Shown: positions 1-64,000 of the stretch, one piece after another | How positions within the stretch are numbered: position 1 is the stretch's first letter | How the letters are laid out: each line of letters begins with the position of its first letter | Assembly (NCBI RefSeq): GCF_947179165.1 | Contig: NC_077238.1 | Coordinates: forward strand, 44,095,793-44,159,792 | DNA length: 64,000 nucleotides | DNA from: Solanum dulcamara | Lineage: Eukaryota > Streptophyta > Magnoliopsida > Solanales > Solanaceae | Direction of reading: 5' to 3' | Translations under genes and position numbers: made by a program | The notes under the pieces: model-generated | The model's input: only the letters and a program-made list of their open reading frames with translations | Told to the model about the DNA's origin: nothing | Database searches by the model: none

Positions 1-2377
1 ATCAAATAAATATCTAAAATCCAATTCACTCCTTCATCCTTTGGGTAACAAATATCATCCTAGGCTACCTAGTGTTTATTCTTTCTTTCCTTCCTAAAAT
101 TTCATAAGAATCTTCTGAAGAATCTATGTAGATCATGAATAACACATTTAGGGGGAACAATGGCTGAAAATAAATATATTAGAATGCCTTTAAGGACATT
201 ATTAATCATAACATACTTTCCACCAAAGGATAAAAGTTTACCTTTTTATGCTTGAAATTTATTCTGCACCTTCTTCACTAACTTTGTAAAGTTAGTTTTC
301 TTTCCTAGCATGTCCAATTAGACACCCAAGTTACATTAAAAGAAAACTTTCTTTGCTAAAGCCAATGGAATTTTCAATCTTTTAAATTTTCAATATTGCA
401 GTCTTGTAAAAAATAAAGAAAAAAGTCTTATCCTTGTTAATTTTCTACCACTCCTTTAAAGTTTCATCACCAACTAAAGGGTTTTCTTCGCAGCAGTACA
501 AAAATAATGCTATCATCAGCATAAACTAAATGATTAATACTATCACTCCATTTTGGCATTCCAAAATCCATAAAATCCTTGTTTAGAGACAATTCATTTA
601 GGGATCTAGAGAGAACCTCAGTGGCAATACTAAACAGGACATGTGATAATGGATCTCATTGCTTTACTCCTCTAGTAGAATGAAAAAACCATGAGTCCGA
701 TCGTTAATAAGTACTGAATACTAATTATTAGCCATCAATCTCCAAATCTTGTCCACCAGTAAATTATCAAAACCCAATCTTTCCAACAATTTCATCAGAA
801 ATTTCCAGTCTACCCTAACATAAGCCTTTGTCATATCTAATCTTAATTACAATATTTGCAAGTTATCTGTTTTCCTAATGTCACCCACAATATCTTGAGT
901 CAATAACACATTTTCAGTAATGCTTCTATTGTTCACAAAACCTGATTGATTTTGAGAAATATTTCTAGGAAGAAGACTCTCCATGATATTATGCATCATA
1001 TTGAAAATCACTTTGTTCAAAAACTGCTTAGACTAATTGATCGTAAATCAGAAAATATTTACACAATTTCTCTTTTGGGCAATAAGACTAAATTAGTGTG
1101 AGTAATTGACTTTATAAGTGTGTAATTTGAAAAGAAATTATTCACTACCTTGACAATATCATTACCAATAATACTCCAATAATTACTCTTCGACAAATTC
1201 TCCTCTTTCTCTTGTATTTTTCTCTAAAGATGGAGAATTTAAAATTAATTACTTTTCTTATTTCTTCTTTAATTAGAAATTCTTAACTTGGTAAAATATA
1301 AAAGTGAAGCTATCAGGGCCACTGGCACTATCACCAATCAATTCAAATACCACCCTTTTAATCTCTTTTTCTGAAGGTATAGTCCAATATCTGATTGTCA
1401 TCTATAGTACTACAAGAATTTATATTGTTTAGCAGTGTCAAGTCCTCATTGTCAGTTTCAGAAGTGAACTGATTTTGATAAAACTAGGTAGCTTCAGCTG
1501 CCACCTTATCCTGGGCCACAACCCAATCCCTTATTATTTTTCTCAATTCTATTAATCTGCAACTTCTTCATTCTTCCATTTACCAAGTTGTGAAAATAAC
1601 TTAGTATTTTTGTCACTATCAAAAAACAATTGAATGCCAGCGTTTTTGCTTCCAATATTTTTCTTCATAATGCAAGTAATTCCTCAATTCAGCTTGTGTT
1701 TGTTGTAACACCTTCCTATTTTCTGAAGAATGATTTTCCACAAACATGTCTTCTTTAATCCTCACTATATCCTCCCTTATCTTCTATTGATTGAAAATGT
1801 CCCCATATTACTCTTTACTCCATTTTGTTAAAGAAACTTTAGTGTTTTTCATCTTATATTTCAAACTAATGAAAACATCAACAGTTTCCGTAGCCCTTCA
1901 GTTTTCTTTTACAACATCTTTTATATCAACATGTTCTGTCCATAATTTCAAAAATTTCAAAGGCCTTATAATAATGGAAACGTGTCCCCCACATCTTAAC
2001 AATAATGTAGCATGATCTGAACCAATTCTAGCAAGATGTTCAACCTCAACATTCATAAACCAAACTAACCACATCTGATTCATCAACACCCTATCAAGCC
2101 TCTTAAAGATACACTCTTCTGATGCTCTCCCATTCCACCATGTAAAAGGACTTTCCTTAAATATGATATCAAACAACTCACATGAATTTACACAGAAAGA
2201 AAAGTCCTTATACTCTTGCGGGTACATAAGTAAACCATTAATTTTCTTCTCTTCATGCAGAATAACATTAAAATCCCCTCCTATCAACCAAGGCATAGCC
2301 ATATCTTGACTAATCAAGTAAATGTCATTCCACAAACTTGTCTTCTTACCAGCATCACACTTTGCATGTACTGCAGT
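1..2377 (-). mobile_element. L1-type LINE, ORF2 fragment (endonuclease and reverse transcriptase), degenerate
   Basis: Minus-strand remnant of a plant L1-like non-LTR retrotransposon. The endonuclease lies at the right (1898-2375) and reverse transcriptase further left (about 300-1500). The RT keeps a YADD catalytic box (codons at 512-523, context HLVYADDSIIF) and a motif-A-like stretch LDMTKAYVRVDWKFL near 795-845, in which the usual YDRVDW has lost its D. Frameshifts and stops are frequent, so it is dead. The 3' end lies beyond base 1. The same LINE continues to the right at 3717-4604 and 13247-14860, interrupted by two LTR-element insertions. Confidence 0.85.
1898..2375 (-). pseudogene. 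LINE endonuclease (APE/EEP-type) domain fragment
   Basis: Open frame of about 145 codons with the hallmarks of plant LINE endonucleases: PWLIGGDFNVIL near the start (the GDFN metal/catalytic motif), then FTWWNGR, FKRLDRVLMN and, near the end, ARIGSDHATLLL (the SDH catalytic triad region). The enzyme would nick target DNA to prime reverse transcription. The frame extends upstream through TAVHAKC to 2377, where an inserted LTR breaks it. It has no start codon of its own and is part of a decayed ORF2. Confidence 0.85.
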
Positions 2378-3716
2378 TGTTACAACCCAAGCTAGATCCT
2401 AGATGTGACACATCGATTAGAATCCAAAAGAACTCCAATCAAGCCTCTTAGCATACATAGCAAGACATGCAAATGATGAAATCAAAAATAAATTTTTAAA
2501 TGCAGAAGATAAGTATCAAAATATAGGAAATCTAGATAAAACAGAAATCAAAACATAACATTCAAAATGAACAGAAAACATACTCCTCTAGTCTGAACAT
2601 GCCTCTACTAAACTAGACGGGAGCGTAGGGCAAGCCCTAGCTTACCCAAACATGAAGAAGTAAATAAGTTTGAACATAAAGAAAAATACATAGCGGGTTC
2701 ACCCTCGAGTCATGAGGACTCACCAAATAACTAACACTTAGTAGGATCCAGATCTAGCCATAGAGGTGAGTAGGAGCTTCATGACTTATAAAATAATATA
2801 GGTAAAAGTATGTGTTAGTATATGGAATATACTAGATATGTGAGAAATATGTATAACCAGAGTAAAAGGGCATAATAAGCATGAACATGAGATGCATGAC
2901 CAAAATATCTTGAAAAGCATAAAGTAAATCATAAAGTCGTGAAATAAGGTCAATGCATCATCAAACATCATTTAAAGGCTTGTAAGAAAACATAGTTGTT
3001 TGTGGGATATGGACCGTAATCGAGAATAAAAACATGTGAGATATAACATGGAGTCTGGTGTAATTCCTACTGAAAAAGAAGAGGTTATTTGCCAAGGTAG
3101 ACTCCGTATTATTATCATCATGAGCTATTTGTGGATCCACTAGCTAAGCTATTTAAGACAATCCTATGGAGGCATGTAGTTTGGGACTAGAGGTTGTTAT
3201 AAGAGACTCTCTTACCAAGCATCCACCTCAAGCCCTCTAGGTGCTAAGTCAAATTCTAATGGAATAGGTAAAACATATCATAAGAAAAGGAAATAATCAT
3301 ATACCAATCCCCATTCATAAAATCATATAGGAGTAGTTCCTTAAATCATGATTAATAATATAATTCATACAGACACTTACATTTCTAAGAATCTCTTTTA
3401 CGGGTCAAATCTATAGATCTTAGAACTTTCTACCATTCGTAGGAAACCCTCGTTGAGTGACCTCATACTTCATTGAATTTTCCAATATCACGACCCCTCT
3501 TACTAGTGCCACCTATGGTCGGTAGGTCCTTATATGGACAGTATGTAGGGCTTATCCAATTTTATGAAAACATCAAAAAGTGCACGGCTACCTATGACTT
3601 CCTCTTATGGCTCGTAGGTCTTCCTACGACCCATAGGTAGAGTTATAGAAACTTGTACCAGTTCAGTTTTTTAGCAATTTTTCATCATTTGACTTTTCAA
3701 CTTTTAAGGTCTTACA
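2378..3716 (-). mobile_element. Decayed solo LTR of a Ty3-gypsy element inside the LINE
   Basis: Begins TGTTACAACCC and ends GGTCTTACA on the plus strand, so the LTR reads on the minus strand as TGTAAGACC...TAACA. It shares blocks with the other Tekay-type LTRs here: the start with 'cctagatgtgacac', a 'tggagtctggtgtaattcctac' block and a 'ccacctcaagcc...gtgctaagtcaa' block. No internal domain is present. The LINE frame resumes on both sides (IVT to the right, TAVHAKC to the left). Flanks ATTAT and ACTGC (minus sense) match at 3 of 5 positions with only transition differences, consistent with a decayed target duplication. At 1.34 kb it is shorter than the related 2.2-kb LTRs and lacks their hairpin region. 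Confidence 0.7.
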
Positions 3717-4604
3717 ATAATTGTGACAATTATTTTACCATCCTTGAAAGTTAATTGTGTGTTCAATTGTTGATCAGAATAAACTAAAATAGTAATTTGA
3801 ATATCATTAGGAACAAATATCTAAATTTTCCCATTCTAATTCACATTAGCATACTTCATTCCTAGTCTTCTGTTGTAACTGTGTATTTGACCTGGTTCAT
3901 GAAATTGTTCCATTAAAGAAATGAAGAAAAACTTATGATGTTTATGTAATATTTGATCTTTGTGAAAAGTATGACGATTTTTTTATAGATCTAATATTCA
4001 AAAATAGGTCCTTATGACTAAGTTGGATACTATTTCCACCTCCTCACAGGTAACACTCTAGTAGGTTTACTACCATCAGTCTTATGCCTACTCTTCCTTT
4101 CTTTAGCATGTGTTGCAGGTATCAAACCTGCATCTTTATAGACTTGCTGCATATTTACATTATTTTCATCTTCTTCATGATCTTTAGTTAACTCCAGTTC
4201 CTCCTTTGCCTCAACATCATTGTTAGAAAATATTTGATTTAACTCCTTTACATTGTGTGATAATAAATCACATAGGACCTGAGAAGGAGAAGCCTGCTTA
4301 CTATGGTTTCCCGCTCGCTTTCCAGTTTTTCCAACACTAAGTTGCCCTTCATGTTCTTTGGACTGAGTTAACATGGGAGTTATACTCGATGATCAATTGA
4401 CTCATTTATATTTTAATTGTCAACTTGTAGAGGTTGGTGGAGTTCGACTTCTGTCAACTTTTATAAAATATGAGCCTCTTTAAGCCTCTTATCATATAAA
4501 TTTACAACTTCCATAACTTGAACCTTATTTGTTTAACCTTGCTTTTGCATTAATAGTAACTTATACTCTGACTTGTCAATCCCTTCTGGAGCCTCTGTAG
4601 CACC
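3717..4604 (-). pseudogene. LINE segment: C-terminal ORF1 / ORF1-ORF2 junction
   Basis: Middle piece of the same LINE. A 114-codon open stretch at 4030-4374 is charged and low-complexity (acidic around KEELELTKDHEEDENN, basic at the end with PTRVLPVRR), as is usual between the ORF1 RNA-binding part and the endonuclease. Around 3720-3790 the frame reads towards the endonuclease N-terminus. Stops occur between these parts. On its right it is cut by the gypsy insertion at 4605, and its frame joins that at 13,247. Confidence 0.65.
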
Positions 4605-6832
4605 TGTCACGACCCAAGCCTAGAGCCTAGATGTGACACAGCAGATGAGGAACCCGAAGGTACCACACCCAAGCCTCTTAGCATTCATTTGACCTTTCAA
4701 GCCTCTTATCATTCATTTGGCCTTTCAAGCCTCTTAGCATTCATTTGGACTTTTATAGGTAATGATAATAAATAAACAAGCGGAAAACAAGGGAAAATAG
4801 GGAATAAGGGAAACATCATGGAAAGAATCATAATAGTCAAGCTTTAACTTACATATGTCCAACAATACCTCTAACTTATAGATTTGGCGGGGGCTAAGAC
4901 AACTCTCTAGCTCATCGTCAATCAAAAATAAGATGAAATGCCATAATAAATGTCTAAAGGTCTAAACATATCATATGCTAGAAAAATAAAGGAGTATCAT
5001 TTCTGAAACATAGGAACTCACCAAAAGTAGCCTTCAAGGAAAATCTTAACTAGCCACGTGGAGGAAAATGAAGAGGAACACCAATCCCTACATGGTGATA
5101 TCATGTAGGCAAAAGAGTATGTGTTAGTACTTTAAATGTAATAAGTATATAGGCTATCAATACAATGAAAAACCTTAAGGCATTATAAAGCAAAGTACAT
5201 GAATAAGTGCATGCAAGATTAATCAAGTAAATAGCATTTGAAACATTCATTTGTGGGAAGATGACTATAATCGACATTAAAACCATGTGAGCTATAACAT
5301 GGAATCCAATGATACCCCTACATTGGAAGAGGGGAAACTACTTGCCAGGTTATAACTCCGTCAACACTCACTTCTTTAACATTTGATAGCCGTTTGTGGA
5401 TCCACTAGCCTAGCCTACAAGGGTTCCTATGATGGCATATAGTTCAAGAAACTAGAAGTTGCTATAGGATTCCCTTACCGAACCCCACCTCAAGCCTCAT
5501 TTGGTGCTAAGTTAAATCCCAGGGAATAGTATATCTTAGTAACATAAACATATATATATACATAGACTTTGAGACATCAAATCATTATTCGGTAGAATAG
5601 CTCCTTATAACCTTTAGCGATTCAAGTATGCACAAATTGTCCTTATTGCATAAAGAATCAATTAATTTAGGTGAGAAGGGCTCACATCAACATTCATTCT
5701 TTCATTCAATACTCCCATAATCTTAATCGTAGCTTCCATAAACATCGAATTGGAGCCCATAATTTTAAAACAATATTTTCATAAAAATAAAGTGAAACTA
5801 GGTGGGTTCAAGTCAATTCAACTTTCCAACATGTATGTATTTAAAATCATGCATAAATACCATAAAACTCATCAATTTAAATCATACTTATAGACAACCC
5901 ACCATGAATTACAAGAACCTTTAAGGAACTAAGTAAAGATAAAACTTGCAAACCTTCAATACATGCATTTGAAAGTGTATTACTTCAAAATAGACCAATG
6001 GATATTAGCTTAATCATGCTTCATGATTTTGGACAGATATTAGGGTAACTCAAAAGAGATTCTTACTTGAAATCAAAGACTTAGTTTGAAAAGGGTTTTG
6101 GTATCTAAGGGTGAAAGAACCTATTGATAAAGACCCAAATACCTTGGTAAAGTTGACTTGAAATTGAAACAAAAAGTTGCTCTTGAGGAACCCTAGAAAT
6201 TAGCTTGGTGAAAGAGAAAGCCTTGAGATAAATCTTGAGAGGAAAGAGTTTTGTGTAGGGGAGTTAATGTGAGAAATAAGGGGCTTGGGAAGTCTTAGGG
6301 TCATTAGATATGGTAGATTTAGTCCCGAAATGACCACACTTTATTGATAAAATATAGGAAAGGACCAAAATACCCCTTTTTAAATTGACTCGGACAGACC
6401 CTGCAATTGGTCCTAATAAGTCGTAAATGCCTCAACGAGTCGTGGGAATGACTTGTCCTGCAGAGTGAAAAATCCTTGAAAACCCTGGGCCTCTTATCTT
6501 TCTCTATGAGTCATTTTTGCGAGTCATCATCTTGTCTACGGGTTGCATGACCCATTCGTGCTGTAGGGTCTGAAAAAGCCATAAATCTAGGCCTCTGAAG
6601 TTTCTCTATGAGTGACTTTTATGACTCGTCAACCCCTCCACGAATCATAAGTTGGCTCGTAGACTAACTTCCTTACTTAGTCAATTTCCAAATCTCAATA
6701 TCGCTTCTACAAGTCAGTCTTATAACTCGTAAAAGTACCTACGACTCATAGGTTGAGTCATAAAAGTTGATATAGCCCATTTCCTTGAAGATTTGTCCTT
6801 CGTTTTGACTTTTCTACTTTTGGGGTCTTATA
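4605..6832 (-). repeat. 3' LTR of gypsy copy 1
   Basis: Starts TGTCACGACCCAAGCC and ends GGTCTTATA, where the expected CA has decayed to TA. It matches 11106-13246 along its length. About 6,410-6,780 holds many short inverted motifs of the type gagtcgta/tacgactc in what would be U3. Non-coding. Confidence 0.88.
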
Positions 6833-6872
6833 ATATCTCCCTATTGAGAAAATTCATCCTCGAATGAGATTC
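6833..6872 (-). promoter_or_regulatory. Polypurine tract and adjacent hairpin of gypsy copy 1
   Basis: On the minus strand the bases just before the LTR read as a decayed purine tract (AATAGGGAGATAT). They are preceded by CATTCGAGGATGAAT, a decayed form of the CATTCG-AGGA-CGAATG inverted repeat seen intact at 51250 and 23877. The PPT primes plus-strand DNA synthesis. Confidence 0.6.
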
Positions 6873-7124
6873 GACTAGGATAAAAAGAACATGCAACGAG
6901 GACTAGCAACCCAACATGAAAACAATGACGCATAGAATGCAAAAACTAAGAGATTTTTGAACTTTACATAAATCATGACTTGAAAACCAACTTCATAAAC
7001 ATGCATGCATATGAAAGACTTAAGAAAACTGGAACGTAGGAGGTTTGAACAATTGAGCATGAATAACTTAGTACCTTAGTCTTGAGTAGAGTGAAAGAGA
7101 TGAGGGTATCGTACTTAGTACATT

Positions 7125-8740
7125 AGGCTTGAGTAGAGTGAAAGCAATGAGGGTATCACTTTATCATATCTGCTTTCGCTTCCCATGTAGAACTTTCAAC
7201 TAGTTGATTCCTCTAAAAGACTTTGACGGATGCAACTTCCTTTTTCCTCAATCTCTTGACTTGCTGGTCCAAAGTTTCAACCGGGACCTCTTCATAAGTC
7301 AAGATTTCTTCAACATTTACTACTTCCAGAGGCACAATGGAACTTGGATCGCCTACATATTTCCTCACCATAGACAAATGGAATACCGAATGAGCCATGG
7401 CTATTTCCGATGGCAACTCCAACTCATAAGCAACCTTGCCAACACGTCTCAAGATTTGATATGTCCCTACATACCTGGGGCTCAACTTTCCCTTTTTACC
7501 AAACTGAACTACATTTTACTTCATGGGTGAAACCTTCGAGTATACCCAATCATCCACACTAAACTCAAGATCCCTCTTCTTAGTATCAAAATAGGACTTT
7601 TGGCGACTTTGAGCCATCTTTAACCTTTTTCTAATGACTCTGACCTTTTCAAAAGCGTCAAGAAACAAATTAGGACCCAGTAAGGTCATCTCACCCACTT
7701 CGAACCAATCAACCGAGACCTACATCATCTCCCATACAAAGCCTCAAATGGTGTCATCTCAATACTTGAGTGGTAGCTATTATTTTAAGTGAACTCAATA
7801 AGATGGTCATCCCAACTCTGTTTGAACTTCAACACAAAAGCTCTTAGCATATCTTCTTGTATTTGAATTGTCTTTTTGGCTTGCCCATCTGTTTGAGGAT
7901 GGAATGCGGTACTTAGCTCACTTTGGTGTCAAGTACCCTTTAAAATGATTTCCAAAAATGAGAAGTGAATTGTTACCACCATCCAAAATAATTGACAAAC
8001 GTACACCATACAACCTTACCAATTCCTGAATATACAAGTTAGTATAATCCTCGGTGCTAAAAGATGTCTTGACCGGTAGAAAGTGCGCCAACTTCATCAT
8101 TCTATCAACAATCACCCAAATTGAGTATGATATTTTCGAGTACGAGGCAAACCCACTACAAAGTCCATGTTCATATCTTCCCACTTCCACCAATAAATAT
8201 CCTTTAAGTCTAGGTATATTTTAGTCGAACCAGGGTGAATGGAATATGAAGAATTATGAGCCTCCTTCAAGATCAAAACCCTTAGGCCATCCACATCCGA
8301 AATACATAACCGACCTTGGTAGTGAAGTACCCCATCTTCCCCTTGTGAGAAGACCTCTGCTGTCTTTTCTTTCATCAATTTCTCTAACTCCACCAATGTC
8401 AGGTCATGTTCTTGTTTTGACTTAACATATACTATCAAAGACAATTTGGACCCAATTTGCACAAACAAACCACCATCATCAGAACCTCTCAACTTCACTC
8501 CCAATATAGCCAATTGGTGAACATCCCTTTCCAACTCCATCTTCCCTTCATCAACATGAGCCACACTCCTTATAGAAACCCTACTAAGTGCATCGGCAAC
8601 AACATTGGCTTTACCTAGATAATAATACAAACTCATGTCATAGTCCTTGAGGAGTTCAAGCCACCTCATTTGCATTAGATTGAGGTTTTTTTGGGTGAAA
8701 ACATATTTAAGACTTTTGTGATCAGTAAACACATCCACAT
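7125..8740 (-). pseudogene. gypsy copy 1: integrase with chromodomain-like C-terminus, RNase H tail, degenerate
   Basis: Minus-strand remnants in several frames. At about 8,600-8,735 is the RNase H end (ADALSRVS). The HH half of the integrase zinc-binding domain follows ([13 protein letters not shown] at 8,225-8,260). The sequence then jumps from DIYWW straight to [14 protein letters not shown], so the CC half (about 35 codons in copy 2) is deleted. The core shows IWVIVDRM, but SIILDGGNNS replaces the usual SIISDR-TQF second-aspartate motif. The C-terminus VPVETLDQQVKRLRKKEVASVKV with STWEA further on is the chromodomain-like tail of Tekay/Del chromoviruses. Non-functional. Confidence 0.85.
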
Positions 8741-8762
8741 GTACCCCATATAGGTAATGCCT

Positions 8763-9780
8763 CTAAATCATTTGAGCAAATACAACGGCCACTAATTCAA
8801 GATAAAGGGTAGGATAGTTACGCTCGTGCACCTTCAATTGCCTAGAAGCATAGGCTATAACCTTGCTGTTTTGAATCAAGACACAACCCAACCCAACCCT
8901 TGACGCATCACAATACACCATGAACCCTTGTAATCCTTTCGGTAGAGTCAAAATAAGAGCGGAAGTAAGTTGACCTTTCAAAGTTTGGAAACTCCTCTCA
9001 TACTCATCTTTTAATAGGAACCTTGCCTTATTTTAAGTCAATTTCTTCATAGGAGATGAGATGGAAGAGAACCCTTCGACGAACCTTCTATAATACCCGA
9101 CTAGACCTAAAAAGCTCCTAATATTCGAAGGAAATAATGGTCTTGGCCAATTCCTCACCGCCTCTATTTTCTTAGGATCAATCTTGATCCCATCACAGGA
9201 TACTATGTGAACAAAAAATGCCACCTCTTTCAACCAAAATTCACACTTACTAAATTTGGCAAATAATTTTTAATCTCTCAAGGTTTAAAGCACAACTCTC
9301 AAATGACTCTTATGTTCTTCCTCACCCATGGAGTAAATCAAAATATCGTTAATGTAGACCACCATAAAAGTATCAAGGTAGGATTTGAACACCATATTAA
9401 TTAGATCCATAAACACTGTCGGTGCATTTATCAACACAAACGATATCACCAAAAACTCAAAGTGATCATACCTTGTTCGAAAAGTTATCTTGGGAATGTC
9501 ACACTCCCTTACCCTTAGTTGATGATAGCCAGAACGGAGATCAATCTTTGAGAAATAAATTTCCCCTTGCAATTGGTCAAATAGTAAATCGAAACTAGGA
9601 ATCAGATATTTGTTCTTAATGGTCACCCTATTCAATTGACGGTAGTCTATGTACATCCAAAGCGACCCATCCCTTTTTCTTACAAACAACACGGGAATAC
9701 CCCATGGTGAAATACTTGGTCTTATGAATCCTTTTTCCAATAAGTACTCTAATTGTTCCTTTAACTTCTTTAATTCCTCT
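8763..9780 (-). pseudogene. gypsy copy 1: reverse transcriptase and RNase H, degenerate
   Basis: RT at 9285-9740 contains [30 protein letters not shown] and the catalytic box as YINDILIYS, where the expected FIDD/YVDD has lost its first aspartate (D to N). The connection and RNase H follow at 9033-9233 ([15 protein letters not shown]) and 8763-8981 ([16 protein letters not shown]). The pieces are separated by stops and frameshifts. The order RT, RNase H, integrase is that of Ty3-gypsy elements. Confidence 0.88.
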
Positions 9781-9799
9781 AGGCCATTTAGTAGCGAGG

Positions 9800-10500
9800 A
9801 ATAGAGATAGGTTAGGTATGGGAAAGAATATCGATATTGAAATCAACTTCTCTTTCGGGGGGAAAGCAGGGAGGTTATCAGAAAAGACATTGGGAAACTC
9901 ATTAATCATGAGAATCAAGAGAAGGAATTTCAAAGTTGACATCCCTAACCCTCACAATGTGGTAGATGCAACCCTTAGAAATCAACTTTCGGGCTTTAAG
10001 ATGAGAAATGAATCTACCCTTAACTACCGAATCATGACCTTTCCATTCAAAAATAGGCTCCTTGGGAATTAAAACTTGACTCTATGAGTTCTATAACTTA
10101 TAGAAGCAAAAAACTCATGCAACCAATCCATCCCAACATCAAAATCTACCATGTCAAGCTCAACAAGATCACAAGGAACAACTTTGTGCAAGATAGATAT
10201 GGGAAACCACTTATAGACTTTTCTAGTAACAAACGACTCATCAATGGGGTAGACACAAAAAAAATCCAATAACATTTCAGGAGATACATCAAACCTATTA
10301 GAAAGAATGGAGTAACAAATGTTAAAGTGGCACCCAGATCTAATAATACATATATATCAAAATCAAAGACCTTTAACTTATCATATGAAGCAGCCCGAGC
10401 CATCTCTCTTCCCTTTCTGGTAGCCACCGGACAGTCCCACTTCCTATGTCCACTCTCGCCATAACCATAAACTATGTGTACCGAGCATGCATACCCTTAA
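9800..10500 (-). pseudogene. gypsy copy 1: aspartic protease region and gag remnant
   Basis: The minus strand at 10146-10427 reads ATRKGREMARAASYDKL, then YVLLDLGATLTFVTPFF, the protease active-site segment with D-L-G in place of D-S/T-G. At 10069-10275 the reading continues with DFDVGMDWLHEF (the VILGMDWL block in intact copies). Upstream (10,430-10,900) only scraps of gag remain. The zinc knuckle is not recognisable. Confidence 0.75.
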
Positions 10501-11105
10501 ATGGTTCTTACCACACCAGTAGCATGAGCGGTAGAGCCTTTCCTGGCTATCATCTCCCTTAAATTCGAGCCAGATGTTTTGCCTTTTTGACACCCTCTGA
10601 TGGTTAAATTATTTCCCCCACATAGCCTTCCTTTGGCTCACCTATTTCTTTTCTTTAAACTCATGTTCACAGGAGTCACATTTTATTGATTTAACTGAGC
10701 AGTCATAGCTCGAGCTAATAACATGAAGGCATCACCAAATTCTGGATTAGTCACTTGTTTGGCTAGAGGATCATTAGGGATTTATTCCTCATTAGCATCA
10801 ACCCCTCCTTCAATTGGAGGTTCGGGATCCAGAAGAACTTAGTCCTCGATAGAATCCATTACTCTAGGTGGAGGAATCTTCTTTAAGGAATTATCTAGAG
10901 AACACAATGATTCGTTAGATGAAGGAAGTCTTAGGAAAACTCAAAAGCAAGACATCAATCATAAAAGAAGGGAAAGTTTCCGAAATGCCTCATACTCTCC
11001 TATTCATAATTATGGCACACTTCACAATCATGAATTAAGACCATATTCGACGTGGTATGTTGGACTTTAAGGACCATTCAAAACCTCAAGCTCTGATATC
11101 AAGTT
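10500..11105 (-). other. gypsy copy 1: gag leftovers, 5' leader and primer-binding site
   Basis: No open frame of note. The primer-binding site complement GCTCTGATATCA is at 11090-11101, four bases from the 5' LTR. The leader (about 10,920-11,089) resembles 56,067-56,264 of copy 2, including the 'atgttggact' block. The space between leader and protease is too short for a full gag, so gag was mostly deleted. Confidence 0.65.
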
Positions 11106-13246
11106 TGTCACGATACAAACCTAGGGCCTAGACATCACACGGCGAATGAGGAACCCAAAAGTACCGCACCCAAACCTCTTAGCATTCATTTAGCTTTTCA
11201 TAGATAATGATAATAAATAAAAAAGCAAAAAACAAGGGGAAAGAGGGACTAAGGGAAATATGATTTTAAGAACCATAATAGTCAAGCTTAAACATACATA
11301 TGTCCAACAATACCTCTAATTTTTAGATTTGGCATAGGGCTAAGACAAGTTCCTAGCTCACCCTTAGTCAAAAATAGGATGAAATGTCATAATAAATGTC
11401 TAAAGGTCTCAACATATCATAAGCTAGAAATATAAAGAAGTACCACTCCAGGAACATAGGAACTCACCAAAAGTTGCCTTCAAGCAAATTCTAAAATAGC
11501 CACGTAGAGGATAACGACGAGGAACGCCAATCCCCATATAGTAATATCATGTAGGAAAATGATTATATGTTAGTAATTTGAATGTACTAAGTATGTCAGC
11601 ATGCAATACAATAAAAACCTTAATGCATTATAAAGTGAAGTACATGAGTAAGTGCATGGAAGAGTAATCAAGTAAATAGCATTTGAAATATTCATTTGTG
11701 GGAAGATGACTATAATCAACATTAAGACCATGTGAGCTATAACATGGAATCTAATGTAATCTCTGCATTGGAAGAAGGGAGACGACTTGCCAGGGTAGAA
11801 CTCTGTCAACACTCACTTTTTTAACATTTGATGGCCATTTGTGATACACTAGCCTAGCCTACAAGGGCTCCTATATTGGCACATAGTTCAAGAAACTAGA
11901 AGTTGCTACTAGGATTCTCTTACCGAACCCCATCTCAAGCCTCATTCGGTGCTAAGTCAATCCCACCGGAATAGCACATCTTAGTAACATAAACATATAT
12001 ACACATATACTTTGAGACATCAAATCATCATTTGGTAGAATAGATCCTTAAAACCTTTAGAGATTCAAGTATGCAAGATTGTCCTTATTGCATAAAGAAT
12101 CCATTAATTTAGATGAGAAGGCCTCACATCAACATTCATTCTTTCATTCAAGACTCACATAATCATAATCGTAGCTTCCATAAACATTGAATTAGAGTCC
12201 ATAACTTTAAAATCATATTTTTATGAAAATGAAGTGAAACTAGGTGGTTCAAGTCAATTCAATATCCCAACATGTATCTATTTAAAATCATGCATAAATA
12301 CCATGAAACTCATCAATTTAAATCATACTTATAGATAACCCACCATGAATTACAAGAACCTTTAAGGAACTAAGTAAAGATAATACTTGCAAACCTTCAA
12401 TACATACATTTGAAAACATATTAGTTCAAAATAGACCAATGACCATTACCTTGATCATGTTTCATGCTTTTGGATAGAAATTAAGGTAACCCATAAGAGA
12501 TTCTTACTTGAAATAAAAGACTTAGTTCTAAAAGGGTTTTAGGCTCCATGGATGGAAGAAACCATGGATAAATACTCACATACCTTGGTGAAGTTGACCT
12601 GATATTGAAAGGAGAACTTGCTCTTGAGGAACCCTAGAAATCAAAATGAGGAAGCCTTGAGACAAATCTTGAGGGGAAAGGGTTTTGTGTAGGGGAGTTA
12701 ATGTGAAAAATGAGGGGCTTAGGAAGTATTAGGGTCATTAGATAGGGTATATTTAGTCCTAAAATAACCACACTTTACTAATAAAATATAGGAAAGGATC
12801 AAAATACCCCTTTTTAAACAAAACCGAACAAACCCTATGATTGGTACTTACGAGTCGTAGAAACTACTCGTCTTGTAGAGTTAAAACCCCTAAAAACTGT
12901 GAGCCTCTGATCTTTCTGTACGACTCATTTTTATGAGTCACCATCTTTTCTATGGGTCGTTAGACCTATTCGTCCAACAGGGTCTGAAAAACTTGAAAAT
13001 CTAGGCCTTTGAAGGTTATCTACGAGTCACTTCTACGACTAGTCAACCCCTTCATGAGCTGTAACTTGGCTCGTAGACTCACTTCCTTACTTAGTCAACT
13101 TCCAAATCTCAACATCGCTTTTATGAGTCAGTCCTACGACTTGTAGAAGTACCTACGACTCATAGGTTGAGTCGTAGAAGCTGATATATCTCATTTCCTT
13201 ACATATTTGTCCTTCATTTTGACTTTTTGACTTACGGGATCTTACA
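11106..13246 (-). repeat. 5' LTR of gypsy copy 1
   Basis: Starts TGTCACGATACAAACC and ends GGATCTTACA. It pairs with 4605-6832. A GTATGTG motif (reverse complement cacatac at 12578-12584) is followed in sense by a stem with arms TCCATGG / CCATGGA (12545-12551 and 12562-12568). The U3 part (12,840-13,190) carries many gagtcgta-like inverted motifs. Confidence 0.88.
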
Positions 13247-14860
13247 ACACCTTTCCCTATTCCTTCTTTGTAGAAATGTTATTGCTGTAATTTATTGTTG
13301 TTGATATTTCTCCTTTATTATGTTATTGCTTTATATTTGCATTAGGATCATCCTCATCTGTTGATCTGCCACCTGATTGAAAAAATTGCATTATGTCCAT
13401 ATGAAGCTTCTCTATCAAATATTGTTCCTCTTTCTCTTCCTCTTCTTTCTCTACTCTGTATCCGCATTTTCCATTAATGTGGAAAACTTTTTGTACCCAA
13501 CTTCTAGTGTTGTTGGCTTGTAGTTTATCTTAACTGGACTTAACCTCGTTTTGCTGATGAGATTACTTTAGTTCCTCTCTAACTTGCATTTCTATATTAA
13601 TTAATGATTTAAACTTATTAAAAGTGACCAAGCCTTCTTTTGTTGTCTGATATCTCTCTTTGTTGACACCTTCTTTTTCTTTTGTTGGAATGTTTTTCCC
13701 TTTGCTAACATATTTTATTTCCTTCATAGGACTTCTGTCTTACACAATCTCCCAAGCATCTGGAGCTCTAATAATTTTTCCACTCATTAAGGTTCTTGGA
13801 GGGAAAGAATTTGAAGCAAAGGTTTGATAAGATCCATCTTCCATCCGATCATTGTTCCCTTTTCTACTGTATCATTATAGTATCAACTCAAATGAGGATT
13901 TAATTTTGTACATCCCTCCTCATTATTCCCTTATAATCAACATTCCTTACAATATTTTGGTTAAGCATTATATTGAATCCTTATATTATTTGTATGTCTT
14001 GCTCTAGTTGATTCATCTACTACGACCATACCTACAAATTTAGGTAAATCAGCAGAAAGGTCAATTTGTACTTTCACCTTTGCCTAGTTGGGCCTGGTCT
14101 TGTGAATTGTAGCCATGTCCAGGTGGAGGGGCTTCCCAATTGCAGATTCCAAAGTAAAAAAATCTCCCTTGATGAAGTCTGTAGGGAGCAGGTTAGGAAA
14201 CAAAATCCAAGTCACGGCTTGAGTGGTCTCTGCATCAACTCTAAAGCTTGGATTATATATGAGAGGTCTCATTAGAAAAACTACTCGATGTTTATTCTTC
14301 ACTTAGTGTACGTTTTTCAAAAGAATATTGATAAAAAATTAAACCAGTGCAAACCTTATCAAGATATGCATATACCTCAAAAATCTCATTTTACAGTCTC
14401 CAACTATACCATACTGGGATGGTTAATTCTTGCTTAAATCATCTAAATCAGGCAACCTTTGAACAAACTTACCAACAATCGCATATTGTAGGCATTCGAG
14501 CTTATTCATTCTTGTAACTTCTGCTTTTATCCATTCAATAGTAGGCACACCACCATCATAGCTAATTGATTTAATTGGGATTAGTTAAATATATTTGGGT
14601 ATAACAAAAGATGATTCCAATACCTTTTCACTAAAAACCTTACCATAATCTAATTTTTTGGTTTTAGGTTCATTAGCATTGGTAGGTAAAGAAGAACAGT
14701 TAGATTAGGAAATTTGAGACGAAGATGAGAGCCCAACCAACGTTGGTGGCCAGCTAGTAGATTGCATCGATGACATGGTTATTTTGCATTTATCTTAGGT
14801 TTCCCATAATCACTGCAACTCGAAAAGGGTCATATTTGTCTTTGTACTCTCAGAAAAAAA
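13247..14860 (-). pseudogene. LINE ORF1 (DUF4283-type nucleic-acid-binding protein), degenerate
   Basis: The minus-strand start is a plausible ATG at 14776 (MSSMQS...). It is followed by a Ser-rich stretch, DYGKVFSEKVLE, SYDGGVPTIEWIKAEVTRMNK and LQYAIVGKF. At 14084-14302 is the region TWILFPNLLPTDFIKGDFF...LESAIGKPLHLDMATIHKTRPN, which matches the DUF4283 domain found at the N-terminus of plant L1 ORF1 proteins. These bind the LINE RNA. Stops occur between the blocks. The downstream part is cut at 13,247 by gypsy copy 1 and resumes at 4604. The 5' leader ends near 14,860 in Athila-like sequence. Confidence 0.82.
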
Positions 14861-14864
14861 TTGT

Positions 14865-15211
14865 TTGGTCTACTTCAATTTCTTTTTCTAATATTTTATG
14901 CCCCAACACTATGCCTTCATTGATCATAAGATGACATTTTCCCAATCTAATATAAGATTGGTCTTGGACATCCAATTCCCAATTTTTTGAATATTGTAAG
15001 AGGAATAAGATTTATACTTTCATCAAGTTCACATAAAGCTTTTGCAAATTGTATGCCCCCACTAATTCATGGAATAGTGAAAGCTTCTATATATTTCTTT
15101 TATTGGTTTAGAGAGCTTGATATAATTGCACTATGGTGATGCGTATCATCAGCTTTGTCTGAACTTACTGCTTTTTTCTTGGTGATCAAGTCTTTCATGA
15201 ACTTAACATAG
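14865..15211 (-). pseudogene. Athila-like gypsy fragment: protease joined to an RT scrap
   Basis: Minus-strand reading: KFMKDLITKKK at 15,170-15,205, then a block ending FAKALCELDESINLIP (15,010-15,065). This corresponds to the AKALCDLGASINLMP protease segment of Athila-like elements, with the active-site D-L-G lost. About 40 codons on it switches frame to CHLMINEGIVLGHKI (14,885-14,935), an RT segment normally several hundred codons downstream. An internal deletion therefore removed most of RT. The LINE lies in the left side. On the right the frame is cut by LTR D after CATAG and resumes at 45,125 (...EALEQMSGY). Confidence 0.8.
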
Positions 15212-16297
15212 TGTCACAATCCAATCTACGCCTTAGGTGTGACACGGCAATTAGAATCTCGAAGGACTCTAACCAAGACTCTTAGCATATAATATATGAC
15301 CATACATAAGGTAAATAAAGCAATAATATTAAACCATATAAGTAGAAATACAATCATAACATGAATAACTCGATAAGAGTGAAAGTAACTCAAAAAAATC
15401 AAGACAACATAGACTCCATGAACATCTAACATGCCTCTATTAGTATAGATGGGGGCATAAGACAATTCCTAACTCACCCAAATATAAAAGGAAAAATTCA
15501 TAAGGACAATGAAAAGATAAATGTCTCATCCTCGAATCATGAGGACTCACCAACAATAGGAAAAAATGCTCAACCTGTAGCGATGAGTAGGAGGTGCGCG
15601 ATGATCATCGGATCGTATATTATGATACAATATAGGCAAAAAGTATGTTCTAGTATATGAAATGCACTAAGTATGTGAGAAGCATGCATGAACAATAATA
15701 ATAAAAGCACATAAATAATATGAACATGGGATACACGATAGATATCTTAAAACATGAGTAAAACTTGAACATATTTGAATATTATATCATAATCATGTAA
15801 TCAATGCATCATAGATGTTATGAGAACTTATACCATTTCATATACCTTTGTGTGGGATAGGACCTTAACCGATATATAAGACTATGTGAACTATAACATT
15901 GAATATGATGCAGCTCCTACATCGAGAAGAGAGAGGCTACTTGCCAAGGTTGACTCTATGAGAACATCTTAAACTTGAGCTATTTGTGGACCCACTAGCT
16001 AGGCCATAAAGACAAACCTACATGGGCAACATAGTTAGGGGATAGAGGTTGTTACTAGAGTTCCCTTGGGTCACTACTTGAGCTTTCGGACCGAACCCCA
16101 CTTCAAAGTCCTCTCGGTGCTTAGTCAATATCCCAATGGAATCATATATCATAGTCATTAACATCATTAGGAACATAATAAATATCAATTCTTCTCATAA
16201 AATAATCATAAGAGTATCTCATTAAGAGAATTGATTCATACAAGAATGAGAAAAATCTTTCAATCCTTATGAATCCGTGAGTCGGTGAGATAACCTT
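15212..16297 (-). repeat. Solo LTR D, segment 1 of 3
   Basis: Starts TGTCACAATCC after the target duplication CATAG (15207-15211) and shares the usual blocks of 2.2-kb Tekay-type LTRs ('aactcacc' near 15,548, 'ctatgtgaactataacat', 'accgaaccccacttcaaag'). It is interrupted at 16298 by the 5S-bearing array. The other segments are 28479-29144 and 44668-45124, where the second CATAG stands. Sum of segments is about 2.2 kb. Confidence 0.85.
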
Positions 16298-18744
16298 TGT
16301 CATGACCCAACTCCATAGGTTGTAACTGGTGCCCGAGTTGGGAACCCATACGTACCCTTAGCCCTACTTAGTGTGTTAGTAGAATAAACAAAAGTAGAAA
16401 TCAAAAAAGGGGTCACTAGAGGGCGCACGAAAACAAATATAGCAAACGGAGGCCGTTAAGGCTATCGCTGAACACAAGCCCAAAACACATATACAGAACC
16501 CACCATACAAGTCTACAGACCTCTACAAAATGATAACATAATTATATGGCGTGACAGGGCCTCTGCCGTACCCTAAATAAATAAATGTCGACATCAAATG
16601 GCCAGCACTAAGAGCTAGGCTCCAGAATAGTGGAGCCCTTCCAACATAGCTGAGTGAAAATCCTAAGCTGGAGGATCTCCGAAATGAACATCTGTACCTG
16701 CAGGCATAAAACGTAGCCCCTCCCCCCGAAGAAAGTGGGTCAGTACAGAAAATGTACTGAATATGTAAAGCATGGACTGTAATAAGTAAAGCCATTATCA
16801 AAACAGAAGGTGCACAAATGAGCAAACTACCCAGAATACCAAAATGCTTTTCATAACCATAGATATTGTATTCAGAAAACATATGCCATATCTGGCTCCA
16901 TTATGGGACTCAGTGAACAAATCGTGGTCGCCGCCTCATCACCAGCGCCACAAGATATCATAACTCCAGAGTAGGGAATATTTTCATAATAGATCATATC
17001 ATATTAGATGGTCATATCATATCATATGTGTACATGACACATTATAACTCCATAAATCCCATGTACAGGTCGTACCTACCCCCTCACGTTGGGGCACGAC
17101 GAATAATGCAGAGAAGTGTGCACGTTAACAAAACCTGACCCGAGCTCGGTGAAGGAAGAATTAAGGCATTCACAAGTGGAGTAGTGAGAAACTATATGCA
17201 ATTTAAATCATATTTCAGACTCTACGGAATAATCAAAATGAGCTTTTTTTTCAAAATCGAAACAAGAGTCATATCAAGTACCTTTTGAAAGTCACTATGG
17301 ACTATATCAAAATAGAACTTCTAGGAATCATATACACGAATTAGGGCATAACAAAATATCTTTTGAAAGTCGAGAAATTGGCCATCCCAGTGGCTTTAAG
17401 AATAGGAATTTTTTTGGAATCATATGAAAGTCATATACTTGTTTAGTAAAAACCATGCCAAAAAGGAAGATTAGCTTTATATATTTGTGTCCAAAAGATG
17501 CCAATAGATAGAATAAGATTAATACACTTATGCCGAAGACATGCTAAAAGAAAGTATAAGCCTTACATACTTATGCCAAAAATATGCCAAAAGAAGGAAA
17601 CGTTAGCTTTACATACCCCTTACGGATTACTCTTAACACATTTGCCTCGTCGTCTCTTGAACCTATTTAAAATGAAAGCAATACGAGCATAAAAAACCCT
17701 CGACTTTTTATCATCTTAAGTTACATACGAGTATTCATAGAACTCATCTCCTCACTCGACTTCTCGACTAGTTCCTTAGTTAGTTAAGGAGTTAACGAAA
17801 ATCGGGCAGCACCTCCCCTATAACATGCCCTATCCGAATATCCAATTAGATCCCTAACCACTACATCCAACCAAAAACAAAAACCTACAGCTCATATACA
17901 AATAAAACATGGCACCATTACACAACATAAGCTCCAAACAACTTGCTGAAAATTACGATACCAAAATAGGGTTTCCATTCTTTATTTTGCAAAACCTTTA
18001 ATTATACAAAACAAAGGGTCGTGTGGCTGAAACCAAAAGCTATCACACCTCTTTTAAAACACCTTTAGTCCCTGAAAAACACCACCACATACCTTCAGCA
18101 GTACACCAAAAGCACAATACCGTGCTTCGACTACAATTTAACAATAGCGACTACAATTTATCTTGCTTCGAACGTAAATATTTATACGACATTTTTACAC
18201 TTCCAACAGCATAAAAGGTTTTTAATACACCCTATAAAAACACCATAAACTTCAAATTGGAAAAAAATTACTTACCTTACCCTAAATTGGCCCAAACTCG
18301 CATAATCGCGCCTCGAAAACTCTTCAAACTTATTGAAATCACGCGGACTGCTTGTTATCTGTTTGGTGCTTCTACAAGCCATGATTTTACATTATTAACA
18401 CCTTTATATCATTTTCAAACTTACCAAAACGTGGGAGAAGAGAACCAAGCCATACCTTAACAAACAGCTTCCCAAACTTGCTGAAAATTAACTTCGGAAA
18501 CTCCTTAACATACTGAAAGTTGCGGACTGTTTGTGTCCCATCTTTTCTTCCCCAAACAGTAATTTTATGCTATTAAACCCCTTCATGTAGCCTTGGGACA
18601 CCGTAAATAATTAATTCACAAAACAAAATCGGAGGGCTTACCTTAAATTGGGGCAACCCGGTGCTGCCTCTCTCTTGGTCTTACATTTTTTCTCTCCATT
18701 TTTGGCTAAGTCCAAAGTTGAAAATGACTCCTTAGTCATCCATA

Positions 18745-18942
18745 CATATATATATATGCATCCTTAGAAGGTTCCACGTGGCATCCCCTAGGGGTGACAC
18801 GTGGCAGCCCCCTAGGGTGCCACCTCATTCATACCTCCAATCATTAGCTGCCACGTGGCAGCATGGCATCCCCCTAGGGGTGAAACATAGCATCCTCCTA
18901 GGGGCCAACTCAATCATGCCTCCAATCATTGGCTACCACGTG
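18745..18942 (-). promoter_or_regulatory. Candidate U3 promoter of LTR 1: four G-boxes and a TATA tract
   Basis: Four CACGTG cores lie at 18775-18780, 18798-18803, 18852-18857 and 18937-18942, three of them within CCACGTGGCA. They are interleaved with CCCCTAGGGG palindromes. In the sense (minus) direction they are followed within about 20 bases by an alternating TA tract (18745-18758) that can serve as TATA box. CACGTG is the classic bZIP/bHLH G-box/ABRE core in plants; stress or light response is inference. Confidence 0.55.
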
Positions 18943-18972
18943 GCAATGTGGGGTCTACCCAACCTGCTGCAT

Positions 18973-19055
18973 CACCTACTTGACCCTAAGTAGGTGCATC
19001 ACTTGCTTGTCCAAGTAGGTGCATCACCTACTTTCTTCGAATAGGCGCATCGTTT
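18973..19055. repeat. Short inverted/tandem repeat: CACCTACTTG and its complement AAGTAGGTG
   Basis: Alternating direct and inverted copies of GCATCACCTACTTG and AAGTAGGTGCATCAC occur with 4-6 base spacers, upstream (in element sense) of the G-box cluster. The same cluster recurs at 23410-23475 in LTR 2 and 28025-28105 in LTR 3. It could form cruciform/hairpin structures or be a multimerised factor-binding site. Confidence 0.7.
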
Positions 19056-19414
19056 CCTTATTTCTCTTTCGTGAGCTCCTAATATCGTCTTACTTCAAGA
19101 GCCTATGTATTCCTTGCTACTTAAGCTTGACCTATAATCAAGTAGCTTAGTATGTAAAATGTCCCAAGTAATAGCTTTCACAAGTAAGTCGAGTCCTACG
19201 ACTCACTACTTAACCTCCAACTTCTTCCGGATTCTTATAATACTATTTCCAATCTTCTCTCTTATAGAGTATCTCCTTCTCCTTTCCTTAGGATTATTTA
19301 ATAGCGTTCTAGATTACCCGACTCACATGACGACTTCTAAGAAACTTAAGAGCCTTCCCAGAAACTTAAGAAGCTTAAGAAGCATTCCAAGGTACCAAAG
19401 TACGGGGTGTAACA

Positions 19415-19446
19415 TCCTTCCCCCTTTAGAACATTCATCCTCGAAT
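19415..19446 (-). promoter_or_regulatory. Polypurine tract with CATTCG hairpin (domain 1)
   Basis: Minus-sense sequence is CATTCGAGGATGAATG (one arm mutated), TTCT, then AAAGGGGGAAGGA directly before the LTR start TGTTACACC. The purine run is a textbook PPT. The small inverted repeat matches the PPT-side repeat of the Tekay elements at 51250 and 6850. Confidence 0.8.
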
Positions 19447-19620
19447 GTGAACCAAAACCTTCCTCCGGATCTTATACCGACTATATGGAGAGTTCCTCTA
19501 TCCCATTGCCATAACATATACTTTCATAGAGAAACCAATATTAAAGTTCCAAAGGTTAGGATTACTTGTAGACGTAGGAAATAGATACGGTTAGTTGTGT
19601 TTCATTTCCTCTTTCACTTT

Positions 19621-19718
19621 CTAGGGGGTCACCCATCCTAGTACTACTCTCGCCCAAGCACACTTAACTTCGGAGTTCTGATGGGATCCGGTGCGTTAGT
19701 GCTGGTATGATCGCATCC
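19621..19718 (-). ncRNA. 5S rRNA-derived sequence (3'-truncated), copy 1
   Basis: The minus strand from 19718 starts GGATGCGATCATACCAGCAC and matches plant 5S rRNA from position 1 to about 95 with few changes. It covers the internal Pol III promoter: box A region (AAGTTAAGTGTGCTTGG, with C to T in the usual GCGTGC), the intermediate element, and box C (GGATGGGTGACC). After GTGACC the match fades (CCCTAGAAAGTG instead of TCCTGGGAAGTC), so the 3' strand of the closing stem is missing and a normal 5S rRNA cannot form. It is in sense with the element. The first downstream run of four T's is at 19457-19454. It is a retrotransposon passenger, not an rDNA unit. Confidence 0.92.
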
Positions 19719-20780
19719 ATCCCTTATGGGATCTCTTTTGAAGTTTAAGCATTCCCATTTACATATGATAGCATCAGTTGATTTTCTTTTACGCTTGAAC
19801 TTCTCTTGTCCATTTCCCCTCTTTAGGGTGTATTCATGTCATTGTCTAAGTCCTTTCCAACCTATTTAGTATATTGCGCTATTTCCATATCTTCCTTTAC
19901 ATCACCTATATTTTAGGTTACCCTTGTACGAAACCTTAATACAATTATGAGGTGCTTAGAATCCTCAATATACAGTACCAACTCCAGTCTTGAACACTGG
20001 TACTCGAGTAATATCCTTATTGTAGTAGTGCATTTAAAGCCACATTCCATTCGTCCCAATAAGTAATTAGCTCATCACCATTTATCCTAATATATCAACT
20101 CAGTCGGTGCCTTAATATGTCATTCTATCCAGATTTAGGTGTCATCTCTAAATCATCTTCATAGGATCATAAGTTTTTTCCAACTTCGTTTTACCATACA
20201 AATATCGACCTTTCAAGATATATTACAATACTATATCTCATTCTCTTTTTATTTCTAGGAAAATTTGGGCAGAGTTTCCTTTGTATTTCTCCCTATCTCA
20301 ACATGCAGGAAATACCAACAATGCCTCATTGGGAAAAGATATATTTATTCATATCACAGCTATATAATGCTTTCAATATCAATAACCGTATGAAAATAAT
20401 GGACTTACCTCCTGTGTCCAACTCAAACTGCATTTGTTACACTTTCCTGTCTACTTTCCTTTCACCTTTCTACCTTACATGTCAATCGTATTTCCATACC
20501 TCACCTGACATATCTCCTTCGTGCCTTTGCTTACCTGCATGCCTTGTAACCTCCAATATCGTCAGTTACTTTCTTCTATCGATGTTGTCCTTCTACTGAA
20601 ACCACAAGTTAGTATGAGGACTTTCATTCCCTATGATTCGGCTCTATCGCACGATCTTAGATATGAAAGAAAGGTAGCATCTTAAATGTCTTGAAGCCTC
20701 CTATTTATAGATGTGGTGCACAACACACCGATAAACAAGACTCTACTAAACACGGTCTATAGACACTCCAAGGACGAACT

Positions 20781-20796
20781 ACTCTAATACCACTTC
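20781..20796 (-). other. Primer-binding site, domain 1
   Basis: Minus-sense TGGTATTAGAGT, four bases after the LTR end (TGACA-GAAG). It matches the TGGTATCAGAGC site complementary to initiator Met tRNA at 10 of 12 positions. Confidence 0.8.
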
Positions 20797-23700
20797 TGTC
20801 ATGACCCAACTCTGTAGGCCGTGACTGGTGCCCGAGTTGGGAATCCATACATACCCTTAGCCCCACTTGGCGTGTTAGCAGAATAAACAAAAATAGAAAT
20901 TGAAAAAGGGGTCACTAGAGGGTGCACAAAAATAGATATAGCACACGGAGGCCGTTAAGGCCGTCGCTGAGCACAAGCCCAAAACACATATACAAAACCC
21001 ACCACACAATTATACAGACCTCTACAAAATGATAGCATAATTATATGGCGGGACAGGCCCCCACCGTACCCCTAAATAAACAAATATCGACATCAAATAG
21101 CCAGCACCAAGAGATAGGCTCTAGAACAGTGGAGCCCTTCCAAAATAGCTGATCCTAAGCTGGAGGATCTCTGAATTGAACATCTATACCTGCGGGCATG
21201 AAACGCAGCCCCCCCTCCCCCTCGAAGAAAGGGGGTCATTATAGAAAATGTACGGAATATATAAAGCATGAACTGTAATAAGTAAAGTCATTACCAGAAC
21301 AGAAGGTGCACAAATGAGCAAACTACCCAGAATACCAAAATGCTTTTCATAACCACAGATATTGTATTCAGAAAACATATGCCATATCCGACCCCATTAT
21401 GGGACTCAGTGAACAAATTATGGTCGCCGTCCCGTCATTGGCACCATAGCACATTATAACTGCAGAGTAGGGAATATCTCCGTAATAGATCATATCATAT
21501 CATATGGTCATATAAAATCATATCATATCATATATGTACATGTCACATCATAACTCCATAAATCCCATGTACAGGTCGTACCTACCCCCTCATGTTGGGG
21601 CACGATGAACAATGCAGAGAAGTGAGCACGATAACAAAACCTGACCTGAGCTCGATAAAGGAGGCATTGAGGCATGCACGAGTGGATTAGTGAGAAACTA
21701 TATGCAATTTAAATCATATTTGAGACTCGACGGAATAATCAAAATGAGATTTCATTCAAAATCGAGAAAAGAGTCATATCAAGTACCTTTTGAAAGTCAC
21801 TATGGACTATATCAAAATAGAACTTCTGGGAATCATATACATGTATCAGGGCATAACAAAATATCTTTTGAAAGTTGAGAAATTGGCCATCCTAGTGGCT
21901 TTAAGAATAGGAACTTCTTTGGAATCATATGAAAGTCAGATACTTGTTTCGTAAAAACCATGCCAAAAAGGAAGATTAGCTTTACAATTTTATGCCCAAA
22001 ACATGCCAAGAGATAGAATAACCTTAATACACTTATGCCGAATACATGCCAAAAGAAAGTCTAAGCCTTACATACTTATGCCAAAAATATGCCAAAAGAA
22101 GGAAACGTTAGCTTTACATACCCCTTACGGATTACTCTTAACACGTTCGACTCATCATCTCTTGAATCTATTTAAAATGAAAGCAATACAAGCATCAAAA
22201 ACCCTCGAATTTCCATCGTCTTAACTTACATATGAGTATTCATAGAACTCATCTCCTCGCTTGCCTTCTTGACTAGTTCCTTAGTTAGTTAAGGAGTTAA
22301 CGGAAATTGGGCAGCACCTCCCCTATAACATTCCGTATCTAATTTTCTAATTAGATCCCTAACCTCTACAGACAACCAACAAAAAAAACCTTGCAGCTCA
22401 TATACAAATAAAACATGGCACCATTAGTTAACATAAGCTCTAAACAACTTTCTGAAAATTACGATACCAAAATAGGGTTTCCATTCTTTATTTCGCAAAA
22501 CCTTTAATTATACGAAACGAGGGGTCTTGTGGCTGCAACCAGAAGATACCACACCTCTTTTAGAAAACCTTTAGTCCTTGAAACACACCACCACACACCT
22601 ACAGCAGCACAGCACAAGCACAACACTTTGCTTCGACTATAATTTAACGATAGCGACTCCAATTTAGCTTGCTTTAAACATAAACATTTCTAATACATTT
22701 TTACACTTATAGAGGCATAAAAGGTGTTTAATACACCCTATAACAATACCATAAACTTCAAATTGGAAGAAAAGACTTTACCTTACCCGAAATTGACCCA
22801 AACTCGCCAAATCGCGCCGCGGAAACTCTTCAAACTTGCTGAAATCGCGTGGACTGCTTCTTATCCATTTGGTTCTTCTCCAAGACATGATTTTACATTA
22901 TTAACACCTTAATATCATTTCCAAACCCTTACCAAAATGTGGGAGAAGATAACCAATCCATACCTTAACAAACGGCTTCCCAAACTTGCTGAAAATTAAC
23001 TTCGGAAACTCCTTAACATGCTGAAAGTTGCGGACTGTTCGTGTCCCTTCTTTGCTTCCCCAAAAATTAATTTTACGCTATTAAACCCCTTCATGTATCC
23101 ATGGGATACCGTAAATAATTAATTCAGAATAAAATCGAAGGGCTTACCTTAAATTGGAGCAACCCGTGGCTGCCTCTGTCTTGGTCTCACATTTTTGCTC
23201 TCCATTTTTGGCCAAGTCCAAAGCTGAAAATGACTCCGTATTCATCCATACATATATATATACATCCTTAGGAGGTTCCACATGGCATCCCCCTAGGGGT
23301 GACACGTGGCAGCCTCCTAAGGTGACATGTGGCAGCCCCCTAGGGTGCCACCTCATTCATACCTCCAATCATTAGCTGCCACATGGCAGCATGGGTCCAC
23401 CCAACCTGCTGCATCACCTACTTGATCCTAATTAGGTGCATCACCTACTTGTCCAAGTAGGTGCATCACCTACTTTCTTCGAGTTGGCTCGTCGTTTCCT
23501 TATTTCTCTTTCGTGAGCTCGTAATCTCGTCTTACTTCAAGAGCCTATGTATTCCTTGCTACTTAAGCTTGACCTGTAATCAAGTATCTTAGTATGTAAA
23601 ATGTCCCAAGTAATAGCTTTCACAAGTAAGTCGAGTCCTATGACTCACTACTTAACCTCCATCTTCTTCCGGATTCTTATAACACTATTTCCAATCTTCT

Positions 23701-23856
23701 CTCTTATGGAGTATCTCCTTCTCCTTTCCTTAGGATTATTTAATAGCGTTATAGATTACCCGACTCACATGATGACTTCTAAGAAACTTAAGAGCCTTCC
23801 TTGAAACTTAAGAAGCTTAAGAAGCATTCCAAGGTACAAAAGTACGAGGTGTAACA
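20797..23856 (-). repeat. LTR 2 of the 5S-bearing array
   Basis: 3060 bp, TGTCATGACCC...GGTGTAACA. U3 promoter region at 23252-23390: TA tract 23252-23262 and only one intact CACGTG (23303-23308). The other G-box positions read CACATG or CATGTG, that is CG to CA/TG decay. The AAGTAGGTG inverted cluster is at 23410-23475. Confidence 0.88.
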
Positions 23857-25245
23857 TCCTTCCCCCCTTTAGAACATTCGTCCTCGAATGTGAACCAAAA
23901 CCTTCCTCCGGATCTTATACCGACTATATAGAGAGTTCCTCTATCCCGTTGCCATAACATATACTTTCATCAAGAAACCAATATCAAAGTTCCAAAGGTT
24001 AGGATTACTTGTAGACGTAGGAAATAGATACAGATACTTGTGTTTCATTTCCTCTTTCACTTTCTAGCGGGTCACCCATCCTAGTACTACTCTCGCCCAA
24101 GCACGCTTAACTTTGGAGTTCTGATGGGATCCGGTGTGTTAGTGCTGGTATGATCGCATCCATCCCTTATGGGATCTCATTTGAAGTTTAAGCGTTCCCA
24201 TTTACATATGATAGCGTTAGTTGATTTTCTCTTACGCCTGAACTTCTCTTGTCCACTTCCCCCCTTTAGGGTGTATCCATGTCATTGTCTGAGTCCTTTC
24301 TAACTTATTTAGTATACTACGCTATTTCCATATGTTCTTTTACATCACCTATATTTTAGGTTACCCCTGTACAAAACCTTAATACAATCATGAGGTGCTT
24401 AGAATCCTTAATATATATTACAAACTCCATTCTTGAACACTGGTACACGAGTAATATCCTTACTGTAGCAGTGTATTTAAAGCCACATTCCATTCGTCCC
24501 AATCAGTAATTAGCTCATCACCGTTTATCTAGGTGTATCAACTCAGTCGGTGCCTTAATATATTATTCTATCCAGATCTATGTGTCATCTTTAAATCATT
24601 TTCTTAGGATCACAAGTCTTTTCCAACTTCGTTTTACCATACCAGTATCGACCTTTCAAGATATATTACAATCATATATCTCATTCTCCTTTTATTTCTA
24701 GAAAAATTTGGGCAGAGTTTCCTTTGTATTTCTCCCTATCTCAACACCTGCACGCAGGAAATACCAATAATGCCTCACCGAGATAACATATATTTATTCA
24801 TATCATAGCCACACAGGGCTTTCAATATCAATAACCGTATGAAAATAATGGACTTACCTCTTGTGTCCAACTCAAACTTTATTTGTTACACCTTCTTGTC
24901 TACTTTCCTTTCACCTTTCAACCTTACATGTCAATCGTATTTCCATACCTCACCTGACATATCTCCTTCGTGCCTTTGCTTACCAGCATGCCCTGTAACC
25001 TCCAATATCGTCAGTTACTTTCTTCTATTAATGTTGTCCTTCTGCTGAAACCACAAGTTAATATAAGGAATTTCATTCCCTATGACTCGGCTCTATCGCA
25101 CAATCTTAGATATGAAAGAAAGGTAACATCCTAAATATCTTGTAGCCTCCTGTTTATAGATGTGGTGCACAACACACCGATAAAATAGACTCTACTAGAC
25201 ACGGTCTATAGACACTCCAAGGACGAACTGCTCTCATACCACTTT
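23857..25245 (-). mobile_element. Internal domain 2 of the 5S-bearing element
   Basis: 1389 bp, colinear with domain 1. The minus-sense PPT AAAGGGGGGAAGGA is at the left end, preceded by CATTCG-AGGA-CGAATG with both arms intact. The primer-binding site TGGTATGAGAGC (complement at 25230-25241, 11 of 12) is at the right end. Apart from the 5S block no coding or RNA gene is seen. Confidence 0.85.
24065..24161 (-). ncRNA. 5S rRNA-derived sequence (3'-truncated), copy 2
   Basis: Same position and orientation as copy 1, minus-sense start GGATGCGATCATACC at 24161. The box A region is AAAGTTAAGCGTGCTTGG, closer to the standard 5S promoter than copy 1. Box C GGATGGGTGACC is intact. The match ends at the same point as copy 1 (GTGACCCGCTAGAAAG), showing the 3' truncation predates the array. 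A T-run (complement at 23897-23900) lies upstream of the PPT. Confidence 0.92.
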
Positions 25246-28200
25246 TGTCACGACCTAACTCCATAGGCCATGACGGGTGCCCGAGTTAGGAACCCATACG
25301 TACTGTTAGCCCCACTTAGCATGTTAGCAGAATAAACAAAAGTAGAAATCGAAAAGGGGTCACTAGATGGCGTACGAAAACAGATATAGCACACTGAGGC
25401 CGTTAAGGCCGTCACTGAACACAAGCCTAAAACACATATACAGAACCCACCATACAAGTCTACAGACCTCTACAAAATTATAGCATAATTATATGGCAGG
25501 ACAGGGCCCCCGTCGTACCCCTGAATAAACAAATGCCGACATAAAATAGCCAGCACCAAGAGCTAGGCTCCAGAATAGTGGAGCCCTTCCCACATAGCTA
25601 AGTGGAAATCCTAAGCTAGAGGATCTTTGAAATGAAATGAACATTTGTACCTGCAGGCATGAAACGCAACCCCCCTCCCCTCCAAAGAAAGGGGGTCAGT
25701 ACAGAAAATATACAGAATATGTAAAGCATGGACTATAATAAGTAAAGCCATTACCAGAACAGAAGGTGCACAAATGAGCAAGCTACCCAGAATACCAAAA
25801 TGCTTTTCATAACCACAGATATTGTATTTAGAAAACATATGTCATATCCATCCCCATTATGGGACTCAGTGAGCAAATCATGGTCGTCTCCCCATCATCG
25901 GAGCCACAGCACATCATAACTCCAGAGTAGGTAATATCTCCATAACATATCATATCATATCAGATGGTCATATCAAATCATATCATATCATATATGTACA
26001 TGGCACATCATAACTCCATAAATTCCATGTATAGGTCGTACCTACCCCCTCAGGTTGGGCCTCAGCGAATAATGCAGAGAAGTGCGCACCATAACAAAAC
26101 TTGACCCGGGCTCGGTGAAGGAAGCATTGAGGAATTCATGAGTGGAGTAGTGAGAAACTATATGCAATTTAAATCATATTTGAGACTCGACAGAATAATC
26201 AAAATGAGCTTTTGTTCAAAATCGAGACAAGAGTCATATCAAGTACCTTTTGAAAGTCACTATCGACTATATCAAAATAGAACTTCTGGGAATCATATAC
26301 ACGTATCAGGGCATAACAAAATATCTTTTGAAAGTTGAGAAATTGGCCATCCTAGAGGCTTTAAGAATAGGAACTTCTTTGGAATCATATGAAAGTCAAA
26401 TACTTGTTTCGTAAAAACTATGCCAAAAAGGAAGATTAGCTTTACATATTTGTGCCCAAAACATGCCAAGAGATAGAATAAGCTTAATATACTTATGCCG
26501 AATACATTCCAAAAGAAAGTCTAAGCCTTACATACTTATGCCAAAAACATGCTAAAAGAAGGAAACGTTAGCTTTACATACCCCTTACGGATTCCTCTTA
26601 ACACGTTCGCCTCTTCGTCTGTTGAAACTATTTAGCATGAAAGCAATATGAGCATCAAAAACCCTCGACTTTTGATCGTCTTAACTTACATATGAGTATT
26701 CATAGAACTCATCTCCTCGCTTGCCTTCTCGACTAGTTCCTTAGTTAGTTAAGGAGTTAACGGAAATCGGACAGCACCTCCCCTATAACATGTCCTATCT
26801 GAATTTCCAATTAGATCCCTAACCACTACAACCAACCAAAAACAACAACCTTCATATATATACAAATAAAACATGGCAACATTACACAACATAAGCTCCA
26901 AACAACTTGCTGAATATTACGATACCAAAATAGGGTTTCCATTCTTTATTTCACAAAATCTTTAATTATACAAAATGAGGGGCCATGTGGCTGAATCCAG
27001 CATATACCACACCCCTTTTATAACACATTTATTCCCTGAAACACACCTACACACACCTGCAGTAGCACACCACAAGCACAACACCTTGCTTCGACTACAA
27101 TTTAATGATAGCGACTCCAATTTAGCTAGCTTCAAACGTTAAACATTTCTACGACATTTTTACACTTCCATCAGCATAAAAGGTGTGTAATACACCCTAT
27201 AACAACACCATAAACTTAAAATTGGAATAAAATACACTACCTTACCCGAAATTGGCCCAAACTCGCCAAATCGCACCTCGGAAACTCTTCAAACTTGCTA
27301 AAATCGCACAGATTGCTTGTTATCCGTTTGGTGCTGCTCCAAGAAATGATTTTAAATTATTCACACCTTCATATAATTTCCAAACCCTTAACAAAACATG
27401 GGAGAAGATAACCAAGCCATACCTTAACAAACGGCTTCCCAAACTTGGTAAAAATTAACTTGGTAGTAGAATGGGATTGATGATGAGCTGGCAAAAGCCC
27501 CCAGATCTCCTGGTTTGTGAGCCAGTTTCAAAGACTTTTTTTCTTAGCTGCTCTAGATTCTATTCTATATGCTACTTACTTACATATTCTGTTTTATTTC
27601 AAAAGGTGGCTCATCTATATAGCATAGCTGAAAGCGGACAAAAAAGCCTTAATATGCTAAAAATATCGGACTGTTCATGCCCCTTCTTTGCTTCCCCAAA
27701 CAATAATTTTACGCTATTAAACCCCGTCATGTAGCCGTGGGATACCTTAAATAATTAATTCACGGAATAAAATTGAAGGTCTTACCTTAAATTGGAGCAA
27801 CCTATGGCTGCCTCTCTCTTGGTCTCACATTTTTTCTCCCCATTTTTGGCTAAGTCCAAAGCTAAAAATGACTCCTTAGTCATCCATACATATATATATA
27901 TGCATCCTTAGGAGGTTCCACATGGCATCCCCCTAGGGGTGACATGTGGCAACCCCTAGGGCGTCACCTCAATCATGCCTCCAAGCATTGGCTGCCACAT
28001 GGCAGCATGGGGTCCACCCAAGCTACTGCATCACCTACTTGACCCTAAGTAGGTGCATCACCTTCTTTTCCAAGTAGGTGCATCACCTACTTGCTTCAAG
28101 TAGGCGCGTCATTTCCTTATTTCTCTTTCATGGGCTCATAATCTCGTCTTACTTAAAGAGCCTATGTATTCCTTGCTACTTAAGATCGATGTGTACTCAA

Positions 28201-28473
28201 GTAGCTTAGTATGTAAAATGTCCCAAGTAATAGCTTTCACAAGTAAGTCGAGTCCTATGACTCACTACTTAACATCCAACTTCTTCCGGATTCTTATAAC
28301 CCTATTTCCAATCTTCTCTCTTATGGAGTATCTTCTTCTCCTTTCCTTAGGATTATTTAATAGAGTTACAGATTACCCAACTCACATGACGAATTCTAAG
28401 AAACTTAAAAGCCTTCCCAGAAACTTAAGAAGCTTAAGAAGCGTTCCAAGGTACCAAAGTATGGGGTGTAACA
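25246..28473 (-). repeat. LTR 3 of the 5S-bearing array
   Basis: TGTCACGACCT...GGTGTAACA, 3228 bp, longer than its partners because of an unrelated insert at about 27462-27634. The U3 TA tract is at 27890-27902. All G-box cores have decayed to CACATG/CATGTG. It is followed by the right target duplication ACCTT (28474-28478). Confidence 0.88.
27462..27634. other. About 173-bp unidentified insert in LTR 3
   Basis: Absent at the matching place in LTRs 1 and 2, where AACTT runs straight into CGGAAACTCC. Contains an inverted pair CTGGTTTGTGAGCCAG and an earlier GAGCTGGC, a T7 run near 27536, and no A-tail. No clear target duplication or terminal repeat. I do not recognise it; a SINE-like or captured transcript origin is possible. 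Confidence 0.55.
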
Positions 28474-28478
28474 ACCTT

Positions 28479-29144
28479 TCACCATCAAAACCCATCACAA
28501 CCTTTATACTTTATTTGAAATATCATTGAAATTATAATTCATCATCATTCATTATTTTCATGACACATTCATAAGTCTTTGATAATCACTCATAAAAATC
28601 ATTTATCAATCATGATCATAATTCCTTAAAATCATATTTGAAAATAGCATAAAATATGGGTCCATAAAAATAACTTGAAATCACACAATTTAACTTGAAT
28701 CATGCATAACTAGATCAATGATAATGAAATAAAGGATAATTAACTTGACCCAATGCAATTTTATAAGAATTAGGGCATAGAAGAAAAATTCATAAAGAGA
28801 ATTAAAGAAAACCTTGGGGCTCCATAGATGGAAGTATCTATGGATTAATTCTCACATACCTTAGACAATTAGAGCCCTAAATGCACTCGAATTGGAGACT
28901 TGAACTTGAAACTCTTGAAATCTTGCTTGAGGAAGAATATGAACTTTGGGAGAGATGTTTTAGAGAAGATTTATGTTTAGGGTGAATGGAAGTGAATGAT
29001 GAAATTAGGAGCATTTGGGGTATATAATACAATAGGATTTGACCCCAAAAACCATCCAAATACATTAACAAACTAATAGGGAAAAGACCAAAACCTCTTT
29101 AAGAACTAGATGGGTCACCTTGACGGGAAGTCTTCACGGACTGT
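28479..29144 (-). repeat. Solo LTR D, segment 2 of 3
   Basis: Continuation of the LTR at 15212-16297 after the ACCTT duplication. Contains the GTATGTG motif (complement cacatac 28853-28859) with a perfect 9-bp stem TCCATAGAT / ATCTATGGA (28821-28829, 28836-28844). Stops at ...CACGGACTGT where element A begins; the next bases of the LTR are at 44,668. Confidence 0.82.
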
Positions 29145-32100
29145 TGTAATAACTCTCCATGTAATTTTCCTTTTTTCCAATCTTTTCAATGTTTAAAGAT
29201 TTCATGTAGCGATCCCAAGCCATTTATGACTTGCTGACATTGACAGTTCGGTTGCATAGTCGTTTGTTTGGGTTTATGCCTGATTCCCTGTTTTGGAGCC
29301 CTTGGAGTTTGATCGGTTGACTTCGATCAAAATTCTAGAATATAACCTTAGAATAGAATTCTCATGGTCCCATCAGCTCCAAAATGGTCATATTATGCTA
29401 GTATCATACTTGGCCCGAGCCCAAGCATTTCGGTGCGAGTTTGAGCCATTAGATATTTTTGCTTTCAAGCTTTAGCCTAAGGTTGACTTTGGTCAACATT
29501 CATGGTAAATGCACTTAGATTAAAATTTTGTCAGTGCAATATACTCTAGAATGTTTATTTTAGTCTAGCATGATCCTTCATGCAGTTCTCGAGGCTTCCG
29601 GTCTCATTTCGAGCCTCCTTGTAAAATTAGTAAAAATAGTGCAAGGGTGTGGGACCCACTTTTTTTAAGATGACCTTGGATGGAAAATTTGACTGCATCG
29701 TTGAGTATGGAGTGTTGAATTTGGTGAGGTATCATAGTTCGTTAGTGCGTATGGGATACAAAAAGAATCTCAAGCACTTCGTCGGAGACTTTAGACTTTG
29801 ACAAATCAAAAATTGTAGCAAAATCTGATGTAGGCCCATTTTACTCTTCGCTTTCATGCAACAAGGGCCATTTTTAGAGAATCTATGGGCCTTATCCTCT
29901 ATATTCACAGACATGGGGCCGCATTTAAGAAGTCCTAAGGGATTGGCCTCCACATTTGCGAGGTACCTGTCACTTTCGCGGAGCCTAATGGCTCTTCCCT
30001 CTGCGTTCACGGACCCTAATGGCTCTTTTCTCCATGTTCTTGGTGGCCCTGCCATATTTGTGGAGCATTAAGGACTTAGCGTCTATGTTCGTGACCTTTT
30101 CCTCTGCGTTCGCGTAGAGCATTTGTCTGGTCTTTTAATTTAAGACCAAATGCAAACAGCCCCGACCCCATTCCCTCTTATTATGATTTTGAGAGCTATA
30201 GAGCTCCAATTTTATAGATTCTAAGTCTGGTAGGTTCATATTGATCTTTGCTACATGTTAGTATTTCGGGGAAACATGCAAGAAGGTGGTTTGAGGTAAT
30301 TTCCGCTCTAAAGGGTCTTCCCTAACTTAGCTTCAAGCTTTCATGGTCAAATTTATTGTTGGACTTATTTCTCTCATTTTGAGCAACAAGTTATGCCCCC
30401 ATTTTGGGATACAACTCAATAATGCATTTAATTTTTTTTATAGAGGTGATTTTGGGGTTCTCATTACAGGTCCCACAATCTCTTTTTGACCTAATTTTGG
30501 GTCCATCTCTAAAGAATACAATTTTAGCCCCAAAACATTCATATTAACAATATGATCAATATTTTGAAAGTGTGGAGGCAATTGGAGTTGTTTTTGGAGT
30601 AAAAAGTTATCGAAAAGTGGACTTGGAGCACGCGTGTTTAGCTTCGAGGTAGGCTACGGTCTTCTTTCTTTTGATTGATCTTTATGAGTTGTTGTATAGT
30701 AAAAATTGTTTGTGGTTTGGATTATATGCGATGGGTCAGGCTCGATTCCTAGTTTCTTGTTTCTTTTTCCTGGTATGAGCCTTAGGCTAGGTTGCCTTTA
30801 TGAGACTTCCAGTCTAGTTGGTAAGATTATGGATCATGCCTTAGTTTGGCCTTGATTAGCCTATTTTAGTTTGCTTGTGCAATGTTTGTGGTTCTTGGAG
30901 GAATTATACCTTAGAATTGAGTTTGGGTTGATCCTTAGTTGATGTAGCCATTGTTGGTGGGAATTTCAAGAATTAGTTTCCTTCGCTATTGTAGCACCTA
31001 TTTTAGAGCCATGGTGTAGTGGTTCTCACCTGATTAGGCTTGTGAATTACTTTTGGGCCCCATTTTTAGATTTAGAGGTAGAATCCTTTATGTTTTTAGT
31101 TACATTTTGGCGGGGCTAGTTGTATTTACACTCTTAAGGTTGTACTTTGGTTGAATCTGGAGCTATTGATGGACTAGTTGAGCACCTATTTTCTCATATT
31201 CTCCTCATTGTTACCCAGTTAAGGTTTAGTTCACTTTTTGGTCTTGCTATTGAGTTAGAGGAGTAGATTTGAGCCCTAGGCATTGGATAGAGGTCAGTTG
31301 TATATGTTAGTCCTGATTTTGTACTCTAGAGGGTAAGATGCTTGTGGCTTCGTTATTGTATGTGATTGTGTATGTTGTTTGGGTATTGGTGATGGCATGC
31401 ATTGTATTAGATCCTTATTTTCTCACAGATGTAGTCGACCTCGATGTATGCATTGGTTCTTAGCATTAATTTGAGGAAGTTGGGTTGTAACCCACACTAT
31501 TTTATATGGATTTTCTAAATAGGGGTCATACTACCTTTATTACTACTATTTACAGTGGACTAGAGGCATCGAGGATGCACTCATTTTCTTATATTGGTTC
31601 GATTGGAGAGAGTTCCTGACCCTTTCTATGCTAATTTGACAATTTATCTCTGATCATCATAACAAAGCAAATTTTTGATGATTGGATATGCATATTGATA
31701 TTTATATAGATATAAGACCTAGAGGTGTTCCTGAGCCCCTCATGGCGATCCCAGAGAGTCGCATGGGTCCTACTTTCTGGCCGGGATTGGAAGTACGTGT
31801 ATATATTTTGGTATGAGGGACTTGGCGTTGATGTCACTACTGGTTTTATTGCATAACTGTCATTCATATATGTATTGCCTATCACCAGCATAGTTGTTTG
31901 TACCTATTGGTAGTATGGGATGCCGTTCAGGTTTACCTGCTTGTGAGTGAACCTCTTGGGCATACAGGGCTTGGGAGAGGTATTATTTGACTATTTACGA
32001 AGTTGTGGCGGTATAAAAGGTGGTCTCTTGTTTGAAGGTAGTAACTGCCCTTGTTCTTATTTATCTAATTTTTTTGTGTAAGGATTTAGTTGATACGGTT

Positions 32101-32246
32101 CTTTGGGCCTTTATGTGATATATGTGTTTACTTGTGTTAGTAGGTTGTCACTTAGTTGTCCTCCTTTATATAGTGTTGTCGGGTTAAGGTTCTGGCTGGT
32201 GCCACTAGGTACGTCCTTTGGTTCCTCATTTGTTTCCTATTTTCTC
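29145..32246 (+). repeat. LTR of element A, left copy (3' part missing)
   Basis: About 3.1 kb, non-coding. Contains a stretch around 29,860-30,125 with repeated 'ttcgcgga/cacggac...gaggcc' words on both strands, and 'ggttgactt(c/t)gatcaa' motifs shared with the LTR at 63,015. Broken at 32246 by LTR B. Confidence 0.75.
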
Positions 32247-34329
32247 TTTAACACCCCTCAAAAATGCCCACAAAATACCTTAAGAATGCCTTGAAAATAG
32301 GTCGCTCATGTAACGCATTATCCTTAATCTTTTTGGAAAATTCGACTTTGAAATATCGATTAGAGAGTTAAAACCTGCGGGAAAATGGTCTCGATGGATT
32401 TTTAGGACCCGTAGAACGGAAGAAAGATTTTCGAAGAAACCACAAAATAATGTGGCCCGCGACAGGACCGCGTCGCGGACCTGGGAAGGTCTTCCGGCCG
32501 AATTAAGATTTTTTAAGGGGCGTTTTAGACTTTTTATAAATTATTAGTTAATGAACCTAGACATTTTTAGGACCTAATTCAACTCTATAAATTAACTTAA
32601 ACCTCTAATTCTATTCATTCTTCTATAATTCAGCTATCAAATATTTCTCTCTCTACAAAAAGGCTCTCAAGGGTTTCCATTGAAGACTTCAAGCAAATTC
32701 ACTCAATTTCTCCATCAAAATTCTCAAGTCTTCCAAATTAATTAGTGTTCTCACTCAAGGTATGTGGGTATTGATTCGTGGATCCTTTCATCTATGAAGC
32801 TCAATCAATTTCTCAAGGTTTTCTATCAAATTAAAGTATGGTGTTTTATGGGTTTTGTGATCTCTATTCCAATTGCATGAATTTTGATTTAAAGTATGAT
32901 CATGAGTCTATTTTGATATAAATTAATGGTTATTGAATTAAATTGAAGAGTTTTCCCATAAATTCTCTTATTTTGATTTCTAGGGTTCATGATGTAAATT
33001 ATAAGTATTTTGATTTATACTTCTAAAGGATGTTATCTATATGAATTATGTATGGGCTAATATAAAGTTTATGATCATGCATGTTTTCAAGTCAATTTCA
33101 TGATTTTCAAGTAAATTGATCATGCATTCATGTCATACCCTAATTTCAAGTATAAGCTATTATCATGAGTTTTCAAGTTATATTCTATGAGAACTTTTAT
33201 TTAATGATTTCAAGGGTATTATTATGAATCTCATTCAAATTGATTATGCATTCAAGTTTTACCCTAATTTCCAAGCATGAATTATTTCTATGTATGTATG
33301 ATTTGTAATGTGGAAGGACAATACCCGCATTTCACTTATGTTATGAAAATGAGCTATTCTATGATTTTAAACCTATGATCATGACTATGATATATAAAAT
33401 TTAAGATCTTATGTTATGTATGTATTCCTTGGGATTTGATTTAGCACCGAATGTGAACTTGAGGTGGGGGCTCAAAGCAAGGGGTCCTTATATAAAGTCT
33501 CTTGTCTCATAACTACGTGCCACCGTAGGATTATATTTTTGGCCTAGATAGTGGATCCACAAATAGCACATGTTCATGATTAGGAGTCTACCTTAGCAAA
33601 GTAGTCTCCTCCTTCTCGATGTGGGTATCATCGGATTCCATGTTATAGCTCGCATGGTCTTATTGTCGGTTATGGTTCCTATCCCACATATGTACTTTTC
33701 TTTATGTTTTAAATGACTAATCCTATCTTTTAATTTACATGATACTCTTATAGTTATGATGCATTGATCTTTCTTAAAGACTACTTATGATTTTTGACTA
33801 TTTCTGCTAACATGCTAATTTAAATGGTCATTGTTACAAATATGGTTTCTCATGCATTGCATTGCCCCACATACTTAGTATATTCCAACGTACTAATGCA
33901 TACTTTTTGCCTACATTGTCTCATAATATAGGGGTTGAGGTTGAAGATCCTAATCGTCCACGTAACTAGTAGGCATCCTCTATTTGATGGTGTTGTGGTG
34001 AGTCCTTATTGACCGGGGACTAGTTTTATGTTGGTTACTATTTTCTTTTCAAAAGAATTTTGCTTATGTTGTATATTGAGGGGGAGATATGGACATGTCT
34101 TAGCCCCCGCCCATACTCATATTTAGAGGCATCTAGTTGGACATATGTTTGAGTCTATGTTGTCATAAGACATTTTCATATTTCTATTCAAGATTTTAGA
34201 CTCTCTTGTGATGCTTCTGCTTTTATATAATACCTTATGTATACTTATAATATATACAAGAGGCTTGGTTGGAGCCCTTCAGTATTTTGATCATCGTGTT
34301 ATGACTAGGCCCTAGGCTGGGTCGTGACA
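32247..34329 (+). repeat. 5' LTR of gypsy relic B
   Basis: Starts TTTAACACCCC (expected TG eroded) and ends GGTCGTGACA, 2083 bp, immediately before a primer-binding site. GTATGTG is at 32760-32766, followed by a stem TTCGTGGAT / ATCTATGAA (32775-32783, 32790-32798; two G-U pairs). U3 has GTGGCCCGCGAC and CGCGTCGCGGAC near 32,450-32,480. Confidence 0.8.
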
Positions 34330-34333
34330 AACT

Positions 34334-34345
34334 TGGTATCAGAGC
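34334..34345 (+). other. Primer-binding site of relic B
   Basis: TGGTATCAGAGC, a perfect 12-base initiator-Met tRNA site, four bases after the LTR end. Confidence 0.9.
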
Positions 34346-34550
34346 ACAAGGTTTTCCAAGTGTCCTAGGGTGTCCAACATGCCGCGTCAAGTAAAGTCTT
34401 ATTCATAGGTGTGAAGCACACCACACTTATGAGTAGGAGGCTATGAGGCGTCTTAGGAAATTCTCACTTCTTTCATGATCCATGTCGTGCGGTAGAGTAG
34501 TACTCTAAGACCTTTCCTCCTAATGATTATTCTTTACGATTTTTCAGAAC

Positions 34551-35260
34551 ATGCCTCCGAGAAGACAAATCACTCAAGCTAATGGTCCTCTTCCCGATCA
34601 AGTAACTAATAAGGAGTTTTGGACCGCTATCACTATGCTAGCTCATATATTGGCTAACCATGGAGTAATGGCTCAGCTCCTTTGGATCCAGCATTAGAGA
34701 TCCTGTATCCCAATAAGCATACATGGTAGAAAGGAGTAGTTTTGGGTGCACCGAGCAGTTTGCAACCTAGGTTGGACTTATAGGTCCTCAGTAGAGTCCT
34801 TTATCAGTCTCTAAGTATGTGATGGAGTTTCTAGAGTGGACAGCATCACAAAATTTGATAGCAATTGGGTCTACCTTTCCCCAGGTGGTCAGTTTTGTGA
34901 GGCCTATAGAGTTGCATGTATGGAGACTTATAAAGGTGGAGATAAGAGATCCCACCGTTAACGTAGTAAAGTAGCACCTTGCTTTGAGGTAGGCATCATC
35001 TTAGTGAGAGTCAGCCTTACTCTAGACCTACCAGACCCATGGCAGGAGTACCTCAGGTTCTAGGTGGTCCTATATTATACCCACAGTGGACAGAGTTCAT
35101 GATAGACTTCTAAAATTATTCCTTCTGAGCATTCAGATTATGGGGTTCATTTTATACTGGCCAGGTCATCTCAGCTGGTTGCACTTAGTAGGAGGTGTTA
35201 TACATGCAATGATTCAGGATATTTGGCTAGGGATTGTCCTGTAGTCACACATCGCAAGCG
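34551..35260 (+). pseudogene. gag remnant of relic B
   Basis: ATG at 34551 opens MPPRRQITQANGPLPDQVTNKEF and a segment TAITMLAHILANHG typical of gypsy gag N-termini, ending at a stop after about 50 codons. Further on, in disrupted frames, 35196-35237 encodes CYTCNDSGYLARDC, a CCHC zinc knuckle in which the zinc-binding His is Tyr (one C to T change). Gag would form the virus-like particle and bind RNA. The central domain is scrambled. Confidence 0.72.
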
Positions 35261-37331
35261 ATAAGCTCAACATAATAGGGCTCATAGGGCCCAAGGACTC
35301 AGTTAGAGGTGGTGCCCCAAGTGTTGTAGTTAGTGGTATATGTGTAGAGTTTGGGGTCAGGTGCATTTCATCCCATGCTTCTGCATGTCAGACAGAGGAC
35401 GAGGCTCTAGGTACCAATTGAATATGTGCAAATTTTGTTTCTAGGACCTATCTTGCTTGTAGTGCTTGGGTGTTAGGGTCTTCATACCCATCGGTGATTA
35501 CTTGACTTGTTAGATTCATCTTGTAACTCTGGTAACTAACTACTTTACTTGGACATATATGAGTGTTCTTACTTAGCCTGATTACTTGTCTATTGTTTGC
35601 TATGATAGCTTTACTTGGATTTATGTGTATGTGCTTATCTTTCGTAGGTGATTTCTTTTAGTAGTGGATTATTTAGTTTTGATATTATGTTGTGTTAATG
35701 GTAGAATTATACCTTGTGGGTGTTGAGCTTAGTTGATTGCTCTGGTAGATTTTTGCTTAGCTATTCTAGAGTTTTCTTGGTTTAGTCCTTCCCCCTTCCT
35801 AGTTCCCCTCCCCCCAAGTGAGCTTAGCTGGTGTGAGGTTGGTGCCGAGAGAAAGGTATGTCAGTAGTTGTGGCCCATGAGGTCTATCATAGATCTCATT
35901 CATCGATTCTTTCTTTGTTTGACCTTCTATTTTTAGTTCCTAGGGTGGCAAAGTTAAAGCCTATTCCTTTCGATTAACTGGGTTGTCTCTTCATGGTAAG
36001 TTGGATGGTTTAAGTTATCAGTTCAGTTGGTTGTGTGATGTGGTGTCATATGGCTATGTTTAAGTGTGGAAGGCAAGGACTGGAATTGTCTTTGTTTATT
36101 CTAAGTATAGTGATGTTTTTGCTTGAAACGTCATGTAAAAGGGGTTCTAGTGGGTTCATGGAAATGGTTGTCTACTTATGCTTGTGAACGACAACTAACT
36201 AGTAAAAATGGGTCATTATGGGGTGAAAGAATTCATATGGATGAGTCATGATTTATCAGAATTGCCTTGGTTTGCTCTTGTGATTATTGGACTTTGAGGT
36301 TATTAGTCAATAATTTTTTGGAAATTTTATTCACAAGCTTGTTTTACCTTACAACCAGGACTACTTTCAATCTTGGTGATTTCGTGTTCTGCCTTGGTCT
36401 TACCAGTAAACTACAGCGGGTGTGTCGATGGTTCAAAGGGTCAGATTATTGATTTGGGTATTCTATTGTGGTGTGCTTTGACTAATTCAAACATTGGCTT
36501 CCATAGATGAGTGGAATTTCTCTTAGAAGCCTCAGCCTCAAGATGGTCTTAAAGTAATTCATGGGATTATCTCCTGATTTCTTGTTCAAGGTGCGAGGAT
36601 AGTGTGTGTCATTGTGATTAGCTGACAGTGTTCCTTATGGTGGTTCAGCTTTATTTGGGTTGCTTTTGAGGGGTCAAGATGTTTATTCACTACCTGTCAA
36701 CTCAGTTACTCATGGATTAGGATGGTTAGCTTGTATTTATACTCGGGGAGTGGTGCATGGACTCATGGCATTAATTTTTTATTGCTTTTGGGTTAGATTC
36801 TCATATTGGTTTAGCTTTCTAGAAATTTCATTGGCAACAGAATGGCATTAAAGTGGGTCTCAGCGTGGTTTTTTTCTACCCATGGATTTGGTTGTCCCTT
36901 GGAGCAGCCTATTCATCTTGGAAGATAGATTTCAGGCTCAAATTATTGGTTTTAGGAGTTATTGGGTTAGAATTTTAGGCTTGTGCCCCGGGCTGAGTTG
37001 CTTATTTTGAGTTCTTGACGTACTTCAATGTTCAGGTGGTGTTTGCATGTCCTTTGTTGTTATTTGGGAAATGTTCAAATGGTGTTGGAAGTTGTTACTG
37101 TGGTTTAGGATGGGTAGAATACCCAAGATGGCTAAAAAGTCTTGAGTTTGGAGTATAAAGCAAAGAATTCGACTTTGGAGTTATTAAACATCTTCTCATG
37201 TCTGTTAATCGCCTAATTCTAAGGTATATGTATGGCTTTGGTTTATCTCGTATTAGCCTATTGTGTTCAGTTGAATTTGTTCTTGTTGGGTGAAAGTTAG
37301 TATCAAAATAGAGGAATTGGAAGTTGGTTTG
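35261..37331 (+). other. Non-coding part of relic B, up to LTR C
   Basis: About 2 kb without protease, RT, RNase H or integrase motifs. Short open frames at 36267-36452 and 36660-36851 resemble nothing. T/G-rich on the plus strand. Either the internal domain of a gag-only derivative or sequence joined by rearrangement; there is no 3' LTR of B. Confidence 0.5.
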
Positions 37332-39537
37332 TGTAAGACCCCAGAAGTTGGAAAGTTAGAACAAAAAATACACCTCAAAAAAGGAATAAATTTCATATCT
37401 ACGACCCACTTTACGATTCGTAGAGGTTCCGATGACTCATAGAAGAGAGTCGTAGAGGTTGCCTTGGACTTCTTCAGGGCAAGTTTCTAAAGGAGTTCTT
37501 ATAACTCAACAGGATGAGTCGTCATCCTGTTGACGAGTTGTAAGGTGGACTCGTAATCAAACTTCAGAGGCTAATGAACTGGCAGGTTTTTAGGCCTATA
37601 AGATGAGTCAAGATGATGACTCATAGTCTTCTAGATTATCGTAGACACGAATCGTGAGTCCAAAGATTGTAGGGTTCAACACTTATAGGACGAGTCCAAA
37701 TAATGACTCATAGTCGTGAAGATGAGTCTAGAAACCACTCATTTGCAAACTTCAGAGGCTTGATTTTTTAGAATTTTCCAAAGCCTGGAGAATGAGTCAT
37801 CTTGATGACTTGTCATCTTCATTACGACTCATAGAGTCAATTCATTGGGCTAAGTCTGAGTTTTTAATGAAGGGTAATTATGTCATTTCCCAAGTTCAGT
37901 TCAATGAAGCTAGACAGAACTATGGCTAAGTTCAAGCCTATATCTACCAAATTCTTTGAAATTTCCCTCATTCTAAATTCTCCTAAGGCAAGAACTCAAT
38001 TCTCTCAAGGTTCCTCTCCAAGTTTCAAGCTAGGGTTTTAGATTTCTTCAAGGTTTGTTCTTCAATTCTAAGTGAATTCACTTAAGGTATGTGGGGATTG
38101 ATCCATGGGTTCCTTTCATCTATGGAATCCCAAATTTTTCTCAAGTTTCCTTAAATCTTGATTGGTTTATTAACCCTAGATTTGATGAATTGCATTGGGA
38201 TGTTTCACTTTCATTTTAGATGATTATCAATGATCTTTACAAGGATGTTGTCATATGAATTGCATGATTATGAATGCCCATGCATAAAGCTATTTCCAAG
38301 TTATGATTATGAAGTTAAAGATGATTTTCATGAGTTGATTATGAGTTCAATGTTGTTTAAATAAAGTTTTCATTATTTAAAGTTGAGATTCTAATTTAAT
38401 GATGAAAGTTATTATGATGATAAATTATGATCATAGAAAGTTATCATGGTGTGATAAGTACAATCCTCACAGAATCATGTTCAAAGATAGTGATAAGGAC
38501 AATTCTCACAAAATTATGGATTTCTATGAATCACTAAAGGTAATGAGCTACTCCTAATATGTTTTATAAAGATGGATTGATAGGTAATTACTATCTTTAC
38601 CTATTATGTTATGATTATATTTTTATGAGTTTTCTTTGAGATATTGACTAAGCAACAAGAGGACTTCTAGGTAGGGTTCGGTTCGGTAACGCAGTTAGTT
38701 ATCCAAAGGAATCCTAGTAGCAACCTAAAGTCCCAAACTACATTGCCCATATAGGATTACCTTCATGGCCTAACTAGTGGATCCATACATAGCATAGTTG
38801 AGTTGAGTTGAGTACCATGACGGAGTATACCCTGGCAAGGTAGCCTCCCCTTTCTCGGTGAGGGTTCCATCGGATTCCATGTCATAGCTCACATGGTCTT
38901 AAGATGTCAGTTAAAGGTCTTATCTTGAAAGTTAAACTATGAGTTTTACGATAAAGTTTTATGATATGCATCGACCATGAGTTTTCATATGTTCTCAAAT
39001 GCTTTTAAGCCTTATGCATGTTCATTATGATTGGTCATGCATCTTATGGCATATTGTTCATGTTTTTTTACTTGTTCATGCATATTTCACATACTTAGTT
39101 CCTTCCATGTACTAACACATACTTTGCCTACATTATATCATAATATAGGGACAGATGACACTCACAGTTATCCTCTTCGTGGCTAAAGTTGTTTTAGATA
39201 TCAAGGAGTTGGTGAGTCCTTATTCTATCGAGGACATGACTTTCATTCTCATTATTTACTTAACTTTTCTTCTATTGTTTGGGTGAGCTAGGAGCTTGGC
39301 CTAATCCCCCATCAAACACTATACTTGAAGAATGTTTAGACAATGTTTTGATGTAGTCCATTTGGACGTCGATTTGAGTACTTCTATCCCTTAGACCCAT
39401 TCCCTTGAGCTTTTACTTCTACTTATCTTACTATGTTTCTTTACCTTATGTATACGATGTATGTTAAAATGCCTTGCTTGGGGTCCCTCACATCGCGATT
39501 ACCATGCTATGTCTTAGCCCTAGTTTGGGTCATGACA
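37332..39537 (+). repeat. 5' LTR of Tekay-type relic C
   Basis: TGTAAGACCCC...GGTCATGACA, 2206 bp. The U3 portion (37,395-37,850) is packed with short inverted words gagtcgta/tacgactc/gatgagtc. GTATGTG is at 38087-38093, followed by a stem TCCATGGGT / ATCTATGGA (38102-38110, 38118-38126; two G-U pairs). The degenerate primer-binding site TTGTATTAAAGC is at 39542-39553. Confidence 0.82.
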
Positions 39538-39749
39538 AACTTTGTATTAAAGCACATGGTTTAGAAGAGTCTTGGGGAGTCTAACATGTCACATTAAGTA
39601 GAGTCCTATCCATTGGTGTGAAGCTCCATAACTATGAATAGGAGGCTATAAAATGTCTTAGGAAAATCTCACTTCTTTCATGATCTATGTCATACGGTAG
39701 AGCGGTTAAGTCTTTTCCTCTAATGCTAGGTCTTTGCGATTTTCAGAAA

Positions 39750-41010
39750 ATGCCTCCATGAAGATACCCCGCTAGAAGGAATATAGTTTAAGAGGAGAAA
39801 CAAGCTACACATGATCCCTTGAATGATCAAGACTCCAATTCCTAGTTCTGAGCGGCCTTCTAAGTATATGCTCAAGCCGTTACAGCTCAAGCCAATCTTG
39901 AAGTGGTTGCTTTCGTGAACCCAAAAATGGGTACAATGGTGATAAGAGTTCATGATTTCACGTGGATGAATCCTCTGGAGTTTTGGGCTTCCAAGGAGGA
40001 AAAGGATCCACAAGAGTTCATTGATAGAATTCATAAGGTTGTGGATATTATAGGGGTTAGCCCGATTGAGAAGGCGATGTTGGCTACATATCAATTGAAG
40101 GGCGTTGCTTAAATTTGGTTTGATCAATGGAAAAGTGAGAGGCCTAGAGAGGCGGATCTCGTGACTTGGGATGAGTTCAAAGGGGTGTTTCTTGATTGCT
40201 TCTTCCCATTAGAGTTTAGTAAGGACAAGGTACAAGAGTTCATCAACCTTAATCAAGGTGGAATGACTGTGAGAGAGTATGCCCTCAAGTTCATCCAATT
40301 ATCGTAATATGATTCATTCATGGCTGTCGACTCAAGAGTTCGTATGAGCAAGTTTATGTCGGGTGTATTGGATATGGTCTCAAAGGAGTGAAAGACGACT
40401 ATGTTAATTCGAGAGATGGACATCTCTAGACTTATGACCTATGCGGATCAAATAGAGAGTGAGAAGCTAAAGGAGAAAACTACGGAGTCCAAGAGGTCAA
40501 GGACCGTTGAGGGTGAATTCTCTCATGGTAAGTACAAAGGTGGAGGACATCCTTATTTTATCCAAAGGTACTCCAGCCAAGGATCCTCAAATATCACTAT
40601 TCCAAGGTTTGACAAGGATAGGGTGACCAACCCTATCCTCAAAGAAGTGCTCCTATTGGCCAAGTTACCCCTGCATGCAAGAAGTGTGGCAACAACCATA
40701 AGGGTGAGTATTTAGAGAGTTTGAATGTGTGCTACCAATGTGGTAAGTCGGGCCATCATGATAAAGAGTGTAAGGCCAAAGATGGTTGTCCTCAAGGCCA
40801 AGCTGTTCAAGGTGCCCAAATGCAACCAAAGGGTGGTCAATGCAACAACCGGTTTGATGCGCTTCATGGTAGGCTGGAGGTGGAGAAGACTCCCGATATT
40901 GTTACCGGTATGTTATGGGTCTTTCACTATGATGTTTATGCCTTACTTGATTTGGGTGAAAATTTGTCTTTTTTCCCCTTATATGGCCATGAGATTTGAT
41001 ATTAGCCCTG
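39750..41010 (+). pseudogene. gag of relic C
   Basis: ATG at 39750, stop at codon 4 (TGA). Recognisable blocks follow: MNPLEFWASKEEKDPQEFIDRIHK (39,965-40,040), AYQLKG-like ATYQLKGV, the W-rich DEFKGVFLDCFFPLEF block near 40,170, EFINLNQGGMTVREYALKF near 40,230, and MDISRLMTYADQIE at 40,420. An intact CCHC zinc knuckle CYQCGKSGHHDKEC is at 40730-40771. The protease start YALLDLGENLSFF is at about 40,938-40,975. Several stops. Confidence 0.85.
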
Positions 41011-42740
41011 AAATATTTTAGAGCCTTTTTCCGTTTTACTCCAATAGGTGAGTCTATTATGGCTAAAAGAGTCTATAGAAGTTGTCCAATTTTGATTATC
41101 GATAAAGTTGCTCTATGTGATGTAGCTGAGCTTGAGATGACCGATTTTGATGTTATCCTTGGTATGGATTGGCTATAACATGTTATGCTTCTATTATTTG
41201 TAGAACCCGAGTGGTTAAATTCCAATTTCCCAATGAGACAATCATATAATGGCTTTAAAGGTCAATTTATTTTGTGCCTTAAAGCTCGAAAAATGATTTT
41301 CAGGGTTTGCATCTATCATCTTGTGAGGGTTAGGCATGAAATTTTTGAATCCCCTACTCTAGAGTCGGTCTCTATTGTAAATGAGTTTTTAGATGTATTT
41401 CCCAATGATCTACCCAGTGTTCCTCCCGAAAGGGAAATTGACTTTGGCGTAGACCTTCTTTCGGGTACTCAACCCATTTCTATTCCTCCTTACTAAATGG
41501 CACCGGCGAAACTAAAAGAGTTAAAGGAACAATTGAAAGACTTGTTAGACAAGGGTTTTATTCGATCAAGTATATCCCCATGGGGTGCACCCATTTTGTT
41601 TGTTAGAAAGAAGGATGGTTCGCTACGTATGTGCATAGACTACTAGTAATTGAACAAAGTAACCATCAAGAATAAATACCTAATTTTGAGGATAGATGAT
41701 TTGTTTGACTAATTGCAAGAGGTAAGTTACTTCTCTAAGATCGATGTCCATTCCGGTTACCAACAACTAAGGGTGAGGGTGTGTGATATTCCCAAGATGA
41801 CATTTTGAATAAGGTATGGCCATTATTAGGTCTTAGTTATGTCGTTTGGCTTGACCAATGCCCCTGCAGAATTCATGGACTTGATGAATAGGGTGTTCAA
41901 ATAATATTTGGATATGTTTGTAATTATGTTCATTGATGATATTTTGGTTTTCTCTCGGATGAGGAAGAGAATGCTAATCACTTGAGGATTATGTTGCAAA
42001 CTCTCAAGGACAAGCAATTATTTTCCAAGTTCAACAAGTATGAGTTTTGGCTAAGGGAGGTGGCTTTTCTTGATCATATTGTGTCCATTAAAAGGATTAT
42101 GGTTGATCCTAAGAAAACTGAAGCAGTGAAGAATTGGCCTAGACCATTGTCCCCTTCGAATATTAGAAGTTTCTTGGGCTTAGCCAGATATTATAGGAGA
42201 GTGTGGAAGGGTTTTCCTTAATTTCATCATCTTTGAAAAAGTTGACTCAAAAGAAGGTAAAGTTTCAATAGTCGATGGCTTATGAGAAGAGTTGAAAGAT
42301 CATCTCACTACCACTCCTAGTCTGATGGTTTTTCTATTTATTGTGATGCTTCAACGGTGGGTATTAGTTGTGTTATGATGCAATATGGTAAGGTAATAGT
42401 TGATGCTTCCACACAACTTAAGGTGCATGAATGGAATTATCCAACCCATGATCTTAAATTAGTGGCGGTTGGTTGACTCCGATGATGGAGGTGTTCTTAT
42501 TCATAATGGTTCGGAATCATCTCTTGTGGGAGATGTTAAGGCCAAAAAATACCATGATCTAATGTTGGTTGAGTTAAAGAAGTCAGTTACCGATAAAGCC
42601 ATTGAAGCATTCTTCTAAGGGAGAGATGGTGTACTTCGTTATCAAGGTCATTTGTGTGTGCCTAATATAGATAGTTTATGAGACTTGATATTGAATGAGG
42701 CTCATAGTTCTCGATAGTCGATTCATCTGGGTTCTACTAA
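41011..42740 (+). pseudogene. pol of relic C: RT, RNase H and integrase start, truncated
   Basis: ILGMDWL at 41,157-41,177; [18 protein letters not shown] before [14 protein letters not shown] at 41,610-41,645; catalytic box FIDDILVFS at 41,930-41,955; SFLGLARYYRR at 42,165-42,200. An RNase H scrap (YCDAS) sits near 42,340 and the integrase HH region near 42,695-42,735. Nearly every block is separated by stops or frameshifts. The coding ends abruptly near 42,740, so the integrase core and the 3' LTR are missing. Confidence 0.85.
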
Positions 42741-42754
42741 GAAGTCAACCCCTG

Positions 42755-42831
42755 GTGCCGGTTTCTATAACTTTCTGATATTTCCTCTTTTGATCCTTGT
42801 TTTAAGACTTTCTAAGTTTCTGGGGTCTTAC
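42755..42831 (-). repeat. Terminal fragment of a gypsy LTR in inverted orientation
   Basis: Reads CTGGGGTCTTAC at its right end; the reverse complement starts GTAAGACCCCAGAA, the same LTR start as relic C at 37332 but on the opposite strand. It lies between the broken pol of C and the truncated LTR A and marks a rearrangement junction. Confidence 0.6.
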
Positions 42832-44662
42832 GTGTTCCACCTGATTAGATTTGTGAATTACTCTTGGGCCCTATTTCTGGATTTAGAGTTAGAATCCTTT
42901 ATGCTTTCTTGTTGTAGTTTGGCGGGGCTAGTTATATTTGTACTCTCGACGTTGTACTTTGGTTGAATATGGAGCTATTAATTGACTAACTGAGGACATG
43001 TTTCCTCATATCCTCCTTTTTGTTACCTAATTAAGGTTGAGTTCCCTTTTGGGTCTTGTTGTTGAGTTAGAGGAGTAAATTTGAGCCCTAGAGGTCAGTT
43101 GTATGTGTTAGTCCTATTTCTATGCTCTAGAGGGTAAGGTACTTGTGGCATCATTATTGTATGTGATTTTGCATGTTGTTTGGGTGCTAGTAATGGCATG
43201 CATTGCTTTGGATCCTTATTTTCTCACGGATATAGTCGACCCCGGTACATGCATTGGTTGTTGGTATTGATTTGAGGAAGTTGGGTTGTAACCCATACTA
43301 TTTTATACGGATTTTCTAAATAGGGGTAGTACTACCTTTAGTACTACAATTTACAGTGGACTGGAGGCATCGAGGATGCGCTCATTTTCTTGTATTAATT
43401 CTGTCAAAGAGAGATCCCGACCCTTTTTATACTGATTTGACTATTTATCTCTGGTCACCGTGATAGAGCGGATTTTTTATGATCAAATATACAAATTGAT
43501 ATTTGTATTGATATAAGACCTAGAACAGGACTCGGCAGGTATATAAGGGCATTTCTGATCCCCCGTGGCGATCCTAGAGAGGAGCATGTGTCCTATTTCT
43601 TAGCCGTGACTAGAAGTAAATATATATATCTGGGTATGAGGCACTTGGCACTAATGGCACAACTGGTTTTATTGCATAACACTCATTCATATATGCATTG
43701 CATATCACGAGTATAGTTATTTGTATATGTCGGTAGTATGGGATGCCTTGTGGGTATACCTTCTTGTGAGTGAACCTCTGAGGCACACAGGGTCTCGGAA
43801 GGTATTATCTGACTATTTGCGAACTTGTAGTTGTATAAAGGGTGGTCTCTTGTTTGAAGATAGTTATTTCCCTTGTTCTTATTTATCTAACCTTTTTTAG
43901 CAGGGATTTAGTTAATACGGTCCTTTGGGCTTTTATGTGATATCTGTGTTTACTTTTATTGGTACTTGTGTTAGTAGGTTGTCACTTAGTTGTCCTCTTT
44001 CATAGAGTGTTGTCGTGTTTAGGTTCTGGGCTGGTGCCACCACGTACGTCCTCTGGTTTATCATTAGTTTCCTATCTTCTCCTTTCCTTGTATTAGATGT
44101 TTTTTATTGCAGGTTTCCGTGTTATTCTTATAGTTACTTATGATATATAATCCTTGCTTACATGTTCTTTATACTTGCTTTATATTAGGAGCTCATTCGG
44201 CTAATGCCTATTGAGTGCCACTTGTTGGTACTCATACTATACTTTCTCACCTTGCAAATCAAAGTATGGGTTTTCACTACTGATTTGGATATCATACAGA
44301 GAAACTCTTGGATTTTTGGAGACTTGGGTGAGCTCTTGACAATTGGAGTTGCCTATCTCCCTCTGTTTTAATTGGACTAGTATTTATTTTGTATTCAAAG
44401 ATGGTTGTACTATTATCGTATTTGTATAAACCTTGTACTTCCTTATTTAGTTTAGTAGCTCGACTACCGACTGATATCAGGTCTTGGGAGTTATATTGGT
44501 GTATTTTTCTCATTCTTCTTCTCTTATTATTACTATTATTATTATTCGCTTTTTTTCACTTGTGATGGTCTGTTGCCTATAGTTCCGGACTGTGGGCTTA
44601 GACTTACCTACTGGTGGGTTTATATTAAGTGCCATCATGACTTAAAAAATTAGATCGTGACA
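42832..44662 (+). repeat. LTR of element A, right copy (5' part missing)
   Basis: 42,832-44,080 repeats 31,019-32,246 with moderate divergence. 44,080-44,662 supplies the missing 3' end, with 'gtatttgtataaacc', 'actgtgggctt' and the terminal CGTGACA. It is not followed by a primer-binding site, as expected for a 3' LTR. Confidence 0.75.
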
Positions 44663-44667
44663 ATTGT

Positions 44668-45124
44668 CAAGGCCACCACGGTCCATGGTGATGGTCATGA
44701 AATAGAGGGTCAAAAACTTACTGGAGGGGTCAACTCCCACGGAGATCACTATGGTCCGTGAAACTTTCCACACATCGTGGAACCAGTCATGGAGTGGGCC
44801 TATCCTTAGGGACCAACTACTTCTCCTATATGGACCTTATTACGGTCCGTGAAACCTTCAACGTCCCGTAAAAAGGTCTTCTTGGAACTCAACAATTTTA
44901 AGGGTTTGAGGGGTCAAGTCCACGGGCAAAGCCACAGTCTGTATACCCTTTTGTGAACCCTTCCCCCTTTTTCCCTTCTACCACAGTGCCTTTCATGGCT
45001 CATGGTAAGCTCTACAACTCGTCAAAAGGGCCCCGTGAATCCTACCTAGTGCAAAAAGTTGAAATTTTTTGAGAATCTTCTTTTAAACTCCATTTTCCAA
45101 CTTTCGAACTTTAGGGGTCTTATA
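44668..45124 (-). repeat. Solo LTR D, segment 3 of 3
   Basis: U3 part of LTR D, with repeated words acggtcc(g/a)tg/catggaccg (44,680-45,030). Ends GGTCTTATA (LTR start TG decayed to TA), followed by the second copy of the CATAG duplication at 45125-45129. Confidence 0.82.
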
Positions 45125-46900
45125 CATAGCCTGACATTTGTTCAAGAGCCTCCACTAATAGGATGTTAACTGATAGTTGTTTTAGTATGGATACAAATTT
45201 CTTGAACTTCTCATCTTCTTTCTTCTTCATCAACCTTTGTGGGAAGGGGGGACATTTTGGCTTTAGCATAAGTATTACTAGAGCATTTTTTTCTGGGAAG
45301 GCCTTCTCTTCTTTCTCATGAGATGCTTCACTTTGTTGTTCTTCTTCTTCGCTTTCTCACGATTCAATATCAATGTTTTTCCCCTTTATGGCACTTCTCT
45401 CATCATTTGGAGTTGGTTAGCGTATGGTTGAATTCTTTGAGTTATACCACAAGTCACCACTATATCACTTCCACTCATTTGTTCACCTCTAGTGGTTACC
45501 ACCATGCACTTATTATTATTATTATGATTGTTTGGATGTTTGTCATTCATTATCTGATCCATTGATGTTGATATGTGGTCTATTTAAGTTTCTATCTACT
45601 TGATGGTTGTCGAGTGTGCGTTCACCATCTTTCCCATACTTTCTACATAATTGTGAATCTGGTGTATGTTAATATTTGTTGATTCTACCTTTGTCAATAC
45701 ATGGGATAACATATCCTCCATTTGGATCTAGTTGGGTAGATATGGGGTTTGCCTTGGAAAGAAACTTGTGGTTGTACAACCCTTCTTCTGAAGACTCTTT
45801 TTCCCTTATCTGTGTTGATGTTGCCCCCAGTTCCAAGCTTAGTTCTCATAGCCTTGCTCCAATAAGCCCCCTAAGCAGGGACTTTGAAGTAGGCTGAGAA
45901 CTTTTCCATTGGCGTCCCAAATAGTGAGCATCTTCATAATATTGGAGACTGTCCTCATACCAGTATCTTTGATCAATTGAAGCCACCACATTTACTTTCT
46001 GCGTTGGGGAGCCCATCATATGCTTAATTAATAATTCTATTTGTGTCATCAACTGTGCAATCCTTTCTTTTTTAGTCTCTTCATGGCTTATCTCTTCTTT
46101 TGACAACTTTTGCTTGATGCACTACTAACCACCTTAGCTTCTATGCACTGCCAAGATCTGTTTGTCTTAGTCAGCTGATCAAGCATAGCATTGGCCTCCT
46201 CATAAGTATGGTCCATCAGTGAACCCTCTACATCATTATTGGCCACGGACTTGTTGATTACATCTAGAGATTTGCAAAAGCTTTCTAGAAATATTTCATC
46301 TGATAGCATGTGATCTGGACACTAAACTACTTTCATTTTAAATTTGAGAACCTCATGTAGTGCTTCACCTAGCACTTGTCTGAATTTGTTGATATCATCC
46401 CTAAGCTGGATATATCTTCTTGAGGGGAAAGAACCTCCCTAAGAATGTACTTATAAGCTCTGCCCAAGTAGTGATGCATGTTTTTGGTAACTCTCCAAGC
46501 CATGTAGTTGCTCTACTATCAGAGAAAATGTAAGCAACTTCATTCTGAGTCTTTCTTGAGAGATACTTCAGATATTATAAGCTAGACACACCCCAGCAAA
46601 ATTTTTAAGATGTTTGTTGAGGTCTTCAAAAAGTAGACCATTGAACAATACTTTCATGCCCAATAAGTGCAACATCGTGTTGGTGATGTTGAAAGCTGTA
46701 TTTTCAATCAGTGTGGAGGTCTAATGGCCCTAACATGGCCCACTTGTATAGCATCTGTTGTGGTGGCAACCTCAACTACCAACATAGGACCGTTCTTGTC
46801 ATTTATTGCAAAATTTAACCTTCGTCGCCTAAGTGTTCTTTCTATATTCCTAGGTCAATTGGAACCAAGAGAGATTCTTAACTCCTAGAATTGGGAAAAA
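45125..46900 (-). pseudogene. gag region of the Athila-like element
   Basis: Minus-strand blocks in shifting frames. FSILGGDIN-type start is absent, but 46,340-46,450 reads RRKI-QLRDDINKFRQVLGEALHE. 46088-46309 reads SDEIFLESFCKSLDVINKSVANNDVEGS...EANAMLDQLTKTN. 45846-46106 reads RIAQLMTQIELLIKHMMG...NVVASID and ends in a SLQYYEDAHYLG segment. 45,140-45,260 reads PKCPPFPQRLMKKKED and VNILLVEALEQMSGY. This order is typical of Athila-like gag, followed in the family by the protease segment found at 15,211. Dead: frameshifts and stops throughout. Confidence 0.82.
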
Positions 46901-47892
46901 CTTTGGAAATCCCATCTATGGACAAAAACAACATCCAGTGTAATTTGTAAACAAAAATAATAGCTACTTAATGAATTTTATAAATTATAAAACTCTAAAC
47001 TACGCTCTCCTGCAATGATGCTAAAATTTTAATGTCACCCAAACTACACTATTTTACTTAATTAAAGCAGTTGATTACAAAATATTGTAACCCAATTGGT
47101 TAAGGTCAGATCCCATAGAGAACCTTGTTAGAGATCTTTATAGCTTGCTATTGAAATTCTAATTTGTAACTATTATTGGAAAATTGGGGGTTTTATTATA
47201 GAAAATTACTAACTAATTTAATCACTTGGATTTTAATCAATAAAAAATGAACTAGGGTTAAAGTTCTTAGATATTGAAACTCAAAAAGATACTGTGCTAT
47301 CAACTCATTCAAATGGATTCATTATGCAAAATTGATGAATCTATAAGTCTCATAAAGCCTATTGACCCAATTAAGAGAATATTACCCTAAGTCCTTGCTA
47401 GCACTTGGGTGTAGAATTAATTTGTTAATTCATCAAAAGCCTCAGGTTAACTGTCCTCTCTTGAGCTTAAGCTATTAGATGGGGTTTGGTAGTCCTAAAT
47501 CCCTATTAATGATCATTTCTCCTAATTGTATTTTCTTTTGTCAAGAAAGTTATAATATGTGCAAGTTCTTAATGTTGTCAACCATTTCAGAAAATAATCT
47601 TTATGAAAGGACCTTAATACACAATGATCACCGTTTCATAAGAAGATATTATTGTAAATAATTTATTATCATCATCCCTAATCTAAGTTCCATAACCTTA
47701 TTAGTTATGATTTTAGCTACTCATAACTAGCGGTAACAATAAATATTATAAGTTAAACTACTAAAGAACATTAATATAGATGAAAGTAAACAAAACTTTG
47801 ATTAATGCAGCTCTTGCAAGAGAACCTTGTTTGTTTTATAATAATCTACTAAACATTGTAATTAAACTCTAAGAAAGTAAAACCTATGAGTT
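46901..47892 (-). other. Leader region of the Athila-like element (non-coding)
   Basis: AT-rich, no significant frame; 47479-47661 plus is a chance open stretch. It precedes gag of the Athila-like element, so it is probably its 5' leader. I cannot identify a primer-binding site with confidence. Confidence 0.4.
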
Positions 47893-48973
47893 TGTCACAC
47901 CCCAAACTAGGGGGCGCAACGGGCATTTGGTACCCTATTTAACTGATTTAGCCACTGAAACATAATGGAAAGGAAATATTGAGGGGCGACTAGGCCGCCA
48001 CAATAACTTACTGAAAAGAGATATTAGACAGGCGAGGTCACAACAACATCAAAGACATAATGAATGAACGACAAGGCCAACTTAATTAATAAAGAACTAG
48101 CAAGACGACAAGGCTGTAATTGAAGCCATAAATATAATAAGCCGACAAGGCTATAAATGAAAGCTGAGAAGACCCAATAGAGTATGTCCACAAGTCTCTA
48201 CAAATTATACAACTCAAATGGTTGGGAAAATTCCCTAGGATTCCAACAATTATATATAAAACTCAAGAACGAAAAACCTACAGACAACCAACAACTCCAG
48301 GAAGAACGGAGCTTTTCAACCCTCACTTGAGACAACACCCCTATTGCAAGACTGATCGGGACTTTGTCTAAACCTGCAGCACGAATGCAGAGTTCCCAGG
48401 CAATGACACGTTAATACGAATAAAAATTTACTGATATATAAGATGGAAAGTGGAATCATAAATAGTTGTAATAAAAAAGGTAAAAGAGATACCACTTGAA
48501 ACTAAAACTCTGATAGCCTCAATAGCCGACATTTGACCTCATAATAATCAAATATGCATGGTATGCTCGTGTAATTATATGTAGTGAATACATATATATA
48601 GGTGCATGCATGATATACCAACAAACTGCTAGCAATAGCGGTCTCTTCCGATAGCTAATTGGTATCATATTGCCAACTTGTGGCCATCTGTACAATTTAT
48701 ATAGTCTTCTGGGAAAATAGGCCCCCTTTCCTCCGACTATAGCTCAGATTTCATTATAACATGTCGTGTATGATATGAACTTTGAATGCACACAATATGC
48801 CATAACAATTTACCTAATCTTGGCTTTTGCGTACTCTTATTCTGATAATCTCGTAATCACTTTCTTATAATGTGTAAATGTCTCACAAGTTCTCATATAC
48901 TTTCTAAATAAACTTGAAAACTTAACTTGACTTTAGATAGGTAACTTAAACCTGAGAATGTTCACAAAGATCT
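47893..48973 (-). repeat. LTR E, main part
   Basis: Starts TGTCACACCCCAAACT, a standard LTR end for gypsy elements. It is cut at 48974 by gypsy copy 2. A GGGGTATTACA end at 59,940-59,950, whose reverse complement is TGTAATACCCC, is a good candidate for its other end. Flanks GAGTT (47888-47892) and GAATT (59951-59955) then form a 4/5 target duplication. The reading as a split solo LTR is an inference. Confidence 0.6.
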
Positions 48974-51236
48974 TGTCACGACCCGATCCTAGGGCCTAGA
49001 TGCGACACGGCGAATGAGACACCCGAAGGTACCTCACTCGAGCCTCTTAGCATTCATTAAGCATTTCATTAGTAACGATAAATAATAATAAGCGGAAATA
49101 AAAACATTTATCCATTTATGTCTAAGCATACCTCTACTAATAGACTTGACGGGGGCTAAGACATGTCCCTAGCTCACCCTTAATATAAGTGTCATGAAAT
49201 GCTTTAAATAAAGTCTTACTATTCTACATAACCAAAGCTTAGAATAAAAGGGATGTTGTCCCCGAAACATGGGAACTCACCACTAGCAAATCTTCAACTA
49301 ATAAGAGTTAGCCACGTGGAGGAGATCGAGGAGCGGCGTCGGTTCCTACATGGTGATATCATGTAGGCCAAAGTATGCGTTAGTACTTTGAATGTACTAA
49401 GTATGTGGTATGCTATGAAATGAAGAACATAAGAGGGATATGAGAAATCAATATGCATGAGTGAATGCATGCATTGAACATCATCATAGGAAACCTTAAA
49501 ATATTTATTTTTTTGTGGGTAAGTGACAATAACCGACATTTAAGACCATGCGAGCTATTACATGGAATACAACATAACCCCCTACGTTGGCATAGGGAGT
49601 CTACTTGCCGGGTAGAACTCCATTCAATTTACATTCATTTATTTAACATTTGGTGGCTACAAGGGCCTAGCCGACAAGGGCTCCTATGGTGGCACATAGT
49701 TAATGCAACATGAGACTTTACTTAAGGACCCCTTAGATCGAGTCCCCATCTACATGCTACATTCGGTGCTAGGTCAAATCCCACGGAATAACATTTATAT
49801 ATATATATATATATATATCTCATAATAACATAAGCATTGTATAACTTTAGACATCAAATCATTTCCGGTGGAATAGCTCATTAAACATTTCATTTGATTC
49901 AACTATGTGAGAATTATCCCTTCACGTTGAATCCCTTCTTTGGCTTAAAGCCCTTTCATCATCATTCAATCATTTCTCAAGACTCCCTTAATCATGGTCA
50001 TTTGCTTCATAAACTTCCAATTCAACTCTATTTCACTTTACTTTAATCATGAGGAAAACTAGGTGGAATTTCTTCATAAAACCTTTAAATGTATTTTGAA
50101 GAATTATTGCAAGCAAGAGAATGATGAAATGCATCAATTTAAAACGTCTCAAAATAATCCACCATTCATATTTAAAACCCTCCTTCAAGCCTTCATAGAG
50201 GCACATTAGTAAATCATTCAATTCATGCAATTGAGAGTCAAAATACATCAATATAGGTAAATAAACTCAAATTACGCCATAATCTATGCATTTAAAATCA
50301 TCATATAAAATCCCATGAAGATTCACCCTTAAAATTTCAATATAAATTTTGAAAGGAACTTTTGGACTCCATGGGTAGAAGGACCCATGGATGGAAGCTC
50401 ACATACCTTGAGGAGTCAACTCTTGAATGAAAAACTTGAAAATGAATGGAGGCTTGATCTTCTTGGAGATGGAGGAAGAAGGCTTGAGAGTACTTGGGAG
50501 GTTAGGGCTTTTGTTCTTAGAGTGTGAGTGAGAGTAAATGAGAAAAGGAGGCTTAGGAGTCTCTTACTAGGTGATTTTTCCTCTCAAAACGACCTCACTT
50601 TGGGTAACACACAAGGAAAGGCCGAAATGCCCCTTAAAAATCTGGAAAATGGGCTAAGACCCTGCTGGCGCTATAGTGGCGCGTCGCGCCACTGCAGCGC
50701 CAAGAAAAAATGGGCTTAAAAACCCTGCAACCTAATAGTGGCACGTTGCGCCATAGACCAAACTACTGAGGCTATTTTCTGGCGCTATAGTGGCGCGTCG
50801 CGCCACTGGAGCGCCAGGCCTAAAAATCCTACAGTGGTCGCCCAGGCCTGAAATCCCTGCAGTACTAGTATGTAGTAAAATGTTCATAACTTTTGACTCC
50901 GAACTCCAAAAATTGCAATCTTGGTGCCGTTGGAAAGAAGACTCAAAGACCTTTAATTTGGTAAGTCGTGGTCCACCCATATCATTATATTCCAGGAGAT
51001 ATGGTAGTTTGAAGTTGACCCTTACACGAACTCATTCCGGAAACTTAGTCGATGGGAATTCTTTAGACTTGGCTTGGTGTTAGAGATCCCTTATGACCCC
51101 TAAACACATCCAACACACTTCAATTACTTAGAAATTGATCCTAACTCATATATGAAATTAGAAGTCGTTGGGTTCAAGCCTATATGCCTATAAAGGATGG
51201 TTCGGGTCTTGACATGAAAGTTCTCAAGGCATTACA
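48974..51236 (-). repeat. 3' LTR of chromovirus copy 2
   Basis: TGTCACGACCCGATCC...GGCATTACA. GTATGTG complement at 50400-50406; stem TCCATGGGT / ACCCATGGA at 50368-50376 and 50383-50391. GC-rich palindromes around GTGGCGCGTCGCGCCAC at 50,670-50,700 and 50,785-50,815, with a diverged third at 50,740. (AT)n microsatellite at 49,795-49,818. Confidence 0.93.
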
Positions 51237-51275
51237 ATATCTCCCCCTTGGAAACATTCGTCCTCGAATGAGATT
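51237..51275 (-). promoter_or_regulatory. Polypurine tract and CATTCG hairpin of chromovirus copy 2
   Basis: In minus sense: CATTCG-AGGA-CGAATG, TTTCC, AAGGGGGAGATAT, then the LTR start TGTAATGCC. The same arrangement precedes the LTRs of the 5S-bearing element. Confidence 0.85.
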
Positions 51276-51476
51276 TATTAGCATAGAGGGGGAATTGGCA
51301 CGAGGACTAGCAGCCCAACATATATACAATGACACTTGAAATGCATCAACCATGAAATCATTAAATTTAAGCATAAAACATAACTTTAAAATTCAACTTC
51401 ATGAACATGCAATATGAGGACTCAAACGAACCGTATTATAGAAGTCTTAAACATTGAGTGTGAGTAACTTAGTACC

Positions 51477-53780
51477 TTAGACTTGAGTAGAATGGAAAAG
51501 GTGAGGATAACGTTTCATCATATCTGTTTCCGCTTCCCATGTAGCGCTTTCAACTTGTTGATTCCTCCAAAGGACTTTAACAGATGCAACCTCTTTATTC
51601 CTCAACCTCTTAATTTGCCGGTCTAAAATTTCAATCGGGACCTCTTCATAGGTCAAGTTTTCTTCAACATTCACTACTTCCAAAGGAACAATAGAATTAG
51701 GATCACCCACACATTTTCTCAACATGGACACATGGAACACTGGGTGAACCATGGCCATTTCCAATGGTAACTCCAACTCGTAAGCAACTTTGCCAACGCG
51801 CCGTAAGATTTTATATGGCCCTACATACCTAGGGCTCAATTTTCCTTTCTTACCAAATCGAACCACACTCTTCATGGGTGAAACCTTTAAATACACCCAG
51901 TCATCCACATTAAACTCAAGATCCCTTCTTCTGGTGTCGGAATATGATTTTTGACGACTTTGCGCCGTTTTCAACCTTTCTCTAATGAGCTTCACCTTCT
52001 TTATAGCATCAAGTACCAAATCGGGGCCCAACAAGGTCATCTCACCTACATCAAACCAACCAACCGGAGATCTACACCGTCTCCCATACAAAGCTTCAAA
52101 TGGCGCCATTTCAATACTTGAGTGGTAACTATTATTATAGGAAAACTCGATGAGCGGTAGATGATCATCCCAATTCCCTTTGAACTCCAACACGCAAGCC
52201 CTTAACATATCTTCTAGTGTTTGAATTGTCCTTTCGGCTTGTCTATCTGTTTGAGGATGGAATGCAGTGCTCAACCTTACCTTAGTACCGAGGCCCTTTT
52301 GAAATGATCTCCAAAAGTGAGAAGTAAATTGGGTAGCACGATCCGAAATAATGGACAACGGCACACCATGCAACCTTACCAACTCCCGAATATACAACTT
52401 CGCATAGTCTTCGGCACTATAAGAAGTTTTAACCGGTAGGAAGTGAGTCGACTTAGTCATCCTATCAACAATTACCCAAATCGAATCATGACGCTTCCGG
52501 GTATGAGGCAAACCCACTACAAAATCCATATTCACATCTTCTCACTTCCAAGTAGGAATTTCAATGTCTTGGGCTAGGCCACCCGGCCTTTGATGTTCGT
52601 CATTCACTTGTTGGCAATTCGGACATTCAGACACGAACCTCGCTATGTCTTTCTTCATCCCACCCCACCAATAAAATTCTTTTAAGTCTTGGTACATTTT
52701 CGTCGAACCGGGATGAATTGAGTATGAAGAATTGTGGGCCTCCTTCAAAATCAAGCTCCTTATGCCATCCACATCTGGAACACATAATCGACCTTGGTAG
52801 TATAGCACCCCATCCCCCCATTGGGAAAAGACCCCTACCTTCTTTTCCTTCACCAACTTCTTTAATTCAACAAACGTCGGGTCAAGATCTTGAGTTGACT
52901 TAACATCCACCACCAAAGAGGATTCGGACCCATTTTGAACAACCATGCCACCATTATTGGTACCACATAACTTCACCCCTAATCTAGCCAACCGGTGAAC
53001 ATCTTTCACCAACTCCCTCTTCCCTTCATTAACATGGGCCACGCTCCCCACAGACACTCTACTAAGTGCATCGGCAACCACATTAGCTTTACCCGGATGG
53101 TAATGCATACTCATGTCATAGTCCTTGAGGAGTTCTAGCCACCTTCTTTATCTTAGATTAAGGTCCTTTTGGGTGAACACGTATTGAAGACTTTTATGAT
53201 CGGTATACACATCCACATGCACCCCATAGAGGTAATGCCGCCAAATCTTCAAAGCAAAAACAACGGCCGCCAATTCAAGGTCATGGGTAGGGTAGTTACG
53301 CTTATGCACCTTCAATTGCCTAGAAGCATAGGCTACGACCTTGCCATTTTGCATTAAGACACAACCCAAACCAATTTTTGAAGCATCACAATAAACCACA
53401 AACCCTTCTAATCCTTTCGGTAGAGTCAAAATAGGAGCGGAGGTAAGTCGATCTTTCAAGGTTTGGAAACTCTTTTCACACTCATTCGTCCATATGAATT
53501 CCGCTTTCTTTTGGGTCAGTTTCGTCATAGGAGATGAGATAGAAGAAATCCCTTCGACGAACCTTCTATAGTATCCGGCTAGACCTAAGAAGCTCCTAAT
53601 GTCCGAAGGAGACAATGGTCTAGGCCAATTCTTCACAACCTCCATTTTCTTAGGATCAACCTGGATTCCATCACCGGACACTACGTGACCAAGAAATGCC
53701 ACCTCCTTCAACCAAAATTCACACTTACTAAATTTTGCAAACAATTGTCTATCCCTCAACGTTTGAAGTAAAACCCTCAA
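51477..53780 (-). pseudogene. Chromovirus copy 2: RNase H and integrase (nonsense mutations only)
   Basis: Same frame throughout. Connection [15 protein letters not shown]; RNase H start [16 protein letters not shown], later [30 protein letters not shown], then ADALSRVS. Integrase zinc domain [13 protein letters not shown] ... CPNCQQVN (HHCC complete). The catalytic core starts [10 protein letters not shown]; with that M as residue 1 the DDE residues are D4, D65 (SDRATQF, Ala in place of the usual Gly) and E101, giving DD35E spacing. The C-terminal ILDRQIKRLRNKEVASVKVLW...ATWEAE is the chromodomain-like tail of Tekay/Del. Stops at 53150-53148 (where a Gln is usual) and 52544-52542 (TGG Trp to TGA). 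Confidence 0.9.
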
Positions 53781-55073
53781 GTGATTCTTATGTTCTTCCT
53801 CACCTCAAGAGTAAATCAAAATATCGTCGATGAAGACTACAACAAAAGTATCAAGGTAGGGCTTGAACACTCTATTCATTAGGTCCATAAAAACCGCCGG
53901 CGCATTCGTCAACCCAAAACTCATCACCACAAACTCGAAGTGACCATACCTTGTTCGAAAGGCCATTTTGGGAATGTCACACTCTCTCACCTTTAGTTGG
54001 TGATAGCCGGATCGAAGGTCAATCTTGGAGAAGTGACTTGCTCCTTGCAATTGATCGAACAAGTCATCTATTCTAGGAATTGGGTATTTGTTCTTAATAG
54101 TTACCTTATTTAATTGCCGGTAGTCTATGCACATGCGAAGCGACCCATCATTCTTCCTTACAAATAGCACAGGAGCACCCCACGGTGAAATACTGGGCCT
54201 TATGAACCCTTTTTCTAACAAGTCCTTTAACTGTTCCTTTAACTCTTTCAGTTCTGCTGGGGCCATCCGATAAGGAGGAATAGAGATAGGTTGGGTGTTG
54301 GGGAGGAGATCGATACCAAAATCAACTTCCCTTTCGGGAGGGACACCGGGAAGGTCATCAGGAAAGACATCGGGGAACTCATTGACTATGGTAACCGACT
54401 CAAGAGGAGGACTTTTGGAGTCGACATCCCTCACCCTCACAATGTGGTAAATACAACCCTTAGAAATCATTTTTCGAGCCTTAAGATAAGAAATGAACCT
54501 ACCCTTCACCACCAAATCATGGCCCTCCCATTCAATAACGGACTCCTTAGGAAATTGGAACTTGACTCGACGAGTCCTACAATCTATGGAAGCATAAGAT
54601 GCATGTAACCAATCCATCCCAAGGATGACATCGAAATCTATCATATCAAGCTCAATGAGATCACAAGGAATAACTTTATGAAAAACAGACACGGGACAAC
54701 CCCTATAGACCTTCCTAGCAATAACCGATTCACCCACGGGGGTAGACACCAAATAAGGCTCTAATAACATTTCGGGTGACATATCAAACCTATTTGCTAA
54801 AAATGGGGTAACAAATGACAAGTTTGCACCGGGATCCAACAATGCATATACATCAAAAGTAAAGACCTTTAACATACCGGTAACAACATTTGGGGCCACC
54901 TCAACTCCTTGCCTCCCTTGCAATGCATAGAAACGGTTGGTGCGTTGTCCACTTCCTTGAGCTTGTTGGCCATGAGCAACTTGGCCTTGAGGCCTACCAC
55001 CACCACCACTTCTACAATCCCGAGCATGATGACCTGGCTTGCCGCATTTGAAGCACGCATTTGAGCCCGCCAA
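53781..55073 (-). pseudogene. Chromovirus copy 2: zinc knuckle, protease and reverse transcriptase
   Basis: The first codons give the CCHC zinc knuckle [14 protein letters not shown] (residues 7-20 from 55073). Protease: [17 protein letters not shown] with active site D-P-G, then [72 protein letters not shown], catalytic FIDDILIYS (residues about 413-422). All motifs are intact until a TGA at 53807-53805, probably from CGA. The enzyme copies element RNA into DNA in cytoplasmic particles. Confidence 0.92.
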
Positions 55074-56066
55074 GCACTCCCCTTTGTGGGCCTTCCCACA
55101 CTTCCCACATGAGGGAAAAGCTTAGGTACCAATGTTGTCTCTTGGGGTCATTAAGTTAGGACCCTTGTCTTTGTTGAATTTGGGAGTGGGGGCATTTGTA
55201 GAACCTTGCCCCAAGAATCGTTGACTGCCTTGGCCCTTGCTAATGCCACCATGACCAGACCTTTGAGGGTTGAACCCTCCACCATCCACTCTAACCCTTT
55301 TGAACCCTCTAGACCTTTCCCTCAACTTCTCTTCTTCGATTTGTTCGGCATAAGTCATTAACCGAGAGATGTCCATCTCCTTGACCAACATGGCCATTTT
55401 GCACTCTTTGGACACCAAGCTTGAAACACCAGAAACAAACTTACTCATCCTTGCGCGGGAGTCGGAGACCATGAAGGGAGCATATTTGGACAACCTTGTA
55501 AATTTGAGGGCATATTCCCTCACACTCATGCTTACTTGTCGGAGGTTGATGAACTATTGGACCTTGGCCTCCCTCAACTCCAATGGAAAGAAACGGTCTA
55601 AGAAAGCACCTTTGAACTCTTCCCATTCAATCGGCCCAACTTCCTTACCTCTCTCCACAACCCATTGCTCGTGCCACACTCCATCCACACCCTTGAGTTG
55701 ATAGGCTGCTAGTTCGGCCTTTTCATTTGATGGGGCACCCAAGATTGCCACAATCCGATACACCTTCTCAATGAACTCCATAGCGTTCTCATCTATTTTA
55801 GAACCATCAAAATCCAGTGGATTCATCCTCTGAAACTCCCGAATCCTAGTGGCCGTATTTTGTACTTGGGGAGGGGGAACACGTTGATGCCCTTGGTTGG
55901 CCATAGCTTGAGCCAATAATGTGATGACGTTTCGGAACTCGGCATGGGACACCCCTTCCTCATAATATGGGATATCCGGAACCGGAGGAGGTTGGTCCTC
56001 ATCGTCAACCCTTGCCCTTCAGGGTGGTACCCTTGCCCTTTGAGGTGGTCTTCCACAAGGCATCAT
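55074..56066 (-). pseudogene. Chromovirus copy 2: gag
   Basis: Start chosen at the tandem ATG-ATG 56066/56063 (MMPCGRPPQRARVPP), in phase with everything downstream. Contains SHAEFRNVITLLAQAMANQ, the gag core REFQRMNPLDFDGS...AMEFIEKVYRI, EWEEFKGAFLDRFFPLEL and FINLRQVSMSVREYALKFTRLSKYAP, then MDISRLMTYAEQIEEEKLRE and a basic Gly/Ser-rich linker. Stops: TGA 56021-56019 (codon 16, probably CGA Arg), TAG 55556-55554 (Glu position) and TAA 55124-55122. No frameshift. Confidence 0.9.
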
Positions 56067-56280
56067 CTAAAGAAACACGAAACAGGTTGTTAGTTATAGG
56101 AAGGCTTAGGACACTCTGAGGCACGACATGAATTTGAAAGAAGTGAAAAACTTTCCTAAACGTCTCATAGCCTCCCATTCATAATTGTGGCGCGCTTCAC
56201 AACCATGAACAAGACCCTATTTGACGCGGTATGTTGGACTCCGAGGATCATTTCAAAACCTTGTGCTCTGACACCAAGTT
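56067..56280 (-). other. 5' leader and primer-binding site of chromovirus copy 2
   Basis: Short leader between the 5' LTR and gag. PBS complement GCTCTGACACCA at 56265-56276, spaced four bases (AGTT) from the LTR. Confidence 0.85.
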
Positions 56281-58542
56281 TGTCATGACCCGAGCCTAGA
56301 GCCTAGACGCGACACGGTGAATGAGACACCCGAAGGTACCTCACTCGAGCCTCTTAGCATTCATTAAGCATTTCATTAGTAAAGATAAATAATAATAAGC
56401 GGAAATAAAAACATTTATCCATTTATGTCCAAACATACCTCTACTAATAGACTTGGCGGGGGCTAAGACATGTCCCTAGCTCATCCTCAATAAATGTGTC
56501 ACGAAATGCTTTAAATAAAGTCTTACTATTCTACATAACCAAAGCTTAGAATAAAAGGGATGTTGTCCCCGAAACATGGGAACTCACCACTAGCAAATCT
56601 TCAACTAATAAGAGTTAGCCACGTGGAAGAGATCGAGGAGCGGCGTCGGTTCCTACATGGTGATATCATGTAGGCAAAAGTATGCGTTAGTACTTTGAAT
56701 GTACTAAGTATATGAGTATGCTATGAAATGAAGAACATAAGAGGGACATGAGAAATCAATATGCATGAGTGAATGCATGCATTGAACATCATCATAGGAA
56801 ACCTTAAAATATTTATTTTTTTGTGGGGAAGTGACCATAACCGACATTTAAGACCATGCGAGCTATTACATGGAATCCAACATAACCCCCTACGTTGGCA
56901 CGGGGAGTCTACTTGCCGGGTAGAACTCCATTCAATTTACATTCATTTATTTAACATTTGGTGGCTACAAGGGCCTAGCCGACAAGGGCTCCTATGGTGG
57001 CACATAGTTAATGCAACATGAGACTTTACTTAAGGACCCCTTAGGTCGAGTTCCCATCTACATGCTACATTCGGTGCTAGGTCAAATCCCACGGAATAAC
57101 ATTTATATATATATATATATATATATTATAATAACATAAGCATTGTATAACTTTAGACATCAAATCATTTCCGGTGGAATAGCTCATTAAACATTTCATT
57201 TAATTCAACTATGTGAGAATTATCCCTTCACGTTGAACCCCTTCTTTGGCTTAAAGCCCTTTCATCATCATTCAATCATTTCTCAAGACTCCCTTAATCA
57301 TGGGCATTTGCTTCATAAACTTCCAATTCAACTCTATTTCACTTTACTTTAATCATGAGGCAAACTAGGTGGAATTTCTTCATAAAACCTTTAAATGTAT
57401 TTTGAAGAATTATTGCAAGCAAGAGAATGATGAAATGCATCAATTTAAAACATCTCAAAATAATCCACCATTCATATTTAAAACCCTCCTTCAAGCCTTC
57501 ATACAGGCACATTAGTAAATCATTCAATTCATGCAATTGAGAGTCAAAATACATCAATATAGGTAAATAAACTCAAATTACGCCATAATCTATGCATTTA
57601 AAATCATCATATAAAATCCCATGAAGATTCACCCTTAAAATTTCAATATAAATTTTGAAAGGAACTTTTGGACTCCATGGGTAGAAGGACCCATGGATGG
57701 AAGCTCACATACCTTGAGGAGTCAACTCTTGAATGAAAAACTTGAAAATGAATGGAGGCTTGATCTTCTTGGAGATGGAGGAAGAAGGCTTGAGAGTACT
57801 TGGGAGGTTAGGGCTTTTGTTCTTAGAGTGTGAGTGAGAGTAAATGAGAAAAGGAGGCTTAGGAGTCTCTTACTAGGTGATTTTTCCTCTCAAAACGACC
57901 TCACTTTGGGTAACACACAAGGAAAGGCCGAAATGCCCCTTAAAAATCTGGAAAATGGGCTAAGACCCTGCTGGCGCTATAGTGGCGCGTCGTGCCACTG
58001 CAGCGCCAAGCAAAAATGGGCTTAAAAACCCTGCAACCTAATACTGGCGCGTCGCGCCATAGACCAAACTACTAAGGCTGTTTTCTGGCGCTATAGTGGC
58101 GCGTCGCGCCACTGGAGCGCCAGGCCTAAAAATCCTGCAGTGGTCGCCCAGGCCTGAAATCCCTGCAGTACTAGTATGTAGTAAAATGGTCATAACATTT
58201 GACTCCAAACTCCAAAAATTGCAATCTTGGTGCCGTTGGAAAGAAGACTCAAAGACCTTTAATTTGGTAAGTCGTGGTCCACCCAGATCATTATATTCCA
58301 GGAGATATGGTCGTTTGAAGTTGACCCTTACACGAACTCATTCCGGAAATTTAATCGATGGGAATTCTTTGGACTTGGCTTGGTGTTAGAGATCCCTTAT
58401 GACCCCTAAACACATCCAACACACTTCAATTACTTAGAAATTGATCCTAACTCATATATGAAATTAGAAGTCGTTGGGTTCAAGCCTATACGCCTATGAA
58501 AGATGGTTCGGGTCTTGACATGAAAGTTCTCAAGGCATTACA
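56281..58542 (-). repeat. 5' LTR of chromovirus copy 2
   Basis: TGTCATGACCCGAGCC...GGCATTACA, partner of 48974-51236. The stem TCCATGGGT / ACCCATGGA is at 57674-57682 and 57689-57697. GGCGCG palindromes at 57,970-58,010, 58,043-58,057 and 58,087-58,125. (AT)n at 57,105-57,126, slightly different in length from the other LTR. Confidence 0.93.
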
Positions 58543-58600
58543 ATATCTCCCCCTTGGAAACATTCGTCCTCGAATGAGATTCATTAGCATAGAGGGGGAA
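58543..58600 (-). other. Truncated internal end (PPT side) of an upstream chromovirus copy
   Basis: Matches 51237-51294 almost base for base (PPT, CATTCG inverted repeat, 'agcatagaggggga'), then switches abruptly to viral sequence at about 58,600. Its presence outside the 5' LTR implies a former LTR-int-LTR-int tandem like that of the 5S-bearing array. Confidence 0.8.
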
Positions 58601-58607
58601 CAAATCA

Positions 58608-59309
58608 ATGAATATATATGAAGATAGATGGTCAGACTTAAACAAATCTATAATAGGATTAATAGAAGTAGATATGATAAATAATGGAGGAATATTTTAT
58701 AGCAACCCAGATTTCTTAATGAATCTAAAAGAATTCAAAACACATATTAAAATAGGAATCCAGACCAAAGGATACGAAGAAATGAATAATGGAAATAATT
58801 TACTAATGTGCATAGGTTTCATAGGGAAAATGACTTTAAGTAGTAATACAAAGTTTAAACTTCAAGTAAACGATGTAGTTAAAGTAATAGAAAACAAAGG
58901 AATAAAATTAATAAAGTCAATTAAGATAAACCCAGAAGAATACGCAAGACTAGAATGGAACTTAGACAAACTAAGCAAACCAAAAATATTTGCACCAGAG
59001 ATTTATTTAATGTATACTAGTTCTAGAGGACAAACTTCAATTAGATTCACTGATTATAATTATATAAGTCAAAAAGAACTAGATGCTAGTGAAATAGAAA
59101 GCACCATAGAAAAAGAACAAGAAGAATTTATGAACATAGAGATAATACAAGAAGGATACGAAGTAGACAAAGCCATAGGGAAAGCAAAATGGCTATATAA
59201 AGAAAATAGTTATATAATTTTTAAATGCAAAGGATGTAAAGGAGGCAAAATGGATATAATTGAGACAATAGAATATTTTAGAGAATTAAAGATGGAAATG
59301 ATAATTTAG
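58608..59309 (+). pseudogene. Pararetrovirus movement-protein-like fragment (233 codons)
   Basis: Begins MNIYEDRWSDL, then IGLIEVDM, FYSNPDFLMNLKEF, IQTKGYEEM, NNLLMCIGFIGKM, and near residue 140 RGQTSIRFTDYN. This order (D-RW, EVD, QTKGYE, NLL...IG, TS-RF-NY) is that of 30K-superfamily movement domains of badnavirus/petuvirus-like Caulimoviridae, proteins that modify plasmodesmata. The N-terminal part of the domain is missing, cut at the junction with the retrotransposon, and the first ATG is fortuitous. After residue 220 the frame runs into a stop at 59307-59309 while the overlapping frame stays open, indicating a single-base slip. Assignment is by motif recognition only; the exact genus is unknown. 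Confidence 0.68.
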
Positions 59310-59457
59310 CATATAGAACCGAAGAATCACAATATACTTCTACACTTTCTGATAATGAAGAAAATGAAGACATATTATCCATAATCAGTCGTAAAAAATT
59401 AATGAAAGCAACCAGCTCAACTAGTGCGAGCCCTTTCTAGGGAACAACTCCAGCTAC

Positions 59458-59920
59458 TGAACCTAAAAGAATTCAAAAAATATATTAAAATAGGAATCCA
59501 AACCAAAGAATGCAAAGAAATGAATAATGGAAATAATTTACTAATGTGCATAGGTTTCATAGAAAAAATGACTTTAAGTAGTAATACAAAGTTTAAACTT
59601 CAAGTAAACGATGTAGTTGAAGTAATGGGAAACAAAGGAATAAAATTAATAAAGCCAACTAAGATAAACCCAGAAAAATACGCAGGATTAGAATGAAACT
59701 TAGACAAACTAAGCAAACCAAAAGTATTTGCACCAGAGACTCATTTAATGTATACTAGTTCTAGAGGAGAAACTTTAATTAGATTCACTGATTAAAATTA
59801 TACAAGTCAAAAAGAACTAGATGATAGTGAAACAAAAAGCACCATAGAAATAGAACAAGAAGAATTTATGAACATAGAGATAATACAAGAAGGATATGAA
59901 GTAGATAAAGCCATATGGGA
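59458..59920 (+). pseudogene. Second, partial copy of the movement-protein-like region
   Basis: Repeats about 58,722-59,182 with scattered substitutions. Open from 59424 to 59696, then TGA at 59694-59696 and further stops. Starts mid-domain (LKEF) and ends at the AKW region of copy 1, so it is a partial direct duplication, as often seen in rearranged pararetrovirus fossils. Confidence 0.7.
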
Positions 59921-59927
59921 AGGATCC

Positions 59928-59950
59928 CTATAAACACCTGGGGTATTACA
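59928..59950 (-). repeat. Putative distal end of LTR E
   Basis: Ends CTGGGGTATTACA; the reverse complement begins TGTAATACCCCAG, a typical LTR start. It pairs with 47893 through GAGTT/GAATT flanks. Short, so tentative. Confidence 0.45.
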
Positions 59951-60429
59951 GAATTGTAATCTATAAGCCTAATTAGTGATCCTTCAGAATAATGCATAAG
60001 CCTAAATATGTCATAAAAAGACATATTTATAATAGTAAGGTCGGAGTCTTAAGTCCGCTTGACCCGGTGATGAACCCAACCTCGCGCCACCGACTCCATC
60101 TTAGCCTTCTCTTGGCTGCGTTTAGTCCAAGCCACTTCACTTAGTGTTCCAATCCATCCTTTGGACCTTTTCTTGTAGATTTTGGCTTGAATCCATCTTA
60201 ATCATATCTATTATCTTATCACAACATATATTCAATAAACACAAGGATATTCATGAATTATACTCAAAACTTAGCTAAAATGTGGATAAAATATGGTGTT
60301 TGAATGCATAAATACACCCATATCAAACTCCTCCTACATTCTTATCCCCGCAACCAAAACCTTCATATACATTGTCATAACTCCTCAGGGTTAACCCAAT
60401 GTGTCCAATAAAATATCATCTTAAAAAAA
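59951..60429. other. Unassigned flanking sequence
   Basis: No open frame or RNA gene. Contains 'gacccggtgatgaacccaacctcgcgccaccgactcc' GC-richer block in otherwise AT-rich DNA. It could belong to the 5' end of the Athila-like element, but I cannot show it. Confidence 0.3.
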
Positions 60430-60960
60430 GCTTTTTCATGAGTGATATACCTTTTACCACCTCATCAAATCCTCCCAAAAGCACTTCTTGTCCTCATCAT
60501 CCAAGCCCATTTGGAACGTGTAAGCGCTAATAATTTTCAAGAATCCTCCAATGACTAATTTAGCTGCAATGATCCTATTGTTGACCTCTACCACTTGCTC
60601 TCTTAAATCTCTATCTACTAGAATGCCTACTCTACTCCTATTCCTCACACCTCTCGAGTACCACAACTTGTACCCATTTATATCATTAGCCTTAGTTCCT
60701 ACCTATTTGGTTTTCTAGACATAAGCTATATTAATCCTCCTCTTCTTGAGAATTTTTACTAGCTCATCAATGGTCTTCCCCGTTAACAGCCCTATATTCC
60801 AGGATCCAATTCTTAGCCTCAAAGCTCTCGTAACCCACTTACCACCCCTGACCTATGCCCCTGACCTTGATCTTGATCTTGATCTTGACCTTGACCCCGA
60901 CTCTGATTGAGACCTTATCCAAGAACATGATCCTAGTCTACCATCTATCACTAGAGCTAC
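60430..60960 (-). pseudogene. RTE-type LINE, 5' endonuclease fragment
   Basis: Minus-strand blocks: RIGSWNIGLLTGKTIDELVKILKKR at about 60,740-60,818, then NDINGYKLWYSRGVRNRSRVGILVDRDLREQVVEV (60,560-60,690), and GGFLKIISAYTFQMGLDDEDKKCFWEDL (60,457-60,545). This is the N-terminal APE-type endonuclease of the plant RTE LINEs often mis-annotated as 'craniofacial development protein 2-like'. A frameshift at about 60,460 is followed by DEVVKGIS and the match ends near 60,430. Endonuclease C-terminus and RT are absent. The upstream GA/TC-rich repeat (60,865-60,915) encodes QDQDQ-like sequence. Confidence 0.82.
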
Positions 60961-61298
60961 TAAAACAAATAAATAAAACTAGTCAAGATTTACACTACAG
61001 CCAGCGGAGAGTCTAAAATACAATTAAAGGCAGGAATCAATAAAGCGGAGGTACAAAAGGAAGTAAATATTCCAATCTAATGCAATAACATGAATTAAAT
61101 AAAGAACATGAACAACCATTGGTAAAGAAACTCAAACAACAACTCGATTCCAGAAACAAAACAATGTTTCACGACCAATAGATGAAATAATAAAATGTAC
61201 AACAAATAGTTATCAAAATGCTAAAAAAATACAGGGAATGACTAAATTACAGTTACATAGGAACAATAAACCACGAACAAAAAATGAAACAAGAATAC
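60961..61298. other. AT-rich sequence between RTE fragment and DNA transposon
   Basis: No recognised feature. Possibly the 5' region of the RTE LINE. Confidence 0.3.
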
Positions 61299-62429
61299 TA
61301 AGGGTCTATTTGGAAAGTCACATGTTAATTGAAATTGGCGTAATTACTAGGATAGTAATTATTAGGCTAGTAATTCCACAATCTAGAAATTACTCTGACA
61401 TGTTTGTTTATCACAATTTGATTATAAGTGTGTTGTTTGATTGCACAAGTGTAATTACAAGATTGTATTAAATTTTCAAAATAAAAGTTAATTATCTAAA
61501 ATTAAAAATTTATATTAGACAAATATGAATATTTATAAATAATATTAAATTAAATATTTAAGATATATATTTTCTTTTAAAAATATTTTAATTAATAAAC
61601 ATATGTTCTTGACTAATATTATAAAAAATCAATTTATATTTTTTAAATTAATATATTTTTATTAAATTAATCATAAAAATTAAAAATACAAGATTTATAC
61701 GAACATCATAAAATGCATGTTTGACAAAATATTAAATATTATAAATATAATATCATAGTAAAGTTATAAAAATAATTGACAAAAAGATAATCTATCAAAT
61801 CTAATTAAAAAATAAATGGCTTGTAATATGAAATATCAAGTCAATACTACAAAAGAAATGAAACTAAAAATATAACATAAGTTCTAAATTAAAAATAAAA
61901 ATTTAACATAATACTCGTATGTCAAATTTCAACATAACGTACATAAATATGATTTTAAAAAAATATAAGTTTCTAACTTTATTAAAAATGAATTCAACTT
62001 TAACTTAAAAATCAGAGTACTAATAAAATCATGATAATGAAAAAAGCAAACATAGAATAATTAAATTTTAAAAAAATATGAAAAATTGCATGGAATCAGC
62101 TGAAGTAAGGGTTGAGAATGAGAAGAAAATGAAAATAAATATTATAAAATAAAATATATATTTTTAAAAATGTTATAATAATAAAAATTAAAAAAAATAA
62201 TAATAATAAAATAAAAATTGAAATAAAAGAAATAAATTCAAAAGTAATCAACTTATAATTACACCATGTGATTACTAGCCGTTCACAGCCTCCCCCTGTG
62301 AATTGAAGAGTGTAATTACACCCTGCCAATTATACCCAATTCCAAATAATTATTTGTCCAACCAAACAAATCAGACGGTATAATTACACCAAATTCAATT
62401 ACCAGGATGGTTTTTCAAATAGACCCTAA
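61299..62429. mobile_element. Harbinger/Tourist-like non-autonomous DNA transposon (about 1.1 kb)
   Basis: Target duplication TAA at 61299-61301 and 62427-62429. Terminal inverted repeats start GGGTCTATTTGGAAAGT on the left and (reverse complement) GGGTCTATTTGAAAAACC on the right. Similarity extends inward to AATTGAAATTGGCGTAATTA / AATTGAATTTGGTGTAATTA. The interior is very AT-rich with subterminal gtaattac words and no transposase frame. The TAA duplication and GGG- termini fit PIF/Harbinger (Tourist) elements. Interior open stretches are chance. Confidence 0.85.
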
Positions 62430-63014
62430 ATCAAAATACTCTAACTAGTTCAAATAATCGAGCAATAATATCTACCACTATATTCAGTAATATGGTCGAC
62501 CATAAAGTCAACTAATATAGCAACAAAGATATGCAAGAAATAAAGCAATCAACATAAATGAAAAAATTAAAACTATAAGATTCTAACAAAACTTCAGCTC
62601 TAAATCAAGAACAACAACAGACTACTAAATCAAAATCGTATAACAACATAACTTTGAAATGGACAAAAAGGAATTAATAACAAAGACAAGAATGATAGAA
62701 CTATAACAATGAACAAAATAAAATAAAAGGGAACAAAGATTGGCAAATCTTAATCTGCTAAATATAACTATGTGCAGTACAAATTTTAATTTAAATGGCA
62801 GAGGAAAACAACAAGAGAGAAAAGAAAGGAACAAGATTGACTAACTAAATTATATGCTACCCAGAACATCGAGGCAAGACATAAACAAATCAAGAAAATG
62901 ACCACAAAAAAATAAGAAAACTCAAGGTAAAATGCTAAACGAGTGAAAAGGAATAGAGATTGACGAGCAACAGCGAAACAACCCGCAAACAATCAATAAA
63001 ATAGACAACAACCT
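62430..63014. other. AT-rich unassigned sequence
   Basis: Short open stretches on the minus strand (62625-62834, 62786-62992) are low-complexity Phe/Leu-rich readings of A-rich DNA. No homology seen. Confidence 0.35.
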
Positions 63015-64000
63015 ATAATTACCCTGAAGGTCATTTTTAAAAATTTTCATAAAAATTCATTCTACCTCTCTCGATAGTTTCTTTGAGTCATATTTGATTG
63101 GTTTGTGATGTTGGTTTTGAAAATTCTTTAAAAAGTCGTGATGTTTGGAAGTTTTGAAATTTTAAAAAGCTTAAGTTGTGAAATAGTGGTTTTTAGTGAA
63201 TTTTAGAGTTTTGAGTCTTGAAATAGAATACCATGGATTCCATCAACTTCAAAATGATGAAATTGGTCTAGGAGAGTTGTTGAAATCAGATTTGGGGTTA
63301 TAAGAGGTCATAAAATGAAAATTGTTGAGATTTTGACTTATGAGTTGACTTTGATCAACATCCAAAGTTTGGAAGCTCTTAATAGATTTCCAATGATTCC
63401 ACTATATTTGAGAGGTAATTTTAGGTCTAGGTGAGGTCTTGGTTGAATTTTCAGATGTCCCGAGTCTGTTTTGGTGTTTTTGAACCTTAAGTTAGTTTAG
63501 TTGTGACTAAACGAGTTTGGGGTCAAGATCACCTCAAATTTGAATTTTGACAATTTCATTGAGTCTGAAATGTAGACTTTAGTAGGGTATCATATATGAT
63601 TTATGTGTATAAGATTCGGAACAAATTTTGAGGGTCCATTTTGTAATTTTGTGCTATGTGTTGTTTTGCTATAATTCATTGATGCTGCAGACCTTGTGAT
63701 TGCGAGGGGCCGATCGCAAAAGCAACCATCACTTAAGAGAGGCCCCATCGCAAAATTGAGGGTCAACCCTTTGCGGGGTTCACTTAAGCGAACAGTGGTC
63801 ACGATTGCAACATCATAAGGTGGTTTTGGAACTAATTTCGAAGTTAAATCCCATTTTCACTACTTTAATTTTTGGAACACCTCTTGGGACGATTTTGAAG
63901 GGGATTTTGTTGTGAATTGATTGGGTAAGTGTCTTTGACCCAAAAAACTTTAATTCCCTGTATCTAACGTGAGTTTAACATCAAAAATTGAGATTTTTAG
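63015..64000 (+). repeat. Start of an A-family LTR, cut by the window end
   Basis: Begins TATAATTACCCTGAAGGTCATTTTT, which I take as an eroded TGTAATGACCC...GGTCATTTT LTR start like 29145. Later blocks match the element A LTR in order: 'attccatcaacttcaaaatg' (29,375 region), 'gttgactttgatcaacat' (29,490 region) and 'tgcgaggggcc' (29,950 region). Non-coding. Confidence 0.65.

What the first reader, a model, noticed from the sequence alone, without database searches (positions are those of the whole stretch)
16298..28473. A long-LTR, gene-less retrotransposon that carries a 5S rRNA-like gene in its internal domain
Both internal domains contain the first ~95 bases of 5S rRNA, sense-oriented and about 200 bp from the PPT. 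The known plant 5S-carrying retrotransposon, Cassandra, is a tiny TRIM whose 5S lies in a ~0.3-kb LTR. Here LTRs are over 3 kb and the 5S lies between PBS and PPT, so this looks like an independent capture. Identical 3' truncation in both copies shows it was fixed before amplification. I do not know a described family with this layout, but cannot search.
Basis: partly seen in the sequence, partly recalled or inferred. Interest (0 to 1): 0.88.

Follow-up and report, generated by a model that had tools for sequence, protein, structure and literature searches.

The report
Gene-less retrotransposon carrying 5S rRNA fragment
A plant jumping element with very long end repeats and no genes of its own has picked up most of a 5S ribosomal RNA and carries it between those repeats in hundreds of copies, and a distant cousin in the same genome carries a second, reversed 5S piece.

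Summary
Window 28473-16298 (minus strand) is LTR-internal-LTR-internal-LTR with one 5-bp duplication (AAGGT) round the whole array. LTRs are about 3.1-3.2 kb; internals are about 1.39 kb and gene-less. Each internal carries nt 1-102 of 5S rRNA, sense, starting at +1 of the host 5S gene. It belongs to the family: of 40 scored places 35 cover it (34 read, 34 have it), 4 stop short and 1 lacks it; the junction occurs 649 times in the 942-Mb genome. Leader, PBS, pre-PPT box and LTR tip resemble Tekay/Del Ty3-gypsy elements, so this is a LARD-like non-autonomous derivative, not Cassandra. A second family with a related leader (73%) carries an older antisense 5S about 2.5 kb from its PBS (13 of 13 read). 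Best reading: reverse transcriptase jumped onto 5S rRNA, and the fragment was then copied as cargo. Selection on the block was tested and not shown; its Pol III control region is present, activity unknown. The paper searches that were answered listed no family with this layout. New variant of a known kind.

The parts
28474..28478 (-). target site duplication AAGGT, 5' copy
25246..28473 (-). LTR 1 (3228 bp), TGTTACACCC...GTGACA
23857..25245 (-). internal domain A (1389 bp), no gene
25230..25241 (-). primer binding site TGGTATGAGAGC (one base from TGGTATCAGAGC; initiator-Met assignment recalled)
24060..24161 (-). 5S rRNA block A, nt 1-102, 97 of 102 identical to host 5S
23897..23900 (-). first TTTT downstream of 5S block A, possible Pol III stop (inference)
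23857..23889 (-). pre-PPT box ATTCGAGGACGAATGTT and polypurine tract
20797..23856 (-). LTR 2 (3060 bp), shared by both units
19415..20796 (-). internal domain B (1382 bp)
20781..20792 (-). primer binding site of internal B, diverged (TGGTATTAGAGT)
19617..19718 (-). 5S rRNA block B, nt 1-102, 99 of 102 identical to host 5S
19454..19457 (-). first TTTT downstream of 5S block B
19415..19446 (-). pre-PPT box and polypurine tract of internal B
16298..19414 (-). LTR 3 (3117 bp)
16293..16297 (-). target site duplication AAGGT, 3' copy

Best explanation
A high-copy, non-autonomous Ty3/gypsy retrotransposon related to Tekay/Del (LARD-like), moved in trans by proteins of related autonomous elements. Shown: anatomy, lower bound of copy number, target site duplications, and a 5S rRNA fragment in nearly every copy that reaches that far. 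Inferred: the fragment came from 5S rRNA itself. A reverse transcriptase making minus-strand cDNA jumped from the 3' part of the element RNA onto a 5S rRNA at about nt 102, copied it to its 5' end (+1), ran off and jumped back. The founder was then amplified; LTR-internal-LTR-internal-LTR arrays arose by recombination or at insertion. The fragment keeps the 5S internal control region, so some copies may recruit TFIIIA and Pol III and make a short RNA of about 260 nt that ends about 40 nt before the end of the internal. Nothing shows that the element needs this: most likely it is cargo.
For: All 34 internals read carry the block (Rfam passes 32 of 34); 649 junction matches, control 0. The block begins at +1 of the host 5S in the 22 copies compared (three bases GAT just before it also agree) and ends at nt 102-104; with a 341-bp host unit a start within 3 bases of +1 has a chance of about 2% if any DNA break were equally likely (own estimate). 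Sense orientation fits a jump during minus-strand synthesis. Exact 5-bp duplications in the window and at L010, L021, L025, L026; L010 and L014 sit inside gypsy pol genes. Leader of ~170 nt, pre-PPT box and PBS shared with gypsy elements of the window; LTR tip one base from the commonest Del tip TGTAACACCC (passages of PMC4029996).
Against: No autonomous partner was found: the LTR search did not complete and the window's gypsy elements share no LTR match. RNA origin is not proven; a DNA break at +1 would look the same. The related second family has its 5S in antisense, which this route does not explain simply. One of 40 scored places lacks the block; a pre-capture remnant is not excluded. Slight hints of constraint (shared transversions 6 against 30 single in the block, 149 against 377 outside; one-sided p 0.09, two-sided 0.18) leave room for function.
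Confidence: 0.6

Rival explanations
1. The 5S block is a working part selected in the element: an internal Pol III promoter or a binding site for 5S proteins, as proposed for Cassandra.
For: The internal control region is present; in 20 of 22 copies the first T-run lies 259-261 nt after +1, and none of the 22 has one in the 200 nt before +1. A second related family also holds a 5S. Shared transversions in the block are about half the outside rate.
Against: Constraint not significant: block against rest and control region against the rest in the second family (p 0.11 and 0.17). Copies differ from host 5S at 5-16 of nt 1-105 (the last 2-3 of these lie beyond the break), mainly C>T/G>A. The exemplar of the second family has TTTT at +44, inside the 5S. 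The predicted RNA folds no better than shuffles (z +0.65).
Confidence: 0.2
2. DNA-level capture: a piece of a 5S gene, a 5S-headed SINE or a Cassandra 5S was inserted into an ancestral internal domain by insertion or break repair.
For: In L067 the absence spans about 164 nt, more than the 102-nt block, with a 2-nt overlap at the joint. In the second family the 5S is antisense and a paralogous module lacks it. A 5S copy joined to what looks like a SINE exists in this genome (L053).
Against: No host spacer sequence before +1 beyond three bases. No target duplication seen round the block (own reading). L067 looks like one later deletion, since 34 other copies agree on the flanks.
Confidence: 0.17
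3. A Cassandra element, or a Cassandra inserted in another element.
For: Cassandra also has a 5S part, a Met PBS and tandem arrays (passages of PMC7215508 and PMC10853983).
Against: The 5S lies between PBS and PPT, LTRs are 3 kb, and duplications fix the outer ends; Rfam finds no 5S in the LTRs.
Confidence: 0.03

Closest known systems
Cassandra TRIM (passages of PMC7215508, PMC10853983; Kalendar 2008 itself not opened, one search failed)
   Same: Gene-less LTR retrotransposon with a 5S-derived part that includes the internal control region; Met-type PBS; tandem LTR-internal arrays.
   Different: [quoted passage not shown] here a unit is about 4.45 kb plus an LTR, and the 5S lies between PBS and PPT.
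Ajax (nemertean TRIM with 5S in the LTR; abstract and two sections of PMC10886601)
   Same: 5S fragment in a non-autonomous LTR element.
   Different: 421-434 bp, 5S in LTR, animals.
LARDs (large retrotransposon derivatives; as described in passages of PMC7215508)
   Same: Long LTRs, non-coding internal domain, dependence on proteins supplied in trans.
   Different: No 5S part is mentioned for LARDs in the passages seen.
Tekay/Del Ty3-gypsy elements (three gypsy elements in this window; passages of PMC4029996)
   Same: Leader of ~170 nt, PBS, pre-PPT box, LTR tip.
   Different: No gag-pol here; no significant LTR match to those in the window.
TRIM elements of plants (passages of PMC4717578)
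   Same: Gene-less, tandem L3I2 arrays.
   Different: TRIMs are tiny; that survey states that no 5S was found in TRIM families other than Cassandra.

Membership tests
Cassandra | 5S-derived sequence within the LTR | tested here: not met
   Block lies in the internal domain; no Rfam 5S match in the LTRs
Cassandra | Total length 563-968 bp | tested here: not met
   LTR-internal-LTR is about 7.4-7.7 kb (figure from PMC10853983)
Cassandra | Met-type PBS | tested here: met
   TGGTATGAGAGC at 25241-25230; also shared with gypsy elements, so not telling
LARD | Long LTRs and a non-coding internal domain | tested here: met
   LTRs over 3 kb; longest stop-free stretch 79 aa
LARD | Mobilised in trans by an autonomous relative | not tested
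   The LTR search for a partner did not complete (last tried); copies with duplications show that it did move
Tekay/Del Ty3-gypsy | Leader, PBS, pre-PPT box and LTR tip of the lineage | tested here: met
Tekay/Del Ty3-gypsy | Chromodomain integrase and pol of the lineage | tested here: not met
   No pol in the internal; the element can only be a derivative
LTR retrotransposon | 5-bp target site duplication | tested here: met
   Exact in the window and at 4 of 20 fetched loci (L010, L021, L025, L026); 4 of 5 bases at L014 and L023; 3 of 5 at L012; not resolved at the other 13
5S rRNA gene | Complete 119-nt gene with closed helix I | tested here: not met
   Homology ends at nt 102-104
5S rRNA gene | Transcribed by Pol III | not testable with these tools
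   No expression data; control region present

The most novel reading that the evidence does not exclude
Long-LTR, gene-less gypsy derivatives of this genome recruited 5S rRNA at least twice, once sense and once antisense, because an internal Pol III/TFIIIA site helps them, for example by giving a short RNA that ends before the PPT or by keeping copies open in heterochromatin. They would be a class of 5S-bearing LARDs separate from Cassandra.
Probability: 0.15. Interest if true: 0.85.

Novelty: new variant of a known kind. Interest (0 to 1): 0.66.

Why it matters
The paper searches answered here list no LTR retrotransposon with this layout: long LTRs, 5S between PBS and PPT, hundreds of copies, and a related second family with an opposite 5S. 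The joint at +1 is a readable trace of how 5S rRNA can enter a retrotransposon, which is only guessed at for Cassandra and Ajax. Hundreds of 5S-like blocks away from the rDNA can also mislead 5S copy counts, FISH and small-RNA mapping.

Tried and rejected
Chance match: rejected. Insertion at this place only: rejected. Cassandra: rejected by layout. Selection on the block: tested by diversity (against sliding windows of equal width the block ranks at 7% for transversion diversity and at 24% for non-CpG diversity), by shared against single variants (p 0.66 at non-CpG sites, 1.0 at CpG sites; transversions, one-sided 0.09, two-sided 0.18) and by control region against the rest in the second family (p 0.11 and 0.17); none significant. 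Specially folded RNA: z +0.65, 149 of 200 shuffles fold at least as well. Plasmid collection: no match; not informative for a plant element.

Against 'always present': of 40 scored places, 35 cover the 5S, 4 stop before it, and 1 (C6:50.30 Mb) runs through without it. Only 341 bases of that copy were fetched (L067); about 164 nt are missing, including the whole block and about 60 nt of element sequence, with a 2-nt overlap at the joint. I read it as a later deletion; a remnant from before the capture is not excluded. Two of 34 internals (L045, L048) miss Rfam's cut-off: L045 is decayed, L048 lacks about 34 nt of the block. The 35th covering place (C23:48.66 Mb) and the 4 short ones were not fetched.

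Not achieved: autonomous partner by LTR search; pattern count of the second family; count of internals by a pattern outside the 5S; Cassandra of this genome; any other species; LTRs, duplications and PPT of the second family. A scripted duplication scan was too permissive to use alone; duplications were read by eye from printed junctions.
Full report
What is there. On the minus strand from 28473 to 16298 lies LTR-internal-LTR-internal-LTR. LTRs measure 3228, 3060 and 3117 bp, internals 1389 and 1382 bp, and AAGGT stands on both sides of the array. The internals begin with a primer binding site near TGGTATCAGAGC and end with ATTCGAGGACGAATGTT and a polypurine tract. LTRs start TGTTACACC and end TGACA. 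The longest stop-free stretch in six frames of the first internal is 79 aa.

The 5S block. Rfam matches 5S rRNA at 19718-19597 and 24161-24025, minus strand, 71.0 and 68.1 bits. The genome's own 5S array lies at C7:63.75-64.28 Mb, with 341-bp units. Against that host gene the window blocks cover nt 1-102 with 97 and 99 identities. In the 22 copies compared, agreement with the host begins at +1 (the three bases GAT just before also agree, then it is lost) and ends at nt 102-104. This is a 5S fragment without the 3' half of helix I, so it cannot give a normal 5S rRNA.

It is a family. With the internal as query, 40 places were scored of 11139 first-look candidates, so counts are lower bounds. 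Of these 40, 35 cover the 5S, 4 end before it and 1 runs through without it. I read 34 of the 35: 2 in the window, 20 in 10-kb loci L009-L028 and 12 in L041-L052. All 34 show the block in alignment, L048 with a 34-nt gap in it; 32 of 34 pass Rfam's cut-off. A 32-nt junction pattern with up to 3 mismatches has 649 matches in 942 Mb, its reversed control 0. The copy without the block (L067, 341 bases fetched) misses about 164 nt with a 2-nt overlap at the joint and loses element sequence on both sides; I read it as a later deletion.

It moves as a unit. Exact 5-bp duplications stand in the window and at L010, L021, L025 and L026; L014 and L023 keep 4 of 5 bases, L012 3 of 5; the other 13 of 20 fetched loci were not resolved. 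L010 and L014 lie inside gypsy pol genes split by the element. Pairs of internals on one strand at 4.44 kb (window), 4.41 kb (C1:61.47 Mb) and 3.81 kb (C1:52.37 Mb) show that arrays recur. LTR distances in the window are 0.107, 0.117 and 0.107 (K2P); at a recalled rate of 1.3e-8 per site and year this is about 4 million years, and their near equality suggests that the array is about as old as the insertion.

Kinship. The first ~170 nt of the leader align with three other gypsy leaders of the window (two of the three also by BLAST), and the pre-PPT box recurs there. The commonest Del LTR tip in print is TGTAACACCC (passages of PMC4029996), one base from TGTTACACCC here. The LTRs share no significant match with the window's gypsy elements. 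So the element is LARD-like and akin to Tekay/Del; the helper was not found.

A second 5S family. L016 continues into a related element (exemplar L054, C7:49417400-49421500) whose leader is 73% identical over about 590 nt. About 2.5 kb from its PBS lies a nearly full-length 5S in antisense (53.8 bits). All 40 scored places of that stretch (of 3040 candidates) run through the 5S at 88-100% identity. Of these 40, 13 pair with one of the 40 best leader places at 2100-2138 bp on the same strand; no pair within 10 kb is on opposite strands, and one further leader lies 5.9 kb on the other side, as a tandem neighbour would. In 13 of 13 copies read this 5S is 72-82% identical to the host 5S and shares changes, so it is older. 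A paralogous module of L054 lacks it. Different orientation, extent and age point to two captures; one capture followed by inversion is not excluded. LTRs, duplications and PPT of this second family were not worked out.

How it works. The start at +1 and the sense orientation fit a reverse transcriptase that jumped to a 5S rRNA and copied it to its 5' end. PMC13317346 (passages) describes jumps between unrelated packaged RNAs as a source of chimeric plant elements. For this element it is inference, and the antisense second case needs another route.

Does the block do anything? The 5S control region is inside it. In 20 of 22 copies the first T-run lies at +259 to +261; one has it at +131 and one has none. 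Selection was tested three ways without a significant result. The predicted RNA is not unusually folded. The exemplar of the second family has a T-run inside its 5S. I judge cargo more likely than function, without excluding function.

Literature. The answered searches (one search found no paper) list no paper that, by title or abstract start, describes a long-LTR element with 5S between PBS and PPT; only the listed part of each result was seen, and searches failed. Seen: abstract, outline and two sections of PMC10886601; passages of PMC7215508, PMC4717578, PMC4029996, PMC10853983, PMC12786077, PMC13317346, PMC7076952, PMC4524691 and PMC12222929. PMC4717578 states that no 5S was found in TRIM families other than Cassandra. 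PMC4524691 reports that nine of 688 unknown potato repeat consensus sequences matched non-coding RNAs, 5S rRNA among them; one of these could be such an element. The library holds open papers only, and Repbase could not be searched.

Noticed in passing
L054 (G000:C7:49417400-49421500), 2765-2646: A second, related gene-less family carries an antisense, nearly full-length, older 5S in its internal domain (13 of 13 copies read).
   Followed up: partly
L053 (G000:C6:35273700-35274700), 400-518: A lone 5S copy with its first bases replaced runs after its end into sequence that looks like a tRNA-derived SINE (recalled likeness, not searched).
   Followed up: no
L016 with L054 (C7:49.409-49.421 Mb): A mixed array: an internal of the window family is followed by an LTR only 73-75% like it (where matched) and then by an internal of the second family.
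   Followed up: partly
G000:C2:39520229-39530924: Two second-family units lie about 8 kb apart on one strand, so that family forms arrays too.
   Followed up: no
window 48963-58600: A younger gypsy element on the minus strand: repeats of 2.33 kb at 97.6% identity round gag-pol frames with few breaks.
   Followed up: no
window 4726-13261 and 31022-44085: Two older gypsy elements, minus and plus strand, with decayed pol and 2.1-kb and 1.25-kb repeats.
   Followed up: no
window 58593-59309 and 58717-59921: A 238-aa open frame that by eye resembles a movement protein of an endogenous plant pararetrovirus (recalled, not searched), overlapping a direct repeat of 467 bp at 92.9%.
   Followed up: no
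window 1898-2398: A 166-aa frame that by eye looks like a LINE endonuclease fragment (recalled, not searched).
   Followed up: no
window internals, about 110-140 nt upstream of the 5S: Both window internals lack about 28 bp that the 6 other copies printed have, which marks a sub-lineage.
   Followed up: no
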